Shown in pieces: positions 1-64,000 of a DNA stretch of 64,000 nt; within the stretch, counting starts at the first letter, position 1, and the number at the start of each line of letters is the position of its first letter. The notes beneath the pieces were generated by a model. The model was not told where the DNA came from and searched no databases. It saw only the letters and a program-made list of their open reading frames with translations. This DNA comes from Nitzschia sp. DOCU1 (taxonomy: Eukaryota; Bacillariophyta; Bacillariophyceae; Bacillariales; Bacillariaceae). The stretch covers positions 2,046,001 to 2,110,000 of the forward strand of contig OX595996.1 in NCBI GenBank assembly GCA_951394045.1, written 5' to 3'. The position numbers and the translations under genes are program-made.

Positions 1-2083
1 GCTGGACGAAGCTTCCAGGATTGTTCGGGTTGTTGGGGTTGACTGGATTGTTCGGGCTCGATGGGAGGTTCGGATCTAACAAGGAAAGCTGTGTCGGACT
101 CGCCGGGTTGTTAGGATTGTTTGGGTTCGAGGGATAAATCGGATTCAGCAACGGATTGTAGTAGTCTGCTAAAGTCGACGGTGGGTTGCTTGGACCATCC
201 GTTACCGGCACAGCTAAGTTTACGACCACAACTTGTTCGCCGTCAGTAGTGTCACTGATGTACGCGACTGTCAGTGTTGTGAAGCCGAGTGGTAGGTCCT
301 CGGAACTCACACTTTGAATAATGAGTCCGTTGACCGATTCCAAAAAAGCGCGAAACATTTCACCGGAAGTGAAGTACTTGGAGATATCCTCTTGTTGTTC
401 GTTTCGTCGTGATGCTGCCCCTGATCGCAGCAGCCTCGTCGCCTTTTCTAAAGCAAACAAAGGCTCTTCCACGGGACACCCATCACAGACTACCCAAGCA
501 TCAAAATCGGTAATTAGGGTGCCATTCAATTCACCACCCTCGATGTCCTCAATGAGCTCAAATGTCTGCTCCACAATCGTGGAGTTTTGCATCTCCCGAA
601 AAAAGACGTCAACGCACTCATCAGTTCCGACACTACCACCACCCGTCACGTTGTTGTAGGCGTCCACAATCAGAGAATCCACCAATATCTTTTCTCGCTC
701 CGTGAACGGCCTAGAGAATCCTTCCAAGTACAAAGTAAATGACCCTTTGCGATGTTGAGCATTTTTGTCGTCGGCCAGGGCCAATCCACACGGGGATTGA
801 AAGACGGGCATCTGAGTAGCCACCGTCGAGTTGCTTGACGGGGCTGCCTTTAATTCTCCTCCGTAGACAGCGGCAGTGGCGGCAGTAGCAGCGACGACCG
901 CCGTAGCTACCGCAGCACTAGCTGCTGCTGCCGGAGCCGAACTTGCAACAGCCGCTAGTATTCCAGCTTGTGCCGCCGCAGCTCCAGCAGCTGCTGCTGC
1001 CCCAGCTGCAGCCCCCGCCGCAACCCCCGACGCAGCTCCCGAAGCAGCCGATGAGGCGGCCTGTGTTGCCAATGCTTGAACCCTGTGATTTGAAGCAAAG
1101 CGAAACAGGAGGATGAGCACTGATAAAGGTCGAGCAAGCAGATCTCCCTAGTAGATGTTGGTGTAGTATACTCACGGCGGCGGCTGCACAGCAGGGGCAC
1201 CTCCTCCACCTCCACCAGGTCCCACCGTGGGGGCACCACCGCCACCAGCACTTTGGCCAATAACATTGACACCCGGATCATGATGTAAAAGGTTCGTGGC
1301 ATCGGGGCCGTCTGAACTCATTTGGATACACTTGGAAATCATTTTCCACAGGAATGTGGCCACTCCAAACAAACCAACAAAAACAAGCGTGTAAAGCTGA
1401 GATCGATCAGCTTGGTTCTCTTCCTTCTTGATGTCGTTCTTGTTTAGCGCTTCCTCGTCCACTTTATTGCCATTTTCGGTTGCACGAATCCTTTCCTTGT
1501 CCCCGTGGTCCAAACCGTCTTCCAATGTAGTACTACTACTACCTTTCAACTTTTCAGCGCCTCGTCCACGAAAGGTTGATTGAATTGTTCTCGCTGCCTC
1601 TTCTACGCGGCCTTGAAATTGAATCGCGTCAATCGACATCACTTGAGCTGGTGGCGACGACGATTCACCACTCGACAAACTTATCTGCTGGTTCTGCTGG
1701 CTTTTGTTGGCGATGCCGTTGGACGAGGCCTTGATGTTGGATTTCTTTTTCAAAATCGTACGTAGTGCGGCCTTCTCGTTACTAGTATTCTTTTCAAGAA
1801 CACCGGCATGATGAAAGTGTGATGATGATGACGATGAGGAGGACGACGACGTAGCAAAGGATTTCGTCGAACTGCCCGTACTAGCACGGGACAGCCTCCC
1901 ATCTGACACGGTTTCTTGATCCGCCATCATTGAATCTCCCGGGTCCTCGCTCCACCTCACTGAAAGCCTCGAGTAGGTCGACCTGCTTGCCCATTCTTCT
2001 TTTTGAGTTGTTTCATCGTTGTCAAAACCGCCATCTTTCTTGGTGCTTGGTGTTTCTTTGTCGATCATGTCTCTGTATGACAT
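1..2083 (-). CDS. Single-pass membrane protein with IQ-like motif and Asn-Pro repeats (partial, two exons)
   Basis: I join two frames: exon 1 2083..1176 and exon 2 from 1082, running off the left edge. The intron (1175..1083) has a GTGAGT donor and a CACAG acceptor, and phase is kept (CC|G). The first ATG of the frame is at 2083; the frame is open further upstream without an ATG. The N-terminal half is Ser-rich and cytosolic-looking, with an IQ-like stretch (AARTIQSTFRGRG, about residues 163-175) and one membrane segment (about 229-249, LYTLVFVGLFGVATFLW). A Gly/Pro/Ala-rich linker crosses the splice junction. Exon 2 encodes an Ala-rich run, then a roughly 200-residue Cys-containing domain I do not recognise (ending near VVVVNLAVPVTDG), then Asn-Pro-rich repeats (PSNPNNPNNP). 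An IQ motif suggests calmodulin binding, but this is inference. Function unknown. Confidence 0.7.
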
Positions 2084-3895
2084 GGTGGCACCACAATGGT
2101 TTGGCGGCGACGATGTGAGGTGAGGCGGGTTGTTTTTCGTCCCAGCTGGTGCTGCCTGCTGTCGAGATGATGTACTGCTGGTGCTGCTGGTATCGTACAC
2201 GGCTCTTCTTGTTCTTGACAATTTCAAGCAATGTAAGACGTCGTTGCTAGTAGGAACAGGAACAGGGAAAAGATTGGATGTAGCTCAGCCCACCGCCGAT
2301 GTAGCGAATAGAAGGGAAGCTGGATGGGCCTAAACTCGGTTTGTGTTGAAATTCACCCCACGCAGCACTCAGCACGCGCTTCGGATTCAGTCCATTTGGC
2401 TGGATTGGCTTTTGAAAGGCCCAAATGATTTGTATGTACCCTTTTTGGCGTCGGGTTGGCAGGCGTGGTGCCAAACGGAATACTTATGCCTTATCTCGCA
2501 GTGGAGTGTACCGTTTCTTTCACTGTCCCGTCCGTTGGCATAATTAATTATTGTCCACGGAGTGGTGCATTTAGATGTTTCCACGTCATTTGACAAGATA
2601 AAACGAAGAGTGTTTTTTTCCAGCCAATCCCCCAACGAAACTCGGAAGCAGTCATCATAGAAGAAGAGGGGCCCATTTCTACTAAGCCCACCAAAAGCGA
2701 AAATGCCATCTGTTTGTATGGAACGAATTGCTTCGAAGCATGATGGTGACGGCTGTCTTGCTTGGAAAGACCCCATCATGTCCCAAGGGAGTCGTTGTCT
2801 GGCTATTGATGGCAGGTCCCCAATACGTGTGGCCTACCGGACATAAAGGTTCTCGTGACATAGAGTCATTGGAGTTCTTTTTTGCTCAGAAAGAGTACTG
2901 GAGTGTGAGAAAACTCCCCTATGTCCGGTAATAATTATTACCAGACATGGCTACCGTACTTTGCGCATTGGAGGCTCCCCCCGATCCAGGTACCCGCCTC
3001 TCCTATGTATCGTCGAATATGAGATATTCTAAGTAATTTTCTTTAATCTGAAAAATGTACGTAAGAATACTAAAGTTCTCCGTTCTCCAATTACAGGTTT
3101 GGCGGGTCCTAGAATGAGCAAACTACGGTAGTTTTGTCTTAATCCGAATCTGAGTAATGTCAGTTGGTAAATAATCTACCTACCGGTATGTCTGGATGAC
3201 ATCACCCATTCGTTGGATGACAGATGACTACATGGAATCAGATTTAGTCGATCCTCTATAATATTCCAACTCGGAGCGGGGGTACAGTATCATAGTTGCC
3301 CATAGGCGAGAACAATCGGCAACCTGCGGTGTAGCCTGAGAATGAGCTCAAGCGTGGTTGTCAAGGCATGCCTGTGGCAAGCAACGTAAGGGAGCGGGGC
3401 CTGGTTACCCTAACACAGCAATTTTTACGAAATCGCGCGGTTGCGAAATCGCGTTGATGTGCGAGCAAATTATGTGGAGATACTAGGAGTACTAATACTA
3501 GTAGACTAATTTTGTTTATACGGAGCAGGGGAATCGCATGGCACGTACTAGATGAGAGAGAAACGCCCCTAATATTAGTGCTAGAAGTAGAGCTGGTGCG
3601 AGCACGAAGAAGTTCTATCTATCGTTGGGTCACTGCAATGTGACGAGGCATGCGTCTCCCAGATCTAGATACTTGTTTTAGTATCGGTTGCAATGAGGCT
3701 GCCATCAGCCCAACGATGCCACGCCGAACAGCAATTCTTCAACGAAACTATTACTCTCGTTCTTGTACTACACATGTTGAGGCCACCACGCAGCCGCGGG
3801 GTCTAGTAAAGGTGAGGGGTTCATCACAGCATACCAGGTACATTAGCGTCTAGACGCACGATCAGCACAAGGCTACTCCTTGCTTCTTCTTGCTC
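2084..3895. other. Intergenic, no supported gene
   Basis: Only short random frames are present. A small repeat of GCGAAATCGCG-like words lies near 3430-3455. I see no convincing coding or RNA gene. The promoter of the 2083 gene should lie at its left end. Confidence 0.5.
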
Positions 3896-4457
3896 TCAAT
3901 TGACACACGCATTTTGATCCGGGGTCTTGCAATCTCGCAAGTGAATAAAAGCATTCGCTGCGTCACATTGTTTGGGTTGGACAGAAATATCCAACTCTGG
4001 GAAATCGGTTTCACCTCCAGAATACAGACACCTGCGGAGTAGAACAGAGGACGATCTCAGATCCACGCCCGACTGCAACAAACGTTGATACCTCTCCGAG
4101 TTTTTGCCTTTGATGTAAAGACTCGGCACGATTTCTGGCAATACGTTGTCATAAACTTGGGATGGAAGGTGCATTCTTCTTCTCCTTGAGTGGTGCTCAC
4201 AAGATACGTGTAAACCTTCGAGTCTGCATCCTCACAAGTGAATAGCGACGACAAAGACGATGGCTTCTTTCTCGTCGTCGTTGCTATTGAAGTTACAGCT
4301 TCAGTCGACGACGGAACAGACGAGCTCTTGCGTCTTGTGTTCTTGTTGCCGTTGGATCATCCGCCAATACTCTCACTTCCAAACTAGCAGCCGCTTTTAC
4401 CATCACAACAAGAACCAGAGGAGGCAGAAACATGTTCTGACGGCGGTTTGGCTGCAT
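3896..4457 (-). pseudogene. Decayed ShKT / prolyl 4-hydroxylase relic
   Basis: Pieces of a secreted ShKT-P4H gene survive in different frames. A signal-peptide-like start (MQPNRRQNMFLPPLVLVV, ATG at 4457) is followed by a frame change into an ShKT end (ECTFHPKFMTTYCQKSC, about 4100-4170). A second frame change leads to the P4H C-terminus: GGETDFPELDISVQPK, then ANAFIHLRDCKTPDQNAC and a stop. The intact gene at 7421..8867 has GGETEF...VQPK and ANAWFHMRDFKTPNRNDC at the same places. About 40 residues between VQPK and ANAF, including the distal Fe-binding His and the 2-oxoglutarate Lys, are gone, as is the HxD region. A 60-nt GT-AG intron can be drawn near 4088-4029 but does not restore frame, so I call it a pseudogene. 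Confidence 0.7.
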
Positions 4458-4876
4458 CGTCGTCGTCGTCGTTGTCGTTCTCGGGCCGCAACCCACCATC
4501 ATTAGAACAACCTCCTACGACTAGTTGCTCCTGTAGCTAGAGCTGCATGGAATATGGACAATGCAGATTTGCAACCTCTATTGCCTTGCAGGGAAAGGAC
4601 CAACAATGATGATGAGATACTGGAGGTCGTTATGGGCATCGTTGCGGTGTTTTGTAGCGTATGGGTGGGTCATTCTCAACGGTCATTCATTTTTCTATCA
4701 TTCGAGCAAGTCGAAAGTCGACGACTTGATCGACTCAAAGATGACGCGCATCCTTCGATCACTCTCTAGCATATGTAGTGCTATGACACCGCAACAATGA
4801 TAGCGACTGGTTCCATTCGCAAGCTATTATGGCTCTTTCTACTATCTATCGGTTGTCAATGTGATTAGTTTTGTGG
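4458..4876. other. Intergenic, no supported gene
   Basis: Spacer between the 3' end of the transporter gene and the upstream side of the P4H relic. The frames here are short and do not resemble any family I know. Confidence 0.5.
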
Positions 4877-6910
4877 TTATACTGACTCGTAACGTGATAG
4901 TTCTGGATTGGACGTTTTGGAGGTGCCGCTGATTTGTCCATGTGCTGCTGCCGCCAACTGTTTTTGCTGTCCCACACTAATCGGTGTACCATCGGGTCCC
5001 AATGCAACTTGTGGTGGTACTTCTGTAGAGTGATATAATTTGGGCACGTACTTGTATTGAATACTCTTGGTTTTGGTACCCGGCAAGTTTTGTTGACTCA
5101 GGGAAGGTCCTGCACGCATCGAACCCATCTTGTACAAGACAGGACCGCGTCCATATTTCAAATATTGTTGATAGCGTTGCGATCCCGGCGTCAATGTAAC
5201 TTCATTGTTCAACAAAGGAGAACGTTCATCGGCATTTGGTTTCATAAATTTGTCTTTACGAATAATGGGCGTCTTGACAATTTCGACGGCACGTTCTTCG
5301 ATCGACGAGACAAAGTCTCGCACAATCGGCAAGGTATTCAATACAACACCTGACAACATGATGCACAGCAAAACCAAAAAATATTTGGAAACATGGGCCG
5401 TCGCATAATCTTGTAAATGAGCAATTTCGGTGGTCCCCCTGGCATTTTGAAACCACTGCGAGCACGAATGATACAAGAAAATACAAATGATATTGGGAAG
5501 GCCCCCGACACAAAAGATATTGGTAGCACTCGCCAAGACCTTTTTGTCGGGACTCGAGGCGGTAAAGGCCACTTCATAGGCTGCACTCACGGCAAAGATT
5601 TCTCCCCATCCAATCAAAATGTACGCGGGTGCTTGCCACAAGACACAAATCTTTTCACCCGTTTGTTGGTAGGAAGAATGAATCCAATGTTCCACCAACA
5701 ATGCCCAGGATATCGCGAGTGCACCCAAGCAAGATCCAATGGCAAATTTGTAAGTCGTGGGCAATTTAATACCACGTTGCGCCAAGGCGGGATAAATGTA
5801 ATTGGCCGTGATATATCCAAAACACAACACCGAGATACAATCCAAACTGTTCATACTGGCCACATCAATGACGCCAAACGCATTGCTCATGACTGTGCCT
5901 TGCACAATAAAGGTTGTAGGCATTTGATTGTATCCTACCGAAAAGGGAACAATCAAGACACAAGTTCGAAAAATGGTCGACAATGGAATCGTGTCGCCCA
6001 AAATCTTGTGTGTCTTGTGTCGTCGTCGTTGTTTGCCAGACAAAAACGCAAAGACTTCTCCTCGTGGCCTGTGACGGACATAACGAGATGCGCCCATGGT
6101 AAAAATGGTCACGCCGGTAAACAACAAGCCCAAGGGTACACTATAGGCAAGTGTCAAATCGTGTTGTGCCACGATTGGAATCAAGAGAATCCCTGCCAAT
6201 CCACCCACGTTGATGCACATGTAAAATTTGACATAGTAACTTTCAATCAAACTGGACTGGAGTAAGGGATGAAATTGTTTGGCCCCAAACACATTGACAA
6301 TGGACTTGACAATGCCGGTACCCATGGGCCATAATACCAGCAACGCCAAAGTCAACCAAGCCTTGTGAAATTCCACACCCAAAAATTCGGGAATGGTCGT
6401 CAAGGTCATGAGCAAGACACCAGGAACATAGAATCCCAACAAACCCAATAAAATGGATTTGAAATCTCCTAGAACCGAGTCGGCCAAGAAGGCCCCGACA
6501 AAGGGTGTGGTATACGCCACCATGGTGGATAGACTGACATAGGACGATGCCTTGACGGACGCAAATCCCGCATTCCAGTCTCCATCATAGGCCCCCGTCA
6601 AGTACAAGGTCAGAGTATAATAATAGCCATAAAAGCTAAATCTTTCCAAGAGTTCGACCATTAAAATGAAAATAACCGAAAAGGTCATGGGCTGGAGGGC
6701 ATACGTGAATTTGTTTCCGAGGTCATCAATATGCAATAGAGGACGCTGGGGGTCATCACTCAAACAATCCGAGGGCACCAGTGGCAATTGTGAATCCTCG
6801 GAAATATTGGTCGGCAAATCATCTTCCGGAAGTGGAGGACGATGAGGTTCCATAGTTTCATTGCGGGTGGCCTGAAACTTGGATTGGTGGTCATTTTTGT
6901 CAGTCGTCAT
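4877..6910 (-). CDS. POT/PTR (SLC15) family proton-coupled oligopeptide transporter
   Basis: Intronless, 677 residues, with ATG at 6910. A hydrophilic N-tail of about 70 residues precedes a polytopic membrane region. The family signature ExxERFxxYG is present as ELLERFSFYG (residues 86-95), the motif tied to proton coupling in POT proteins. It is followed by PFVGAFLADSVLGDF, matching the conserved block after TM2 (normally PxxGGxxAD). The long hydrophilic C-tail, about 100 residues with KYGRGPVLYK-like segments, is longer than in bacterial members and resembles eukaryotic ones. By family it should import di- or tripeptides or related solutes with protons at the plasma or an endomembrane. Substrate cannot be told from sequence; NRT1/nitrate-type transport is possible because plant members vary. 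It is divergent from the P4H at 7421 across a 510-bp spacer. Confidence 0.9.
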   Translation of the reverse strand: MTTDKNDHQSKFQATRNETMEPHRPPLPEDDLPTNISEDSQLPLVPSDCLSDDPQRPLLHIDDLGNKFTYALQPMTFSVIFILMVELLERFSFYGYYYTLTLYLTGAYDGDWNAGFASVKASSYVSLSTMVAYTTPFVGAFLADSVLGDFKSILLGLLGFYVPGVLLMTLTTIPEFLGVEFHKAWLTLALLVLWPMGTGIVKSIVNVFGAKQFHPLLQSSLIESYYVKFYMCINVGGLAGILLIPIVAQHDLTLAYSVPLGLLFTGVTIFTMGASRYVRHRPRGEVFAFLSGKQRRRHKTHKILGDTIPLSTIFRTCVLIVPFSVGYNQMPTTFIVQGTVMSNAFGVIDVASMNSLDCISVLCFGYITANYIYPALAQRGIKLPTTYKFAIGSCLGALAISWALLVEHWIHSSYQQTGEKICVLWQAPAYILIGWGEIFAVSAAYEVAFTASSPDKKVLASATNIFCVGGLPNIICIFLYHSCSQWFQNARGTTEIAHLQDYATAHVSKYFLVLLCIMLSGVVLNTLPIVRDFVSSIEERAVEIVKTPIIRKDKFMKPNADERSPLLNNEVTLTPGSQRYQQYLKYGRGPVLYKMGSMRAGPSLSQQNLPGTKTKSIQYKYVPKLYHSTEVPPQVALGPDGTPISVGQQKQLAAAAHGQISGTSKTSNPELSRYESV

Positions 6911-7420
6911 GATAGAAGCACAAAGTTAGCTAACAAACAAACGATGTAGCTTGTCCAATACAATTTGTCGTTGTTGTAAAGCTATCAATGATTGTCGGAG
7001 TGTTGTTATTCTCGCGTTTCCGTCTTTTGGGCAGAAATCATGCAATTGCAGAAATGGACGATGGTTGTTGGGATGGCATGTTCTATGTGGCGAAGGTCGT
7101 CGTCGGAGTCTCGGACGCCAGCGCGCCCATGATTTCGTGCGAATACTCTTGTCGCCCGGCGCGCTCGAAACATGAACTACGACAATACATAGCGTAGGTA
7201 AGTGATAGGTATCATATCTATCCATTTTTCGATTGATTCACCCGAATGCAGGATCCATTCAAAGAAGGGGTCTGCCCTCGCTCCCAAAACAAATGCCTCC
7301 CCCCGAAAGAGGCCGCTTTGTTTCCCCCTAAAAGTATGCTAGCGACCATGATGCACATCATCACGTTGAGATTGCATGGTGTCGGTCGGGCATCATTCAT
7401 TGCACTTTCCATACACTTGG
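6911..7420. promoter_or_regulatory. Shared divergent promoter interval (inferred)
   Basis: This 510-bp spacer separates the head-to-head starts of the POT transporter (minus) and the ShKT-P4H (plus). The arrangement implies that both promoters lie here. I cannot identify specific core elements with confidence. Confidence 0.4.
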
Positions 7421-8867
7421 ATGATAATGTGGGGGCAACGATTATGTTCGTCGTTTGTCTTGCTGTTGTGTGTCTGTGTCTACTACTTGAGTTCTTCTTC
7501 TTTGGCATCAGTAGTATCAGGGGTTCCGACAGACGAGGCTTTGGGTGATGCTACCGACGAAACGTGTGAGACGTCCTCTTGGAATGAGGGTGGTGCTTGT
7601 AAACTAACTTCTTCCAAAGAGGCGGAGTGTCAAGATTCCCAGCCCCAATGTGTGGAATGGACTCAAAGGGGAGAATGCCACAACAATCCCAACTACATGC
7701 AACTATACTGCCAAAAATCCTGTGGAACGTGTGGACAAGACTCCTTTGTTGAAAGTGTTGTGGCTAACGAAGAAACACTTGAAACGGATCCTACTTCTGT
7801 CGAGTTTGGAGTCGCCCAGGTCATTCAAGCGGATGCCGAGCTGGGAGTTTCGCGACACGCCATTCAAGGCATCCTGAAACGATCACAAGCCTATCATTTA
7901 TCCTTGTCCAAGCATATACAAGAAATTTGTCGCAACGAACACGCCCTGTGCAGTTTGTGGGCGGCCATGGGAGAATGTCCTCAAAATCCCAACTACATGA
8001 AGACCGTCTGTGCTCCTGCTTGTACAAGTTGTGACTATTTGACCATTGATGGACGATGTCCCATTGATCCCAATGCCCCCAATGCTTGGCAGCCAGGCGA
8101 TGTGAATCGTCTCTTTCAACGCTTAACGGCAGAACCTTTGCTCTCTGAACATTCGGTAGAAATTTTATCGTCGCCCCCAGAAGGTCCTTGGATTATTACC
8201 ATGGAGAACATGATCACACCCGAAGAAGCTCGGCGGCTAATTGAATTGGGTGATATCGAAGGATATCGTCAAAGTACCGGCGTCGGAAAACGCAATGCTC
8301 AAGGCAGATTGGAGTCTTTGACCAATGAACATCGAACTTCCTACAATGCATGGTGTCAAAATGATTGTTATCGTGATCCCGTGGCCCTAGAGGTGATTTA
8401 TCGTTTGTCCAATTTGACGCGAATCAATGAAACGAATTCCGAATACCTTCAGCTGTTGCGATATGAACCTGGCCAATACTATCTTCCACATCACGATTAC
8501 ATTCCAGAAGAATTGGAGCGACAACAAGGCGTTCGTATACTCACGGTATTTTTGTATCTCAATGACGTTGAACAAGGTGGAGAAACGGAATTTACTACCC
8601 TGGGCAATCTTCAAGTCCAACCAAAGTTGGGTCGAGCCTTGATTTGGCCAAGTGTCTTGGACGAGGAGCCAAATCAGATGGATTCACGAACCATTCATCA
8701 AGCCTTACGAGTCCAAACAGGAATCAAGGTACGTTATTATTGATAATCTGGACTGAACAAAACTTTTGGAAACGCTTTCTCACGTTTGCAAAAAGTAGTA
8801 TGGGGCCAATGCATGGTTTCATATGAGAGACTTTAAAACACCCAATCGCAATGATTGTCAGGGTTGA
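7421..8867 (+). CDS. Secreted ShKT-domain prolyl 4-hydroxylase (2OG-Fe(II) oxygenase), two exons
   Basis: Exon 1 is 7421..8728 and exon 2 is 8799..8867, giving 458 residues. The donor is AAG|GTACGT and the acceptor GTAG|TATGGG, phase 0. The spliced end reads GIKYGANAWFHMRDF and then TGA. The ATG at 7421 gives a clean signal peptide (LCSSFVLLLCVCVYYL); an in-frame ATG at 7376 is possible. Two Cys-rich ShKT-like modules (ending NPNYMQLYCQKSCGTC and NPNYMKTVCAPACTSC) precede the catalytic double-stranded beta-helix. Fe ligands are His357 and Asp359 (HHD) and His426 (TIHQAL); Lys436 (GIK) should bind 2-oxoglutarate. Expected role: hydroxylation of prolines in secretory-pathway proteins in the ER or Golgi. 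It is the simplest gene structure of the family here; the copy at 50351..51982 has four introns. Confidence 0.9.
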
Positions 8868-9684
8868 AAATTCGGGTGCTTTTTTTCTTTGGAGAGCGAT
8901 CCAATGGTACTAGTTACAACAAATACCTTGTGCAACCATGCAACGAACATGATCATTGAAATTCACGAGCTTTGGTCAAGTAACAGCTATTACAAAAGCA
9001 AATGTATTGGGTTACCATTCCGGAGGAATGGTCATGCTTTTAGCATGTCCTACACAGCGATCTATACTATCGATTGTCGCGGGTGAGAATCCTTTGGAAG
9101 CATTTGTTTGCTGTTGCATGTCAGCTTGGAAGCAGCATTAGCCTTGTTTTTCTTAATCCATCCGTCCAACAATAAGGATTGTATGAAGAATCAACGACTG
9201 ATTGAAACTATTAAACAACAGTCCTCCGTGTCTGCTAGTAGAACGAGCTATCGACGGATAACTACTGCGGCTAGCTAGCTACTTGCAGAACCTAACGCGG
9301 CCGAACTACAAACTTTTTCTCGGCATTTTAGTTGCCCTTTTCAGTCTAGGGGGTAGTACTAGGCTTTCTTCAATGGAAGGGTCCGGAAATTTCCAATTAA
9401 AGAACGATTGTTCTTCTCCTCGAAGAGCCAGTCCATGGAACCGCAGCGGTGGCATTAAAGACTGGGATTTTGGTTTATACTACTACCGCTGTTAATAGTG
9501 CTACTAGCTAGCTACTCTAGTAGAAACGGAATCAGGGACAAATTGACATGCAGAATCAAAATTTTCTAAAGCTAGCTATTACGAACAGGAAGAAGCAAGA
9601 GGAATATGTATTGTTCAAAAACCCGCCAAGAAGAAGAAAGGCGGGAGGGAAAAAAGGAGAGAGAAGAGGCACCACTCATCGTAC
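8868..9684. other. Intergenic, no supported gene
   Basis: Convergent spacer between the P4H and the minus-strand TPR-like gene. It holds several CTAGCTAG-type words (for example near 9270 and 9500) and no coding region I can support. Confidence 0.5.
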
Positions 9685-10761
9685 TCACGCTGCAGCCGCA
9701 GCCCTGGGTTGAGATAAAAACATGACGTTCGATGTGAACCCTTGAAGCTCGTCCTCTCCAAAGAGACAGGATGCCGAAAGAAACCCCGAAACCAGACTCA
9801 AGAGGTACTGAAGAAGGCTCATCATCCTATGAGCCTGTTCAAAGTCACCTCGCTCCGACGAAATGTACCCAATGTTATTGGAGCAAGCCACGGAAAGAAG
9901 AAGGCACCCAATTCGCTTTTGCGTTTCTTCGGGTGGTAGTACTTGTTCTTGTTGTTGCGAACTCATGCCCATGTTGTCCTTGCTCTTCTGATGCAGGTTA
10001 TCGAGCAACCCGATGCACATCTCGTAGAGACGAAGCGAGCGCAACTGCAAGGTGGCGCAGTTCTTTCGGATCGAACGAATCATGAGAGCAAGTGCCATGT
10101 TATGAATGATGATGGCACTTAGAAGGTCAGCGTCTATCGTCGTTATAGTCAACTGGCTTCCATCTTCTTCTTGTTGTTGTTCTGTAGAACAAGAAGAATT
10201 ACAACGAGGACTCACGGAGAAAGCTCTTGTGCAGTGGAAGAACGAAGGTTCATCCGTTTCTTTCGTAGGACAGAGAAGGGGGACAGTAACGATTTCGAGC
10301 TCTTGCGACGAATGCCCGGTATCCATCATCATCTGGTGTGACGATGATGAGTCTTCGGCTCTTGAAGAAAGATCGGATCTGAGGCAATGCAGAGCCTGCT
10401 TGAACTTGCTCATGGCCACCTCTTCGTCGTGGGAACCGGCTGATGATAGAAGTGTAACTCCGTGATGGTTCAGCGCTACTGCTCGGTTGAGCAGACAGTC
10501 CGAGCCGATCATGCTGGGTAAAGACGACGCTTTAGATGATGACGTTGGCGACGAAAGAAAGGTATCATGGCGAGACCCCCTTGCGGATTCTTGCAAGATT
10601 GCCTCCTTTCTTCTTTCCTCTTGTTTGGGGCCGCTTGAACTATGATGTTGATTCATCATGGTGTTCATTGTCAATGTACATGAATTGTGAGGGTTTGCGT
10701 TTCGCCTCAGCTTGAGTGGACTTGTCATGCAATACACACTACAAATCGTTTCAGTGAACAT
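9685..10761 (-). CDS. TPR-like diatom protein, paralogue of 11953..13164
   Basis: Intronless, 358 residues, with ATG at 10761. After a Ser-rich N-terminus come helical blocks that look like degenerate tetratricopeptide units: LNRAVALNHHGVTLL with SKFKQALHCL, IIHNMALALMI with RLYEMCIGLL, and CSNNIGYISSERGDFEQA. The order and wording match the 11953 gene (LNNEGASHL with ISTFASALVL, VYNLALAYQL with TLYKLATALL, NNLASAQFALGN). The two are therefore paralogues that point away from each other. TPR folds usually mediate protein contacts; no catalytic motif is visible. Function unknown. There is no signal peptide or membrane segment, so it is probably cytosolic or nuclear. Confidence 0.75.
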   Translation of the reverse strand: MFTETICSVYCMTSPLKLRRNANPHNSCTLTMNTMMNQHHSSSGPKQEERRKEAILQESARGSRHDTFLSSPTSSSKASSLPSMIGSDCLLNRAVALNHHGVTLLSSAGSHDEEVAMSKFKQALHCLRSDLSSRAEDSSSSHQMMMDTGHSSQELEIVTVPLLCPTKETDEPSFFHCTRAFSVSPRCNSSCSTEQQQEEDGSQLTITTIDADLLSAIIIHNMALALMIRSIRKNCATLQLRSLRLYEMCIGLLDNLHQKSKDNMGMSSQQQEQVLPPEETQKRIGCLLLSVACSNNIGYISSERGDFEQAHRMMSLLQYLLSLVSGFLSASCLFGEDELQGFTSNVMFLSQPRAAAAA

Positions 10762-11952
10762 TTAGCACTCTATGATGAGGTAAGTGGACCGCGATGAATA
10801 GTGCCGAGTGGAAACCGGAAGAATGGACATGGAAGAAATCTTCGCCCCAAGACCTGTGTAATGTCCAATACGCCAGTAGAGTACAGTGACTTTCCGCATT
10901 GCCCTTCCAGAAGCGCTCGGAACTTAGAGAACGCTAAGCCCTCACGAACATTTCTCGCTTTCTTGATATTTTTCGACTGCAGCCTGGTCGCATTTTACTA
11001 TGTAGAATTCAGAAAAGAGAAATCGAAAAGTTCAATTCGATTGCATCGATACATAACCCCACCCCACCACGCAAGCGCTCTATCGTGGAGAAGTCTGCAT
11101 CGAGTCAAACCTGTCAGTCTTGGCCCGAACCCGAATATCAAAAGGAGAATATCCTATGTGCAGTATCAGCCAACGGAGAAGACGACACGGGCCCTACAGA
11201 AGGCGGTTTTCCACTATACTTATTTACCGGTTAAATCCAGTTCAGTCCATCGATATTCCGCACCCGCCTTTCAAGTAAACAAAAATCGTAGGCCATCGTC
11301 TTGTGTGCACGTACCGGTAGTTCCAATGTTTATTGGCGATTCTCTTCAGCATTCTGTTGTAATGCGTCACAGGGGTGCACCATTGCCCCAAAATCCCAGG
11401 CCGTGGCGTTCAGAGCACACTTCCAATCCAAACACAGAAGCGCTAGAACACGAAACTTCAACCTCCGATGGATGAGAAAGAAGTTGATGTTTTCGGCGAA
11501 AGGGCTGACGACGAGGAATCACATTCGGAAACATGAGGTCAGTATAATTATATATACGACACATGAGTACGTACCTTTGTAGTTTTTTCTTTTGTTCGGA
11601 CCGTCCGTCCATGCATCAGAGTCTTCCGATGCCACGCAAGTAGAAAACAGCGCATTGGAGAGAACCCCCAAAGTTACGTGCACCATCTGCGCCCATGTTC
11701 GATCCGGCCTTTTTGTTCGATAGCCCGTGTTTTACCGTGAAAAAGGCGACGAAGGGCTGTTTTCTCCTACTCTCTGCATTGCAACGCACGGAAAGGATCA
11801 CGAACAAACATCACCACCTTCTCTCTCCGATAGGAAAGAGTCTCTTCGTAGTAGCAGCAGCACCTATGCCATCAGCCAGCCGTAGGGGTTTGTTGTGAAA
11901 CTTTCAGCAGTAGTTACTGTGGAGCATCCCCCAAAATATCTGCATCTTAACC
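10762..11952. promoter_or_regulatory. Divergent promoter interval of two TPR-like paralogues (inferred)
   Basis: A 1.19-kb spacer between head-to-head paralogues. A 224-codon open frame at 10801..11475 starts with GTG, has no recognisable domain and is not accepted. I see no other gene. Confidence 0.4.
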
Positions 11953-13164
11953 ATGAGCGAAGCAACAGCAGCAACCACCGGGCAAACTTTGGCTAGCGAT
12001 GCTTCTAGCACTTCTTCCAGGAACAGTTCCCCCGAAGTGGACAGGCAAATTGTAGAGCTACTAGCAGAATTAAACAATGAGGGGGCATCTCACCTGGAGA
12101 ATGGGCTGTGGAGAGAGGCTATTTCGACCTTTGCATCGGCTCTGGTGCTCGCCATGAATCCAGCAACTGAACACTCCTCTTCTCCTCTGAGTACGGATAC
12201 GACGACCCCTACCAGCAGTCAACAGCTACAAGATCAAAGCAGCAGCAACAACAGTGCTGTGATATCCCAGCTACAACGAGCCATCGCTGCCGATATTATA
12301 TCTGCAGCAGGACCGACTTCTCAGGGATCTTATTCTTCTCCTTGTTCATTATCATCGGCTTCCTCGGTAGTGGACACGACGTGTATTGCACCTGCTAGCA
12401 AACCGAAAAAGACGAGACGACGAAAGCATAAACGCCGCAATAGTATTGGAAGTACGGAAAGCAAGGATAGTTCTGTTCGCGCAGCAGCGGCAGTGGTATC
12501 CTCTCGGCGTCAGAGGCATCAACAACGAAATGGAGGAGAATCTTCTCGACGAAGAAGAGCTCGATCGGCCATGGGACGACTGCATCATCACCGCAAGGCG
12601 GAGGATACTGTACTGGTGACACAAGATATTGAGCAAAGTCCTAACAAATACGTGTATGCAAGACCGCTCCGAGTGGCCGATCGATACAATTTGCCCACCG
12701 CGGAAGAATTGACTATTTACATGGTGTACAATTTGGCCTTGGCGTATCAACTACAAGCACGAGCACAAGAAGATGAAGACGATGTGGGATTAGCCGAGAA
12801 TGAAATGGCATCCACAAGAACATGGACTCGAGTCGTTACTTTGTACAAGCTAGCAACGGCTTTGTTGCAGCGGGAACATCAAAAGTGTGATGAGGATGAA
12901 GATAATGTGGTTGTAGACCCCAACAGTCCATTGTGGAGTCCGACTTATACTATTGCCTTGCCCAATAACTTGGCAAGTGCTCAATTTGCTTTGGGTAATC
13001 AAGTCGCTGCGAATCAATCGTGGCAACAAGCATTAAGTCATTTATGGTGCATTTTGGATATCGGATGTACCGAACAAGTCGATTGCTTTTCACAAGTATT
13101 GGAAAATGCCGCCCATTTGATGGATCCTGACCATCAAGTGGCCCGTACGGCATCGGCAGCGTAG
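11953..13164 (+). CDS. TPR-like diatom protein with basic nuclear-type segment
   Basis: Intronless, 403 residues, with ATG at 11953. Blocks resembling TPR helices occur near the N-terminus (VELLAELNNEGASHLENG), the middle (MVYNLALAYQLQARAQ) and the C-terminus (LPNNLASAQFALGNQVAA). Between the first and second lies a long Ser-rich insert with a very basic patch (KPKKTRRRKHKRR, about residues 150-162) that could act as a nuclear localisation signal. The final QQALSHLWCIL block parallels the paralogue at 9685..10761. Function unknown. It converges on NAR1, with 285 bp between the stop codons. Confidence 0.75.
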   Translation: MSEATAATTGQTLASDASSTSSRNSSPEVDRQIVELLAELNNEGASHLENGLWREAISTFASALVLAMNPATEHSSSPLSTDTTTPTSSQQLQDQSSSNNSAVISQLQRAIAADIISAAGPTSQGSYSSPCSLSSASSVVDTTCIAPASKPKKTRRRKHKRRNSIGSTESKDSSVRAAAAVVSSRRQRHQQRNGGESSRRRRARSAMGRLHHHRKAEDTVLVTQDIEQSPNKYVYARPLRVADRYNLPTAEELTIYMVYNLALAYQLQARAQEDEDDVGLAENEMASTRTWTRVVTLYKLATALLQREHQKCDEDEDNVVVDPNSPLWSPTYTIALPNNLASAQFALGNQVAANQSWQQALSHLWCILDIGCTEQVDCFSQVLENAAHLMDPDHQVARTASAA

Positions 13165-13258
13165 TTTGCAACTACCTAGCGAGCAAGCATCAGCAGAATA
13201 TACCATGAGCTCTTGGGAAAGGAAGGAGCATGACACACGCTCACAACATCATGATACA

Positions 13259-13276
13259 GGCACACACACACACACG
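13259..13276. repeat. Short (CA)n microsatellite
   Basis: A run of alternating CA in the 285-bp spacer between the convergent TPR-like and NAR1 genes. Nothing else is seen in that spacer. Confidence 0.8.
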
Positions 13277-13449
13277 CAACAGCAGCAATCGTACCCATCC
13301 TATAAACTACCGCTGCATTTGTGCGTCCACAAGAGACGCACAGCAGCACGAGTTCACTAGAAAGAAAGAAGCAGGTAAACATTTTAAACCGCAAAGGTTA
13401 TTATATCGGCTACTCCATAGCTAGCCCCTGCTTATTCTTCTACTTCTAC

Positions 13450-15564
13450 CTACCATTGCATATCCTGTACCTTGACTCCAGCCGCAGCTCCCTTTGCATA
13501 ATGCATCGGTGGGACGACATGATAGCGCGTTTGATATCGATAGCTTGGTTTTGTCGAAACAGCAGCATGATCTTCCTCCTTTGCCGTCCCAAGGCTAGAT
13601 ATAGGCAGAGGCACAATAAGGTTTTGCAAAGTCTGATCGACTCGTGTCTTGGTTTCGGTTGGAGTTTCCTTTAACAAAACGGCAGAACTTGTTGCTATTG
13701 TCGTTGCTGCGGCTGATGTAGTCGTACGAACGCTCCCACCTCCATTGACACATCCATGAGGACAGGCCATGGCCTCCAAATAGTCCAAAGAAGTAGTAGT
13801 ACTACTATCATCATCCACCAACTCTTTGAGTACGCGTTGCATGGTTTGCATACCTCGAACAATGCCAAATTGCAAGAGACATTCCGGTCCAGGGGCTTGC
13901 GTGATACTACCATCCGTTTGACGATACAAACAGGCGCGATAGAATTGTTGCTTCTTTTGTTGTGTAGCGATGCGCATGGACTTGATTGTTTTTCCTGACG
14001 CTGCTGCTGTTGAACCAGCAAGTTCCCATTCTATGGGCTGTTGAGGGGGTATGGCACTGCCAAACAATTCACGAGCGGCAAATCGAAAAATGTAGTCGGC
14101 ATGTCCCCCCGAGGCCAAGGCCATGGTCTTGTATTCCTTCGTTAATGATGGCGATGAGCTGTTGACGGTAGTAGAGTCAATGCTAGCAACCACAGCCGAA
14201 TTGGTCCAATAATATACTGCTGCATTCTTGTCGTTGTCGTCCTCAAGCTTCTCGTGCAACAGCTTTGAAATCGAGTCAAAAGCCATGGTAGAAGTAGAAC
14301 AAGAGGCGGGCATATCCAATAGTTTTGCTGCTGGTAATTTGTTCAAGTAGTCTCGCATAGACGTTACTTCTTCTTGCTGTTGTTCGGTAGACGTACGTCT
14401 CCATTCTTCCACAAGTTCGACTAGTTCTACGGTCGTAATGACCAAGTCGACCGCTTGAATTCCAGACGAAGTATCATAAAAGTCTTTGCGTGAAGCTTCC
14501 AATTTCTTGTCATGACAAGGCATGACTGCCCAGTGTTGATATTTTTGAGTATGTAGATTCGTGGTCGACAAGGCCCACCCCATGCGACTCATGGGTGACA
14601 AGGTTCGTGATAAGGCGGGAACCAAGGCATGCATAGACTTTTCTACCAAACACACCAAGGCAGGACAGGATCCTGAAATAAATGGTAGTTTTGGGGCATG
14701 GTCGTAGTAAGGGTCCTGATTTTGCTCGCTACCCGTCGTGCCGCTGGTAGAAATTTGTGTTTGATTCGTCACTACTCGTGTCGTTCCATCGGCAAGATAA
14801 TACATGGAGCTTGTAGCATCTATCGCTGTGGAAGGGGGTGGTGGTAATATGGCTCGTTGTGATCCAAGTTGTTGTTGTTGTTTTTGTCGAAATTCTTGTA
14901 CAAATTCGATAGCTTCCTCTTGCCAAGTCCATTCCAAGGGGACATTTCCATCCACCACAACATAGAGTTGAGGTAATACTCGATGCAACAAGGATATCAA
15001 TTTCAATACATGCACATGTGGATCAAGTCGCCAATGACGACACATGTCTGCCAAGGAATTCGGCGACAGAGTTAACCAGATCCTGGTCGAGCTTGATGTT
15101 AACGCCAAAAGTCGTTGACGTAACGAGTTCAGGGAATGATGTTGCTCCATCAAGACTGTTTCGGCAGTCGTGACACATCCTGAACATGCCAAACAATCTG
15201 CCATGGACGCTTGGATGGTTTCTTTTTGTTTCGGGGGTTCTTCTGCACGATTCGTGCTCGTCAGAGATCGGCCATTTCCGTCGTCTTCTTTTTTTGTGGC
15301 GTCCGAAACTCGCGGTTCTTCTTCGACTTCTTTCCGAGCAGGAGCCACCCCTGCAACCACTCTTCGTCGCCGTTGACGTGGACGGGGTACAACAATCGCT
15401 GGTGTCGTCGCTGTAGCTGGCGTAGCGGCAGTCTTGTCCGACCATTCATTTTCTGCCGGTTGAAAGAGCGGATTTATGCAAGCTTGTGACGGAGCCAAAT
15501 AGTCATCGATCGTGTCCAGGACGACAACGCCGTTACTACTGCTATTCGCTGGAGTCAAAGTCAT
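13450..15564 (-). CDS. NAR1: NAR1/CIAO3 (NARFL), iron-only-hydrogenase-like cytosolic Fe-S assembly protein
   Basis: Intronless, 704 residues, with ATG at 15564. It is identified from the NAR1 signatures in order: TIDDYLAPSQACI (Cys29) and CLACSGC (Cys124, 127, 130) for the N-terminal cluster; then SGSCPALVCLVEK, VMPCHDKKLEASR and MACPHGCVNGGG for the C-terminal H-cluster-like site. All eight expected cysteines are present. Known role: bridges early and late stages of the cytosolic iron-sulfur assembly (CIA) pathway by contacting the CIA targeting complex. The protein ends in Trp (VQDMQW), as expected of the C-terminal aromatic tail used by CIA clients and adaptors. It is longer than the yeast and human proteins because of low-complexity inserts: a basic/acidic linker between Cys29 and Cys124, and Gln-, Thr- and Ser-rich loops. 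Confidence 0.93.
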   Translation of the reverse strand: MTLTPANSSSNGVVVLDTIDDYLAPSQACINPLFQPAENEWSDKTAATPATATTPAIVVPRPRQRRRRVVAGVAPARKEVEEEPRVSDATKKEDDGNGRSLTSTNRAEEPPKQKETIQASMADCLACSGCVTTAETVLMEQHHSLNSLRQRLLALTSSSTRIWLTLSPNSLADMCRHWRLDPHVHVLKLISLLHRVLPQLYVVVDGNVPLEWTWQEEAIEFVQEFRQKQQQQLGSQRAILPPPPSTAIDATSSMYYLADGTTRVVTNQTQISTSGTTGSEQNQDPYYDHAPKLPFISGSCPALVCLVEKSMHALVPALSRTLSPMSRMGWALSTTNLHTQKYQHWAVMPCHDKKLEASRKDFYDTSSGIQAVDLVITTVELVELVEEWRRTSTEQQQEEVTSMRDYLNKLPAAKLLDMPASCSTSTMAFDSISKLLHEKLEDDNDKNAAVYYWTNSAVVASIDSTTVNSSSPSLTKEYKTMALASGGHADYIFRFAARELFGSAIPPQQPIEWELAGSTAAASGKTIKSMRIATQQKKQQFYRACLYRQTDGSITQAPGPECLLQFGIVRGMQTMQRVLKELVDDDSSTTTSLDYLEAMACPHGCVNGGGSVRTTTSAAATTIATSSAVLLKETPTETKTRVDQTLQNLIVPLPISSLGTAKEEDHAAVSTKPSYRYQTRYHVVPPMHYAKGAAAGVKVQDMQW

Positions 15565-16062
15565 TGTCAAAGTACTTGGAGTATGCTATTGAAGGAAACT
15601 GCTGCCATGCCGATGAATGTCAAAGAGAAAGACACTCCAACGGAACGACGATGGGTGGTCATGGTCGTTTCCCCCTCGGACCCCCTCGGAGTTCGCCTTT
15701 GCGACGCGTTTCCCGCGCTCTCGCCCGCGTGTCTCAATTTGCCATCGAAAGTCCCTCCAAGACGACTTATGCGACTATCTGTTCGAACGCTCCGAAAGAG
15801 GACTTGTTTGACTAAATGGCTCCGACTAGCTAGTAGAAGATGACTTAGATGGGCAAAGTACAGGCTCAACACAAGGGCATGGCCGGTCAGAGACAATCTT
15901 TCACACGTTCTTTGGCACTTTTATCTTATTTGACTGCTGCTAGCTCTTTTTTTGGGTTTTCTTCTTGTGTGTGTGTCTCCTTATTGGGTGACTGCTGTCG
16001 TAGAGTAGTTCTCTTGTTCTTTGTGTATGTCATGTAACATTGGTTGTCCTCCTTGGACGATT
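15565..16062. other. NAR1 upstream region / spacer
   Basis: Upstream of NAR1 and downstream of the small lectin-like gene. Several overlapping short frames on both strands look like chance frames in 5' flanking DNA. No gene supported. Confidence 0.5.
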
Positions 16063-17444
16063 TTACCTACCTCCGGGAGCGGGAACAGCGCATCCGACAA
16101 CATTAGGGTTGTTTTGTGTCTGACAGCACTTGTAAAGTGCGGGGGCCGGGATAGTCGCTAGAACGTCAAGCCACCTGCCTCGACCATATAGGTCGCTCTG
16201 ATTTGGAAGAAGATAGAGAGCCACAAATGGCTCACTATCGCCAACATTGCCTGGTTCAACATGCGGAATCCAATTGGTGTAGACACCAGATGGATTATTA
16301 TTGCCATATAGAGTTAGCGGATCCGCCGTGAATGTTTGACCTGAGCCATCGGTCCATGTGTAGTCATTTGGAAAGTTCGTCGGGTCATTCTTTTTCAAAC
16401 CAATATAAACCCAGTTAAGACTATCAGGAAGCCCTGTCAACATAGCTTTAGCTGCTGCTTGCTCATCTTCGCTTAGGATGGATGCCATTTGACATCCAAT
16501 GGACTTGGCAAAGGCATCGTGACTGTCAAACGACATGAGACCTTCATTCAAAACGAAAACTGGGTTTCCGTCGCAAGCAAGGCAGCTATCGGTAGGCGTG
16601 GTGCTTGGCTCTTGGGAGGGCTCTTTCGAGGGTTCTTGGGAGGGTTCTTTCGAAGGCTCTTTGGAGGGCACTGCGGAGGTGCACACAAGATCCTTGGCGC
16701 TTTTGCCAACTTTGACATAGTCGTTATCAAATATAGAAGAGCAGCCGCAAGGAGCGCAAGATGCAAGGTACTTGTCATCGGCACCCTTCAATAGACTACC
16801 GACACTCATGCCGGAAAGCTCGGGAAAATACACGCACTTTGTGTGAAAGTGACCTAAAGACATTGACTTGCTTCCAACATGATAGTAGCAAACGCCTCGT
16901 TTTCCAGCCGGACATCCAAATGGATCTGGAGTAACGGCAGGACAAGGGGAGCCGAAGGAAGTGTCTTTGTCAAAGTTGGGTGCCAATTGGCGACGAAGCG
17001 AGTCTTCTTCTGGCAGAGCTTCCAGTATCTCTTCACTAATCTTGCCGCGGCCGTCGGCTCCGGTAGTAGTATCGCTTGAAGGACCAGCGCCAACGCCTCC
17101 CCGGACGAGAACATTGCGTCGTTGCTGGGGATGGGAACAAGAGGTTGATCATGACGAGAAGAAGAAGATCATGATGGTCGATGAAGAGGGAATGGAGACA
17201 AATAGATGAAGGTGAGAGAGCAGCCAGGATTTCAACAAACAACGACCACAACACCAGCAGATCAAGTCACCATTTGATGCTGCACACTCAATCATTATTG
17301 AAGACGGAGCCATCCTCTCACCAGCACCGTCATATCAACCTCTTCGATACTGCTTACCTCCGCGTCATCTCCCGCTTTGGCAAAAGCATTACTTTGAGTG
17401 CCACCAGCGGCAAGCAAGAAAAGAGAAAAGATGATCCCCCGCAT
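16063..17444 (-). CDS. Secreted cysteine-module plus C-type-lectin-like protein, two exons
   Basis: Exon 1 is 17444..17358 and exon 2 is 17124..16063; GTAAGC donor, CCCCAG acceptor, phase 0, 382 residues. Exon 1 is a signal peptide (MRGIIFSLFLLAAGG...). A second in-phase donor 39 nt downstream (CTG|GTGAGA) could give a longer form. Exon 2 carries one cysteine module (FGCPAGKRGVCYYHVG ... KCV ... ASCAPCGC), a linker of repeated PSKEPS/PSQEPS, and a CTLD-like domain (GCQMASILSEDEQAAAKAML, WVYIGLKK, DYTWTDGSG, ALYKCC). The same order and wording recur in the giant gene at 30149..36675, so this looks like the one-module form of that family. Secreted; a ligand is not predictable. Confidence 0.8.
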
Positions 17445-17479
17445 ACTGCTTCGTTGGTGAGGGCTCAAAAGTGACAGCT

Positions 17480-17690
17480 CCTGCAAAATATGAGATTGTG
17501 AAAACGACTTCCATCATCATGATTTTGGTGATTCCCTGTATGAGCATAGAGAAACATATGCATGTTGCATAAAAGCGGAACGTCGGCTAAAATGGATCTT
17601 GGCATCATTCTTCCGGACCATTCCAGGAAGTTTCAGGTCTTCAATTCCTGCCTAGCAGGAATCGCCTTGGGCAAGATAATTGTACGATAC
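17480..17690. repeat. Diverged tandem duplication, copy 1
   Basis: Shares ordered words with 17926..18118: GCAAAA-ATGA-ATTGTGA-AACGACTT, then GAGAAACATA, then AAAAATGGAT, then ATTCCTGCCTAGCAGGAA. The last is a small palindrome (TCCTGC-CTA-GCAGGA). The period is about 445 bp. It lies directly upstream of the small lectin-like gene's start, so it may be duplicated promoter DNA. Confidence 0.55.
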
Positions 17691-17925
17691 TAAGGGTGGC
17701 GACAGCTTTCCGTTCAGGACCTGCTTATGTGGATATGAATTCGGCCAAGTCTCGGTGTTCTGTCGACATAGCACTGAAAAACGGCAATAATAAGAGCTAT
17801 TATGTTTTTCGAATTTCCTTCCCAAACATCTCTGGAATCATTTAAGAAGAAAAAAGCAGATTACGTAGTGTTTCCTCAGTCATCTCGAGCAATTGCCCCT
17901 TTGACGACAATCGTACATGCAGTAT

Positions 17926-18118
17926 CTCTTGCAAAAAATGACATTGTGATAACGACTTGGTGAGTCTCTGTAGAAGCACGTAGAGAAACATACTAGGTGT
18001 CACCAAAACTTGAGGATCCAAAGAGCCATGCACTAGCAATGGGGAATCGTCAACAAAAATGGATATTTGTATCATGATTCCTCCGGACCATCAATTCCTG
18101 CCTAGCAGGAACCAATTC
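17926..18118. repeat. Diverged tandem duplication, copy 2
   Basis: Second copy of the block at 17480..17690, with the same terminal palindrome. Shorter echoes follow: the word CTCGAGCAA-TG-CCCTT recurs near 17880, 18155 and 18295, with traces of one reading frame (GQLLEMTEET / GQLLELNVET) on the minus strand. Confidence 0.5.
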
Positions 18119-19711
18119 GAATGTTTGCATTTCAATTATTATTGTTATGTCATCTCGAGCAAATGGCCCTTTCTTTTTCATGCATAAATAGGAGCTACGT
18201 TGTTCATTCAGGACAATCGCTGTTGCATGCCAACTCTTTACACAGATTAATTAAAGAAGACTTAAATAGGAGCTACGATGCGTTTCCACATTCAACTCGA
18301 GCAACTGCCCCTCGCGTCTTCTACGGACTTCACGACAATCGCGGTTGAATGATTTCGTAACACCCGAATGTTCCAGTAATCTTCCGATTAAAAGTCGGCA
18401 AACTTTACTTAACACCAGGTTTTCGAAACTGTGTATCACGAACTCAAATCTCGCAAAAGTGCGTTTTAAATGTTTTAGCGAAACATTAGGATATCCCGGA
18501 TATTGTTATTGTCGATGCGAACACAAGAGTGGCTGGCGTGCGTCGGCCAAACCGACTAACAATGACGTTTCTGATTGGCCATTGGAAAAAGCGCAAACGT
18601 CATGAGTCGAACATGTCGTATTTCTTTGCTTTTCGTCATAGGCCTGTAAAATGAGGGAAGTCTCTATTACAAGCATCGCCTCCGCCGCTCTCGATTGCAT
18701 TTTCAAAACAACGGCAATAACATAAACACAACCACTGCACCAGCCATGTTGCGAGGATCAAGTGGTGCCGACAAAATGGCTGGTGGAAGGTAGAGGGACC
18801 AATACTACGCTGGGTGGTGGTCGCCGCTTTCCGAACGTCAGGCGGCTTTCTTTGTGATTTCTAGTCATCGGTCATCATCTTCGACGCCGTCGTCGCCCTA
18901 CCGGACCCAGTCATTAGATGGACGAAACCAAAAAATCTTGGACAAAACGAATTAGACGACTAGAGGAGTAAGAGCAGAGTCTAAGCGAGTTGAAGAGTTG
19001 TTTGACTTCTTCCCTGGACAAGCCTCCAAATCTGATAAATTAGATCTGTGGAAGTTGCACCAAGGTAGGTTCGAAGCGACTAGTAGTAGCAATGTCAACG
19101 CCCCACAGCCCCCATTGCCACATCAAATCCAACACCGCACGACGAGTGTAGCGGGCCTTCCGTTGACTGTTTCTAGTTGCAGTGCTCACCAACGTGACAA
19201 CATGACGGGGGAAATGGCTGAAGATTTTGGGCACGTCGTCATCGTTCATTCCCGCGTTATAGACACTAGATGGCAGACGAGAGCAGGACGCTTTTTGGTC
19301 TTCTGTTCATTGCTTTTCAAGGCCGAGACCCGATGAGAAGAGAAAGAAAGAGGGTACGAAACGAAGCAAATGAACGAATGGAAATGGAATCCTTTGGTTT
19401 GTGATCATGGTGTGAACGTGTGTGTGGTCGTCGTCGTGGTCTTGGCGAGCGTTTGCCATCTTGGCGAGCCCAGCGGTCGGTCATTCTGTTTTTGGCGCGC
19501 CGCGGGGGGTTTTCGAGCTCGCGCTAAGAGTCCGGTTTGTCGATTATCGCGCTCGCGCCCGCAACTTCTGTGTCACATACAGACGCACAGACACGCTCAC
19601 TTCGACAGTGTCGCCAAAATCTTTTATGGATCGACATGGTCATTCATTTGATGGATCGAAAGATACTCTTCGTTTCTTTGTGGGATTGCCGCGAGGACCA
19701 TTATCATCAAT

Positions 19712-20831
19712 ATGCTCAACTCCAGTACTGTGTATGTTGCTTATGTTGACGACGGTAGAGACAGGCAGGGGCGGCGAGCTCAGCGGCAGGATTGCCAGTG
19801 TCGTCGTCATGCATCGAATGGCCGCTATCATGGTGGGGTACTTGTATCCCTCATCTCGCCGCTACTTGTACTGCTGTTAATATCAACGATATGGCTAGCC
19901 CCTAGTACATGGAATGTATCAATAGTATGTCCATATCATCGCCCTAATGAGTACTTCGACGACCACAAGACTGGCTTTTCATCCATCAATATCCCCGGTC
20001 TCTTATTACCCCACGGAGATTTTGCTTACGATCCTACATTGGTCAAGAATTATGACTCGGAAATGCAACGAGCAGCCCGCCAAGTGGCAGTTGGAGCCCG
20101 ACGTGCCGCAGCATCTTTTCGGGCGAAGGCAGCAGCAATGGATACGAATGCTACGCCACCCATGACCATATTATTGGTGACACCGCATGGGATTCAATTG
20201 GACGATGATTTTGGAATCTATTTGGCCGGCACCGCCACTGGCACGGCCGAAATTGGACAAGATTTGCCTTGTAATGCTACTGGCAGTTTGAGATATAATT
20301 TGACCATTTCCAATCTACCGCTGGACTTGGCGGCTGCGCAAGACTTGGTGGCGGCTTTGAAACAATCAAATCACAAAGTGCAAGGGATTCATCCCTACAA
20401 TGACGCATCGCCCATGCCATTGAATTGGGGGGAAATCATTCCATTGGCGTTGTTACTGCAAAATCAAACAACAACGACTACACCGAAAGCAAATTTTATC
20501 ATTCTTTCCATTCCCCATCGCCGCTATCAACATGCGGCCGATACAATGATACCCGAATTACTAAAACTGGGCGCAGCCATTGCCGAGTGGATGACTACAA
20601 GAACCACCGCGTCTCTCAAATTTGGAGTATTGTTATCCGGTGACTTGTCGCACACTCATCAACGTGACGGTCCCTATGGCTATTCCAATACCTCTGGGCT
20701 TTTTGATGCAGCCATGGGAGACTGGGTCATGGATCCATACCGAAATGAAGCAGCACTCTTGGAACGTGGTCGTACATGGCAACCAACGGCGTTATCGTGT
20801 GGCTTTGCGGGATTTGTGCTATGGCAAGGAA
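19712..20831 (+). pseudogene. LigB-type class III extradiol dioxygenase-like gene, 5' part (split by LINE)
   Basis: ATG at 19712. After a hydrophobic segment (GVLVSLISPLLVLLLISTIW, about residues 43-62) that could anchor or target the protein, a LigB-superfamily domain follows: LLLPHGDFAYDP, ILLVTPHGIQLDDDFG, then LLSGDLSHTHQRDGPYG and FDAAMGDWV. His residues in PHG and in SGDLSH are those expected to bind the metal in this superfamily. The frame then reads CGFAGFVLWQG and enters the LINE, ending 20 nt into it at a TAG. The remaining coding sequence resumes in the same frame at 29028..29368. With the insertion ignored, the gene is one uninterrupted 487-codon frame. Substrate unknown. This copy should be non-functional unless the other haplotype is intact. 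Confidence 0.85.
20814..20831. repeat. LINE target-site duplication, left copy
   Basis: TTGTGCTATGGCAAGGAA, 18 bp, identical to 29010..29027. It is part of the coding sequence of the disrupted gene (VLWQG). Confidence 0.93.
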
Positions 20832-20935
20832 ACAAACAAACGGTATACTAGTTTTTAAGGCTATCACCATACTCCCCAGACGGGACAGTAGTAGACTCAC
20901 CCGGGCGGCCTGAGCGACCCTCAAAGGTAAATTAA

Positions 20936-23900
20936 TTAACTGGGATGATCTGGCCACAAGTCCGAGAGTTTCTGTTGGTAGGTGCGATGAAGAGACGGAG
21001 TGCGTGTGCGGGGCCGGGGGCGGGAGCGGTACCATTGATGGAGTGGTGGTGGGCGAGAAGACGAGGGAAATGGGAAGTAGTCGGAAAGACGGGTGGGTTT
21101 AACGGAGGGAAGTCGGGTAGAATTGGATGGGGCGGATCGATGGAGCCGGCGGGCTGCTCGGGAACGCCGGAACGGGGATGGGAGGGGTACTTTCGGGAAG
21201 ATGGTATCGATGGCAGGGGTGGCCAGTTGTTGTTGCTTCTTGGCTTCTCGAACACTATATCTGATCAGGGGTTCGTGAACACTCAGCCAATTTTTAATGG
21301 AGCGTAGGGGTAGCTGAAGATGGGTCTCAACATCGGTGTAGAAACAATCGCGGTCTTCCAGTTGAACACTGTCGCGGAGAGAGTACAATCGGCGTAGTTC
21401 TCGTTCGACGTGGGCCATTTCTGCGCGAGCGGCAGAGGCACGGTCATGACCATGGCGGGCATCGCAGCGAAGTTTCCACATGGCATGGGATTTGTCCAGT
21501 AGCACGCTTATGAGGGAGCTCATCAGAGTCTGACCGGAACGAAAACGGGTGGACAGGGTAGTATTGCTTGCATAGGAATCTTGGAGTTCTTGCCAGTCTC
21601 GGACAAACTTTCCTCGAATAATATGGTCCCAGCCGATATTGTTCTGGGCACAAATCAAAGCACGGTATTTGGAAGGAAAGTCAGACCAGTCAACCTCGTA
21701 TGAGTCGCCGGTAAAATAGCGGGCTAAACCGTGACAAAGAAGTTGAAACAAGACAGGATCCAGCTGTTCCCGAAAGTTGCAATCAAGGTACAGAATGAGG
21801 TCTTGTCGCCAGAGGTGCCGAAGACGGTCAGGACATTGGAAGATATGGTCATCGCTTTCGTTGGCGGAATGGCAGCTTGGACAACGATCATCATACTTAG
21901 CCTCGCGTCGGTGGAGGCGGCCGCCAGTGGGGAGCTGATTGAAGGTAAACTTAGTGATAAATTTCCGTTTGGTCTTTTGGCGTTTTGCACCCTGGCTGAA
22001 AGCCTCCCAATCGATAGTGTCAAAACATTCATCCGTCCAATGGAAGCGTTCGTTGTAGTAGCGTCGAAGAGCCGGTAAAGAAGCTCGAGTCCGGATGGTG
22101 CGTTCGATGCGGCGAGTGACTGTATAGCCCCCGATGGTGAGCTGTGCCCGAGTCAAGGGGTCGAAGGGTACCCTGGGAAACGGGGTGCCCAACAACTCCA
22201 AGGCTTCGGTGCTCAAGGCGTCAGCTTCGATATTCAATTGGACTTGAAAGGGAAGATGGGAAACGGATCGACACTCCATGCCGTCGTCTTGGTGTCCATG
22301 AACGTGATTGATCGTGGGTGCTGTAGGGTATCGTTGCATGAGGTCATGATTCGCAACGATCAGATCCCATTCCGAATGAAGTGTAGTAGTAGCTAGAGAC
22401 GAACAGTTGCTTTTTGACGAGGCCCTGATTGTCGCAATATACATTCAGCGAACCCGGGGGTAGTGCGCGCTGCAGAAATTGAAAACATAGCTGAAGAAAC
22501 CAGTGGCCTGCCTTGCCGCCATAATTCTCCGCCCGATAGGACCGAGGATCATGACCGAAGGTCACGCCCTTGCCACGAGCCAGGCGTTTTTCTGTCGAGA
22601 CTTGGCCGATGACCCAGCCGAAGCTGCCATAGTCGGAGGCTGCACCACCATCCGTTACCAGGGCAAGATCGTTCAAATCGGAAATATCGCCGAAAGCAGA
22701 GTACACATCACCGGACGGAAATTCCCAATGTTGGAGGAGGCAGGAAACATGATCAGGTTGAGCATCGATGAATTCTTGTAAAGTCGCATAGACCGGGACG
22801 GGACACGGTGGAACTGCGTCCGGAAATTGCAGGGGAATTCGAAGGCCATCTTGGATAGACTCACATGGAACTGGTACGCCATCAGGGCACGTGTCGGTCG
22901 AGCGGACGGAAGTGGAGTTGAAAACATGGGTTCGGACCGGGGGATGAACCGCATAGCAGGAGCCATTCCAAACATACAGTTCACAGGTCGCCGGAGAGTA
23001 GAGATAATGCCAGGTGCGTCGGAGAGAAGAATTTCGGTGCAGCCAGCGACCCAGGGGTCGGTGGAGACGGCCATCAGGAAGAGCAAGGAGACGCAGCAAG
23101 CGGCGCCATTTAACCCAATGAGGGTCCATGGGTCTATCTTGACGGGGTTCCAATAGGCGGGAGGTGCTATGTGCCTGGCCTTTTTCACCACGATACACCT
23201 CTTGCTGAATGGAGAGACCATCGACGGTCGCGATGTCCGCCACAGTCAAAACCTCGAGATAAAGGCGACAAGCATTGACAATTCGAATTTCGTCGTCCTT
23301 GAAAGCGCCACATTCGACTGCAAAATCCATGAGATAGAAATCGTGTTCCCGTTGCAAGGCCTGAATCGTAATCCCAGAAATTGTAATCTGGCCGTCAATC
23401 GATACCAAGAAATCTCGAAGCGATTTGATCCAGAAGCCATCGAGATGAGGGAGACGTTGATCAGGATATTCCAGAAGAGGAGTCCCGGTACCCACAGCGT
23501 ATTGAAGGGAATCTAACGTAATCTGCGCCAGGTGACCAGCCTGGCTGCCCGGAGTCCGAAGATTGCGAAGAAGAAGGCGGATTTGCTCAACGCCCTGCTC
23601 AGTCTTGAGATCACGAAAATCAAGACCACAGAATTGGCTCGGGCCAAAGACGACGGCACGGGGGAATTTGCTGGTATAGTTCATCTTTTGTAGTGTGATC
23701 GATACCATGGTCCGTTGGAGGTCGTCGAGTTGTGAGGCTGTTAAGTGCGCGACGCCGAGAGGATACCCAATGCTCGGAAGGAAGAAATTCAGGTAGAATG
23801 TCCAAGCCTCGCCCGGGCGGACAAAGCTGGATGCCAAGAGTCGGGAGAACTTTTTAGCTTTGGCACGTAGCGTTCGAAATTGGGCCCGTTGATTCTCTGC

Positions 23901-26900
23901 CGGAGCCTGGTGACTTCCCAAGATTTTGTGGGCGGTGGTGGATGATAGTTGTTCGATAACGGTGGGTTTGCCAGTGGAATCCCGGACGACAAGACGTGGA
24001 CCAAATTGCCCTGGGCGGAAAACAGGCGCCCCTTTCGTCGTGAAATTGACCCAGAGGAAATGATAATAGCACTTGGACAGCTCCAGATCGCCGCCACTTG
24101 CGTACAGAATGTCACGCCAGAGCTGTGCATCATGTTGGGCTTGCTCAATCATATCTTGCACGGTACTGTCGCGATGCCCTGTTGTTTGACTGTTGTTGTC
24201 ATCGACGAAGCCAACCATTCCCAATTTGAGAACGTTGGAGCGATCTGGATTCTGATAGACGGCCCCATGGCATTGCTGGTCAAATATATCGAAGTAGGTA
24301 GATCCGCTCAGGGCCCAGGCGGGTGGTGACGAAGTACTGCCTTGGCCATTGCCAAACACCGGATGCTCAGGGGAATGCTGGTAAGACTGTTTCGACACTC
24401 CTAGCATGGTCTTGATAAAATACTGCGCGTACTGTAGGAAATCACCCTGGACTTCCGCCACGGTGGCCTGGAGTCCAAAGGACCGTGCAATAAGAATCGT
24501 GATGTGAGCCAACATGCGGTCGTAGCAGGAGGTCGCATCATTATTAAACTTGAGGTGGGGGAGGCGTGTAGCCATAACGTAATCGTACTGAAGGATTTCA
24601 ATCAGGATTGGGTCAAGGGCTTGGCGGCCTGGTCGCGAGCCATAGCAGCCCGGATTCAACAATTGCTTGTCCTCCGCATAGTGGAGCAGGTCTCGGAATT
24701 TGATACCAAAGAAGGCATTGAGGGTGGCTTCATACAGGTGAATCACACGCAGTCGATGCAGATAGGGACTACCCGGTTCCTTTTCGATCATGGCCGTGAC
24801 AACGGTCTTCCAAAGGTCGAAACAATATCCTTTCTTCTCTGCAAATTTCAAAGTAGAAAAATGCGCTTCCCAGATAGCTCGGCGGGCTGACAGGAACTCG
24901 TCATATGCAGCGGAGTCAGCCGATGGATCAAGTCCAGATGGACGGAAGAGAGCATGGTAGTGACTTAGATGTCGTCCTGATGGAGAGGTTGTTGTACGCT
25001 CATCCCACAGCTTGAATTTTTTGATCATCTCCGACAGCTGGAGTAGGTGTTTACGTTCCGGTGCACGTCGCTTGCAGGCCCGGAGAATGTTCTGTGCCTG
25101 CTTGTCTGAAGTGAGTGTAGACACATCGAATGTACCGTCTAGAATAGCGCGGGCAGTAGGCGTGTCAGCCCCCCATCCGATGGCATCAATGACCTCGGGT
25201 TGTGCTAGTGGAGTTGGATGCGCCTGGCCAAAATGTTCGAGGTTCCGGTTGAGTAGGGTGGATTCAATCTCGGTGGGGTCTTGGATAGTGCGCCACTGGG
25301 TAGGATCATCTCGAGGAATTGTCTTGGGGTCAACGGACGGTTCACGAGGTGCTTTCAAAACGGTAATACCACTGGCGGTACGGGGTTGGATGGACGGAAT
25401 CCGTTGATACATCGTCTTTAAGTCTTGTGCCTTCTTATATTGCTCCGCTACCTTGATGGGATCTTTGTCTGGTTGTGCCCGCTGAAGGGCCTGGATGCGC
25501 AGTTGGTGGTACTCCGTCTGCTTGTCACGGGCATGACGTGCGGCCATACGACATTTCTGGCGGATGTGGCGAATGGCTTTAATCGTATCGTCATGTGTCA
25601 AGGGTAGTGCAACTGTCTCCGAGATGGTGGTTTGTTTCTTGTGAATTTGATGAGACATGTCCCAGCCAGTCCGAAACTGGGATAGATGACTTTTCAGAAT
25701 ATGCAGATGAGTCATTGTTGCATGCAGTTCCGTGGTCCATGGTAATCGTCGATAGTACTTGCATTTTAATTCCGCTTGGATCATGCCCCTGAGCAAATCT
25801 CGTTCAACTTTTTCAGCCAGAGCGGCATCGGCAGCGTCGTCTTGTATGAGGGCACGTGCATGCTCGTAGACGCGATGGAGCTCGCAATATTCGTCGAGTG
25901 CTAGGACATACTTTACCAGAAGTGGAGGGACATCGGTGCGGACGAAGCGTGCCGGAGGGTTTGCAATTGGGACTGGTGCACGGTCGAAGATACCAGGTAG
26001 TAGGAGGTCCACGAACAAACCACGATGATCTGAGAAAATGCGATGGTTGAACGGTTCTGCGCCGCAGGCTTTGAGATGCGGTAACATCCTTGAGGAAACA
26101 AAAATATAATCCACGCGTTTCACGCCTCGCGAATAGGTCGGGGTTTCACAGTCGAGGCCGTGTCGATGAATATGGCAATCGGTGAGTTGCCCAGCATCGA
26201 GGATTGATTGGAGGCCGTGCACATCCTCGCCAGTTTCCTCGTTGAAGTCACCCATCAGAATCACATCGCATGATTTGGCATGAAGGGCCCTGACGTGGGC
26301 AGTGAGGTCGCGGATGAAAAAGGACCGAGGATTGGGGTCACGGTGTCCAGCCTGCCGAAGAAGAGACCGTTGCTGTTCGTAGAATGTTTGGTCGCCGTGA
26401 TTGCCCGTCTTTTGTACCACCTGGTAGGCTACGATGATATGAACTTCGCGATTATCCCGTCCCAGAAGACTGATGCCACACCAACGGCCAAGGCTATCAG
26501 AATATTGGCTCCGAACACGGCCAACAAGACAACCGGTGACTCCCAGGAGAAGACCGCCTGGTTTGTCAGGACCCTCGAACGGGATGGAGGAATGACCGAA
26601 TTGTAGTTTGCAGTGGTCCCAGATTGCCCGTTTATAGCGGTAGAATATTTCCGTAGTGGCACGATGGTGTGAATTAACTTTAGTTTCCGCGAACCCGAAT
26701 ATATCCGCCTGAATTTCGTTCATCTGAAAGAATAGGTCACCGACGTCCACACCGTTATCACCAAGGCGGACTCCATTGATATTTTGAAAATATATTCGTA
26801 GTGCTTGCGATTTCCACTTATTTTCTTCGATTTCCATGCAGGCTTTCCCATAGTCAGGGAGCGATAAGAGGAGGTCCAAATCGTCACCGTAAGATACATT

Positions 26901-27050
26901 ATTCTTGAGGTTCTCTGGAGAGACGATAGGGGGTTGACGTGATGCGTTGCGTGGAATGGTGCGTTGCGTGGGGGGTGGAAGATGTGGGGATGTATGGAAC
27001 TTGATGCGATGCTGGGAACGAGGCGGAAGAGTACCCGATGGGCTATTCAT
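20936..27050 (-). pseudogene. LINE ORF2 polyprotein: endonuclease, RT, RNase H, CCHC; one frameshift
   Basis: The main frame 27050..22344 (1,568 codons) encodes an exonuclease-endonuclease-phosphatase type endonuclease (YFQNINGVR about residue 85, MGDFNEE about 265, SDHRG about 339). It continues with a reverse transcriptase (NNDATSCYDRM about 836, GNGQGSTSSPPAWAL about 900, GFVDDNN about 945) and the first part of RNase H (VTDGGAASDYGSFGW, SYRAENYGG, VYCDNQG). At a TAC-TAC-TAC run near 22382-22391 the frame breaks. The rest continues one base over in 22444..20936: the end of RNase H (VHGHQDD, EADALS) and a Cys/His knuckle (CPSCHSANESDDHIFQC). The frameshift should abolish full-length ORF2 from this copy unless it is bypassed. 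Confidence 0.88.
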
Positions 27051-28929
27051 GATGAGGTTGCGTGGCCATTGGCTGATGGAATCCAGCTTGACTGAATCCC
27101 CCAGCAGAATCGTTGTGGGTTAACTCCGAGTTGCCCATCAGGGCATCGCCTTGATATCGATCAATAGTCATCTCGGTTGCAGGACGTTTAGCAGGCGGAG
27201 GCGAGGCTACGCCTCCCGCAGAAGACAAACTGAGCGGGGCACCGGTGAGATGGGTAATCAACTGGGCAAGCATCTGAGTCTGCTGCATTTGAGCTTGCGT
27301 TTGCTGGGCTTGGGCATGTTGTGCCTGGGTCATAAAGTCCATCATGCGTTTGTTCTGCTCGTCTTGGCGGGATAGTACCGTGTCTAGATAGCTGACAACC
27401 GTAGACAGGTCGCCTGATTGCACCGTTTTGGGCACCGATTGTCCTGCTAGAGATTCAGTCACCGATGCCGAGTCTGGTTGAGGAGGGTTCGTTGCGGGGG
27501 CGGGTGCTGGAGCCGGTGTGCCGCCAATGGATGCGGCCAGCACAGGAGCAGGAGTCTGCACCCCAGACAAATCGAAAACCATCTTCGGGCGCCGGTTCCA
27601 AGCATTCTCCGCAATGGATGGGAGGCCGGCACTGTGTTCTGGTTGCGAGGCGGTGCGAAGGATTTGACGAAGGGACTGCACGCGATTCTGCATGGTTTGG
27701 CCATGTCCTGGGGCAGCAAAGGTCAACCGGGGATAGGCACTGTAGTGGTCCAAGTACGAGGCATTCACCATCTGAGGAAATTGGTCCCGAAAGAATTCCG
27801 TGAGAAATGCTTGTGCAGTGGCGAAATTACCGTCTTCGACAATGAATATCCAGCGCCCAGACTTCTCAGAGTTGTCCGTAGGTTGGATTGAATCAATGAT
27901 CTCGAGGGCTGATAGGTATTGCAGAAGGGTACCGTTGAAGTTGCCGGAAGACATGGGGTCTTGACGCATGGGCAGGTCCCAAGCCGAGGGGTGGAGATTA
28001 ACCACAGTGATCCCACGCAGGTCCAGAGTTACATCGTTGTTGTGCATCAAAAACTCTCGATATTCTTCGGAACTGGCCAACAGATGGAAACCAATAGGTA
28101 TAAGTTCGAAGCCGATGTCCGTGGAAGGTATTTCTACCAGTAAATTCTTCGCAAATTCCGCGTACTGGTTGACACAGCAGACCGCGACGACTTCGGAGCT
28201 CACACGTTTATCACCATTGCCAAACTGAATAAGACGCTTTGTGGCAAATACTTCAGGAAGACCAGTAAGGCCCAATTTCTGTGCGTGGGTTTGCTGCTCG
28301 TGGGTAAGTTGCAACCGTGCCATAGCTTGATTTAATTTCTCAGTAAGGCTTTTCTTGTGAACCATATCGGCGTGGGCCCCGCTAGCCCAAGCGATAACAG
28401 AAATCTCTTCCTTCTTGAGTGTCTCGCCCGTCATCCAGAGCCGATTGGCCTGCAACCACGGAAGAAGCTTCTTCTTAACCATTGAGAGATTGTCCTCAGT
28501 AATAAGACAGTGAAGAAGTTTAATCGAAATTTGATTAGTGCTTCGAAGGGTTGTTTCCTTGCGGTGGAAAAAGGCACGATGCTCCGTTTCCGTCTTCGGA
28601 AAATCGTCCAACAACGAGAATGCGGACGGTTTTGGATCGATCACCTCATTGGTGGGCACGTAGTACACCTCCCCCCGAATAACGCTAGATAGCTTCTTCA
28701 GAAACGCCAGGTGGGTCGATGCTAGGTTGAAAGTCGAGGCAGATTGGTCAGCTGCAACGCGAATTTCAAGCGTGAAACTCGTTTTGCCCTCCTGAGCCTT
28801 CAGGACGGCCGCTGAAGCCCGGGTTTTTAGAATGCTGCGGACTGCAGGCTGAGCGGGAGACGTAGTGGTGGGAGTCATCGGCGTAGATGCTCCAGGAACG
28901 GTAGAAACGGGAGCCGAAGTTCCCGTCAT
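27043..28929 (-). CDS. LINE ORF1 protein (gag-like)
   Basis: 628 residues, with ATG at 28929. No CCHC zinc knuckle or RRM signature is evident. The N-terminus is Thr/Pro/Ser-rich; the body (about 50-450) is globular and unrecognised; near residues 535-565 there is a Gln-rich stretch of QAQ/QTQ repeats (TQAQHAQAQQTQAQMQQ) likely to form a coiled coil for multimerisation. By position it should be the RNA-binding protein of the element. Its stop overlaps the ORF2 start in the sequence ATGAATAG. Confidence 0.8.
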   Translation of the reverse strand: MTGTSAPVSTVPGASTPMTPTTTSPAQPAVRSILKTRASAAVLKAQEGKTSFTLEIRVAADQSASTFNLASTHLAFLKKLSSVIRGEVYYVPTNEVIDPKPSAFSLLDDFPKTETEHRAFFHRKETTLRSTNQISIKLLHCLITEDNLSMVKKKLLPWLQANRLWMTGETLKKEEISVIAWASGAHADMVHKKSLTEKLNQAMARLQLTHEQQTHAQKLGLTGLPEVFATKRLIQFGNGDKRVSSEVVAVCCVNQYAEFAKNLLVEIPSTDIGFELIPIGFHLLASSEEYREFLMHNNDVTLDLRGITVVNLHPSAWDLPMRQDPMSSGNFNGTLLQYLSALEIIDSIQPTDNSEKSGRWIFIVEDGNFATAQAFLTEFFRDQFPQMVNASYLDHYSAYPRLTFAAPGHGQTMQNRVQSLRQILRTASQPEHSAGLPSIAENAWNRRPKMVFDLSGVQTPAPVLAASIGGTPAPAPAPATNPPQPDSASVTESLAGQSVPKTVQSGDLSTVVSYLDTVLSRQDEQNKRMMDFMTQAQHAQAQQTQAQMQQTQMLAQLITHLTGAPLSLSSAGGVASPPPAKRPATEMTIDRYQGDALMGNSELTHNDSAGGFSQAGFHQPMATQPHHE

Positions 28930-29009
28930 GGTGAAAAAAAGTTGCGTAGGTTTGAAGGTGAGAATTCTACGGCTAATTTTTTAGCTTATCGACGTCTTCG
29001 ATCGAAGAA

Positions 29010-29027
29010 TTGTGCTATGGCAAGGAA
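29010..29027. repeat. LINE target-site duplication, right copy
   Basis: Identical to 20814..20831. The host reading frame resumes immediately after it with ATGTTACGC. Confidence 0.93.
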
Positions 29028-29368
29028 TGTTACGCTATCAACAAAATCGCCGACGAGGACGATCGATCGACAAGCGAGACGGATTTCAGATTCAGAGTTT
29101 ACGAAAGTATCATACTTTGGATCGGATTGCCGGAAAAGGGTTTTCGGAATCTTCGTGTACTATTACTTCGACAAGTCCTACGCGCAAGTCGAGTCTTGCC
29201 AGCAAAAGTAATAACGGCAAACGGGGCAAGGAACTTGAGGTGACGCTATATGTCAATCGAAATGTGACTTATTATGGAATGATGGCTGCAACTTTCTTCT
29301 GGAAGGGACGAGGAAAACGACGAACGCAAGTGGGAAACTGTAATCGACCAATGGCGTTCAAATGTTGA
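29028..29368 (+). pseudogene. LigB-type dioxygenase-like gene, 3' part (split by LINE)
   Basis: The last 113 residues of the gene begun at 19712, in the frame predicted by the duplicated target site: VLWQG from the duplication is followed by MLRYQQNRRRGRS, a low-complexity Ser/Lys stretch, then VTYYGMMAATFFWKG and a TGA at 29366. A Tyr-Gly-Met-Met type ending would suit the C-terminus of LigB-like proteins. It has no start or promoter of its own. Confidence 0.8.
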
Positions 29369-30148
29369 CGGTAGTAGACTCGCTTCTACCTGCAACTGGA
29401 GGACATTTCTTCTTCTGTATGAATATGATATCGTCCTTGTCGATATCCTTGTACAAGTCCGATAACTTTCTCGTCCTATACCAACTCCGAGGGCCTACTA
29501 TTTCCACCCTGCGCTGTCTATCAAGTTTTTTTTGCGGAATGATACGTATCGAATTCAAGGATCCCTCGGTGATTTCACATAATGAATACATCGCTAACTC
29601 CTACTCTCAAGATATGCTGCGACTGCTAACAACTCCCGTTGACAACTTGAACGTTTTCGGCGCCATTCATTGGAGCGGGAACAGAGCATGAGGAACGAGG
29701 TTGCTTCCACGTAGTAACCTCCACTCGCGGATCGAGTAGCATCGGCACCGGCGATGAATAGTACAATAAGGCAATTGAATCAGGCTGTCGTGTGGCTTTG
29801 TGGGGTTGAGGGCTGCGGCAAGAGAATGTGATGCTATCATCAACGACGACGAGACCGCCACCCACGACACATCAACACCCTAAACGGTTGTCAGAGTTTA
29901 CGAAAGCAGGCTTTGGAAAAGATTTTCGGAAAACTATTGTTGGAAGCTCCATTTATTACTGCTGCGACGAGGGCTAGGAAACTTTGACGGTGGTATTTTC
30001 GGCTCGGGTTTCTTTCAGTTGTGTGGGAAGTGGTGGTTGTTCATCTTTTCGTTTGTCATTAGCGGTGCCATCAATGTTTTTGAGAACATAGTGTAAAACT
30101 ATCTCCATCTTCCATTCTATTACGAACGCAATTTACTCCTGAAAAAAC
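29369..30148. other. Intergenic spacer, no supported gene
   Basis: Convergent spacer between the LigB-like gene and the giant lectin-like gene. A weak echo of the LigB 3' part occurs near 29888 (CAGAGTTTACGAAAG, then GGAAAAG-TTTTCGGAA), suggesting an old partial duplication. Confidence 0.45.
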
Positions 30149-33100
30149 TTAAATCACAGGTGGAGAAGGAACAGAGCATCCAGCCATGTTGACGGGGTCT
30201 GGCTGGCAGCACTTGTAAAGTGCTGGCCTGGGGACATCCGGAGCGTCAACCCAAGTAATAGAGGAATCGTACGTGTATAGACCCCCATATGGCTCGTTGT
30301 CCTTGGTTGGATCGATTGACTTGTTAGGATCTTGACCACCATTCGGATCTGACTCCTCACGCCAATAGGTGAAGGCATTGGAATTCTCTATCAGGGTATT
30401 GTGGTTGGGATGGACGTTCGAGGTGAAGCTACCCGTGCCGTCGGTCCATGCGAATGTCCATGTCCTTACTGCTGCAACGGCGCCTCGGCCGCGCTTCTTC
30501 AAGCCTCGACTCTTTTTGCTTTTCTTCGATTTCTTTGGTGTCGACTTTCCAGGCAGCTTCTTCAGTCCAATGAAGACGAAGTCGAGGTTTAGATCGCCAG
30601 ACGGGAATGAAGCCAGGGCAGCTTCAGCTGCGGCTTGCTCCTCTGCGTTATGGATCGAAGCCATTTGGCATCCCAGCTTCTGAGCAGTCTCATCATGAAC
30701 CGAAAATGAAAGGATAGCATGATTCAAAAAGAAAAATGGATCGCCGTGCTTGCAAGCACACGTGCCGGGGTTCGTGGGAGGATCCGTGGGGGTGGGGGGA
30801 TCGGTGGGGCAATGTAAGTTGGATGGTTCAATGAAGCCTGTAATGTCAATGTCGTCAACGCAATGGCAAGGTTCACAGGAAACAACAGTACTGCCCTCGT
30901 AGTTGCCATTGACTCGGACCGAATTTGTGCTGAGATCCACACACTTTGAATAATACTTGGGCTCGCTGCCCCTCCCTTGACCATGACCATGACCTGATTT
31001 CAGGAGACAAACGGCATTCGTGGAACCCAAGCATCCATATCGGTCCGGTAGGTCTTTGACACACATTGCTCCTGGGTTCGTTGGAGGGTCCGTGGGGGGA
31101 TCCGTGGGGCATCGTAAGTCAGATTCTTCAACTTTAATACCGTCCGTAAAGTCAATGTCGTCAACGCAATGGCAAGGTTCACAGGCAACAACAGTACTGC
31201 CCTGGAATATGCCATTGACTCGGACCGAATTTGTGCTGAGATCCACACACTTTGAATAATACTTGGGCTCGCTGCCCCTCCCTTGACCTTGACCTTGACC
31301 TGATTTCAGGAGACAAACGGCATTCGTGGAACCCAAGCATCCATATCGGTCCGGTAGGTCTTTGACACACATTGCTCCTGGGTTCGTTGGAGGGTCCGTG
31401 GGCTCGGGGTTGGTAGGGGGATCGGTGGGGCATCGTAAGTCGGATTCTTCAACTTTAATATCGTCCGTAATGTCAATGTCGTCAACGCAATGGCAAGGTT
31501 CACAGGCAACAACAGTACTGCCCTGGAATATGCCATTGACTCGGACCGAATTTGTGCTGAGATCCACACACTTTGAATAATACTTGGGCTCGCTGCCCCT
31601 CCCTTGACCTTGACCGTGACCTGATTTCAGGAGACAAACGGCATTCGTGGAACCCAAGCATCCATATCGGTCCGGTAGGTCTTTGACACACATTGCTCCT
31701 GGGTTCGTTGGAGGGTCCGTGGGCTCGGGGTTGGTTGGGGGATCGGTGGGGCATCGTAAGTCGGATTCTTCAACTTTAATATCGTCCGTAATGTCAATGT
31801 CGTCAACGCAATGGCAAGGTTCACAGGCAACAACAGTACTGCCCTGGAATATGCCATTGACTCGGACCGAATTTGTGCTGAGATCCACACACTTTGAATA
31901 ATACTTGGGCTCGCTGCCCCTCCCTTGACCTTGACCGTGACCTGATTTCAGGAGACAAACGGCATTCGTGGAACCCAAGCATCCATATCGGTCCGGTAGG
32001 TCTTTGACACACATTGCTCCTGGGTTCGTTGGAGGGTCCGTGGGCTCGGGGTTGGTTGGGGGATCGGTGGGGCATCGTAAGTCGGATTCTTCAACTTTAA
32101 TATCGTCCGTAGTGTCAATGTCGTCAACGCAATGGCAAGGTTCACAGGCAACAACAGTACTGCCCTGGAATATGCCATTGACTCGGACCGAATTTGTGCT
32201 GAGATCCACACACTTTGAATAATACTTGGGCTCGCTGCCCCTCCCTTGACCTTGACCGTGACCTGATTTCAGGAGACAAACGGCATTCGTGGAACCCAAG
32301 CATCCATATCGGTCCGGTAGGTCTTTGACACACATTGCTCCTGGGTTCGTTGGAGGGTCCGTGGGCTCGGGGTTGGTAGGGGGATCGGTGGGGCATCGTA
32401 AGTCGGATTCTTCAACTTTAATATCGTCCGTAATGTCAATGTCGTCAACGCAATGGCAAGGTTCACAGGCAACAACAGTACTGCCCTGGAATATGCCATT
32501 GACTCGGACCGAATTTGTGCTGAGATCCACACACTTTGAATAATACTTGGGCTCGCTGCCCCTCCCTTGACCATGTCCTGATTTCAGGAGACAAACGGCA
32601 TTCTTAGGGCTCAAGCATCCATATTGGTCGGGTTGATCTTGGACACACAGTGGTCCTGGGCTCGTGGGAGGGTCTGTGGGCTCGGGGTTGGTGGGGGGAT
32701 CGGTGGGGCATCGTAAGTCGGATTCTTCAACTTCAATATCGTCCATCTTGAATGTACCGCTGCCACCAATGGATCCATCAGACTCAGTTTGAGGCACCAG
32801 AACATCAGAAAGTCCCTTCATGACGCTCGAAGTAGTGCTGAAGATGTTGCTAGATGGCAAGCCTTGTAGGCGGGAAAGATACTCGTCAAAGTTGTCATCT
32901 TGGAAGGCAGCATCAAGCAAATAGTTCAATTCGCGGACAGTGGGTAGAAAGATTGACGAGGGATTGAACAGACCAGTGCAGCGGTAGTCTACTTGGACGG
33001 GTTCATCGATGGTAAAGAAGTTGCGGATCATGTAGGTAAGGAAGTCATCCAGGTTGGTCAAAGACGTTTGTTCGAATTCTGCGAATATCATTTCCTCCAA

Positions 33101-36100
33101 GTAGGAACGGGTAACTTCAGCAACTGAAGCAAACTCATCATCAGTTGGCATTCGAGTAAAATCACCATCGTAGATCAGAGGGAATGGTGTAGCGCGAACG
33201 GGAATAGAATTGGCAGAAGTGGGAGACAGAGTAGGTGGAACCGGAACATCAGAAAGTCCCTTCATGACGCTCGAAGTAGTGCTGAAGATGTTGCTAGAGG
33301 GCAAGCCTTGTAGGCGGGAAAGATACTCGTCAAGGTTGTCATCTTGGAAGGCAGCATCAAGCAAATAGTTCAATTCGCGGACAGTGGGTAGAAAGATTGA
33401 CGAGGGATTGAACAGACCAGTGCAGCGGTAGTCTACTTGGACGGGTTCATCGATGCTAAAGGCGTTGCGGATCATGTAGGTAAGGAAGTCATCCAGGTTG
33501 GTCAAAGACGTTTGTTCGAATTCTGCGAAGATCATTTCCTCCAAGTAGGAACGGGTAACTTCAGCAGCTGAAGCAAACTCATCATCAGTTGGCATTCGAG
33601 TAAAATCACCATCGTAGATTAGAGAGAATGGTGTAGCGTGAACGGGAATAGAATCGGCAGAAGTGGGAGACAGAGTAGGTGGAGTGTTGCCGTTGAAAAC
33701 GCAATGGCAAGGTTCACAGGCAACAACAGTACTGCCCTGGAATATGCCATTGACTCGGACCGAATTTGTGCTGAGATCCACACACTTTGAATAATACTTG
33801 GGCTCGCTGCCCTTTCCTTGACCATGTCCTGGTTTCAGGAGACAAACGGCATTCTTAGGGCTCAAGCATCCATATTGGTCGGGTTGATCTTGGACACACA
33901 GTGGTCCTGGGCTCGTGGGAGGGTCTGTGGGCTCGGGGTTGGTGGGGGGATCGGTGGGGCATCGGAAGCCCGGTTCTTGAATTTCAATATCAGCGCAACG
34001 GCAAGGAGCACAGGCAACAACAGAGTGGCCTTGGTATATGTCATTGACTAGGATGGAATTCGTGCTGAGATCCACGCACTCTGAATGGTACTCAGGCACT
34101 TTGCCCTCCCCTTGATCAGTTCCTAATTTGAGGAGACAAACGGCATTCGTGGAACCCGAGCATCCGTATTGGTCGGGTAGGTCTTTGACACACATTGGTC
34201 CGGGGTTCGTGGGAGGGTCCGTGGGCTCGGGGTTCGGGGGGGGGTCTGTGGGGCATCGGAAGCCCGGTTCTTGAATTTCAATATCAGCGCAACGGCAAGG
34301 AGCACAGGCAACAACAGAGTGGCCTTGGTATATGTCATTGACTAGGATGGAATTCGTGCTGAGATCCACGCACTCTGAATGGTACTCAGGCACTTTGCCC
34401 TCCCCTTGATCAGTTCCTAATTTGAGGAGACAAACGGCATTCGTGGAACCCGAGCATCCGTATTGGTCCGGTAGGTCTTTGACACACATTGGTCCGGGGT
34501 TCGTGGGAGGGTCCGTGGGCTCGGGGTTCGGGGGGGGATCTGTGGGGCATCGGAAGCCCGGTTCTTGAATTTCAATATCAGCGCAACGGCAAGGAGCACA
34601 GGCAACAACAGAGTGGCCTTGGTATATGTCATTGACTAGGATGGAATTCGTGCTGAGATCCACGCACTCTGAATGGTACTCAGGCACTTTGCCCTCCCCT
34701 TGATCAGTTCCTAATTTGAGGAGACAAACGGCATTCGTGGAACCCGAGCATCCGTATTGGTCCGGTAGGTCTTTGACACACATTGGTCCGGGGTTCGTGG
34801 GAGGGTCCGTGGGCTCGGGGTTCGGGGGGGGATCTGTGGGGCATCGGAAGCCCGGTTCTTGAATTTCAATATCAGCGCAACGGCAAGGAGCACAGGCAAC
34901 AACAGAGTGGCCTTGGTATATGTCATTGACTAGGATGGAATTCGTGCTGAGATCCACGCACTCTGAATGGTACTCAGGCACTTTGCCCTCCCCTTGATCA
35001 GTTCCTAATTTGAGGAGACAAACGGCATTCGTGGAACCCGAGCATCCGTATTGGTCGGGTAGGTCTTTGACACACATTGGTCCGGGGTTCGTGGGAGGGT
35101 CCGTGGGCTCGGGGTTCGGGGGGGGATCTGTGGGGCATCGGAAGCCCGGTTCTTGAATTTCAATATCAGCGCAACGGCAAGGAGCACAGGCAACAACAGA
35201 GTGGCCTTGGTATATGTCATTGACTAGGATGGAATTCGTGCTGAGATCCACGCACTCTGAATGGTACTCAGGCACTTTGCCCTCCCCTTGATCAGTTCCT
35301 AATTTGAGGAGACAAACGGCATTCGTGGAACCCGAGCATCCGTATTGGTCGGGTTGTTCCTGTACACACATTGGTCCGGGGTTCGTGGGAGGGTCCGTGG
35401 GCTCGGGGTTCGGGGGGGGATCTGTGGGGCATCGGAAGCCCGGTTCTTGAATTTCAATATCAGCGCAACGGCAAGGAGCACAGGCAACAACAGAGTGGCC
35501 TTGGTATATGTCATTGACTAGGATGGAATTCGTGCTGAGATCCACGCACTCTGAATGGTACTCAGGCACTTTGCCCTCCCCTTGATCAGTTCCTAATTTG
35601 AGGAGACAAACGGCATTCGTGGAACCCGAGCATCCGTATTGGTCGGGTAGGTCTTTGACACACATTGGTCCGGGGTTCGTGGGAGGGTCCGTGGGCTCGG
35701 GGTTCGGGGGGGGGTCTGTGGGGCATCGGAAGCCCGGTTCTTGAATTTCAATATCAGCGCAACGGCAAGGAGCACAGGCAACAACAGAGTGGCCTTGGTA
35801 TATGTCATTGACTAGGATGGAATTCGTGCTGAGATCCACGCACTCTGAATGGTACTCAGGCACTTTGCCCTCCCCTTGATCAGTTCCTAATTTGAGGAGA
35901 CAAACGGCATTCGTGGAACCCGAGCATCCGTTGGTCCGGTAGGTCTTTGACACACATTGGTCCGGGGTTCGTGGGAGGGTCCGTGGGCTCGGGGTTCGGG
36001 GGGGGATCCGTGGGGCATCGGAAGTCCGGTTCTTGAATTTCAATATCAGCGCAACGGCAAGGAGCACAGGCAACAACAGAGTGGCCTTGGTATATGTCAT

Positions 36101-36675
36101 TGACTCGGATGGGATTCGTGCTGAGATCCACGCACTCCGAATGATACTCGGGGACGCTGCCCTTCCCTTTATTAGTTCCTAATTTGAGCAGACAAACGGC
36201 ATTCGTGGAAGCCGAGCATCCGTACTGGTCGGGTTGTTCCTGTACACACATTGGTTCAATAACCGGAGTCAATTTACGAGCAAACGACTCCTTTTCGTCT
36301 GTCAGATTATTTCTCATCCCGAGATTGTTGTTAATGTTGGCTCCACGGATGTACGGGTGTTTTCTTCGCTTCTCATTGTTCTGCAGCCATGCAGCGATGT
36401 AGAAGATTCGTGCAATTGAAATCAGAGTGAACGACAACGAAGACATTCATTATGATGAGATCATAAAGCAGTAGGAATACGAATAATGGGAATGGGCCAG
36501 AATGAAAGGGTTGCGATCTTCCCAGCAACCAGGCATGCTCATGTCCTTGTACCCCTTGAATATGGACTCTTACCTGCTCATGGAGTCCTCCCGTAGCTCC
36601 TGTGGCATATGCAGTACCTCCACGTTTGACCCCAGCAGATGCGGCGAGTAGAACAAGGCGTAAGTAAAGCTTCAT
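30149..36675 (-). CDS. Giant secreted protein: about 15 cysteine modules, twin internal domain, C-terminal C-type-lectin-like domain (one frameshift)
   Basis: Exon 1 is 36675..36574 (34 codons, signal peptide MKLYLRLVLLAASAG), with donor CAG|GTAAGAG. Exon 2 is 36380..30149 after a CTGCAG acceptor, phase 0. Exon 2 encodes eight type-A cysteine modules (period 294 bp), one type-B module, two adjacent copies of a roughly 145-residue domain (SLIYDGDFTRMPTDDEF ... LPTVRELNYLLDAAFQDD), six more type-B modules (321 bp), then a CTLD-like end (GCQMASIHNAEEQAAAEAAL ... WTDGTG ... ALYKCC). Modules read YGCxxxxNAVCLLK...CVDLSTNS...ACxPCxC and are joined by Pro-rich PTDPPTNPEP linkers. In module 2 two bases are missing (at 35930/35931, CATCCG-TTGG versus CATCCGTATTGG), which shifts the frame and gives a stop at 35880. 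This is a real mutation or an assembly error. It shares exon layout and both domain types with 16063..17444. Likely cell-wall or extracellular; function unknown. Confidence 0.75.
30765..32655 (-). repeat. Type-B tandem array, six units, mostly 321 bp
   Basis: Near-identical units with the cysteine module in type-B wording (GSEPKYYSKCVDLSTNSVRVNG) and an acidic linker (DDIKVEESDLRC). A seventh type-B unit sits apart at about 33690..33902. The last unit before the lectin-like domain is the most diverged and has a shorter linker. Confidence 0.9.
32790..33690 (-). repeat. Twin copies of an unrecognised domain (about 145 residues each)
   Basis: Two direct copies of about 450 bp, roughly 33690..33240 and 33240..32790, inserted between the two cysteine-module arrays. 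They differ at a handful of residues (for example AFSIDEP versus FFTIDEP). Each begins with a PPTLSPTSA linker. Confidence 0.85.
33903..36254 (-). repeat. Type-A tandem array, eight units of 294 bp
   Basis: Near-identical 98-codon units, each one cysteine module plus Pro-rich linker. The unit nearest the 5' end and the third variant (QEQPDQ instead of KDLPDQ) differ slightly; the others are almost the same at nucleotide level. One unit carries the 2-bp deletion near 35930. Confidence 0.9.
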
Positions 36676-37955
36676 GGTGATGGTGGTTGTTTCTGGTTTC
36701 AGATTGTGAGAACATTCTGAGATTGTTGAAACAGCACCATGATTCCTTCTTGTAGACGCACGTAGACAAAGTACTACAAGGACTGTATTTCCTTACATTT
36801 TGGCGACAATCCCCCATCATCAAGCGGGCGCCTTCTCCTAGACGCCGTTCGAATAGATGTGTATGTCGCCCATGAGAGCGACGTGCCTGCCGTCAGCATC
36901 CTAGCACGAAGACACTCGTGATCCAACACGAACCAGCATTAAGTATGGTAACGCAAGGTAGCAAGGAACGCGGTTGGTAGACGAAGAAGAGTCGCCGAAT
37001 TGCATTCAATGATCCAAGAAGTGGAATGCAATAAACATTTGTGTACCGCTCGTGATTGTAGAAATAAACACTTGTGTTCCACTCGTGATTGTATCAATAA
37101 ACAGTTGATTTGCACCCGTGATTCAGTGCGGGGGAGCAACATGCTTCGGAAATCATGGAACGACAGCCTTACGGCATAGCAAGCGAAGCCTTGTTGCTGA
37201 ACCCACGTAGCAAAAGCGAGTAATCATCTGGAATGAGGACGAAACCCCGCCATGTAGAGAATTCGTAGGTTCGGATGAGAGATGTGGATTTTCTGGAATC
37301 ACCGAACTTAGCAAACACGACAAAGAATGTTGTCATGTCAATGGAATGAGAGGGACATGCCAATCAGCCGCTTCGGGAATGAATGACAACGACCACCACA
37401 AGACATCATCGTTTTGACGTAAAGGTTCGGATGCAGATGTGGCGGCATGAATAATCTTGGCACTTCCACGCATAATAGCTGGCTTGCGCTCGGAGCGCCC
37501 TCTTTTCGTAGCGCTGCGTCCTCACGCAGACGCGCTATCTGGAGGGCCAGCGCTCGCGGGCGCATCCAACGGATGGCCGACCGGCGTAGTAATGGGATTC
37601 GACACGGTTCTACGAACGTTCGCCTTTTTACGTTGGAAGGAATCGGCTTCTACACCACTCGGAATCTCTATTTCAGATCTGGAACTTCAGTCTCTGTAGT
37701 TGTTGCCCCTTTGCTTTGTCTATCTATTAGAATGATCCAATACCATGTTCGACAATTCTAAAGCTTTCTTCAAAACGTGCACGGAATGGTCCAAGACCAT
37801 GTCCGAGTCTAAAGCTGTTTTCGCCAAGAGGTGTACCGAACGCCTCAAGTGGTGGAAATCCAATACGCCAATGGCTGTGATGAAATCGGTCAAGAATTGT
37901 TTGGTGGACTCTTTGTAGAACATCCCGACGATTGTGCCACCAATGTTCTGAGTAT
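36676..37955. repeat. Segmental duplication, copy 1 (upstream of the giant lectin-like gene)
   Basis: Direct copy of 39077..40239 with many small indels. Shared stretches include TTTCTGGTTTCAGATTGTGAGAA, CCTTCTTGTAGACGCACGT, CACTCGTGATCCAACACGAACCAGC, TAAGTATGGTAACGCAA and the word ACTCGTGATTGTA-CAATAAACA repeated two or three times in tandem. It runs from the start codon of the minus-strand gene to a broken copy of a plus-strand exon. To 38133 I see no other gene. Confidence 0.8.
37799..37955 (+). pseudogene. Broken copy of exon 1 of the 40092 membrane protein gene
   Basis: Homologous to 40092..40249 (ATGTC...AAAGCTG-TTTCGCCAA...TGTAC-GAACGCCTC). About one base is missing after CGCCTC (near 37846), which shifts the frame to an early TAG. 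The donor GAGTAAGT has become GAGTATAT. A further diverged repeat of the first 50 bp lies just upstream at 37745..37798. Confidence 0.75.
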
Positions 37956-38133
37956 ATAAGCTTGACAGGGGGAGGAGATTGTAGTTATTGTCAAGTGGAT
38001 TTTCGTGGTCGAAAAAAGGCGCTCTCCTATGAAACACCGCCTTTCAATGCACTTTTAGAAACACAAGAATCACAAGATTGTCCCATGTAAACTAGTAGCA
38101 CTAAACTTATTGCATGTGCATACACCTACTTGA

Positions 38134-39015
38134 TCACTCGCTGAGAGATTGCGCCATCTGAAATCCAAGCTTAGCAAACGCCCAGGATGGTAGAGAGCCA
38201 TCGTTACCAAACACTTGTTCTGCAGGACTTGAAACAGGTGCAGGAGACGGACGCTTCTTACACATAGGACATCCACTTGTAAAACATTCGTGGTAAGAGT
38301 GTGATCCAGCTAGCCATCGGTCAATGCATCCGACATGGAAGGAGTGATCACAGGGCAGAACTCGCAATCGATCGCCTTCCTGGAACGCTTCCAAGCAGAT
38401 CACACAATCTGAATCGTCGCTATCGCCAGGGTGTACTACAGACTTGCTGCTGCTCGATGGGACCATAACGAAACTCCAACCCGCTTCCTCGTCTGTGGAG
38501 TCTGCAGCAGTTGCCTCTGGTATGCGATCAAAGCATCGTTTGGAGCGATACGTCGTGGTGGGTAAGATAAGAATACTTTCAACATCCAAGTGTCTAGCGG
38601 CGTTTCGGGCCATTCGCGCAATGTCTGCCTGCGTAATAACGTAATCAAGGCGATCTCCTTCAAAGGATGAATACTCGCTCTGGTCAACGACTTTGTGTGC
38701 ATAATATGCCTCAGCGATCTCGGACACTGAAACATCTGGAGGCTTGTTGGAAGTACTCTTGCCAGTTGTCTCGGAAACGCTGCTGGAACTTAACATTGTC
38801 ACTGGACCATCAAAGTCACTCAGTGCAATGGACTCATCATCGTTGCCCTCGTCATGCTCAACTTCTGAGTCGCTTTCAGAGTCTGATTCATCATCCACTT
38901 GCGTTAGTTCTTGAGTCAGACGCTTCAGGTTTCTGTCATAGTACCAGGTCTTGCAAAGCGCTTCGGCATCCGGAGCAAGTGGGGCGAGAAACCAGGATCC
39001 AAGCGTGGCAAGCAT
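38134..39015 (-). CDS. RING-H2 (C3H2C3) finger protein, probable E3 ubiquitin ligase
   Basis: Intronless from the ATG at 39015, 293 residues. The frame is open upstream to 39177 without an ATG, so a 5' exon is possible. An acidic Glu/Asp/Ser stretch (about residues 40-65) precedes a RING-H2 finger near residue 205: [35 protein letters not shown]. The finger has an insert of about nine residues between the Trp-Leu and the last Cys pair ([13 protein letters not shown]). RING-H2 proteins normally recruit an E2 enzyme to ubiquitinate substrates; the target is unknown. No membrane segment is evident. Its 5' flank is the second copy of the segmental duplication that also lies before the giant lectin-like gene. 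Confidence 0.85.
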
Positions 39016-39076
39016 ATTAGAGGTGGGGGTGGCTTTCTCAGCGGAAAGGAAAGAGTCATGGTAAGCCCTGTGGACA

Positions 39077-40239
39077 TGGTGATTGTTGTTTCTGGTTTCA
39101 GATTGTGAGAAGATTCTGGGGCTGTTAAAAACAGCCCCATGTTTCCTTCTTGTAGACGCACGTGGACAAACTACCACAAGGACAGTATTTCCGTACTTTT
39201 ATGCGACGATCCTCCATCATCAAGCGGACGCCCTCGAGAGGCCGCTCGAATAGATCAGGATATCTCCTGTGAGAGCCGTCAGCATCCTAACTAGTATCTT
39301 GACACTCGTGATCCAACACGAACCAGCGTTAAGTATGGTAACGCAAGATAGTAAGGAAGGCGCTTGGTAGACCAATAGTCGCCGAAATGCAATCAATGAT
39401 CCAAGCAGTGGAATAAAAGTAGTAATAAGCCTTTGTGTTGGACTCGTGATTGTAGCAATAAACATTTGTGTTCCACTCGTGATTGTAGCAATAAACATGT
39501 TTGCAGCACTCGTGATTCGACAGTGCGGAGTAGCAACATACTTCGGAAATCATCAGCCTCATGGAAAGTAACAAGAGAAGCCGGATCGCACGTAGGAAAA
39601 GGCGATGAATCATCTGGAATGATAATGAAACCCCGTAGAGAAGATGTGGATTGTCGTCTTGCATCACCTGAGCTTATTGCAATCATCATCCAAGAGAAGC
39701 CTTGTGGTGACGCCACAAAAAAGAATAGTGGAAGGAAGGGACGTGCCGATCATCAATCATCCGCTTCGGGAACAAAAGGCAACATCATTGTCGTTTTTTG
39801 ACGCAAAGGTTCGGATGCAAGATGCAAGTGGAGGCATGAAATCTTGTGACTTCAACGACCATTGGAAAAGCCGGCGTGCTCGGCGCCAGCATACCAGGTT
39901 TGCCAGCGCTCTCTAGTAGCGCATAAAGCTTCGCGGTTCTACACCGGTTCGCCTTTGGGAGCGCCCAAACGGCTCCTGCGAAAGCACCTCTATTTCACAT
40001 GCTCATTCATGGTATTCAATTTTTTCCATAGTTCTGTTGCCTCTTGATTCTTTGTCTCGTTTTGTCTCCTACTCTTATTACAAATGCAACCATGTCGAAA
40101 GCTGCTTTCGCCAACACGTGTACAGAACGCCTCGAAGTAGTGGAAATCCAAGATGCCAATGGCTGCGATGAAATTGGACAAGAATTGTTTGGTGGACTCT
40201 TTGTAGAATATCCCGATGATTGTGCCGCCAATGTCCAAG
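39077..40239. repeat. Segmental duplication, copy 2 (between RING gene and membrane protein gene)
   Basis: Copy of 36676..37955. It contains three tandem versions of the ACTCGTGATTGTAGCAATAAACAT word (39440-39510) and the intact version of the plus-strand exon. It acts as the shared upstream region of two divergent genes. Confidence 0.8.
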
Positions 40240-41157
40240 GCTTTTGTGAGTAAGTAACTAGCTTCAGAGTTGCTAATTTGCTTGATGGGGGCTGCTAGTT
40301 GCTTGGCGGGCGCTAGTTGCTGAGGTCGAAACAGGTGCTGACTCTTCCTTACCTTTTGTCTTTTTGGTTTTTAGAATTTGGACGAATAATTTCTCTTCCC
40401 AAACCTTTCAAGACTGTCGGGAAACCTTTGAGTGGTTATCGGAGTGTATAGTGGTAAGGAATGTTGCTTTTGTGAATAGATGGTGGAACAAAGAAAAATG
40501 GACGTTTCTCACAACGTTCGTGTCGTCTGTTATGGATTTTTGGCTGTCATTTTCTCTTTTTTTTCACTCTCGCTCGAATACTGGATGAAACATTATCATA
40601 TATGGATACTCGAATAATCGACGTCTATTCATTGCATAATATTGCAATAGGATAATTACTGTGGAGATAGTCATCCGGGACTTGGTAGTTTATCGCTACC
40701 GAATTTGTGTCAAGACACAACGTTGCAAGGACTTTTGGGCCTATCATCAGAGACTATGGTTGTGGAGAGTGGACAGACGACGCAACAAGAAAACAAGGGA
40801 TGGGAGGGACGAAATACCTTGATTGTGATTGGCGTGGCAGCTGCTGCGTTGTTTTTGGATTTTGTGTTTGAAAAATGCTTTGATTGTCATGGATATCGGG
40901 GCGGGGATCATGACGACGAAAATCCAAGGCCTACTACTAGCGGCAATGTGGATGTCAAGAAAACACATCAATCGACTACGAGTACTGAATTACCACTTCA
41001 ACCACTATCAAAGAGCGAAATACCGTCTGCAACTGAAAACGTTACCGACAAGGATGCGAAAATATCTCTAGAGATGCTAGAGCAGCAACAGCGAGGCTAC
41101 GAGGAGTATGAAATTCCGCTGGGAGGAAGCGACGCTCATGGCACGCCGGCCTTTTGA
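40092..41157 (+). CDS. Small type I membrane protein with Cys-rich ectodomain, three exons
   Basis: Exons 40092..40249, 40375..40453 and 40651..41157 are joined by GTAAGT/TTTTTAG and GTAAGG/CAATAG introns that keep frame. The ectodomain has many Cys (NTCTERLEV, NGCDEIG, DDCAANVQGFCE, QDCRETFEWLSEC, NYCGDSHPG, NLCQDTT), one membrane segment (NTLIVIGVAAAALFLDFVF) and an acidic, Gln/Thr-rich cytosolic tail. The 5' end is uncertain: upstream of the ATG the frame is open to a hydrophobic run (FCCLLILCLVLSPTLITNA) preceded by a TTTTTTCCATAG acceptor-like site, which could be a signal peptide supplied by an earlier exon. Function unknown. A broken exon-1 copy lies at 37799..37955. Confidence 0.65.
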
Positions 41158-42253
41158 ATAGAGCAAGAAGAAACGATACCAGTTGCTGTCATGACAATCA
41201 TGAGTGGTGAACTTCTTCCTATTGGCAGTTCGTCGTCGTCGTCAGCTCATTCCCGGGCGTTTCTTCACCACGACTGATTGGATATGACGCTTCACGACGA
41301 CGAATTGGATTGGGACCTTGGTCACAAAAAAAGCAAGAATTCCTCATTGAAACTACGCATACGCCATTTTGGCATTGCGACAAACGGTGCGTTTTTTTGG
41401 TAGGACTATAATTAGTCCTCCCTTGAATCGTCTGGTCGTTTGGTGTCATGCGAGGGTAAGATTGGTGGTCGTCGCCATCGATCTGATGAATTCAAAGCAG
41501 AGTCTGCACCATTTGAAAACTTTTCCGCGGGAGCTATGCCCCGAGAACGTGGCAGGAAGTAGGGTCTCATCAACCCCGAAGCGGCTTCGTATCATGGTGT
41601 TTCATGCATTGCGTCTCGATCGAAACAAAAACGTAGCGCGCAACAGCTGCTTTGCTTCGACTACTACCAGTATGGCATTGTCAGGTATTTTTATTGCTTC
41701 TATCCCTATTCATTCCATGTTGTTGAGGGAAGCTATCCGACCGAAAATATAAGTTTGGCAAGCGAATCCCTATCTCGGGTTTCTGGACTCCCCAACGTCC
41801 ATCATTGCGCCTCGAAACTGAACAGTGGCGCCAATCTGCGACGACTGCTACTACTACTATCAAGGCTATCTATAGCAACGGCGATAGAATAGTCCCTGGC
41901 ATTATTGTCAGATACTTTATATTATTCATGTTTTGATTGATTGATTGATTCCATCACGTTGCCGGCCATAGTAGCAATGGCAGCTATTCTGGCTCCAGTT
42001 TTCACTCCCACCGTTTGACTATTTCGACTTTGTATTCATTCGGGAGAATCGATCGATTGCGACACTTCTACACCAATAAAATGAAGGCAACAAGCCGACT
42101 TGCGTTGACTTATTCGATCGAAAATCATGCAGCCAGTCTGCTGCCTCTCATTTTGGCATCGCCATCAGTTTCATTGCTATTGCCGATTGTTATTGCAATC
42201 ATTACTTTCGTTTTCGGAGACTCTCCTAGGTTGAGTATAACTCGTTTGTTAGT
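41158..42253. other. Intergenic spacer, no supported gene
   Basis: Holds a 127-codon plus-strand frame (41369..41752) with no recognisable domain and a short (GATT)n run near 41934-41950. The EMC3 promoter should lie at its right end. Confidence 0.5.
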
Positions 42254-43123
42254 ATGGTCTCTTCCCAGATTATCTTGTTGGATTCCGACATTCGCGACTG
42301 GGTCGTCCTTCCGCTGTTTATCATTATGGTAGCCGCCGGTCTCCTGAGATTTTACATGGGCAATTTGCTCAAGCCGAATCCTAAACCGACCACCAAGGTC
42401 GCCCAGCGTACTCAAACCACTTTGAGAACTACCAGTGTCTTGAAAACGGGGGCCATTCATTTCTTGTCAACCCAAAAATTAGAAGCGCGTCGTATCGCGT
42501 ATCCCGAGCTGCTGAAAGAGCAGGTAGAATGGTGCGATCAACATTTGGATGAAAAGGAAGCTCAGGCGCAAGAATCGGGAGACATGCCGAATCCGTTTGC
42601 CGCCATGGAAGGCATGCAAGGCAACATGGTATTCATGGTCCAAAACATGGTCATGATGCAAGCCATTCAACACTTTTTTAGTGGCTTTATTTTGCTCAAG
42701 GTGCCCTTTCATTTGACTACCGGCTTTAAGCAAATGTTTCAACGCGGTTTGGAAGGATTGGCGACATTGGATACTTCCTACGTGTCCAGTGTGAGCTGGT
42801 ACTTTTTGGTCATGTTTGGCCTCCGGGGCTTTTTTCGTCTTGCGATTGGAACTCCCAAAGTAGAAAGTATCGAAAGTCAACAACTTTTGAGCGAGTTTGG
42901 TAAAAAACCAGGAGGTGGCGGCCCTGCGGGCCCGGATGATGATGCTTTGATCAAGCAAATGTCCCAAGAAGCCGATAACTTGCCGGTCAGTTTGCCCAAA
43001 CAATTCAAGAGTCAATTGGATAGTGTCGAAAAACGATTGTTACAAAGCAAATATCCCAAAAAGAAAGCGACTATTTCAAGTGACTTTATGATGCCCACCA
43101 CCAAGGGTAAAAAGAAGAATTAA
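42254..43123 (+). CDS. EMC3: ER membrane protein complex subunit 3
   Basis: Intronless, 289 residues, with ATG at 42254. The N-terminus ILLDSDIRDWVVLPLFIIMVAAGLLR matches the highly conserved EMC3/TMEM111 start. Membrane segments lie near residues 16-34, 130-150 and 178-198. PFHLTTGFKQMFQRG and SSVSWYFLVMFGLRGFF are further family blocks, with a conserved basic C-tail. EMC3 belongs to the YidC/Oxa1 insertase superfamily and, in the EMC, inserts tail-anchored and some multi-pass proteins into the ER membrane. Length is normal for the family. Confidence 0.95.
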   Translation: MVSSQIILLDSDIRDWVVLPLFIIMVAAGLLRFYMGNLLKPNPKPTTKVAQRTQTTLRTTSVLKTGAIHFLSTQKLEARRIAYPELLKEQVEWCDQHLDEKEAQAQESGDMPNPFAAMEGMQGNMVFMVQNMVMMQAIQHFFSGFILLKVPFHLTTGFKQMFQRGLEGLATLDTSYVSSVSWYFLVMFGLRGFFRLAIGTPKVESIESQQLLSEFGKKPGGGGPAGPDDDALIKQMSQEADNLPVSLPKQFKSQLDSVEKRLLQSKYPKKKATISSDFMMPTTKGKKKN

Positions 43124-43628
43124 GTCTCGGAATTATATATACAACAACAACACGTCTCTAGCTAACTAGCTAGATTGTATATTATAGATGGACTCATTAT
43201 ATGAATGCAAGTCTCAGTTGTTAAACTGCCATCAACGCACATGTTTACAATTCCATTCATGGCGCGGTCGCCAACTTGCTTCTATTTTAGAGTAGCCAAG
43301 GCTAATGCTTCTAGTCAAGAAAACAATAACAACCGTACCTTTTTGCAAAGGAGGCGTCTTGCAGGAACAGCGTCCTGAGTAGACCGCGCGCCGTCAATGC
43401 CGCATGTACGTTTTTTCACCACGCCGTCGCCGCCGCCATGGCTTGACACGGGGCCGTATCCGAAGAATGGAACATGTTAGCTCTTCAAGAGTCTCTCGTA
43501 GCCCCCTTTTAGTATGAGTCTACTAGCTAGTGGGAGCTAGTCGCTCAATGGAGACTGGAGCTGGTCGCTCCAAAGTGAACATATGTAGCGTTTTGGCATT
43601 GCGTAGGTACCGCCAGGCGTATAGCTAG
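43124..43628. other. Convergent spacer, no supported gene
   Basis: 505 bp between the convergent EMC3 and GGCT-like genes. No coding or RNA gene seen. Confidence 0.5.
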
Positions 43629-44639
43629 CTATCCTCCGAATCGTGTAGCCAGCTCGGGGGGTGGACAACAATTCATGACTCGTTGATGGACCATGGGATC
43701 ACTCAAATAATCCACCAAGCGTGTCGTTCGATCTGCCAGATAAGTATCGTTCCAAAAGGATTCCTTGGCTGTAGGAGTGGCCTTTTCGACGGCCAATAGG
43801 CAATGTCTCAAATAAATATCGGCCGGTAACAGACCACTATCGTGGGGCCATTGCCAAATACTGCGTACAGAAACATGAGGTGGTAGTTGAGCAATGAATT
43901 CTTGACTATTGGCGTCGGTTCCTCGCAAGGAAATGACTCCCATGCCCAGAGGAGGCTTGGTGGGGGTATCTGCCGTAGCCTCCAAATCGTAATAAGGCAC
44001 GGAAACAATCGCATACGAGGCTTCTCGTTCCATAAATGCCAATCGTTGTTCATGGTTGAGTTTTACTTGAAAGGATGCCACGACAAAGGATACATCCTCT
44101 GCAGGTTCTACCGACAAACTGGCCATGTTCATGCCTTGCGTCAAGCCTTGTGAAAGTAAAAACAAGTGGGGATGGGCAAAGACCCGACGCAAACCTCGGA
44201 CGCGAACATGACGAAAGTCTTTCAAATCTGGAAAGGTTAATCTAGAAGAAGCTTCGCTCAACAAGGCGCCATAGGCCAGGATGGTAATTTCATCGGGAAG
44301 CAGGGCTGGAGGTATCGAGGGTACTACCGCAGTTGTGGATCTTGGTGTGCCGTCGTTCGCCATTTGTTCAGGATGTTTCGCCATGAAAAATAAAACAGCA
44401 AGAGCAAGAGAGACCAGTAGTGTCACGGGATACTTCATGGAAATAGAGTCTCCTGGGGTGTGTGTTGCTCTCTCCATCATCGTCGCAGCCAGCGAGACGC
44501 CGTGTGCGTATCTTTTGCTTATTTCGGCACCTTCGAATTTTGGATACGATTTGATTACTTCGAATCTCATGAGGACGAATTGAGGGACGAAATGAGTCAT
44601 TAACCGCTCTTTCGCACAAATTCGGCCCCCCCTTTCCAT
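43629..44639 (-). CDS. Gamma-glutamylcyclotransferase-like (GGCT/AIG2 fold) protein with N-terminal anchor
   Basis: Intronless, 336 residues from the ATG at 44639; an internal ATG at 44438 would start directly at a hydrophobic segment (MKYPVTLLVSLALAVLFFMA) and may be the true start. After it comes a GGCT-like pattern: ILAYGALLSEASSRLTFPD resembles the substrate-binding loop (usually YGSL/YGSN), followed by VRVRGLRRVFAHP, ASLSVEPAEDVSFVVASFQV and FMEREASYAIVSVPYYD, where the Glu of MEREASY sits where the family has its catalytic Glu. Proteins of this fold release 5-oxoproline from gamma-glutamyl compounds or glutathione, but many members are uncharacterised. The assignment rests on motif pattern only. 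Confidence 0.65.
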   Translation of the reverse strand: MERGGRICAKERLMTHFVPQFVLMRFEVIKSYPKFEGAEISKRYAHGVSLAATMMERATHTPGDSISMKYPVTLLVSLALAVLFFMAKHPEQMANDGTPRSTTAVVPSIPPALLPDEITILAYGALLSEASSRLTFPDLKDFRHVRVRGLRRVFAHPHLFLLSQGLTQGMNMASLSVEPAEDVSFVVASFQVKLNHEQRLAFMEREASYAIVSVPYYDLEATADTPTKPPLGMGVISLRGTDANSQEFIAQLPPHVSVRSIWQWPHDSGLLPADIYLRHCLLAVEKATPTAKESFWNDTYLADRTTRLVDYLSDPMVHQRVMNCCPPPELATRFGG

Positions 44640-44765
44640 CCATCGATTCCCCGAATGACCCCTTCATTGCATTTGGCATATCTCCTCCGACAAAAGTTCG
44701 CAGGGACATCACATCCATGAACCTTGCCAATGCTCCTTGGAATGATCCTACTCTAGCTAGGAATC

Positions 44766-46528
44766 ATGTCAAATTTAGCTTTTAAGAGGCGGTTTGCCTT
44801 GGTAGTCTGTCTTTTGCTCGCTGCTCCTGGTCCTTTTTTGTCCTGTCGCCCTGGAATCGCATTCGCCGCCAAGGTAGAAGAAGCCTCGTGTGATGCCAAT
44901 GGAGTTTGCACTACCGTGTCGGAATGCCAAGACAATAATGAGGCATGCCCCACATGGTCGAGTCAAGGAGAATGTGATGTGCATCCAGCGTACGTGTTGA
45001 AAGAGTGTCGAAAATCGTGTTATGTCTGTGGCGAGGACCCTCAGGTGGGGGATGGATCCATGTATGGGGTTCCACAAACCTTGGGGAATTCTCTCGTTGA
45101 CTCGTCGGAAACGGCGGATCAAGAACGGCTGATGCGCATGGGCCAATACATGCAGCAACAAGAATCTGCAATACCGGCCTACATTGCTCGTGAACGACTG
45201 ACGCGCATGGGTCGATATATGCAGAAAGAATCCAAAGAACTACAGGGCAGCATTAAGACAAGGTGCCGAAATCTTCATGCGGAATGCAGTGAGTGTTGTT
45301 CATTGTGGTTGCTAGATATGGCAAGTGTTTGTGCAATTTATTATAACGACGGCTTTTCTAACCTATGATGCTTCTTTTCTTCCGACTTGACTACTAGTCA
45401 ACTGGGCTGTGGGTGGAGAATGTGATGGCAATCCAATCTGTAAGTCGGTTCTAGAGAACGAGGACACGAGTCTCACAACGATTTTAAACAAACATGCACC
45501 TCAACTATTATTCTTGACTTGTAAAGGGATGAAGCAGGAGTGTGCCCCGGCATGTTTTTCGTGCGACTTGTTGGTATATGTGGAACGATGCCCCATGGAC
45601 AAGGCCCTTTTGAAAGATGTTTGGGGAGCTGGAGATTTGAACAAAATGTTTGAAATTTGAAAAGCTTACCAGTGAACCATATTTGAGTCAATATTCCGTA
45701 GAAATTCTTTCGTCGCCTGCCACTACTGACGGTCCCTGGGTGATTCAATTGGATAATGTATTGAGCCCAAGCGAAGCCGAACATTTAATCGAACTTGGAG
45801 GTACGTTTCTTTGCGCTGGGAGTTGGCGAGAGTCCTTAGAGGGAGAAAGTGGAGACTTATCCTAGTTGTTTTCTGTTTCCATTATTACCTTATTAGAAAT
45901 CGAGGGCTTTGTACGATCCGGAATGCTTGGAAAACTTTCTGTAGTCAATGGGTTAAACGACAACACAATCAGTGACGGTCGTACCTCTTCGAATACCTGG
46001 TGCCGAGACAATTGCTACCGAAATGAAACGGCGCTAGCGGTCATTCATCGACTTTCGAACCTGACGGGCGTCCCCGAATCAAACTCTGAGCATTTGCAAA
46101 TGCTCCGCTATGAGCCCGGTCAATACTACGAGGTAGGTGTTTGCTGGTCTGTTGTGTTTTCGTCAAATGTTGCAGCGCTCACGTTTTTGCGTCGATTATA
46201 CCCCTCTTATGATTCACACAAGAGCCACCACGACTACATTAGGCACCACGTGATGAGACAACCAGGTCCTAGGATTCTGACCTTTTATCTTTACTTGAAC
46301 GATGTAGAGGCTGGCGGTGGAACGGAGTTTGATCAGCTTGGTTTGGTGGTGACACCAAAGGTCGGTCGAGCGATTCTCTGGCCGAGCGTTCTCGACCAAT
46401 GGCCCATGAAGCAAGACGATCGTACTATGCATGCGGCGCTGGCAGTGGAAAAGGGAATCAAATATGGGGTAAACGCGTGGTTTCATCTTCGAGATTTCAA
46501 GGAACCGTTGGAATCTTCATGCATCTAG
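44766..46528 (+). pseudogene. ShKT prolyl 4-hydroxylase copy broken by a 7-bp tandem duplication
   Basis: Exons 44766..45288, 45398..45439, 45527..45800, 45897..46132 and 46223..46528 match the five exons of the inverted paralogue at 50351..51982, with all intron positions conserved. Exon 3 is exactly 7 nt longer (274 versus 267): TTTGAA-ATTTGAA-AAGC instead of TTTGAA-AAGC (about 45650-45663), giving a TGA after KMFEI. Exon 1 also has an extra in-frame copy of an ERLTRMGRYMQ-type segment. The catalytic residues downstream are preserved (HHD, distal His, GIK), so the loss looks recent. It could still make a short ShKT-only secreted product from the first exons. Confidence 0.85.
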
Positions 46529-46708
46529 TAAGGAATGCGTCGGTGAGTCGGCCTTGCGCAAATGACCTCGATCTTTCCAGTACAGTGGATGATGCAAATG
46601 ATCGAGTCTCTGATAGTAGCAATGACTCATGACTCGTAGTTCTATCCCATTGAATCGAAGAAATCCTGTCCACGAACATTCATTCATCGCTTCGAAGAAA
46701 CAACCTAC

Positions 46709-46772
46709 CACTAAGCAATAACCGCGGCCGACAATGTATAGCCGAAATATATTTTCCGAGGGTAGTTCACAT
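46709..46772 (-). pseudogene. Relic of exon 1 of the four-TM membrane protein family
   Basis: On the minus strand the 64 bp from ATG at 46772 to a GTAGGT donor-like site aligns with exon 1 of the 52494 gene (CTCGGAAA-ATATTTCGGCTAT-CATTGT-GG-GGTT-TTGCTT). It has a TGA straight after the ATG and small indels. Similarity extends upstream into the 5' flank to about 46870 (CACAAAGACAG-AGAA). No later exons are found nearby. Confidence 0.6.
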
Positions 46773-47335
46773 CGTGTCGTCGAATAAAGGTAAAATAGTG
46801 ATTCGTCGTCAAAATTGATGTAGACCTTTTGAGTTCTCCTGTCTTTGTGCCGTGATGGTGACCCAAAGCCATCCCTTTGGGCGTGCTCGTGTCCCGTTGC
46901 ACGACTGGAGGCGTTTTGAGTCCTGGATACACTTTGACTACATCGAATAACGAACGGCATTCATGGTTACGAATGCCCCTTTCGACCCTTTAGACTACTT
47001 TGAATCAATCCTGTCCAATCGCATTTTCATCGGCTGATCGCGCAAGCGGGAATGAAGCGAGCACCACCACACACCCAATGGCGACTCCGCCGTTTTCCAA
47101 TCGTTTTCGCCACCGGTGAAAATGCAATGCAGCTCTTCCCGAAAGAAAAGAGAAGATTCGATGCAGGATTCCATTTGCATTGTGCTACAACCCAGCTGAG
47201 CACGTCGCCACGTCCTTCTCCCCTTTCCTGACGACGCAACGGTCTACTTCCCGACCTTCGCCATTGTGAGAGTGAAACTCCAATTTTTCTTTCGTTTCTC
47301 ACCTTTGCTTCACAAAGCCTGCACATAAAATTCTC
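46773..47335. other. Spacer with old 4-TM gene flank; nitrilase-like gene promoter side
   Basis: The left 100 bp belongs to the relic above. The rest has no supported gene and is upstream of the 47336 gene. Confidence 0.45.
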
Positions 47336-49006
47336 ATGTCACTCTCACAACCCAAGAGCAGTCTCATCTCCAATAACAACCCTACCATGGCACCTCGCAA
47401 TGCGAATGAAGCTAGCAGCCTGCTAGGAACCGACGTCGAAGCATCGTCGGCATCTCCCATGTCGTATGCTTCTTCGAAATTTCGGTACGAAAAGCCCCCT
47501 CAGGCTTGTGCCCCTACCCCCAACAACTGGAATTTGATTCAGGCTTTGAACATTGCCATGTTTGTTTGTTCGGTAGTATTATTGGGCGTTGCTCGACAAG
47601 AAGCGACTTGGCATGAACATCATCCGACGGATGGCATGTTTAACACCAACAAACACAAGCATTTGTCGACCAAATCCAAATATCTGCGCGTCGAAGCCAT
47701 GGGCTTTCAAATTTATACCGGTGGGGCCCCTGCCTTTTACAATGCCACGGACGACGACGGGTATATTGTCACTATGGACAATCCCGAATGCGTTGGCTTG
47801 AATTCGTATGGCAGCATGTGGACCGAAGAAGGCGATCAACTTCAATGTTACATTGGCAATTATGATGCCGAACAAGATGTACAATCCCGACTTAAAATCA
47901 TGAAAGATGCCGTCGAACAAGCTTACAGGATGTCCGAATCCAAGTTGGAACCCTCCACTCTCAAGATTTTTATTGCTCCCGAATTCTTTTGGCGTGGTGT
48001 CAATGGCGCCTACGTCTTTGAGGATGAAGCTCCCGGCGATCCCGATGTCTGTGGCCCCGTCTGTCAAATTCTAATGGGCCTGGAAGAAATGGTCGCCGAA
48101 GAACGATTTGAAGACTGGTTCTTTTTGTTTGGAAGCATTACCGCCTCGGAACCGATCAAAGATCGACGCAATTCCTATGACAGTTTGTTTTATAACTTTG
48201 CTCCCGTCTACAAGGGATACGATCCGGCCAAGACGACCTATGAAGGCAAACGCTTCATTGCTCCCAAGCGATACTTGTCAACGTCCGACTTTATGACGCC
48301 CTGGCGACACTTGAACATGTCAGGCTTTAAAGAACTCATTGATTTTGAACAGACAGCGACGCACCAAGAAACGACTGTCATTAATCCCATCTACACTCGA
48401 GGCAAGTATGATTATGACATGTGGGTTAATTACAAGGGCGAGCTCGATGCTCTGGGTTACACCATTTTAGAATATGGCTGGCTCTATGTCAATGGGCTCG
48501 CGGTATCGCTCGAAATTTGTCTTGATCATCAAGTCAAGACGTCGCTCAATGCTTATACGGCCGACATGACAACGGGACGCAATACATTGGTACCCAGCAT
48601 TACCGAACATGGTTTGGAATATGAACACATTCCTTCCTATCAAGCTCAAATTGGAGTCGTGTCCAGTGCGGGCATGACGATTGTGCAAGAAGCTTTGGCC
48701 TTGACGCAACATGGTACCATTTTTTTACAAGATGGTTTGAGCAATGCGACCAATCGCATGTTTTGGAGTTCGACGGGATGCGAATTGGGACTGCAATTTG
48801 AAGGTGGCACGGAAGCCATTCAACGTCGAGCCTTCTTGTCGGAAACAGATGTTTTCTTTGAACACATTGCCTTGGATGATTTCAAGCGCTATGATGTGTA
48901 TGGCGATGATTGGCAAACCTATGTGAATGGAACCTTTTCGACCAAAATGTATCCGCCACAAATTACGGTCTTTACTACCATGGACATTGCCAGGGTATAT
49001 GAATAA
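47336..49006 (+). CDS. Membrane-anchored carbon-nitrogen hydrolase (nitrilase superfamily)-like protein
   Basis: Intronless, 556 residues, with ATG at 47336. A short cytosolic tail precedes one membrane segment (residues 69-86, QALNIAMFVCSVVLLGVA), so the bulk is probably luminal or extracellular (type II). The nitrilase triad can be placed: Glu216 in FIAPEFFWRG, Lys311 in APKRYLS and Cys395 in SLEICLDH. Spacing is larger than in typical nitrilases, with extra insertions. Such enzymes hydrolyse nitriles, amides or N-acyl bonds; the substrate is not predictable. N-glycosylation sites (NAT, NMS, NAT, NGT) fit a secretory-pathway location. Conservation of all three residues suggests an active enzyme. 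Confidence 0.8.
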   Translation: MSLSQPKSSLISNNNPTMAPRNANEASSLLGTDVEASSASPMSYASSKFRYEKPPQACAPTPNNWNLIQALNIAMFVCSVVLLGVARQEATWHEHHPTDGMFNTNKHKHLSTKSKYLRVEAMGFQIYTGGAPAFYNATDDDGYIVTMDNPECVGLNSYGSMWTEEGDQLQCYIGNYDAEQDVQSRLKIMKDAVEQAYRMSESKLEPSTLKIFIAPEFFWRGVNGAYVFEDEAPGDPDVCGPVCQILMGLEEMVAEERFEDWFFLFGSITASEPIKDRRNSYDSLFYNFAPVYKGYDPAKTTYEGKRFIAPKRYLSTSDFMTPWRHLNMSGFKELIDFEQTATHQETTVINPIYTRGKYDYDMWVNYKGELDALGYTILEYGWLYVNGLAVSLEICLDHQVKTSLNAYTADMTTGRNTLVPSITEHGLEYEHIPSYQAQIGVVSSAGMTIVQEALALTQHGTIFLQDGLSNATNRMFWSSTGCELGLQFEGGTEAIQRRAFLSETDVFFEHIALDDFKRYDVYGDDWQTYVNGTFSTKMYPPQITVFTTMDIARVYE

Positions 49007-49061
49007 GTCAAGGCTAGTAGTAGATAGAAAGCCGTTTGTATAAATCGAATAGAATTGCATT

Positions 49062-49976
49062 TTACTTTGAGTTATGAATGCCTGCAGGATAGGTTCGTAG
49101 GGTGGATGTAAAGTTGGATTGGCATACGGGACACTTTTTGCGGTCGAGCTTACCGAGTTGCGTTTGACAGCAACCTTGGCAGAGACAAATGTGGCCACAT
49201 GGAACCAAGGCACAGTCGGCAGTACCATCCCAACACAAAACACAGAGACCGGCTTGCTCTTGTGTTGTAGTTACCGATGCTATTGGGTACGTTTGTCGTT
49301 CTCGAACGCCCTCGTGGTTGTCTGACGTTTGCGTGTTCGATTGTCTTTCATTTTGTTGTTGTGGTTCTACCGGTCGTAGTACAAAGGGATCTAGTATCTT
49401 TCGCAGCTTCCACCTATAAAAGACATGAAGTAGATCCGTGCTTTTGCGTTGGATAGTGCACCATGGTGTGCGTCCTGCAACGTCTCGGATATAAATGCTA
49501 TCCGGTTCTTTCTCGACGAGAAGTCTGATCAGCCATGCCGGCTGTAGGGTGTAGCAGGCCATGTGTAATGGAGTATGCCCCGATAATGACCGTGCCATCA
49601 ATGCTGGTGGATGCGCCTGTATTAGATACTCGAATACTTGTGTGTCTGGGGCACGTCTCGGATTCATGAGGGCAAAATGAAGTGGCAACTCTTGACTTGG
49701 TTGGGATAGTGCTTGTAGCTGGCTTCGATCAATGTCGAGAAGAGAAATGAACACATCTAACGGAACTCGTCTTTGGAGAAGCATATGAAGACAGGTCACT
49801 TCTTCCTTTACAGAGCTTGGGCCGTTTTGTCGCGACCTGGAAGATCTTCCCATGTATCTTTCGATAAAGTACTTTTTGTGACGCACTCGACGCTTGACAT
49901 CGTCGTCCTTTAGCAAATCGCGAACTGTTTTCCAATCATCAGTTTCAATCGCTTTTCGAAGACTAGTATTTCCCAT
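49062..49976 (-). CDS. Ankyrin-repeat protein with C-terminal RING finger
   Basis: Intronless from ATG at 49976, 304 residues. The N-terminus starts with an ankyrin-like LRKAIETDDWKTVRDLLK, followed by VTCLHMLLQRRVPLDVF, LPLHFALMN and a good ankyrin unit (GHTPLHMACYTLQPAWLIRLLVEKEP). A C-terminal RING of the C3HC4 class follows: CVLCWDG, CALVPCGHICLCQGCC, KCPVC. This resembles ankyrin-RING E3 ligases (XIAP-type short RING). Predicted to be a cytosolic ubiquitin ligase with ankyrin substrate binding. It is convergent with the 47336 gene, with only about 55 bp between the stop codons. Confidence 0.85.
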   Translation of the reverse strand: MGNTSLRKAIETDDWKTVRDLLKDDDVKRRVRHKKYFIERYMGRSSRSRQNGPSSVKEEVTCLHMLLQRRVPLDVFISLLDIDRSQLQALSQPSQELPLHFALMNPRRAPDTQVFEYLIQAHPPALMARSLSGHTPLHMACYTLQPAWLIRLLVEKEPDSIYIRDVAGRTPWCTIQRKSTDLLHVFYRWKLRKILDPFVLRPVEPQQQNERQSNTQTSDNHEGVRERQTYPIASVTTTQEQAGLCVLCWDGTADCALVPCGHICLCQGCCQTQLGKLDRKKCPVCQSNFTSTLRTYPAGIHNSK

Positions 49977-50350
49977 GGCAGCTTCTTCACCGGGATCCAC
50001 ACTTTATGATGGTGCTACCTCTTTTGTTTTGGTTTTCGAGAGCTTTGCGATCGGAGCATGACGTGAAGTTCGGGCACGATTGAGAGATATCGCGAGCGAG
50101 CATTTCATTAGGTGAGTCGTGTTTGAGCTGACAGCGGACGGACGCTTTGCGGGTCAGATGCGAGTGAAAATGATTCCGTCGACTCAATTTGATGGAACCC
50201 TGACGGCTGAGAAAGCCAGATTTGACCCGCAAAGGAAGCTCTACTGTGGAAGGATGATGCATCATCTATGTAATGAGTCTTTACTACTAGCAGATTCTCG
50301 GTAGTTAGCGAGGTAACTGCGCTAGGCCGACTCACCGACGCATTCCCTCT
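49977..50350. other. Spacer between ankyrin-RING gene start and P4H stop
   Basis: The right 50 bp (GAATGCGTCGGTGAGTCGGCC on the minus strand) also follows the stop of the inverted P4H copy at 46529, so the duplication extends past the coding end. Confidence 0.6.
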
Positions 50351-51982
50351 CTAGATGCATGAAGATGCAAACGGCTCCTTGAAGTTTCGAAGATGAAACC
50401 ATGCGTTAGCCCCGTATTTGATTCCCTTTTCCACTGCCAAAGCCGCGTGCATAGTGCGATCGTCCTTCTTCATGGGCCAGTGATCGAGAACGCTCGGCCA
50501 GAGAATCGCTCGACCGACCTTTGGTGTAACAACCAAACCAAGCTTATCAAACTCCGTTCCACCGCCAGCCTCTACATCGTTCAAGTACAGATAAAAGGTC
50601 AGAATCCTAGGACCTTGTGGTCTGACGACATGATGCCCAATGTAGTCGTGGTGGCTCTGTATAGGACACAAACGTGTGAGCTCTGCCATCCAAACATCAG
50701 CCGAAGACCAAACACACTAGCGATCACGTACATTGTAGAATTGACCAGGCTCATAGCGGAGCATTTGCAAGAATTCCGAGTTTCCTTCGGGAACGCCGGT
50801 CAAGTCGGAAAGTCGATTAATTACCGCGAGCGCCGTTTCATTTCGGTAGCACTTGTCTCTGCACCAAGCATTGGTAGAGGTACGACCTTCACTGATTTTG
50901 TTGTCATGCTTCCCATCGATGGTAAGTTTTCCAACATCTGCAGATCGTGCATAACCCTCGATTGCTAGAGTAATGGAAACAGAGACAAAGATGGTAAGGG
51001 TACTTTCGTGAGGACGCTCCCCTTATTCCAGCGGGACTTACCTCCAAGTTCGATCAACTGTTCAGCTTCGCTTGGGCTCAATACATTATCCAATTGAATC
51101 ACCCAGGGACCGTCAGTAGTGGCAGGCGACGAAAGAATTTCTACGGAATATTGACTCAAATAAGGTTCACTGGTAAGCTTTTCAAACATTCTGTTCAAGT
51201 CTCCAGCTCCCCAAACATCTGTCAAGCTGGCCTTGTCCATGGGGCATCGCTCCACGTACACCAAGAAATCACAGGTAAAGCATGCCGGGGCACACTCCTG
51301 CTTCATCCCTTTAGAAATAATAGTTGAGATGCATGTTTGTTTAGAATCGTTGAGACTCGTGTCGTCGTCGACCACGCATGACTCGATGCTCTAGAATCGA
51401 CTTACAGATTGGATTCCCATCACATTCTCCACCCACAGCCCAGTTGACTAGTCAAGTCGGAACAAATGAAGAATCATAGGTTAGAAAAGACGTCGTTCAC
51501 AAACACTCGCCATGTCCAGGAAACCACAATGATTGACACTTACTGCATTCCGCATGAAGATTTCGGCACTTTTTCTTAATGTTGGCGGGTACTTCGGATT
51601 CTTGCTGCATATATCGACCCATGCGCGTCAAACGGTCCTGAGCCGCCTCTTTTGTTGCGTGAAAGAGAGAATTCCCCAAGGTTTGTGGAACGCCATACAT
51701 GGATCCATCCCCCACCTGAGGGTCCTCACCACAGACATAACACGATTTTCGACACTCTTTCAACATGTAGGCTGGATTGGCATCACATTCTCCTTGACTC
51801 GACCATGCGGGACATTCGGCATTATTGTCTTGACACTCGGACACGGTGGTGCAAACGCCATTGGCATCACACGAAGCTTCTTCTACCTTGGCGGCGGCAG
51901 CTGCGATTCCTCCTCCAGCATGATGGCGACTAGAGGAAAACGAACCCACCAGCAAAAGACACAACACAAGAGAAAACTTCAT
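50351..51982 (-). CDS. Secreted ShKT-domain prolyl 4-hydroxylase, five exons
   Basis: Exons 51982..51544, 51447..51406, 51308..51042, 50964..50732 and 50656..50351 give 428 residues with every junction in phase and GT-AG. A signal peptide (MKFSLVLCLLLVGSFSSS) starts exon 1, followed by a first ShKT-like module (ANPAYMLKECRKSCYVC). A second module is built from three exons (CRNLHAEC, NWAVGGECDGNPI, MKQECAPACFTC). Catalytic residues: His329, Asp331, His397 and Lys407 (HHD, TMHAALAVEKGIK). Same predicted role as the 7421 gene: 2-oxoglutarate- and Fe(II)-dependent prolyl hydroxylation in the secretory pathway. It is the intact member of an inverted pair with 44766..46528. Confidence 0.9.
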
Positions 51983-52493
51983 TTGAAAAGCAATGGATGA
52001 TATCCCTCTAGGAATCAAAAGGATGGCAGAGTCAATGCTATCGATGATATCGTTGAATATGCTAATGCCATGCAACGGTCATTTCAATCGGTCATTTTAC
52101 CCATCGGTTCGCGTTGCCTCTCCGTTGACCTTCTCTTCCGCGCCGGGTGTGCTGCTGTTGTCTGCACGCCGTCAGGTCTGGAGAGCGAGAGAGAGTGGAT
52201 CGGTAAAGTAAGGGGAGAGATTGGTGAAAGTGGATTTATTGTGTGACGACACATTCGACTAATAAGTCCCTTTAAATCCAGGACGACTCGGAACCGTTCC
52301 CCAGTCGTGCAAAGTGTCGCAAGCCATTCCGAACGGATGGATTTTCGTGACACCACACACATACAACGGATCGCGATATCCAACCCACACGACACAAAAA
52401 AGATCCAAAGTCCCGGACGATGAACCACAAAAGACAGAGAAATCTGCATGGAGGTTGACAACAAAACACTGTTTGGCTTTATTCAACCATACA
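51983..52493. promoter_or_regulatory. Divergent promoter interval of P4H and four-TM gene (inferred)
   Basis: 511 bp between head-to-head starts. Part of the right side (about 52400-52493) recurs upstream of the relic at 46772, consistent with promoter DNA copied with the exon. Confidence 0.4.
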
Positions 52494-53333
52494 ATGTGCA
52501 ATACACTCGGAAATATCTTTCGGCTATGCATTGTGGGGGGTTGTTGCTTGGCGGTAGGTTCTTCGAGCTAGTAGAGCAGAAGTGGACGAAAACGTTATGT
52601 TGCCACGGGTGGGGCAAAGAATCGCGCGTTTCTAATCCAGTGGCCCTTTTTTTGTTTCGTGTTGTTTCGTGATACAGCTTGCCATGCAATTTGTGGCAAC
52701 CTTTGGCTGTGATTTTCTCACGACACCTAGTACGCGAGGCATTGGCATTTGGTATGTTGAAGAGCAAGGGACTGGAAATTGTGTCGAGTGGAGTACCACC
52801 AATTTGGAAATGGATGATGTGGTGAAAGGAGCTCAATCGGCCTTGACGTTGAGTACGATTGCTGGATTTGCAGCAGGAGTCATGGTGTTGTTTGAGTGGC
52901 TGCTTTGTGAAGTCTGCTGTGCAGGTTGTTTGGAAGGATTGGCGTTTTGTTCGGCGTGGGTATTGGGATGCTCGACTTTTATGCTATATGGTGCGTTTTG
53001 ATTACGTTTAGGAATAGTCATCCGTCGAGGTTCCCAAAGACTCTCATTGCGGTTGTTTGTTTTGCAGGTATTCAACAATGCGGGGACATTGACGGTTCTG
53101 TGGCAAATGGCGAGTTGCAAGGAGACACGGGCTGCGAATGGGGTGCCGATGCATCCTACATGATGGTCGCTGTGGCGTGCTACTTTATTTGTGGATTTGT
53201 GCTCTGTTGGTACGTTGTCGCTAGTACATACTATACCTGCCCCTTATTGGATTTATTTGTCTCACGCGGGTCGTACTACTTGCCGTTTTCCTATTCTAGC
53301 GCACCCCAACCCGAGCCAATTTGCAAGCAATAA
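52494..53333 (+). CDS. Four-TM cysteine-rich membrane protein, copy 1 of tandem pair
   Basis: Exons 52494..52553, 52678..52990, 53068..53209 and 53300..53333 give 182 residues. The start is MCNTLGNIFRLCIVGGCCLA. Four hydrophobic segments are visible: one across the exon 1/2 join, then LSTIAGFAAGVMVLFEWLL, LEGLAFCSAWVLGCSTFML and MMVAVACYFICGFVLC. Two Cys-containing loops (FGCDF...GNCVEW and QQCGD...TGCEW) are probably outside the cytosol. The tail is APQPEPICKQ. The paralogue at 54127 has the same intron 1 and intron 3 positions, but intron 2 sits 20 nt further downstream here. I do not recognise the family; the tetraspan layout does not match tetraspanins (no CCG). Confidence 0.75.
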
Positions 53334-54126
53334 ACATGACGAAGATACCAGACTCTTACGAGTCATGCAATGGAAACTCGAGTCTTTCTGTGGTTTGTTG
53401 GATCAATCAGTGTAATAGTCGTGGCCACAAGGATAACAAGAGAAGCAAGTCGTAGTAAAGAAGATTTTTTGGAATTTTTGTGATATCGGTTGCTGTTAAA
53501 GAGTTCAAACGTTGTAGTACAACATACCCAGAAGGCAAACGTCGGAGCCTCGTGGGTCTGGTTGGGTTTAGGAAAACCACTAACCTGACGGTAGTTCTTC
53601 CTTGGACTTCAGATGGCATCTATTTCTATCCCCTAATTGGCTGCAGGAGCCTCTAACAAGTATAAACCATTACGAATGAGGAAGAAGTGTTAGTACTGTA
53701 GTAGTACTAGCTACGATAAGTAAGTGAGAAGGTCTAGATGACAATACTGTTATTGTCCTTATCACACTCTCGGCCCCTTTGCAAGGATAGCGGAACAATA
53801 TTGAAATAGCTGCCATCGATACTGCGTAGCTGTAAGGCCAGTCCTCCCACCCGTTGGTGCTTCCTACCACTAAAAGTAACATAAGCCCCCAAGTGACTTA
53901 AGGGCAATTATTGAGGTTTGAATTTGGGGCTATAATATTTAAGCTGAGATGACCTGAGATATTAGGGGTGCCATGTGCAACATCGGTCGGGTTATTCTCA
54001 ATTCACCGGTATGTTGCCGGCATCAAAAGAATCATCGTTGGATTGTTGTTTCATTCATCAGTGAGTAATCCAATCCGACCCTTTAAGAGGGAGAAATCAG
54101 ACCCTATCAAAGAAGAAATCGTCGCC
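53334..54126. other. Spacer between tandem paralogues, no supported gene
   Basis: 793 bp with only short frames. No third copy of the family is visible here. Confidence 0.5.
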
Positions 54127-55027
54127 ATGTGCAACACCTTGGGAAACATATTTCGTTTGATTATTGTGGGCGCAGTAGCCCTCGCTGTACGTATGAATAA
54201 GGAGGATTCAACAGGTTCTCGTTGCCGCTGAAGATGGTTTGATCCTGTAACTCAACATCTTACCTGTGCTAACCGTTTTCTACCTTTCTTTGTGCTTTTA
54301 CTTTGTAGTTGACGATGCAATTTCTCGTGACCTTTTCGTGTGACTTTGTTAAGACCGAAAATGGTGTTTCCTTTGGAATCTGGTACATTGCTCAAGGGAA
54401 TGGAGAATGTGTCGACTGGACAACCGAAGACAGTGTTGTGTTAGGAGCCCGATCGGCGTTGACAATTGCGACTCTTACGGGCTTTTGCGCGGGCGTAATG
54501 GTGGCCATTGAATGGATTCTTTGTCAAATTTGTTGCGCAGGATGCTTGGAGGGTCTTGCCTTTTGTGCCGCTTGGCTGGCTGGAGGGTACGTGCTAACGT
54601 TATGATTGGTCAGCAGTGTTCGATTGACTCGTGCAGCACGAGGATTCTCACGTAGTTTTCACTTGGATCTGGTCAATTTTCATAACGGCTGTTTCAGATC
54701 TGTGTTCATGGTTTTCGGAATTGAAGATTGTGGTGACAATGGTGATGGGTCCGAGTTCGACACTGGTGCCTGCACTTGGGGAACCGCGGCGACGTACATG
54801 AGTATAGCTAACATTTGCTATTTTGGATGTGCCATCCTACTTTGTTGGTAAGCGATTTTTGCCGCTGATAATCAACATGTCTCGTGATGGTCTTGTAGTG
54901 CTGTGCATACTGACGGCTGCTTACTGACCTTTTTCGCCTCGCCTTTTCATTACCTGTTCTTGATCGTCACACAACCAATCATAGCACTCCGGAGCCCGAG
55001 CCAATCTGCAAGCAAGTTAGGGGGTAG
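54127..55027 (+). CDS. Four-TM cysteine-rich membrane protein, copy 2 of tandem pair
   Basis: Exons 54127..54186, 54309..54586, 54698..54847 and 54985..55027 give 176 residues. It aligns with copy 1 along its length: MCNTLGNIFRLIIVGAVALA, MQFLVTFSCDF, CCAGCLEGLAFCAAW, FMVFGIEDCGD, TGACTWG, CCTPEPEPICKQVRG. Intron 2 interrupts the Gly before SVFMVFG (phase 2), whereas in copy 1 it interrupts the Gly after FMLY (phase 1). The loop after TM3 is shorter. Function unknown; probably an integral membrane protein of the cell surface or an endomembrane. Confidence 0.75.
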
Positions 55028-55936
55028 CAAATCTTATTGAGTCCACCCTGTTGTGCGACTAACGGCCCGTATTGTATGGTCGTAGAAGCACGGAAGCAAT
55101 TCTTCTAAGCACAGCGGAACTGATAATGAAAAGTATTTTAGATTGCCGGTGGTATTTTTCGAAATCCGAGTAGCTATCCGTTATGCTAACACTTTCATCC
55201 CATCCTATCCTTCCTGAAATGCTAAAGGAGGGTTTGCAAAGGAAGTATTCGACCCAAACTTCCGTTCGTAGTACCGCCTTGTACGCCGACTAGGATTTCC
55301 CGTAGTATTCATTATTATCCTGCTTCGGCCAGCATGGATTCATTACAACTTCTTCCGCTGCTTGAAATGGTGGAGGTCGCGTAAACGTTCCTGGTGCCAA
55401 CGAAAACGTACCATAATCCAGCTGTTTTACCCGGGAATCAATAACAGAAATAACCCAAACATGCAGACGACACCGCTTTCGGGCAACAACGCTGTGCGAA
55501 TGTCGTAGTATGCAGCAACCTCCGATCCCCAGACTACAGAACGTTCGCTGCCGTAATTTCCTTGAGCGGACCACAAACCACGGAATTTCGAAATAACTGT
55601 GGCGGAAAAATAGGTAACTTCGGAGCAAGAAGTGGCTGCTCTTATCACACCCCCAGTTCCAGCAACGACATACCATAGACACCGAGACATTGAGCTATTT
55701 TGACAGCCCGTGAAACCATCTTAGATGGCACCATCAGTACTCCCTAGGATGAGACTACCGTCTGGTACAATTTGAATCGCACCTTCACAATTATCGTTCT
55801 CTGGAGGAACCACCGTCCTTATAGAGACGTTGATCTGGTTTTCGCTCCCTAGAATTCTGGCGACCGAGAGGTAGTATGTTTCGCCCACCACAGTCTCCAC
55901 CAAGCAAGATCGACGACCGGTCTGTTCTTCGATTCC

Positions 55937-56426
55937 TAAATCTTCTCTGCTGGCGACCAAGAGGTAGTATGTTTAGCCAACCACAGTTTCCACCAATCCA
56001 GTTTCCACCACTCCATCGCTGAACAAAGTGCATTCGCAAAGATTGGCGCCAGATTGCGCCGTTTGGGAAGCATATCTTTCACATGCTTCGAATAATGTCT
56101 CATCTTGCAAGAATCGTTTCCGTTTTTAGTACACGATCTTCAAAGAACCTTTCCTTGAATTCTAGGGGCCTGAAAGCACTCACGAGATGGCCTACACGTT
56201 CCCAGGTGCGACTAAGCGGTGAGATGCATTCTTTCGAGCCATCCCACGAGCTAAGTCCGCCGTCGTTAAATTACACAAACACTGCGCAAACGTACCACTG
56301 TTAACTACTAGCACCGGGACCAAAGTTAAGATTGAAGACTCCATCATTGTGCTGTCGACTTCGTTTTGGCAAGAGGGTTGTGAGCCGCATAAGATGGTGT
56401 GATGTGGATCTTCTGGGTGTTGTTGT
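55937..56426. repeat. 5' flank of the copia element that is repeated downstream
   Basis: 490 bp of non-LTR sequence (part of the pseudogene) that recurs at 61997..62486 with one visible mismatch (CCCACGAG versus CCCATGAG). Together with the LTR it forms a 1,014-bp direct repeat with a constant 6,060-bp offset. Confidence 0.85.
56422..56426. repeat. Probable copia target-site duplication, left
   Basis: GTTGT precedes the LTR, and GTTGT follows the right LTR at 63011..63015. The left copy lies in a GTTGTTGTT run, so the LTR border may be 3 bp off. Confidence 0.6.
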
Positions 56427-56950
56427 TGTTGGAGATAAGTCGGGCACGGACGGCTCGGACGACTCGGAAGGAACCAAGACGACCAGGCGCACCAACGAGA
56501 TAGCAAAACGCCGGGCGAGGGACCCGACCGCACATGGCGGAAGGCCAGTGACAAGGGTTGCGACATTGAGAAAGAAGCAGACACAAGATATGGAGACGAA
56601 GATAGCGGTGTCAGCCGAGAAAAAGAACAAGAACGTGCCGGAAGGGGATTGGCAGATGGTGAAGCCACGAGGTAGAACTACGTGGGCCCAAGTAGTGGCG
56701 ACGGAGAGCGAAAGTGCAAATGGCACCACGCCTCGTGCGTCAGTGGCGACGACGGCAAAAGGCCGCGTCGCGATAGGTAGAAAGTACAACCCCGGCAGCG
56801 GTGTTTCCAAGCTCATTACTTGGAAACAATCCAGTTAGTAAGAACAGTTGAACCGACTTCTCTTCGCTAACCAAGTTTCAACTACATCGATAGGAAACGC
56901 TCTACGTGGATCGCGTAGGGTATCGAGTGCTAGTGTGAGTATTTACAACA
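56427..56950 (+). repeat. 5' LTR of copia element
   Basis: 524 bp, TGTTG ... CAACA ends. Two mismatches to the 3' LTR are visible (GGACGGCTCGGACG versus GGACGACTCCGACG). A plus-strand frame is open across most of it, to 56838. Confidence 0.8.
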
Positions 56951-56993
56951 TTGTTTCCAAGTAAAAAGATTACTGGTTTTTAAGCGAAAGTGT

Positions 56994-57329
56994 ATGGACG
57001 ATCAGCAGCGAGTCAAGACCCTCATCGACCAACTCAAGAGCCTGAAGTTGCAGGAACAACGCGTGATCGCCGAGTTGGAATCCATCAACAATCGAAGTCG
57101 CCCTGGCCGAGCAACCCCTGAAGAGTGGTTTGCCCCCGGCGACCGAGTTGAGATCACCAACCGCGTACGCAAGCCCGCAGTTTGGAACCGAACTCGTGGC
57201 GAGTGGAGTGCCGAGAGAGAGCGCCTTGCCACAGTAACGGACGTTACGGAAAGGCAGGTACACCTGCTCACTGACAACGGCACCACCACCTGGCGCGCCC
57301 ACAAGAACCTTCGGAAGCTAGAAGGATGA
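56994..57329 (+). CDS. Accessory ORF upstream of gag in the copia element
   Basis: 111 residues, with ATG at 56994. The N-terminus is a predicted coiled coil (VKTLIDQLKSLKLQEQRVIAELE split over residues 7-29); then comes a compact beta-type domain (PGDRVEITNRVRKP, ATVTDVTERQVHLLTDNG, TTWRAHKNLRKL) resembling KOW/SH3- or Tudor-like barrels. The stop overlaps the gag start by ATGA, as in translational coupling. Its role is unknown; it could be a nucleic-acid- or chromatin-binding accessory protein. Confidence 0.6.
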   Translation: MDDQQRVKTLIDQLKSLKLQEQRVIAELESINNRSRPGRATPEEWFAPGDRVEITNRVRKPAVWNRTRGEWSAERERLATVTDVTERQVHLLTDNGTTTWRAHKNLRKLEG

Positions 57330-60300
57330 CCGACGCAACACCCGCATCGGTGCCCACCACCGGCTCCGGAGGCGGATCCAGACCACCATGGGCAGGCCGA
57401 GGAAGAGGAAGGCACCGCAGAGGCAGAGGCGGACGCAGTCGGAGCGAAAGCGGGACGCGCACCACGGCGGCCCCCAAGTCAAAATTCAAGGGCGAGACCG
57501 ACGAAATAAACGGCCAAGTCTACCAGTGCTACGACGAGCAGGAAGACCGCCGCCAGTACAGCAAGACCACAGAGGCCCTGAAAAGCCACGTGAAGAAGAA
57601 CATGAGGTACCCCGAGGACCTGGCACCGTTGTTTGCCGATCCCATGGCAGCGCCCACGCTCACGGTCCCCACCGAACCAGTGGAAACCGACACCCTCACC
57701 GTAAAGGCCATCTGGTCCGAGAAACTCAAGGAATATGTCAAGCGCGAGGCACAGCTCAACAGCAACCTCGCCGCAGTCTACGCCATCGTGTGGGGACAGT
57801 GCTCTGAAGAGATGCGAGCCAAACTCAAATCAAACGATCTGTACGCCTCCAGCACGGAGGCAAACAACTGCGTCTGGTTACTGGCCGAGATAAAGGCCAT
57901 CACCATGCAGTTCAACGAGAAACGTAATAGTTTCCTTGCACTCATGGATGCCAGGGCCGGCTTCGCCACCTGCAGACAAGAGCAAGGACAGACCGTCGAC
58001 GAGTATGTCGAGACCATCAAGGGGTGGTCTGACACCGTCGAGCACCAAGGAGGCACCATCTCTGAGAGTTTTGAGATGATATCGGACACTGAGCCCGACG
58101 GCACGACTGCACGATCAACGGACACCCGCAAGAAGCTCGCCAAAGAAAGAACGCTTGCAATGGCCATCATTCGTGGCGCGGATGCAACCCGGTACGGCAC
58201 TCTCATTGACTCATTGGCCAATGATTATGCCATGGGACGCGACCACTATCCGACGAGCACCACGGCCGCTTACAATACCCTTGTGAGCTACAAGACCCCA
58301 GCTAACGCAAACAGGACTCATCGGGCGGGAAACTTCACCCCGCCTGCCGCAACGGCCACAACAGCCGCGCCTGCCGTCCCCGAAACCAGCGCCATGACGT
58401 TTGCTCAGAGGAGCGTGGTTGCAGGGAGAGACGGGCAGCTGCACAACAACGTCACATGCTTCTCGTGTCAGAGCTTGGGACATTTTGCGCCAGAGTGCCC
58501 AAATGGCACCGCAGTGGCACCGTCGCCCGACGCCACCACCACGGGCACCACCTTGATGCAGTATGGGTACATGTTGTCCCAGACTGGCGTCGGTGAGCTC
58601 GACCCCGGTTGGATCCTACTCGATTCCCAGTCCACCGTCTCGGTGTTCAGGAACCCCAACATGCTCTCCAACATACGCAAGAGTGGCACGGTACTCCGCG
58701 CCATCACGAACGGGGGTCATCAAGACTCCAACCTCGTCGGCGACTTCCCAAACCTTGGTGAAGTCTGGTACAATGAGGGCTCGATCGCCAACATTCTGTC
58801 CTTGGCACACGTCACGTCCGTGTGCCGGGTGACGATGGACACGGAGAAGGAGCCAGCGATGTTGGTCCACCGAAAGGACGGTTCCATCATGCGATTCTCC
58901 AAGCACGAGAGCGGCCTCTTCGTGTTCGATAGTAATAACACTACTAGTCAACAAATTAGTGCCTACTCTTTCTTAACGACCGTGACGGAGCAGAAGAAAC
59001 CATTTACTAGGCGACAGGTGACGGAAGCAGACGCAGCGCGCGCACTGTACCGAAAACTTGGACGACCCTCCAAAAAACAGTTCCAATCCATATTGCGTGG
59101 GAATTTTGTCCGAAATTGCCCAGTCACTCCCGACAACGCCGCGCGAGCCCTAATCATATACGGCCCCGACGTAGCGACGCTGAAAGGAAAGACCACTCGC
59201 GGCGCCGCCGCAGCCAGGGTACCCACATTCGAGGCCGTGCCCCTACCTGCGCCAATCGCGGAGCATCACGGCAACATCACGTTATGTGTTGACTTCCTGT
59301 TCGTGCAGGGCATTCCCTTCCTGCACACCATATCCCGCAACATTGGTTTTCGTACGGTTAGCGCGGTACCAAACCGGTCCAAAGCGACCATCCTCATGGA
59401 GACACGGGCCGCCATGCAACTATACACTGCCCGAGGACTCACGGTCAGGGATGTACATGCCGATGCCGAATTCGAGTGCATCCGCAACGACATCCTCCCA
59501 GTTGAGATGGACATCGTGCCACCTGACGTGCACGTAGGCGAAGTTGACCGGTCGATTCGCGTGGTCAAGGAGCGAATGCGCTGTACGGTGCATGGGCTCC
59601 CGTTCAAACGGCTACCCCGTCTCATAATCCGGGAAATTGTCAGTGACGCAGTTCGTTGTCTGAACCAGTTCCCCCACGAGAACGGCGTGTCCGACACGAT
59701 GAGCCCTACCGGCATCATCACCGGGCGCCCATTCCCCGACTACAACAGCCTACGCCTCGAACTGGGAGCGTACGCTCAAGTCTTCGAGGACGACGAACCA
59801 ACGAACACGCCACGCAGCCGTTCGCTCGGCGCCATTGCCTTGACCCCCACAGGTAACGCTCAAGGAGCGTACTACTTTCTGTCGCTTGCAACGGGGCGCC
59901 GGATCTCACGCCACCAATGGACGGAGCTTCCCATCACTGAAGCCGCCATTGCCCGCGTCGAAGCGCTTGCACTCCACGAAGGCCAGCCCCTTATTCAGGA
60001 GCGTGGTCTCGTCGTTGAGTGGCGCCACAACCAACTCATCGACGACGATGAGTACGATCTTGATTTTGACGAACCAGCCGCCGCGCTCGCCGATGAACCA
60101 CTCGTAGATTTCGCGCCCGTCGATGCCGACGAGGCCGCCGACCTACTGGCCGAGCCCGCCGCACTTCCAGCTGTTTTTCCCGCCGACCTTCCCCACATTG
60201 CCCCCCCTCACGTACACGCCGGTGGCCCAGGAGCGGAGGGCGCGGTCGCCGCAAACGCCAAGGATGCAATTGCAAACGCGATGGAAGACGAAAACGCAAA

Positions 60301-60607
60301 TGACCTGGAAGGCGAAAACGCGAATAACCACGACGATGACACCGAAGCCGTAATCACGGACAACCTGGACGACGACGAAAGCGACCACCCCAACAGCCAC
60401 GACGAAGAAACCGTTGCTGAAAACGCCCTAGGGGACGGGGACGACGGCACCGCCGACACACAACAACACAGCTACAACCTACGACGAAATGTAAAACCGC
60501 CAGCGCGCTACAACGACGACACGACCTTGCTACAATATGGCAGCAAGCAACAATTCGCATCGATGGACGAGAAACAAAAGTTCGTGTTTGGCCACATCAT
60601 GACCTAG
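57326..60607 (+). CDS. Copia Gag-protease-integrase polyprotein
   Basis: 1,093 residues. An Arg/Gly-rich start is followed by a Gag region (about 110-340), a CCHC knuckle (CFSCQSLGHFAPEC, about 378-391), a retropepsin-like protease (WILLDSQSTVSVF, about 428) and an integrase core. Acidic residues are in CVDFLFVQG (about 655), DVHADAEFE (about 710) and VGEVDRSIRVVKER (about 738). A long acidic Asp/Asn-rich linker leads to YNLRRNVKPPARYND and ends HIMT-TAG. The next frame starts at the following codon in the same phase. Confidence 0.88.
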   Translation: MTDATPASVPTTGSGGGSRPPWAGRGRGRHRRGRGGRSRSESGTRTTAAPKSKFKGETDEINGQVYQCYDEQEDRRQYSKTTEALKSHVKKNMRYPEDLAPLFADPMAAPTLTVPTEPVETDTLTVKAIWSEKLKEYVKREAQLNSNLAAVYAIVWGQCSEEMRAKLKSNDLYASSTEANNCVWLLAEIKAITMQFNEKRNSFLALMDARAGFATCRQEQGQTVDEYVETIKGWSDTVEHQGGTISESFEMISDTEPDGTTARSTDTRKKLAKERTLAMAIIRGADATRYGTLIDSLANDYAMGRDHYPTSTTAAYNTLVSYKTPANANRTHRAGNFTPPAATATTAAPAVPETSAMTFAQRSVVAGRDGQLHNNVTCFSCQSLGHFAPECPNGTAVAPSPDATTTGTTLMQYGYMLSQTGVGELDPGWILLDSQSTVSVFRNPNMLSNIRKSGTVLRAITNGGHQDSNLVGDFPNLGEVWYNEGSIANILSLAHVTSVCRVTMDTEKEPAMLVHRKDGSIMRFSKHESGLFVFDSNNTTSQQISAYSFLTTVTEQKKPFTRRQVTEADAARALYRKLGRPSKKQFQSILRGNFVRNCPVTPDNAARALIIYGPDVATLKGKTTRGAAAARVPTFEAVPLPAPIAEHHGNITLCVDFLFVQGIPFLHTISRNIGFRTVSAVPNRSKATILMETRAAMQLYTARGLTVRDVHADAEFECIRNDILPVEMDIVPPDVHVGEVDRSIRVVKERMRCTVHGLPFKRLPRLIIREIVSDAVRCLNQFPHENGVSDTMSPTGIITGRPFPDYNSLRLELGAYAQVFEDDEPTNTPRSRSLGAIALTPTGNAQGAYYFLSLATGRRISRHQWTELPITEAAIARVEALALHEGQPLIQERGLVVEWRHNQLIDDDEYDLDFDEPAAALADEPLVDFAPVDADEAADLLAEPAALPAVFPADLPHIAPPHVHAGGPGAEGAVAANAKDAIANAMEDENANDLEGENANNHDDDTEAVITDNLDDDESDHPNSHDEETVAENALGDGDDGTADTQQHSYNLRRNVKPPARYNDDTTLLQYGSKQQFASMDEKQKFVFGHIMT

Positions 60608-61999
60608 ATGTCGGCCAACGCCGGCATCAAGAAGCACGGCGAGGCCGCCGAGGCCGCACTGATGAAGGAATTCGCGCAGCTTGAGGATCTGTCGGTGTTT
60701 GAGGGAATCGACCCCAGCACCCTGACACACGAACAGCGCCGCGGGGCACTACGAGCAATCAACCTGATCAAGGAGAAGCGAGACGGGAGGTTGAAAGGAA
60801 GGACGGTCGCCGACGGCAGACCGCAACGAGCGCTGTACAGCAAAGCCGAAACGGCTTCGCCAGCCGTATCATCCGACGCACTCCTACTATCCATCATCAT
60901 CGACGCCCACGAGAAGCGCGATGTCGCCACAGCAGACGTCGTGGGGGCCTACCTGAACGCGGATATGGTTGACTTCGTCGTCATGAAGTTCACCGGGAAG
61001 TACGCCGAGATCATGTGCAAGATGAACGGCGCCTACAAAAAACTACTAGTCACGGAAGGGGGACAGAAAGTTCTCTACGTTAGACTCGTGAAGGCCCTCT
61101 ATGGGTGCGTCAAATCCGCACTCCTTTGGTATAAGTTGTTTTCAGGGACCTTGGAAGAGATGGGTTTCGTTTTGAACCCGTACGACCCGTGCGTTGCTAA
61201 CTGCATGATCGACGGTAAGCAGTGTACCATCGTGTGGTACGTCGACGACAATAAAGTGTCGCATGTGGACCCGGCAGTCGTCTCCGACGTGATCGCAAAA
61301 ATTGAGGAGCGATTTGGGAAGATGACCGTGACCAGAGGGACAGAACATACTTTCCTTGGCATGAAGATAGTGTACAACGGCAATGGCACCGCGACGATCA
61401 CGATGAAAGAGTACCTGCAGGAGGCCATCAACGACTCAGGGCTCGAGGTAAAGCGAGAGGCCGCCAACCCAGCACGCAAGGACCTTTTCGACGTGAACGA
61501 GAAATCCCCACGGTTAGGAGAGAAAAGAGCAGCAACATTCCACAGCATCGTCATGAAACTTCTGTACGTGGCAATCAGAGCGCGTTTGGACATTGTGCTG
61601 GCGGTGGCGTTCCTGTGCACCAGAGTGTCGAAGAGCACGGAGCAAGACGAAGAAAAATTGAGGCGAGTTTTGGAATACCTGAAAGGCACCATGGACCTCG
61701 AACTCACAGTCGGGGCCGACAGCCTGAGGAGGTTCCGCACATGGGTGGACGCGGCATACGCCGTACACGCAGATTTCAAGAGCCACACAGGCGGGATAAT
61801 GTCCTTTGGCCTCGGCGGCGCACTTGGGAAATCCTGGAAGCAGAAGCTAAACGTGAAGAGCTCGACCGAGGCAGAGACGGTCGGAGCCAGCGACTACATC
61901 GCGAACACGATCTGGGTGAAGAATTTCATGGAGGCACAAGGGTACGACATCGAAGAGAATTTCTTCGAGCAAGACAACGAGAGTGCAATCAAGTTGTAA
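60608..61999 (+). CDS. Copia reverse transcriptase - RNase H, truncated
   Basis: 463 residues, in frame with the preceding ORF across a single TAG (60605-60607). RT motifs: VATADVVGAYLNADM, LYGCVKSALLWYK and WYVDDNKV (about residue 211). RNase H begins at TWVDAAYAVHADFKSHTGG with STEAETVGASDY and DNESAIKL. Copia RNase H normally continues with the conserved Arg-His-Ile-Asp segment; here it stops at the rearrangement junction, so the last catalytic part is missing. Not expected to be active. Confidence 0.85.
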   Translation: MSANAGIKKHGEAAEAALMKEFAQLEDLSVFEGIDPSTLTHEQRRGALRAINLIKEKRDGRLKGRTVADGRPQRALYSKAETASPAVSSDALLLSIIIDAHEKRDVATADVVGAYLNADMVDFVVMKFTGKYAEIMCKMNGAYKKLLVTEGGQKVLYVRLVKALYGCVKSALLWYKLFSGTLEEMGFVLNPYDPCVANCMIDGKQCTIVWYVDDNKVSHVDPAVVSDVIAKIEERFGKMTVTRGTEHTFLGMKIVYNGNGTATITMKEYLQEAINDSGLEVKREAANPARKDLFDVNEKSPRLGEKRAATFHSIVMKLLYVAIRARLDIVLAVAFLCTRVSKSTEQDEEKLRRVLEYLKGTMDLELTVGADSLRRFRTWVDAAYAVHADFKSHTGGIMSFGLGGALGKSWKQKLNVKSSTEAETVGASDYIANTIWVKNFMEAQGYDIEENFFEQDNESAIKL

Positions 62000-62486
62000 A
62001 TCTTCTCTGCTGGCGACCAAGAGGTAGTATGTTTAGCCAACCACAGTTTCCACCAATCCAGTTTCCACCACTCCATCGCTGAACAAAGTGCATTCGCAAA
62101 GATTGGCGCCAGATTGCGCCGTTTGGGAAGCATATCTTTCACATGCTTCGAATAATGTCTCATCTTGCAAGAATCGTTTCCGTTTTTAGTACACGATCTT
62201 CAAAGAACCTTTCCTTGAATTCTAGGGGCCTGAAAGCACTCACGAGATGGCCTACACGTTCCCAGGTGCGACTAAGCGGTGAGATGCATTCTTTCGAGCC
62301 ATCCCATGAGCTAAGTCCGCCGTCGTTAAATTACACAAACACTGCGCAAACGTACCACTGTTAACTACTAGCACCGGGACCAAAGTTAAGATTGAAGACT
62401 CCATCATTGTGCTGTCGACTTCGTTTTGGCAAGAGGGTTGTGAGCCGCATAAGATGGTGTGATGTGGATCTTCTGGGTGTTGTTGT
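61997..62486. repeat. Second copy of the 5' flank inside the copia element
   Basis: Copy of 55937..56426. It joins the truncated RNase H on its left with microhomology TAAATC and the 3' LTR on its right. Confidence 0.85.
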
Positions 62487-63010
62487 TGTTGGAGATAAGT
62501 CGGGCACGGACGACTCCGACGACTCGGAAGGAACCAAGACGACCAGGCGCACCAACGAGATAGCAAAACGCCGGGCGAGGGACCCGACCGCACATGGCGG
62601 AAGGCCAGTGACAAGGGTTGCGACATTGAGAAAGAAGCAGACACAAGATATGGAGACGAAGATAGCGGTGTCAGCCGAGAAAAAGAACAAGAACGTGCCG
62701 GAAGGGGATTGGCAGATGGTGAAGCCACGAGGTAGAACTACGTGGGCCCAAGTAGTGGCGACGGAGAGCGAAAGTGCAAATGGCACCACGCCTCGTGCGT
62801 CAGTGGCGACGACGGCAAAAGGCCGCGTCGCGATAGGTAGAAAGTACAACCCCGGCAGCGGTGTTTCCAAGCTCATTACTTGGAAACAATCCAGTTAGTA
62901 AGAACAGTTGAACCGACTTCTCTTCGCTAACCAAGTTTCAACTACATCGATAGGAAACGCTCTACGTGGATCGCGTAGGGTATCGAGTGCTAGTGTGAGT
63001 ATTTACAACA
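62487..63010 (+). repeat. 3' LTR (or solo-LTR-derived copy) of copia element
   Basis: Nearly identical to 56427..56950. It is followed by GTTGT at 63011..63015, the probable right target-site duplication. Confidence 0.8.
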
Positions 63011-63015
63011 GTTGT

Positions 63016-63631
63016 TTCGTTTCGCATTCCCATCACACATGTCGATGGGAAGGCGGCGCCTCGGAAAAATAAATACTTGTGAGAATACGCTGGTTATCTG
63101 AGGGCATATCAAATTGCATAAGCCCGTGGGATGTTCGGATTCTCCATAACAAATCGAATCAAACGACCCATTCGTCTCGAAGCGAAAGCGGTCGAATCAA
63201 TCGACTTCTTGTGTCGTGACAAAAATTGGATTCACCGTAGTGTTGTTGCTTTCACCATGATTGATCAGGGATGTTTATTTCTTCGTCCTAAAAAGGAAAC
63301 AGTTCCAATTCTCTTTGCAGGCTCAAATGTCATTTGCGGCCTGCCCATACGATAGGTGGAACACATGTTGTGAAAGCAAGCAATTCCAACGAGGTCCGCT
63401 CCCACCACATGCCAACGCGGTACTGTTCGCCTTCCATTGGGGGGATTCTCTCCCTCATTTCGCATTCGAACAAAATCCAAAAATGCGAACTCTCTCCCCT
63501 TTTTTCTACGAGAGACCATGGCGACCTTCCTCCTTTAGATTCAAATAACGGGAAGGGCAACGGTCATTAATGCAGATAATTCTGCCTTGGAACCTGTTGC
63601 TTTTGCTAAAGTACTTTCTCAGACTCTTAGA
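63016..63631. other. Spacer / promoter side of the last gene
   Basis: 616 bp without a supported gene. It presumably contains the far side of the copia insertion site and the promoter of the 63632 gene. Confidence 0.45.
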
Positions 63632-64000
63632 ATGCCATTGCCAAGAAGGTTTCTACTAGCAGGAGAGTCCCCAGTAGTAAGGGCGTCGTCATTGTGGTGG
63701 TTCTTCTTGGTGTTAAGTGTCCTGGTTTTTTGTCAGGGCGCCGAACAAGCATGCGAAGCCGATGGCACTTGTAGCTCCATTGACAACGATACGGCGGTTA
63801 CAGACGACAGCAACACTTGCATGGATAGTGTTGAGAATTGTGGGTTTTGGGCCGAGCAAGGAGAGTGTGAACGAAATCCAAAGTGTACGTAATGCAGACG
63901 TCGCCTGAATGGGGCATGGGCGTATCGTTGGGTCGTCGTCGAACCAGGGGAATGGGGGCTCATTCTTTCTTTCGTTATTTCTTTCAATTCAGACATGAAT
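63632..64000 (+). CDS. ShKT-domain secreted protein, probably another prolyl 4-hydroxylase (partial)
   Basis: Exon 1 is 63632..63884 and exon 2 starts at 63993, running off the window. A signal-anchor-like segment (SSLWWFFLVLSVLVFCQG) is followed by ACEADGTCSSIDND and an ShKT-like module (NCGFWAEQGECERNPK|YMN). The donor T|GTACGT and acceptor CAG|AC rebuild the Tyr of the NPxYM motif, as in the other ShKT-P4H genes of the window. An oxygenase domain is expected to the right but is not visible. Confidence 0.75.

Follow-up and report, generated by a model that had tools for sequence, protein, structure and literature searches.

The locus described here raises the question of whether two open stretches of coding sequence, lying on either side of a long insert, are the halves of one gene broken by a transposable element, and what such a break would mean for the gene product. 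Our reading, held at a confidence of about 0.9, is that a fairly young insertion of an APE-type LINE truncated a LigB-superfamily gene and left a probable loss-of-function allele. The following features were placed in the window, by which we mean the whole stretch of 64,000 nucleotides that was analyzed.

19712 to 20831, plus strand: 5' part of the host gene, including copy 1 of the duplication; LigB superfamily, PF02900, with 125 relatives at E ≤ 1e-3 to the joined protein
20814 to 20831, plus strand: target-site duplication, copy 1, exact repeat
20832 to 29009, minus strand: full-length LINE, antisense to the host gene, with its 5' end at 29009 and its 3' end at 20832, ends common to other genomic copies
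20832 to 20935, minus strand: LINE 3' UTR, with a short GTTTGTTTGT tail and no poly(A), partly conserved among subfamilies
20849 to 20851, plus strand: stop codon that ends the host frame early in the occupied allele, preceded by six codons unlike the joined protein
20936 to 22444, minus strand: second part of LINE ORF2, in another frame, 502 aa, with a weak zf-RVT match below the Pfam cut-off
22344 to 27119, minus strand: first part of LINE ORF2, 1591 aa, with an APE-type endonuclease (PF03372), reverse transcriptase (RT) motifs and the start of an RNase H-like domain
27043 to 28980, minus strand: LINE ORF1, 645 aa from stop to stop
29010 to 29027, plus strand: target-site duplication, copy 2, exact repeat
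29028 to 29368, plus strand: 3' part of the host gene, with a variable linker followed by the motif VNRNVTYYGMMAATF, conserved at the C terminus, and the stop at 29366 to 29368

A scan of the window found TTGTGCTATGGCAAGGAA at 20814 to 20831 and at 29010 to 29027 with 0 mismatches, and no third site with up to 2 mismatches was present in the whole window. Windows shuffled 100 times held a mean of 0.01 such sites at up to 2 mismatches, and 0 of the 100 had two. The duplication measures 18 bp, cannot be extended by 1 base on either side, and encloses 8,178 bp (20832 to 29009); the exact 18-bp repeat and the insert length reported in the initial annotation were thus both reproduced. From the ATG at 19712, the left frame runs for 379 codons to the stop at 20849. 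Joining the flanks at the duplication gives one open frame from 19712 to 29368, with 486 codons plus the stop, which agrees with the 487-codon gene predicted upon removal of the insert if the stop is counted, and likewise with the claim that the host frame ends soon after the first copy and resumes in the same frame after the second. The insertion point is about three-quarters along the host gene, and almost a quarter of the predicted protein is lost from its C-terminal end. The predicted truncated product of 379 aa lacks the 113 C-terminal residues; in a modelled relative, the corresponding region includes two confident beta-strands. The product retains the conserved histidine motifs, all of which lie upstream of the break. 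Probing the assembly with 232 bp of the left flank, with 673 bp of the right flank and with the left-hand protein gave one match in each case, so these searches found no paralogue and no second haplotype contig of the host gene there.

The assignment of the host gene to the LigB family, proposed in the initial annotation, was borne out by a PF02900 match to the left piece (19712 to 20848; residues 129 to 342) at 29 bits against a gathering cut-off of 26.3. With the joined protein the model scored 28.2 bits over residues 138 to 342, all in the left part, and the right-hand piece at 29028 to 29368 had no Pfam match. The suggested PF02900 search of the joined halves therefore succeeded for the left half and gave nothing for the right, and since the HMM covers the left half only, this check by itself was indecisive; the membership of the C-terminal piece was decided by comparison with full-length relatives. 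A search with the joined protein returned 125 proteins at E ≤ 0.001 among the 7,994 candidates scored, and the diatoms named among the matches listed are Cylindrotheca, Nitzschia, Pseudo-nitzschia, and Amphora. PF02900 itself matches 41 of 53 aligned relatives at E ≤ 0.01. In 54 aligned rows, His 101 (conserved in at least 90%) and His 159 (invariant) fit, by motif, the two histidines of a putative metal site of two His and one Glu or His.

The structures predicted for the truncated window protein and for one of its relatives (P0003) each matched PDB 5hee best. This entry is TK2203, a protein of Thermococcus kodakarensis regarded as a putative class III extradiol dioxygenase. Sequence identity to TK2203 is 21 to 22%; further differences are an N-terminal helix that lies beyond the matched region in both P0003 and the window protein and, in P0003, a disordered linker ahead of the last strands. 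Identity to LigAB, 2-aminophenol 1,6-dioxygenase, plant 4,5-DOPA dioxygenase and MEMO1, of the same superfamily, is 9 to 18%; MEMO1 is not known to be a dioxygenase. On these models, the host protein is predicted to have the class III extradiol dioxygenase fold. As a part of the whole explanation, we consider it highly probable that the host gene, present once in the assembly, encodes a LigB-superfamily (class III extradiol dioxygenase-like) protein.

The insert has the makings of a LINE. No direct or inverted repeats of at least 20 nt were found within its 8,178 bp, so it is without LTRs. The endonuclease in ORF2 matched PF03372 at 5.7e-8 (33.2 bits; cut-off, 24.5), and the zf-RVT match in the second part of ORF2, which overlaps the first in a different frame, scored 25.3 bits against a cut-off of 27.5. 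The RNase H-like domain was named from motifs, and ORF1 had no Pfam match with E < 0.05. In the window ORF2, Pfam gave no RVT_1 match at E ≤ 1; among 22 aligned ORF2 proteins, the window's included, it detected RVT_1 in 9, PF03372 in 19 and zf-RVT in 11 at E ≤ 0.01. Since the Pfam RT model is blind to the window copy and sees 9 of the 22 overall, the RT call is based on conserved motifs and relatives. Residues D861, D973, and D974 are invariant in all 22 proteins, supporting an RT domain in the window ORF2. A search with ORF2 residues 640 to 1140 returned 429 proteins at E ≤ 0.001 among the 7,994 candidates scored, and the 120 of these that were listed include relatives from Fragilariopsis cylindrus and Epithemia. 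Against solved structures, the ORF2 sequence alone had one weak match and its profile matched two endonuclease or exonuclease chains; no RT was among the matches of either. An unusual accessory domain, the PTM/DIR17-like Tudor domain (PF21743), is present in several ORF2 relatives (in P0162 to P0184; 3 of the 22 aligned members), most of which also have the endonuclease.

These features resemble those of APE-type non-LTR retrotransposons with an RNase H-like domain in diatoms, which likewise have two ORFs, an APE endonuclease, RT motifs, an RNase H-like and zinc-finger-like C terminus, 5'-truncated copies and direct repeats of variable length. Unlike in those elements, the RT of the window copy is missed by Pfam RVT_1, its ORF2 is interrupted, and the family ends in GTTTGTTTGT without poly(A). 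Clade names for APE-type LINEs (I, R1, Tad1, Ambal, and others) are given in a table of PMC5753468.

Other copies of the element were sought in the genome (52 Mb; 63 contigs). With the first 1,001 bp of the insert as a probe, 11 of 19 other matches start within 3 bases of its left end; the last 1,510 bp gave 20 other matches, 13 of which extend precisely to the right end of the insert. Both ends of the insert are thus ends of other genomic copies, as expected from the description of a full-length LINE in the initial annotation. The closest copy (L043) is 5' truncated and covers 2,042 bases at a BLAST identity of 98.3%; another (L044; 92 bp, 100% identity) shares the 3' end and is also 5' truncated; and, over their long pieces, three longer relatives show about 68 to 70% identity. 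Six of nine copies examined, counting that of the window, have direct repeats at their flanks; these measure 10 to 26 bp and all differ in sequence. Three copies showed none, and several of the six repeats are not flush with the aligned end. A tenth copy (L046), whose 3' end lies in another locus, was left out of this count. The copies terminate in GTTTGTTTGT or a sequence close to it. Together, the APE domain, the RT motifs, the 5'-truncated sister copies, and the direct repeats at copies uphold the classification of the insert as a LINE.

In a sister subfamily, four copies (L057 to L060 and L016 to L019; contigs C8, C1, C11, and C8) have almost identical 3' ends, and their ORF2 proteins score 2,470 to 2,499 bits with frames open over 2,032 to 2,080 aa; the genome may hold recently active LINEs. 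Within the minus-strand 3' UTR at 20832 to 20935, compared with the 3' ends in L004 to L021, blocks similar to GCCGCCCGGGTGAGTC are kept across subfamilies, while longer relatives share about 68 to 70% identity overall, and these blocks are perhaps a signal recognized by the RT. The 150-nt end folds no better than its shuffles (z, 0.48), giving no sign of a structured 3' UTR, and no Rfam match in the window exceeded the gathering scores. In several short copies the homology starts near one point of the 3' UTR, which might have indicated a SINE or an RT stop. That reading was rejected because, for at least one of them (L013), the flanking repeat is found beyond the aligned part, which therefore does not cover the whole element there.

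Between the window copy and its closest relative, 2,042 aligned bases hold 18 substitutions (0.9%), 15 of them transitions, and one 17-bp gap on the window side. The gap falls in ORF2, in a stretch where the reading frame is intact in the closest copy but broken in that of the window; other genomic relatives have one long open ORF2. The window LINE is thus full length with an interrupted ORF2. The gap means one of three things: some time has passed since the insertion, the copy was already defective when it inserted, or the assembly is in error there. That the duplication is perfect, that the host frame is open on either side and that the nearest copy differs by 0.9% substitution suggest that the insertion was fairly young, in keeping with the recent event claimed at the outset.

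Copies with shared ends, 5' truncation, varied direct repeats and the 3' tails are consistent with target-primed reverse transcription. The LINE endonuclease would have nicked the target in the host gene, the 3' tail of the LINE RNA would have been reverse transcribed from the nick, and repair of the staggered cuts would have left the 18-bp duplication. We infer that the truncated product misfolds or is inactive, on which account the occupied allele would be one of loss of function; loss of host gene function by the LINE insertion is therefore likely. LINE insertion into a gene is a common kind of event; the mechanism is ordinary and well known, and the locus is a clean example of a well-understood kind of mutation. 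Among the papers listed in literature searches, titles and the openings of abstracts yielded nothing on this host gene or this LINE family.

Other parts of the window carry unrelated features. Upstream of the host gene, two minus-strand ORFs (13450 to 15585 and 4877 to 6925) match PF02906, the C-terminal domain of the Fe-only hydrogenase large subunit, and PF00854, the POT-family transporters. At 30149 to 36178 on the minus strand, a 2,009-aa open frame without a Pfam match above cut-off spans tandem arrays whose units, of 294 bp and 321 bp, are 96% alike. An LTR retrotransposon at 55937 to 62296 is bounded by two direct repeats of 300 nt each, 100% identical and 6,060 bp apart, and these identical repeats point to a recent insertion. 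Its ORFs, at 57275 to 60607 (zinc knuckle) and 60608 to 61999 (RVT_2), have one stop between them, and from the RVT_2 match the element is presumably Copia-like. Elsewhere in the genome, a RuBisCO large-chain match lies on contig C63.

Other explanations of the interrupted gene have to be weighed against an insertion that disabled it. The two host pieces might be separate genes, or the right piece foreign to the LigB-like gene, with a joined frame that is open by coincidence, and the lack of a Pfam match in the right-hand piece would fit this. Relatives lacking the 29028 to 29368 segment, named in the initial annotation as evidence against a single gene, proved rare, and the outcome favored the joined gene. 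The motif Y[YF]GM, sought anywhere in the protein, occurs within the same protein in 117 of the 120 listed relatives (of the 125) and was not found in three of them (P0094, P0107, and P0112). In the joined frame, the right-hand piece matches 84 of these 120 at E ≤ 1e-3, whereas its two other forward frames, its three reverse frames and 50 shuffles match 0 of 120 at that threshold, a control on which the two-gene reading was rejected. An alignment with 21 hand-chosen relatives puts the window's VNRNVTYYGMMAATF at the same place as their C-terminal motif, after a linker whose length, measured by pattern from SCG to TYYGM, ranges from 29 to 131 residues among the 105 relatives, of the 120, in which both could be located. 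We regard separate genes as very improbable, and give as little credence to an assembly artefact in which the LINE was wrongly joined here. The data do come from a single assembly, but a misjoin would hardly place an exact 18-bp repeat directly against each of the genuine ends of the element, and both flank pieces probed match the genome once.

Somewhat less improbable, though still unlikely, is that the insert is tolerated, either because the antisense LINE is spliced out of the transcript or because the truncated protein works, so that the gene is no knockout. In favor of a working truncated protein, the break comes after the conserved histidines, but the residues lost include Y422, G424, and M425 (P0003 numbering), which are invariant in the 53 aligned relatives. 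As to splicing, several GT/AG pairs keep the frame around the insert. With a donor G at 20843 and an exon resuming at 28985 after TTTTTTAG, for instance, the product would be 504 aa, the joined protein plus 18 residues, and these would fall in or beside the linker that varies in length among relatives. However, a script covering donors from 20780 to 20850 and acceptors up to about 29120 returned 17 GT/AG pairs of matching phase, 2 of which still meet a stop; with so many that fit, any one pair proves nothing, and the candidates are a possibility rather than evidence. An 8.1-kb intron would also be exceptional for a diatom. That the host uses this donor and acceptor near the two LINE ends to splice out the 8.1-kb element, gaining 18 residues beside the variable linker, seems to us quite doubtful; if true, it would make a full-length LINE act as an intron in a coding gene.

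Under the preferred reading of a LINE insertion that truncated the host gene, the locus offers a clean candidate for natural loss of function in a gene of diatom type that occurs once in the assembly. Should the allele segregate, comparing strains that carry the insert with strains that lack it would provide a direct test of the role of the gene. The locus also documents, in a diatom-like genome, a multicopy family of LINEs that has young copies and ends in a tail other than poly(A).
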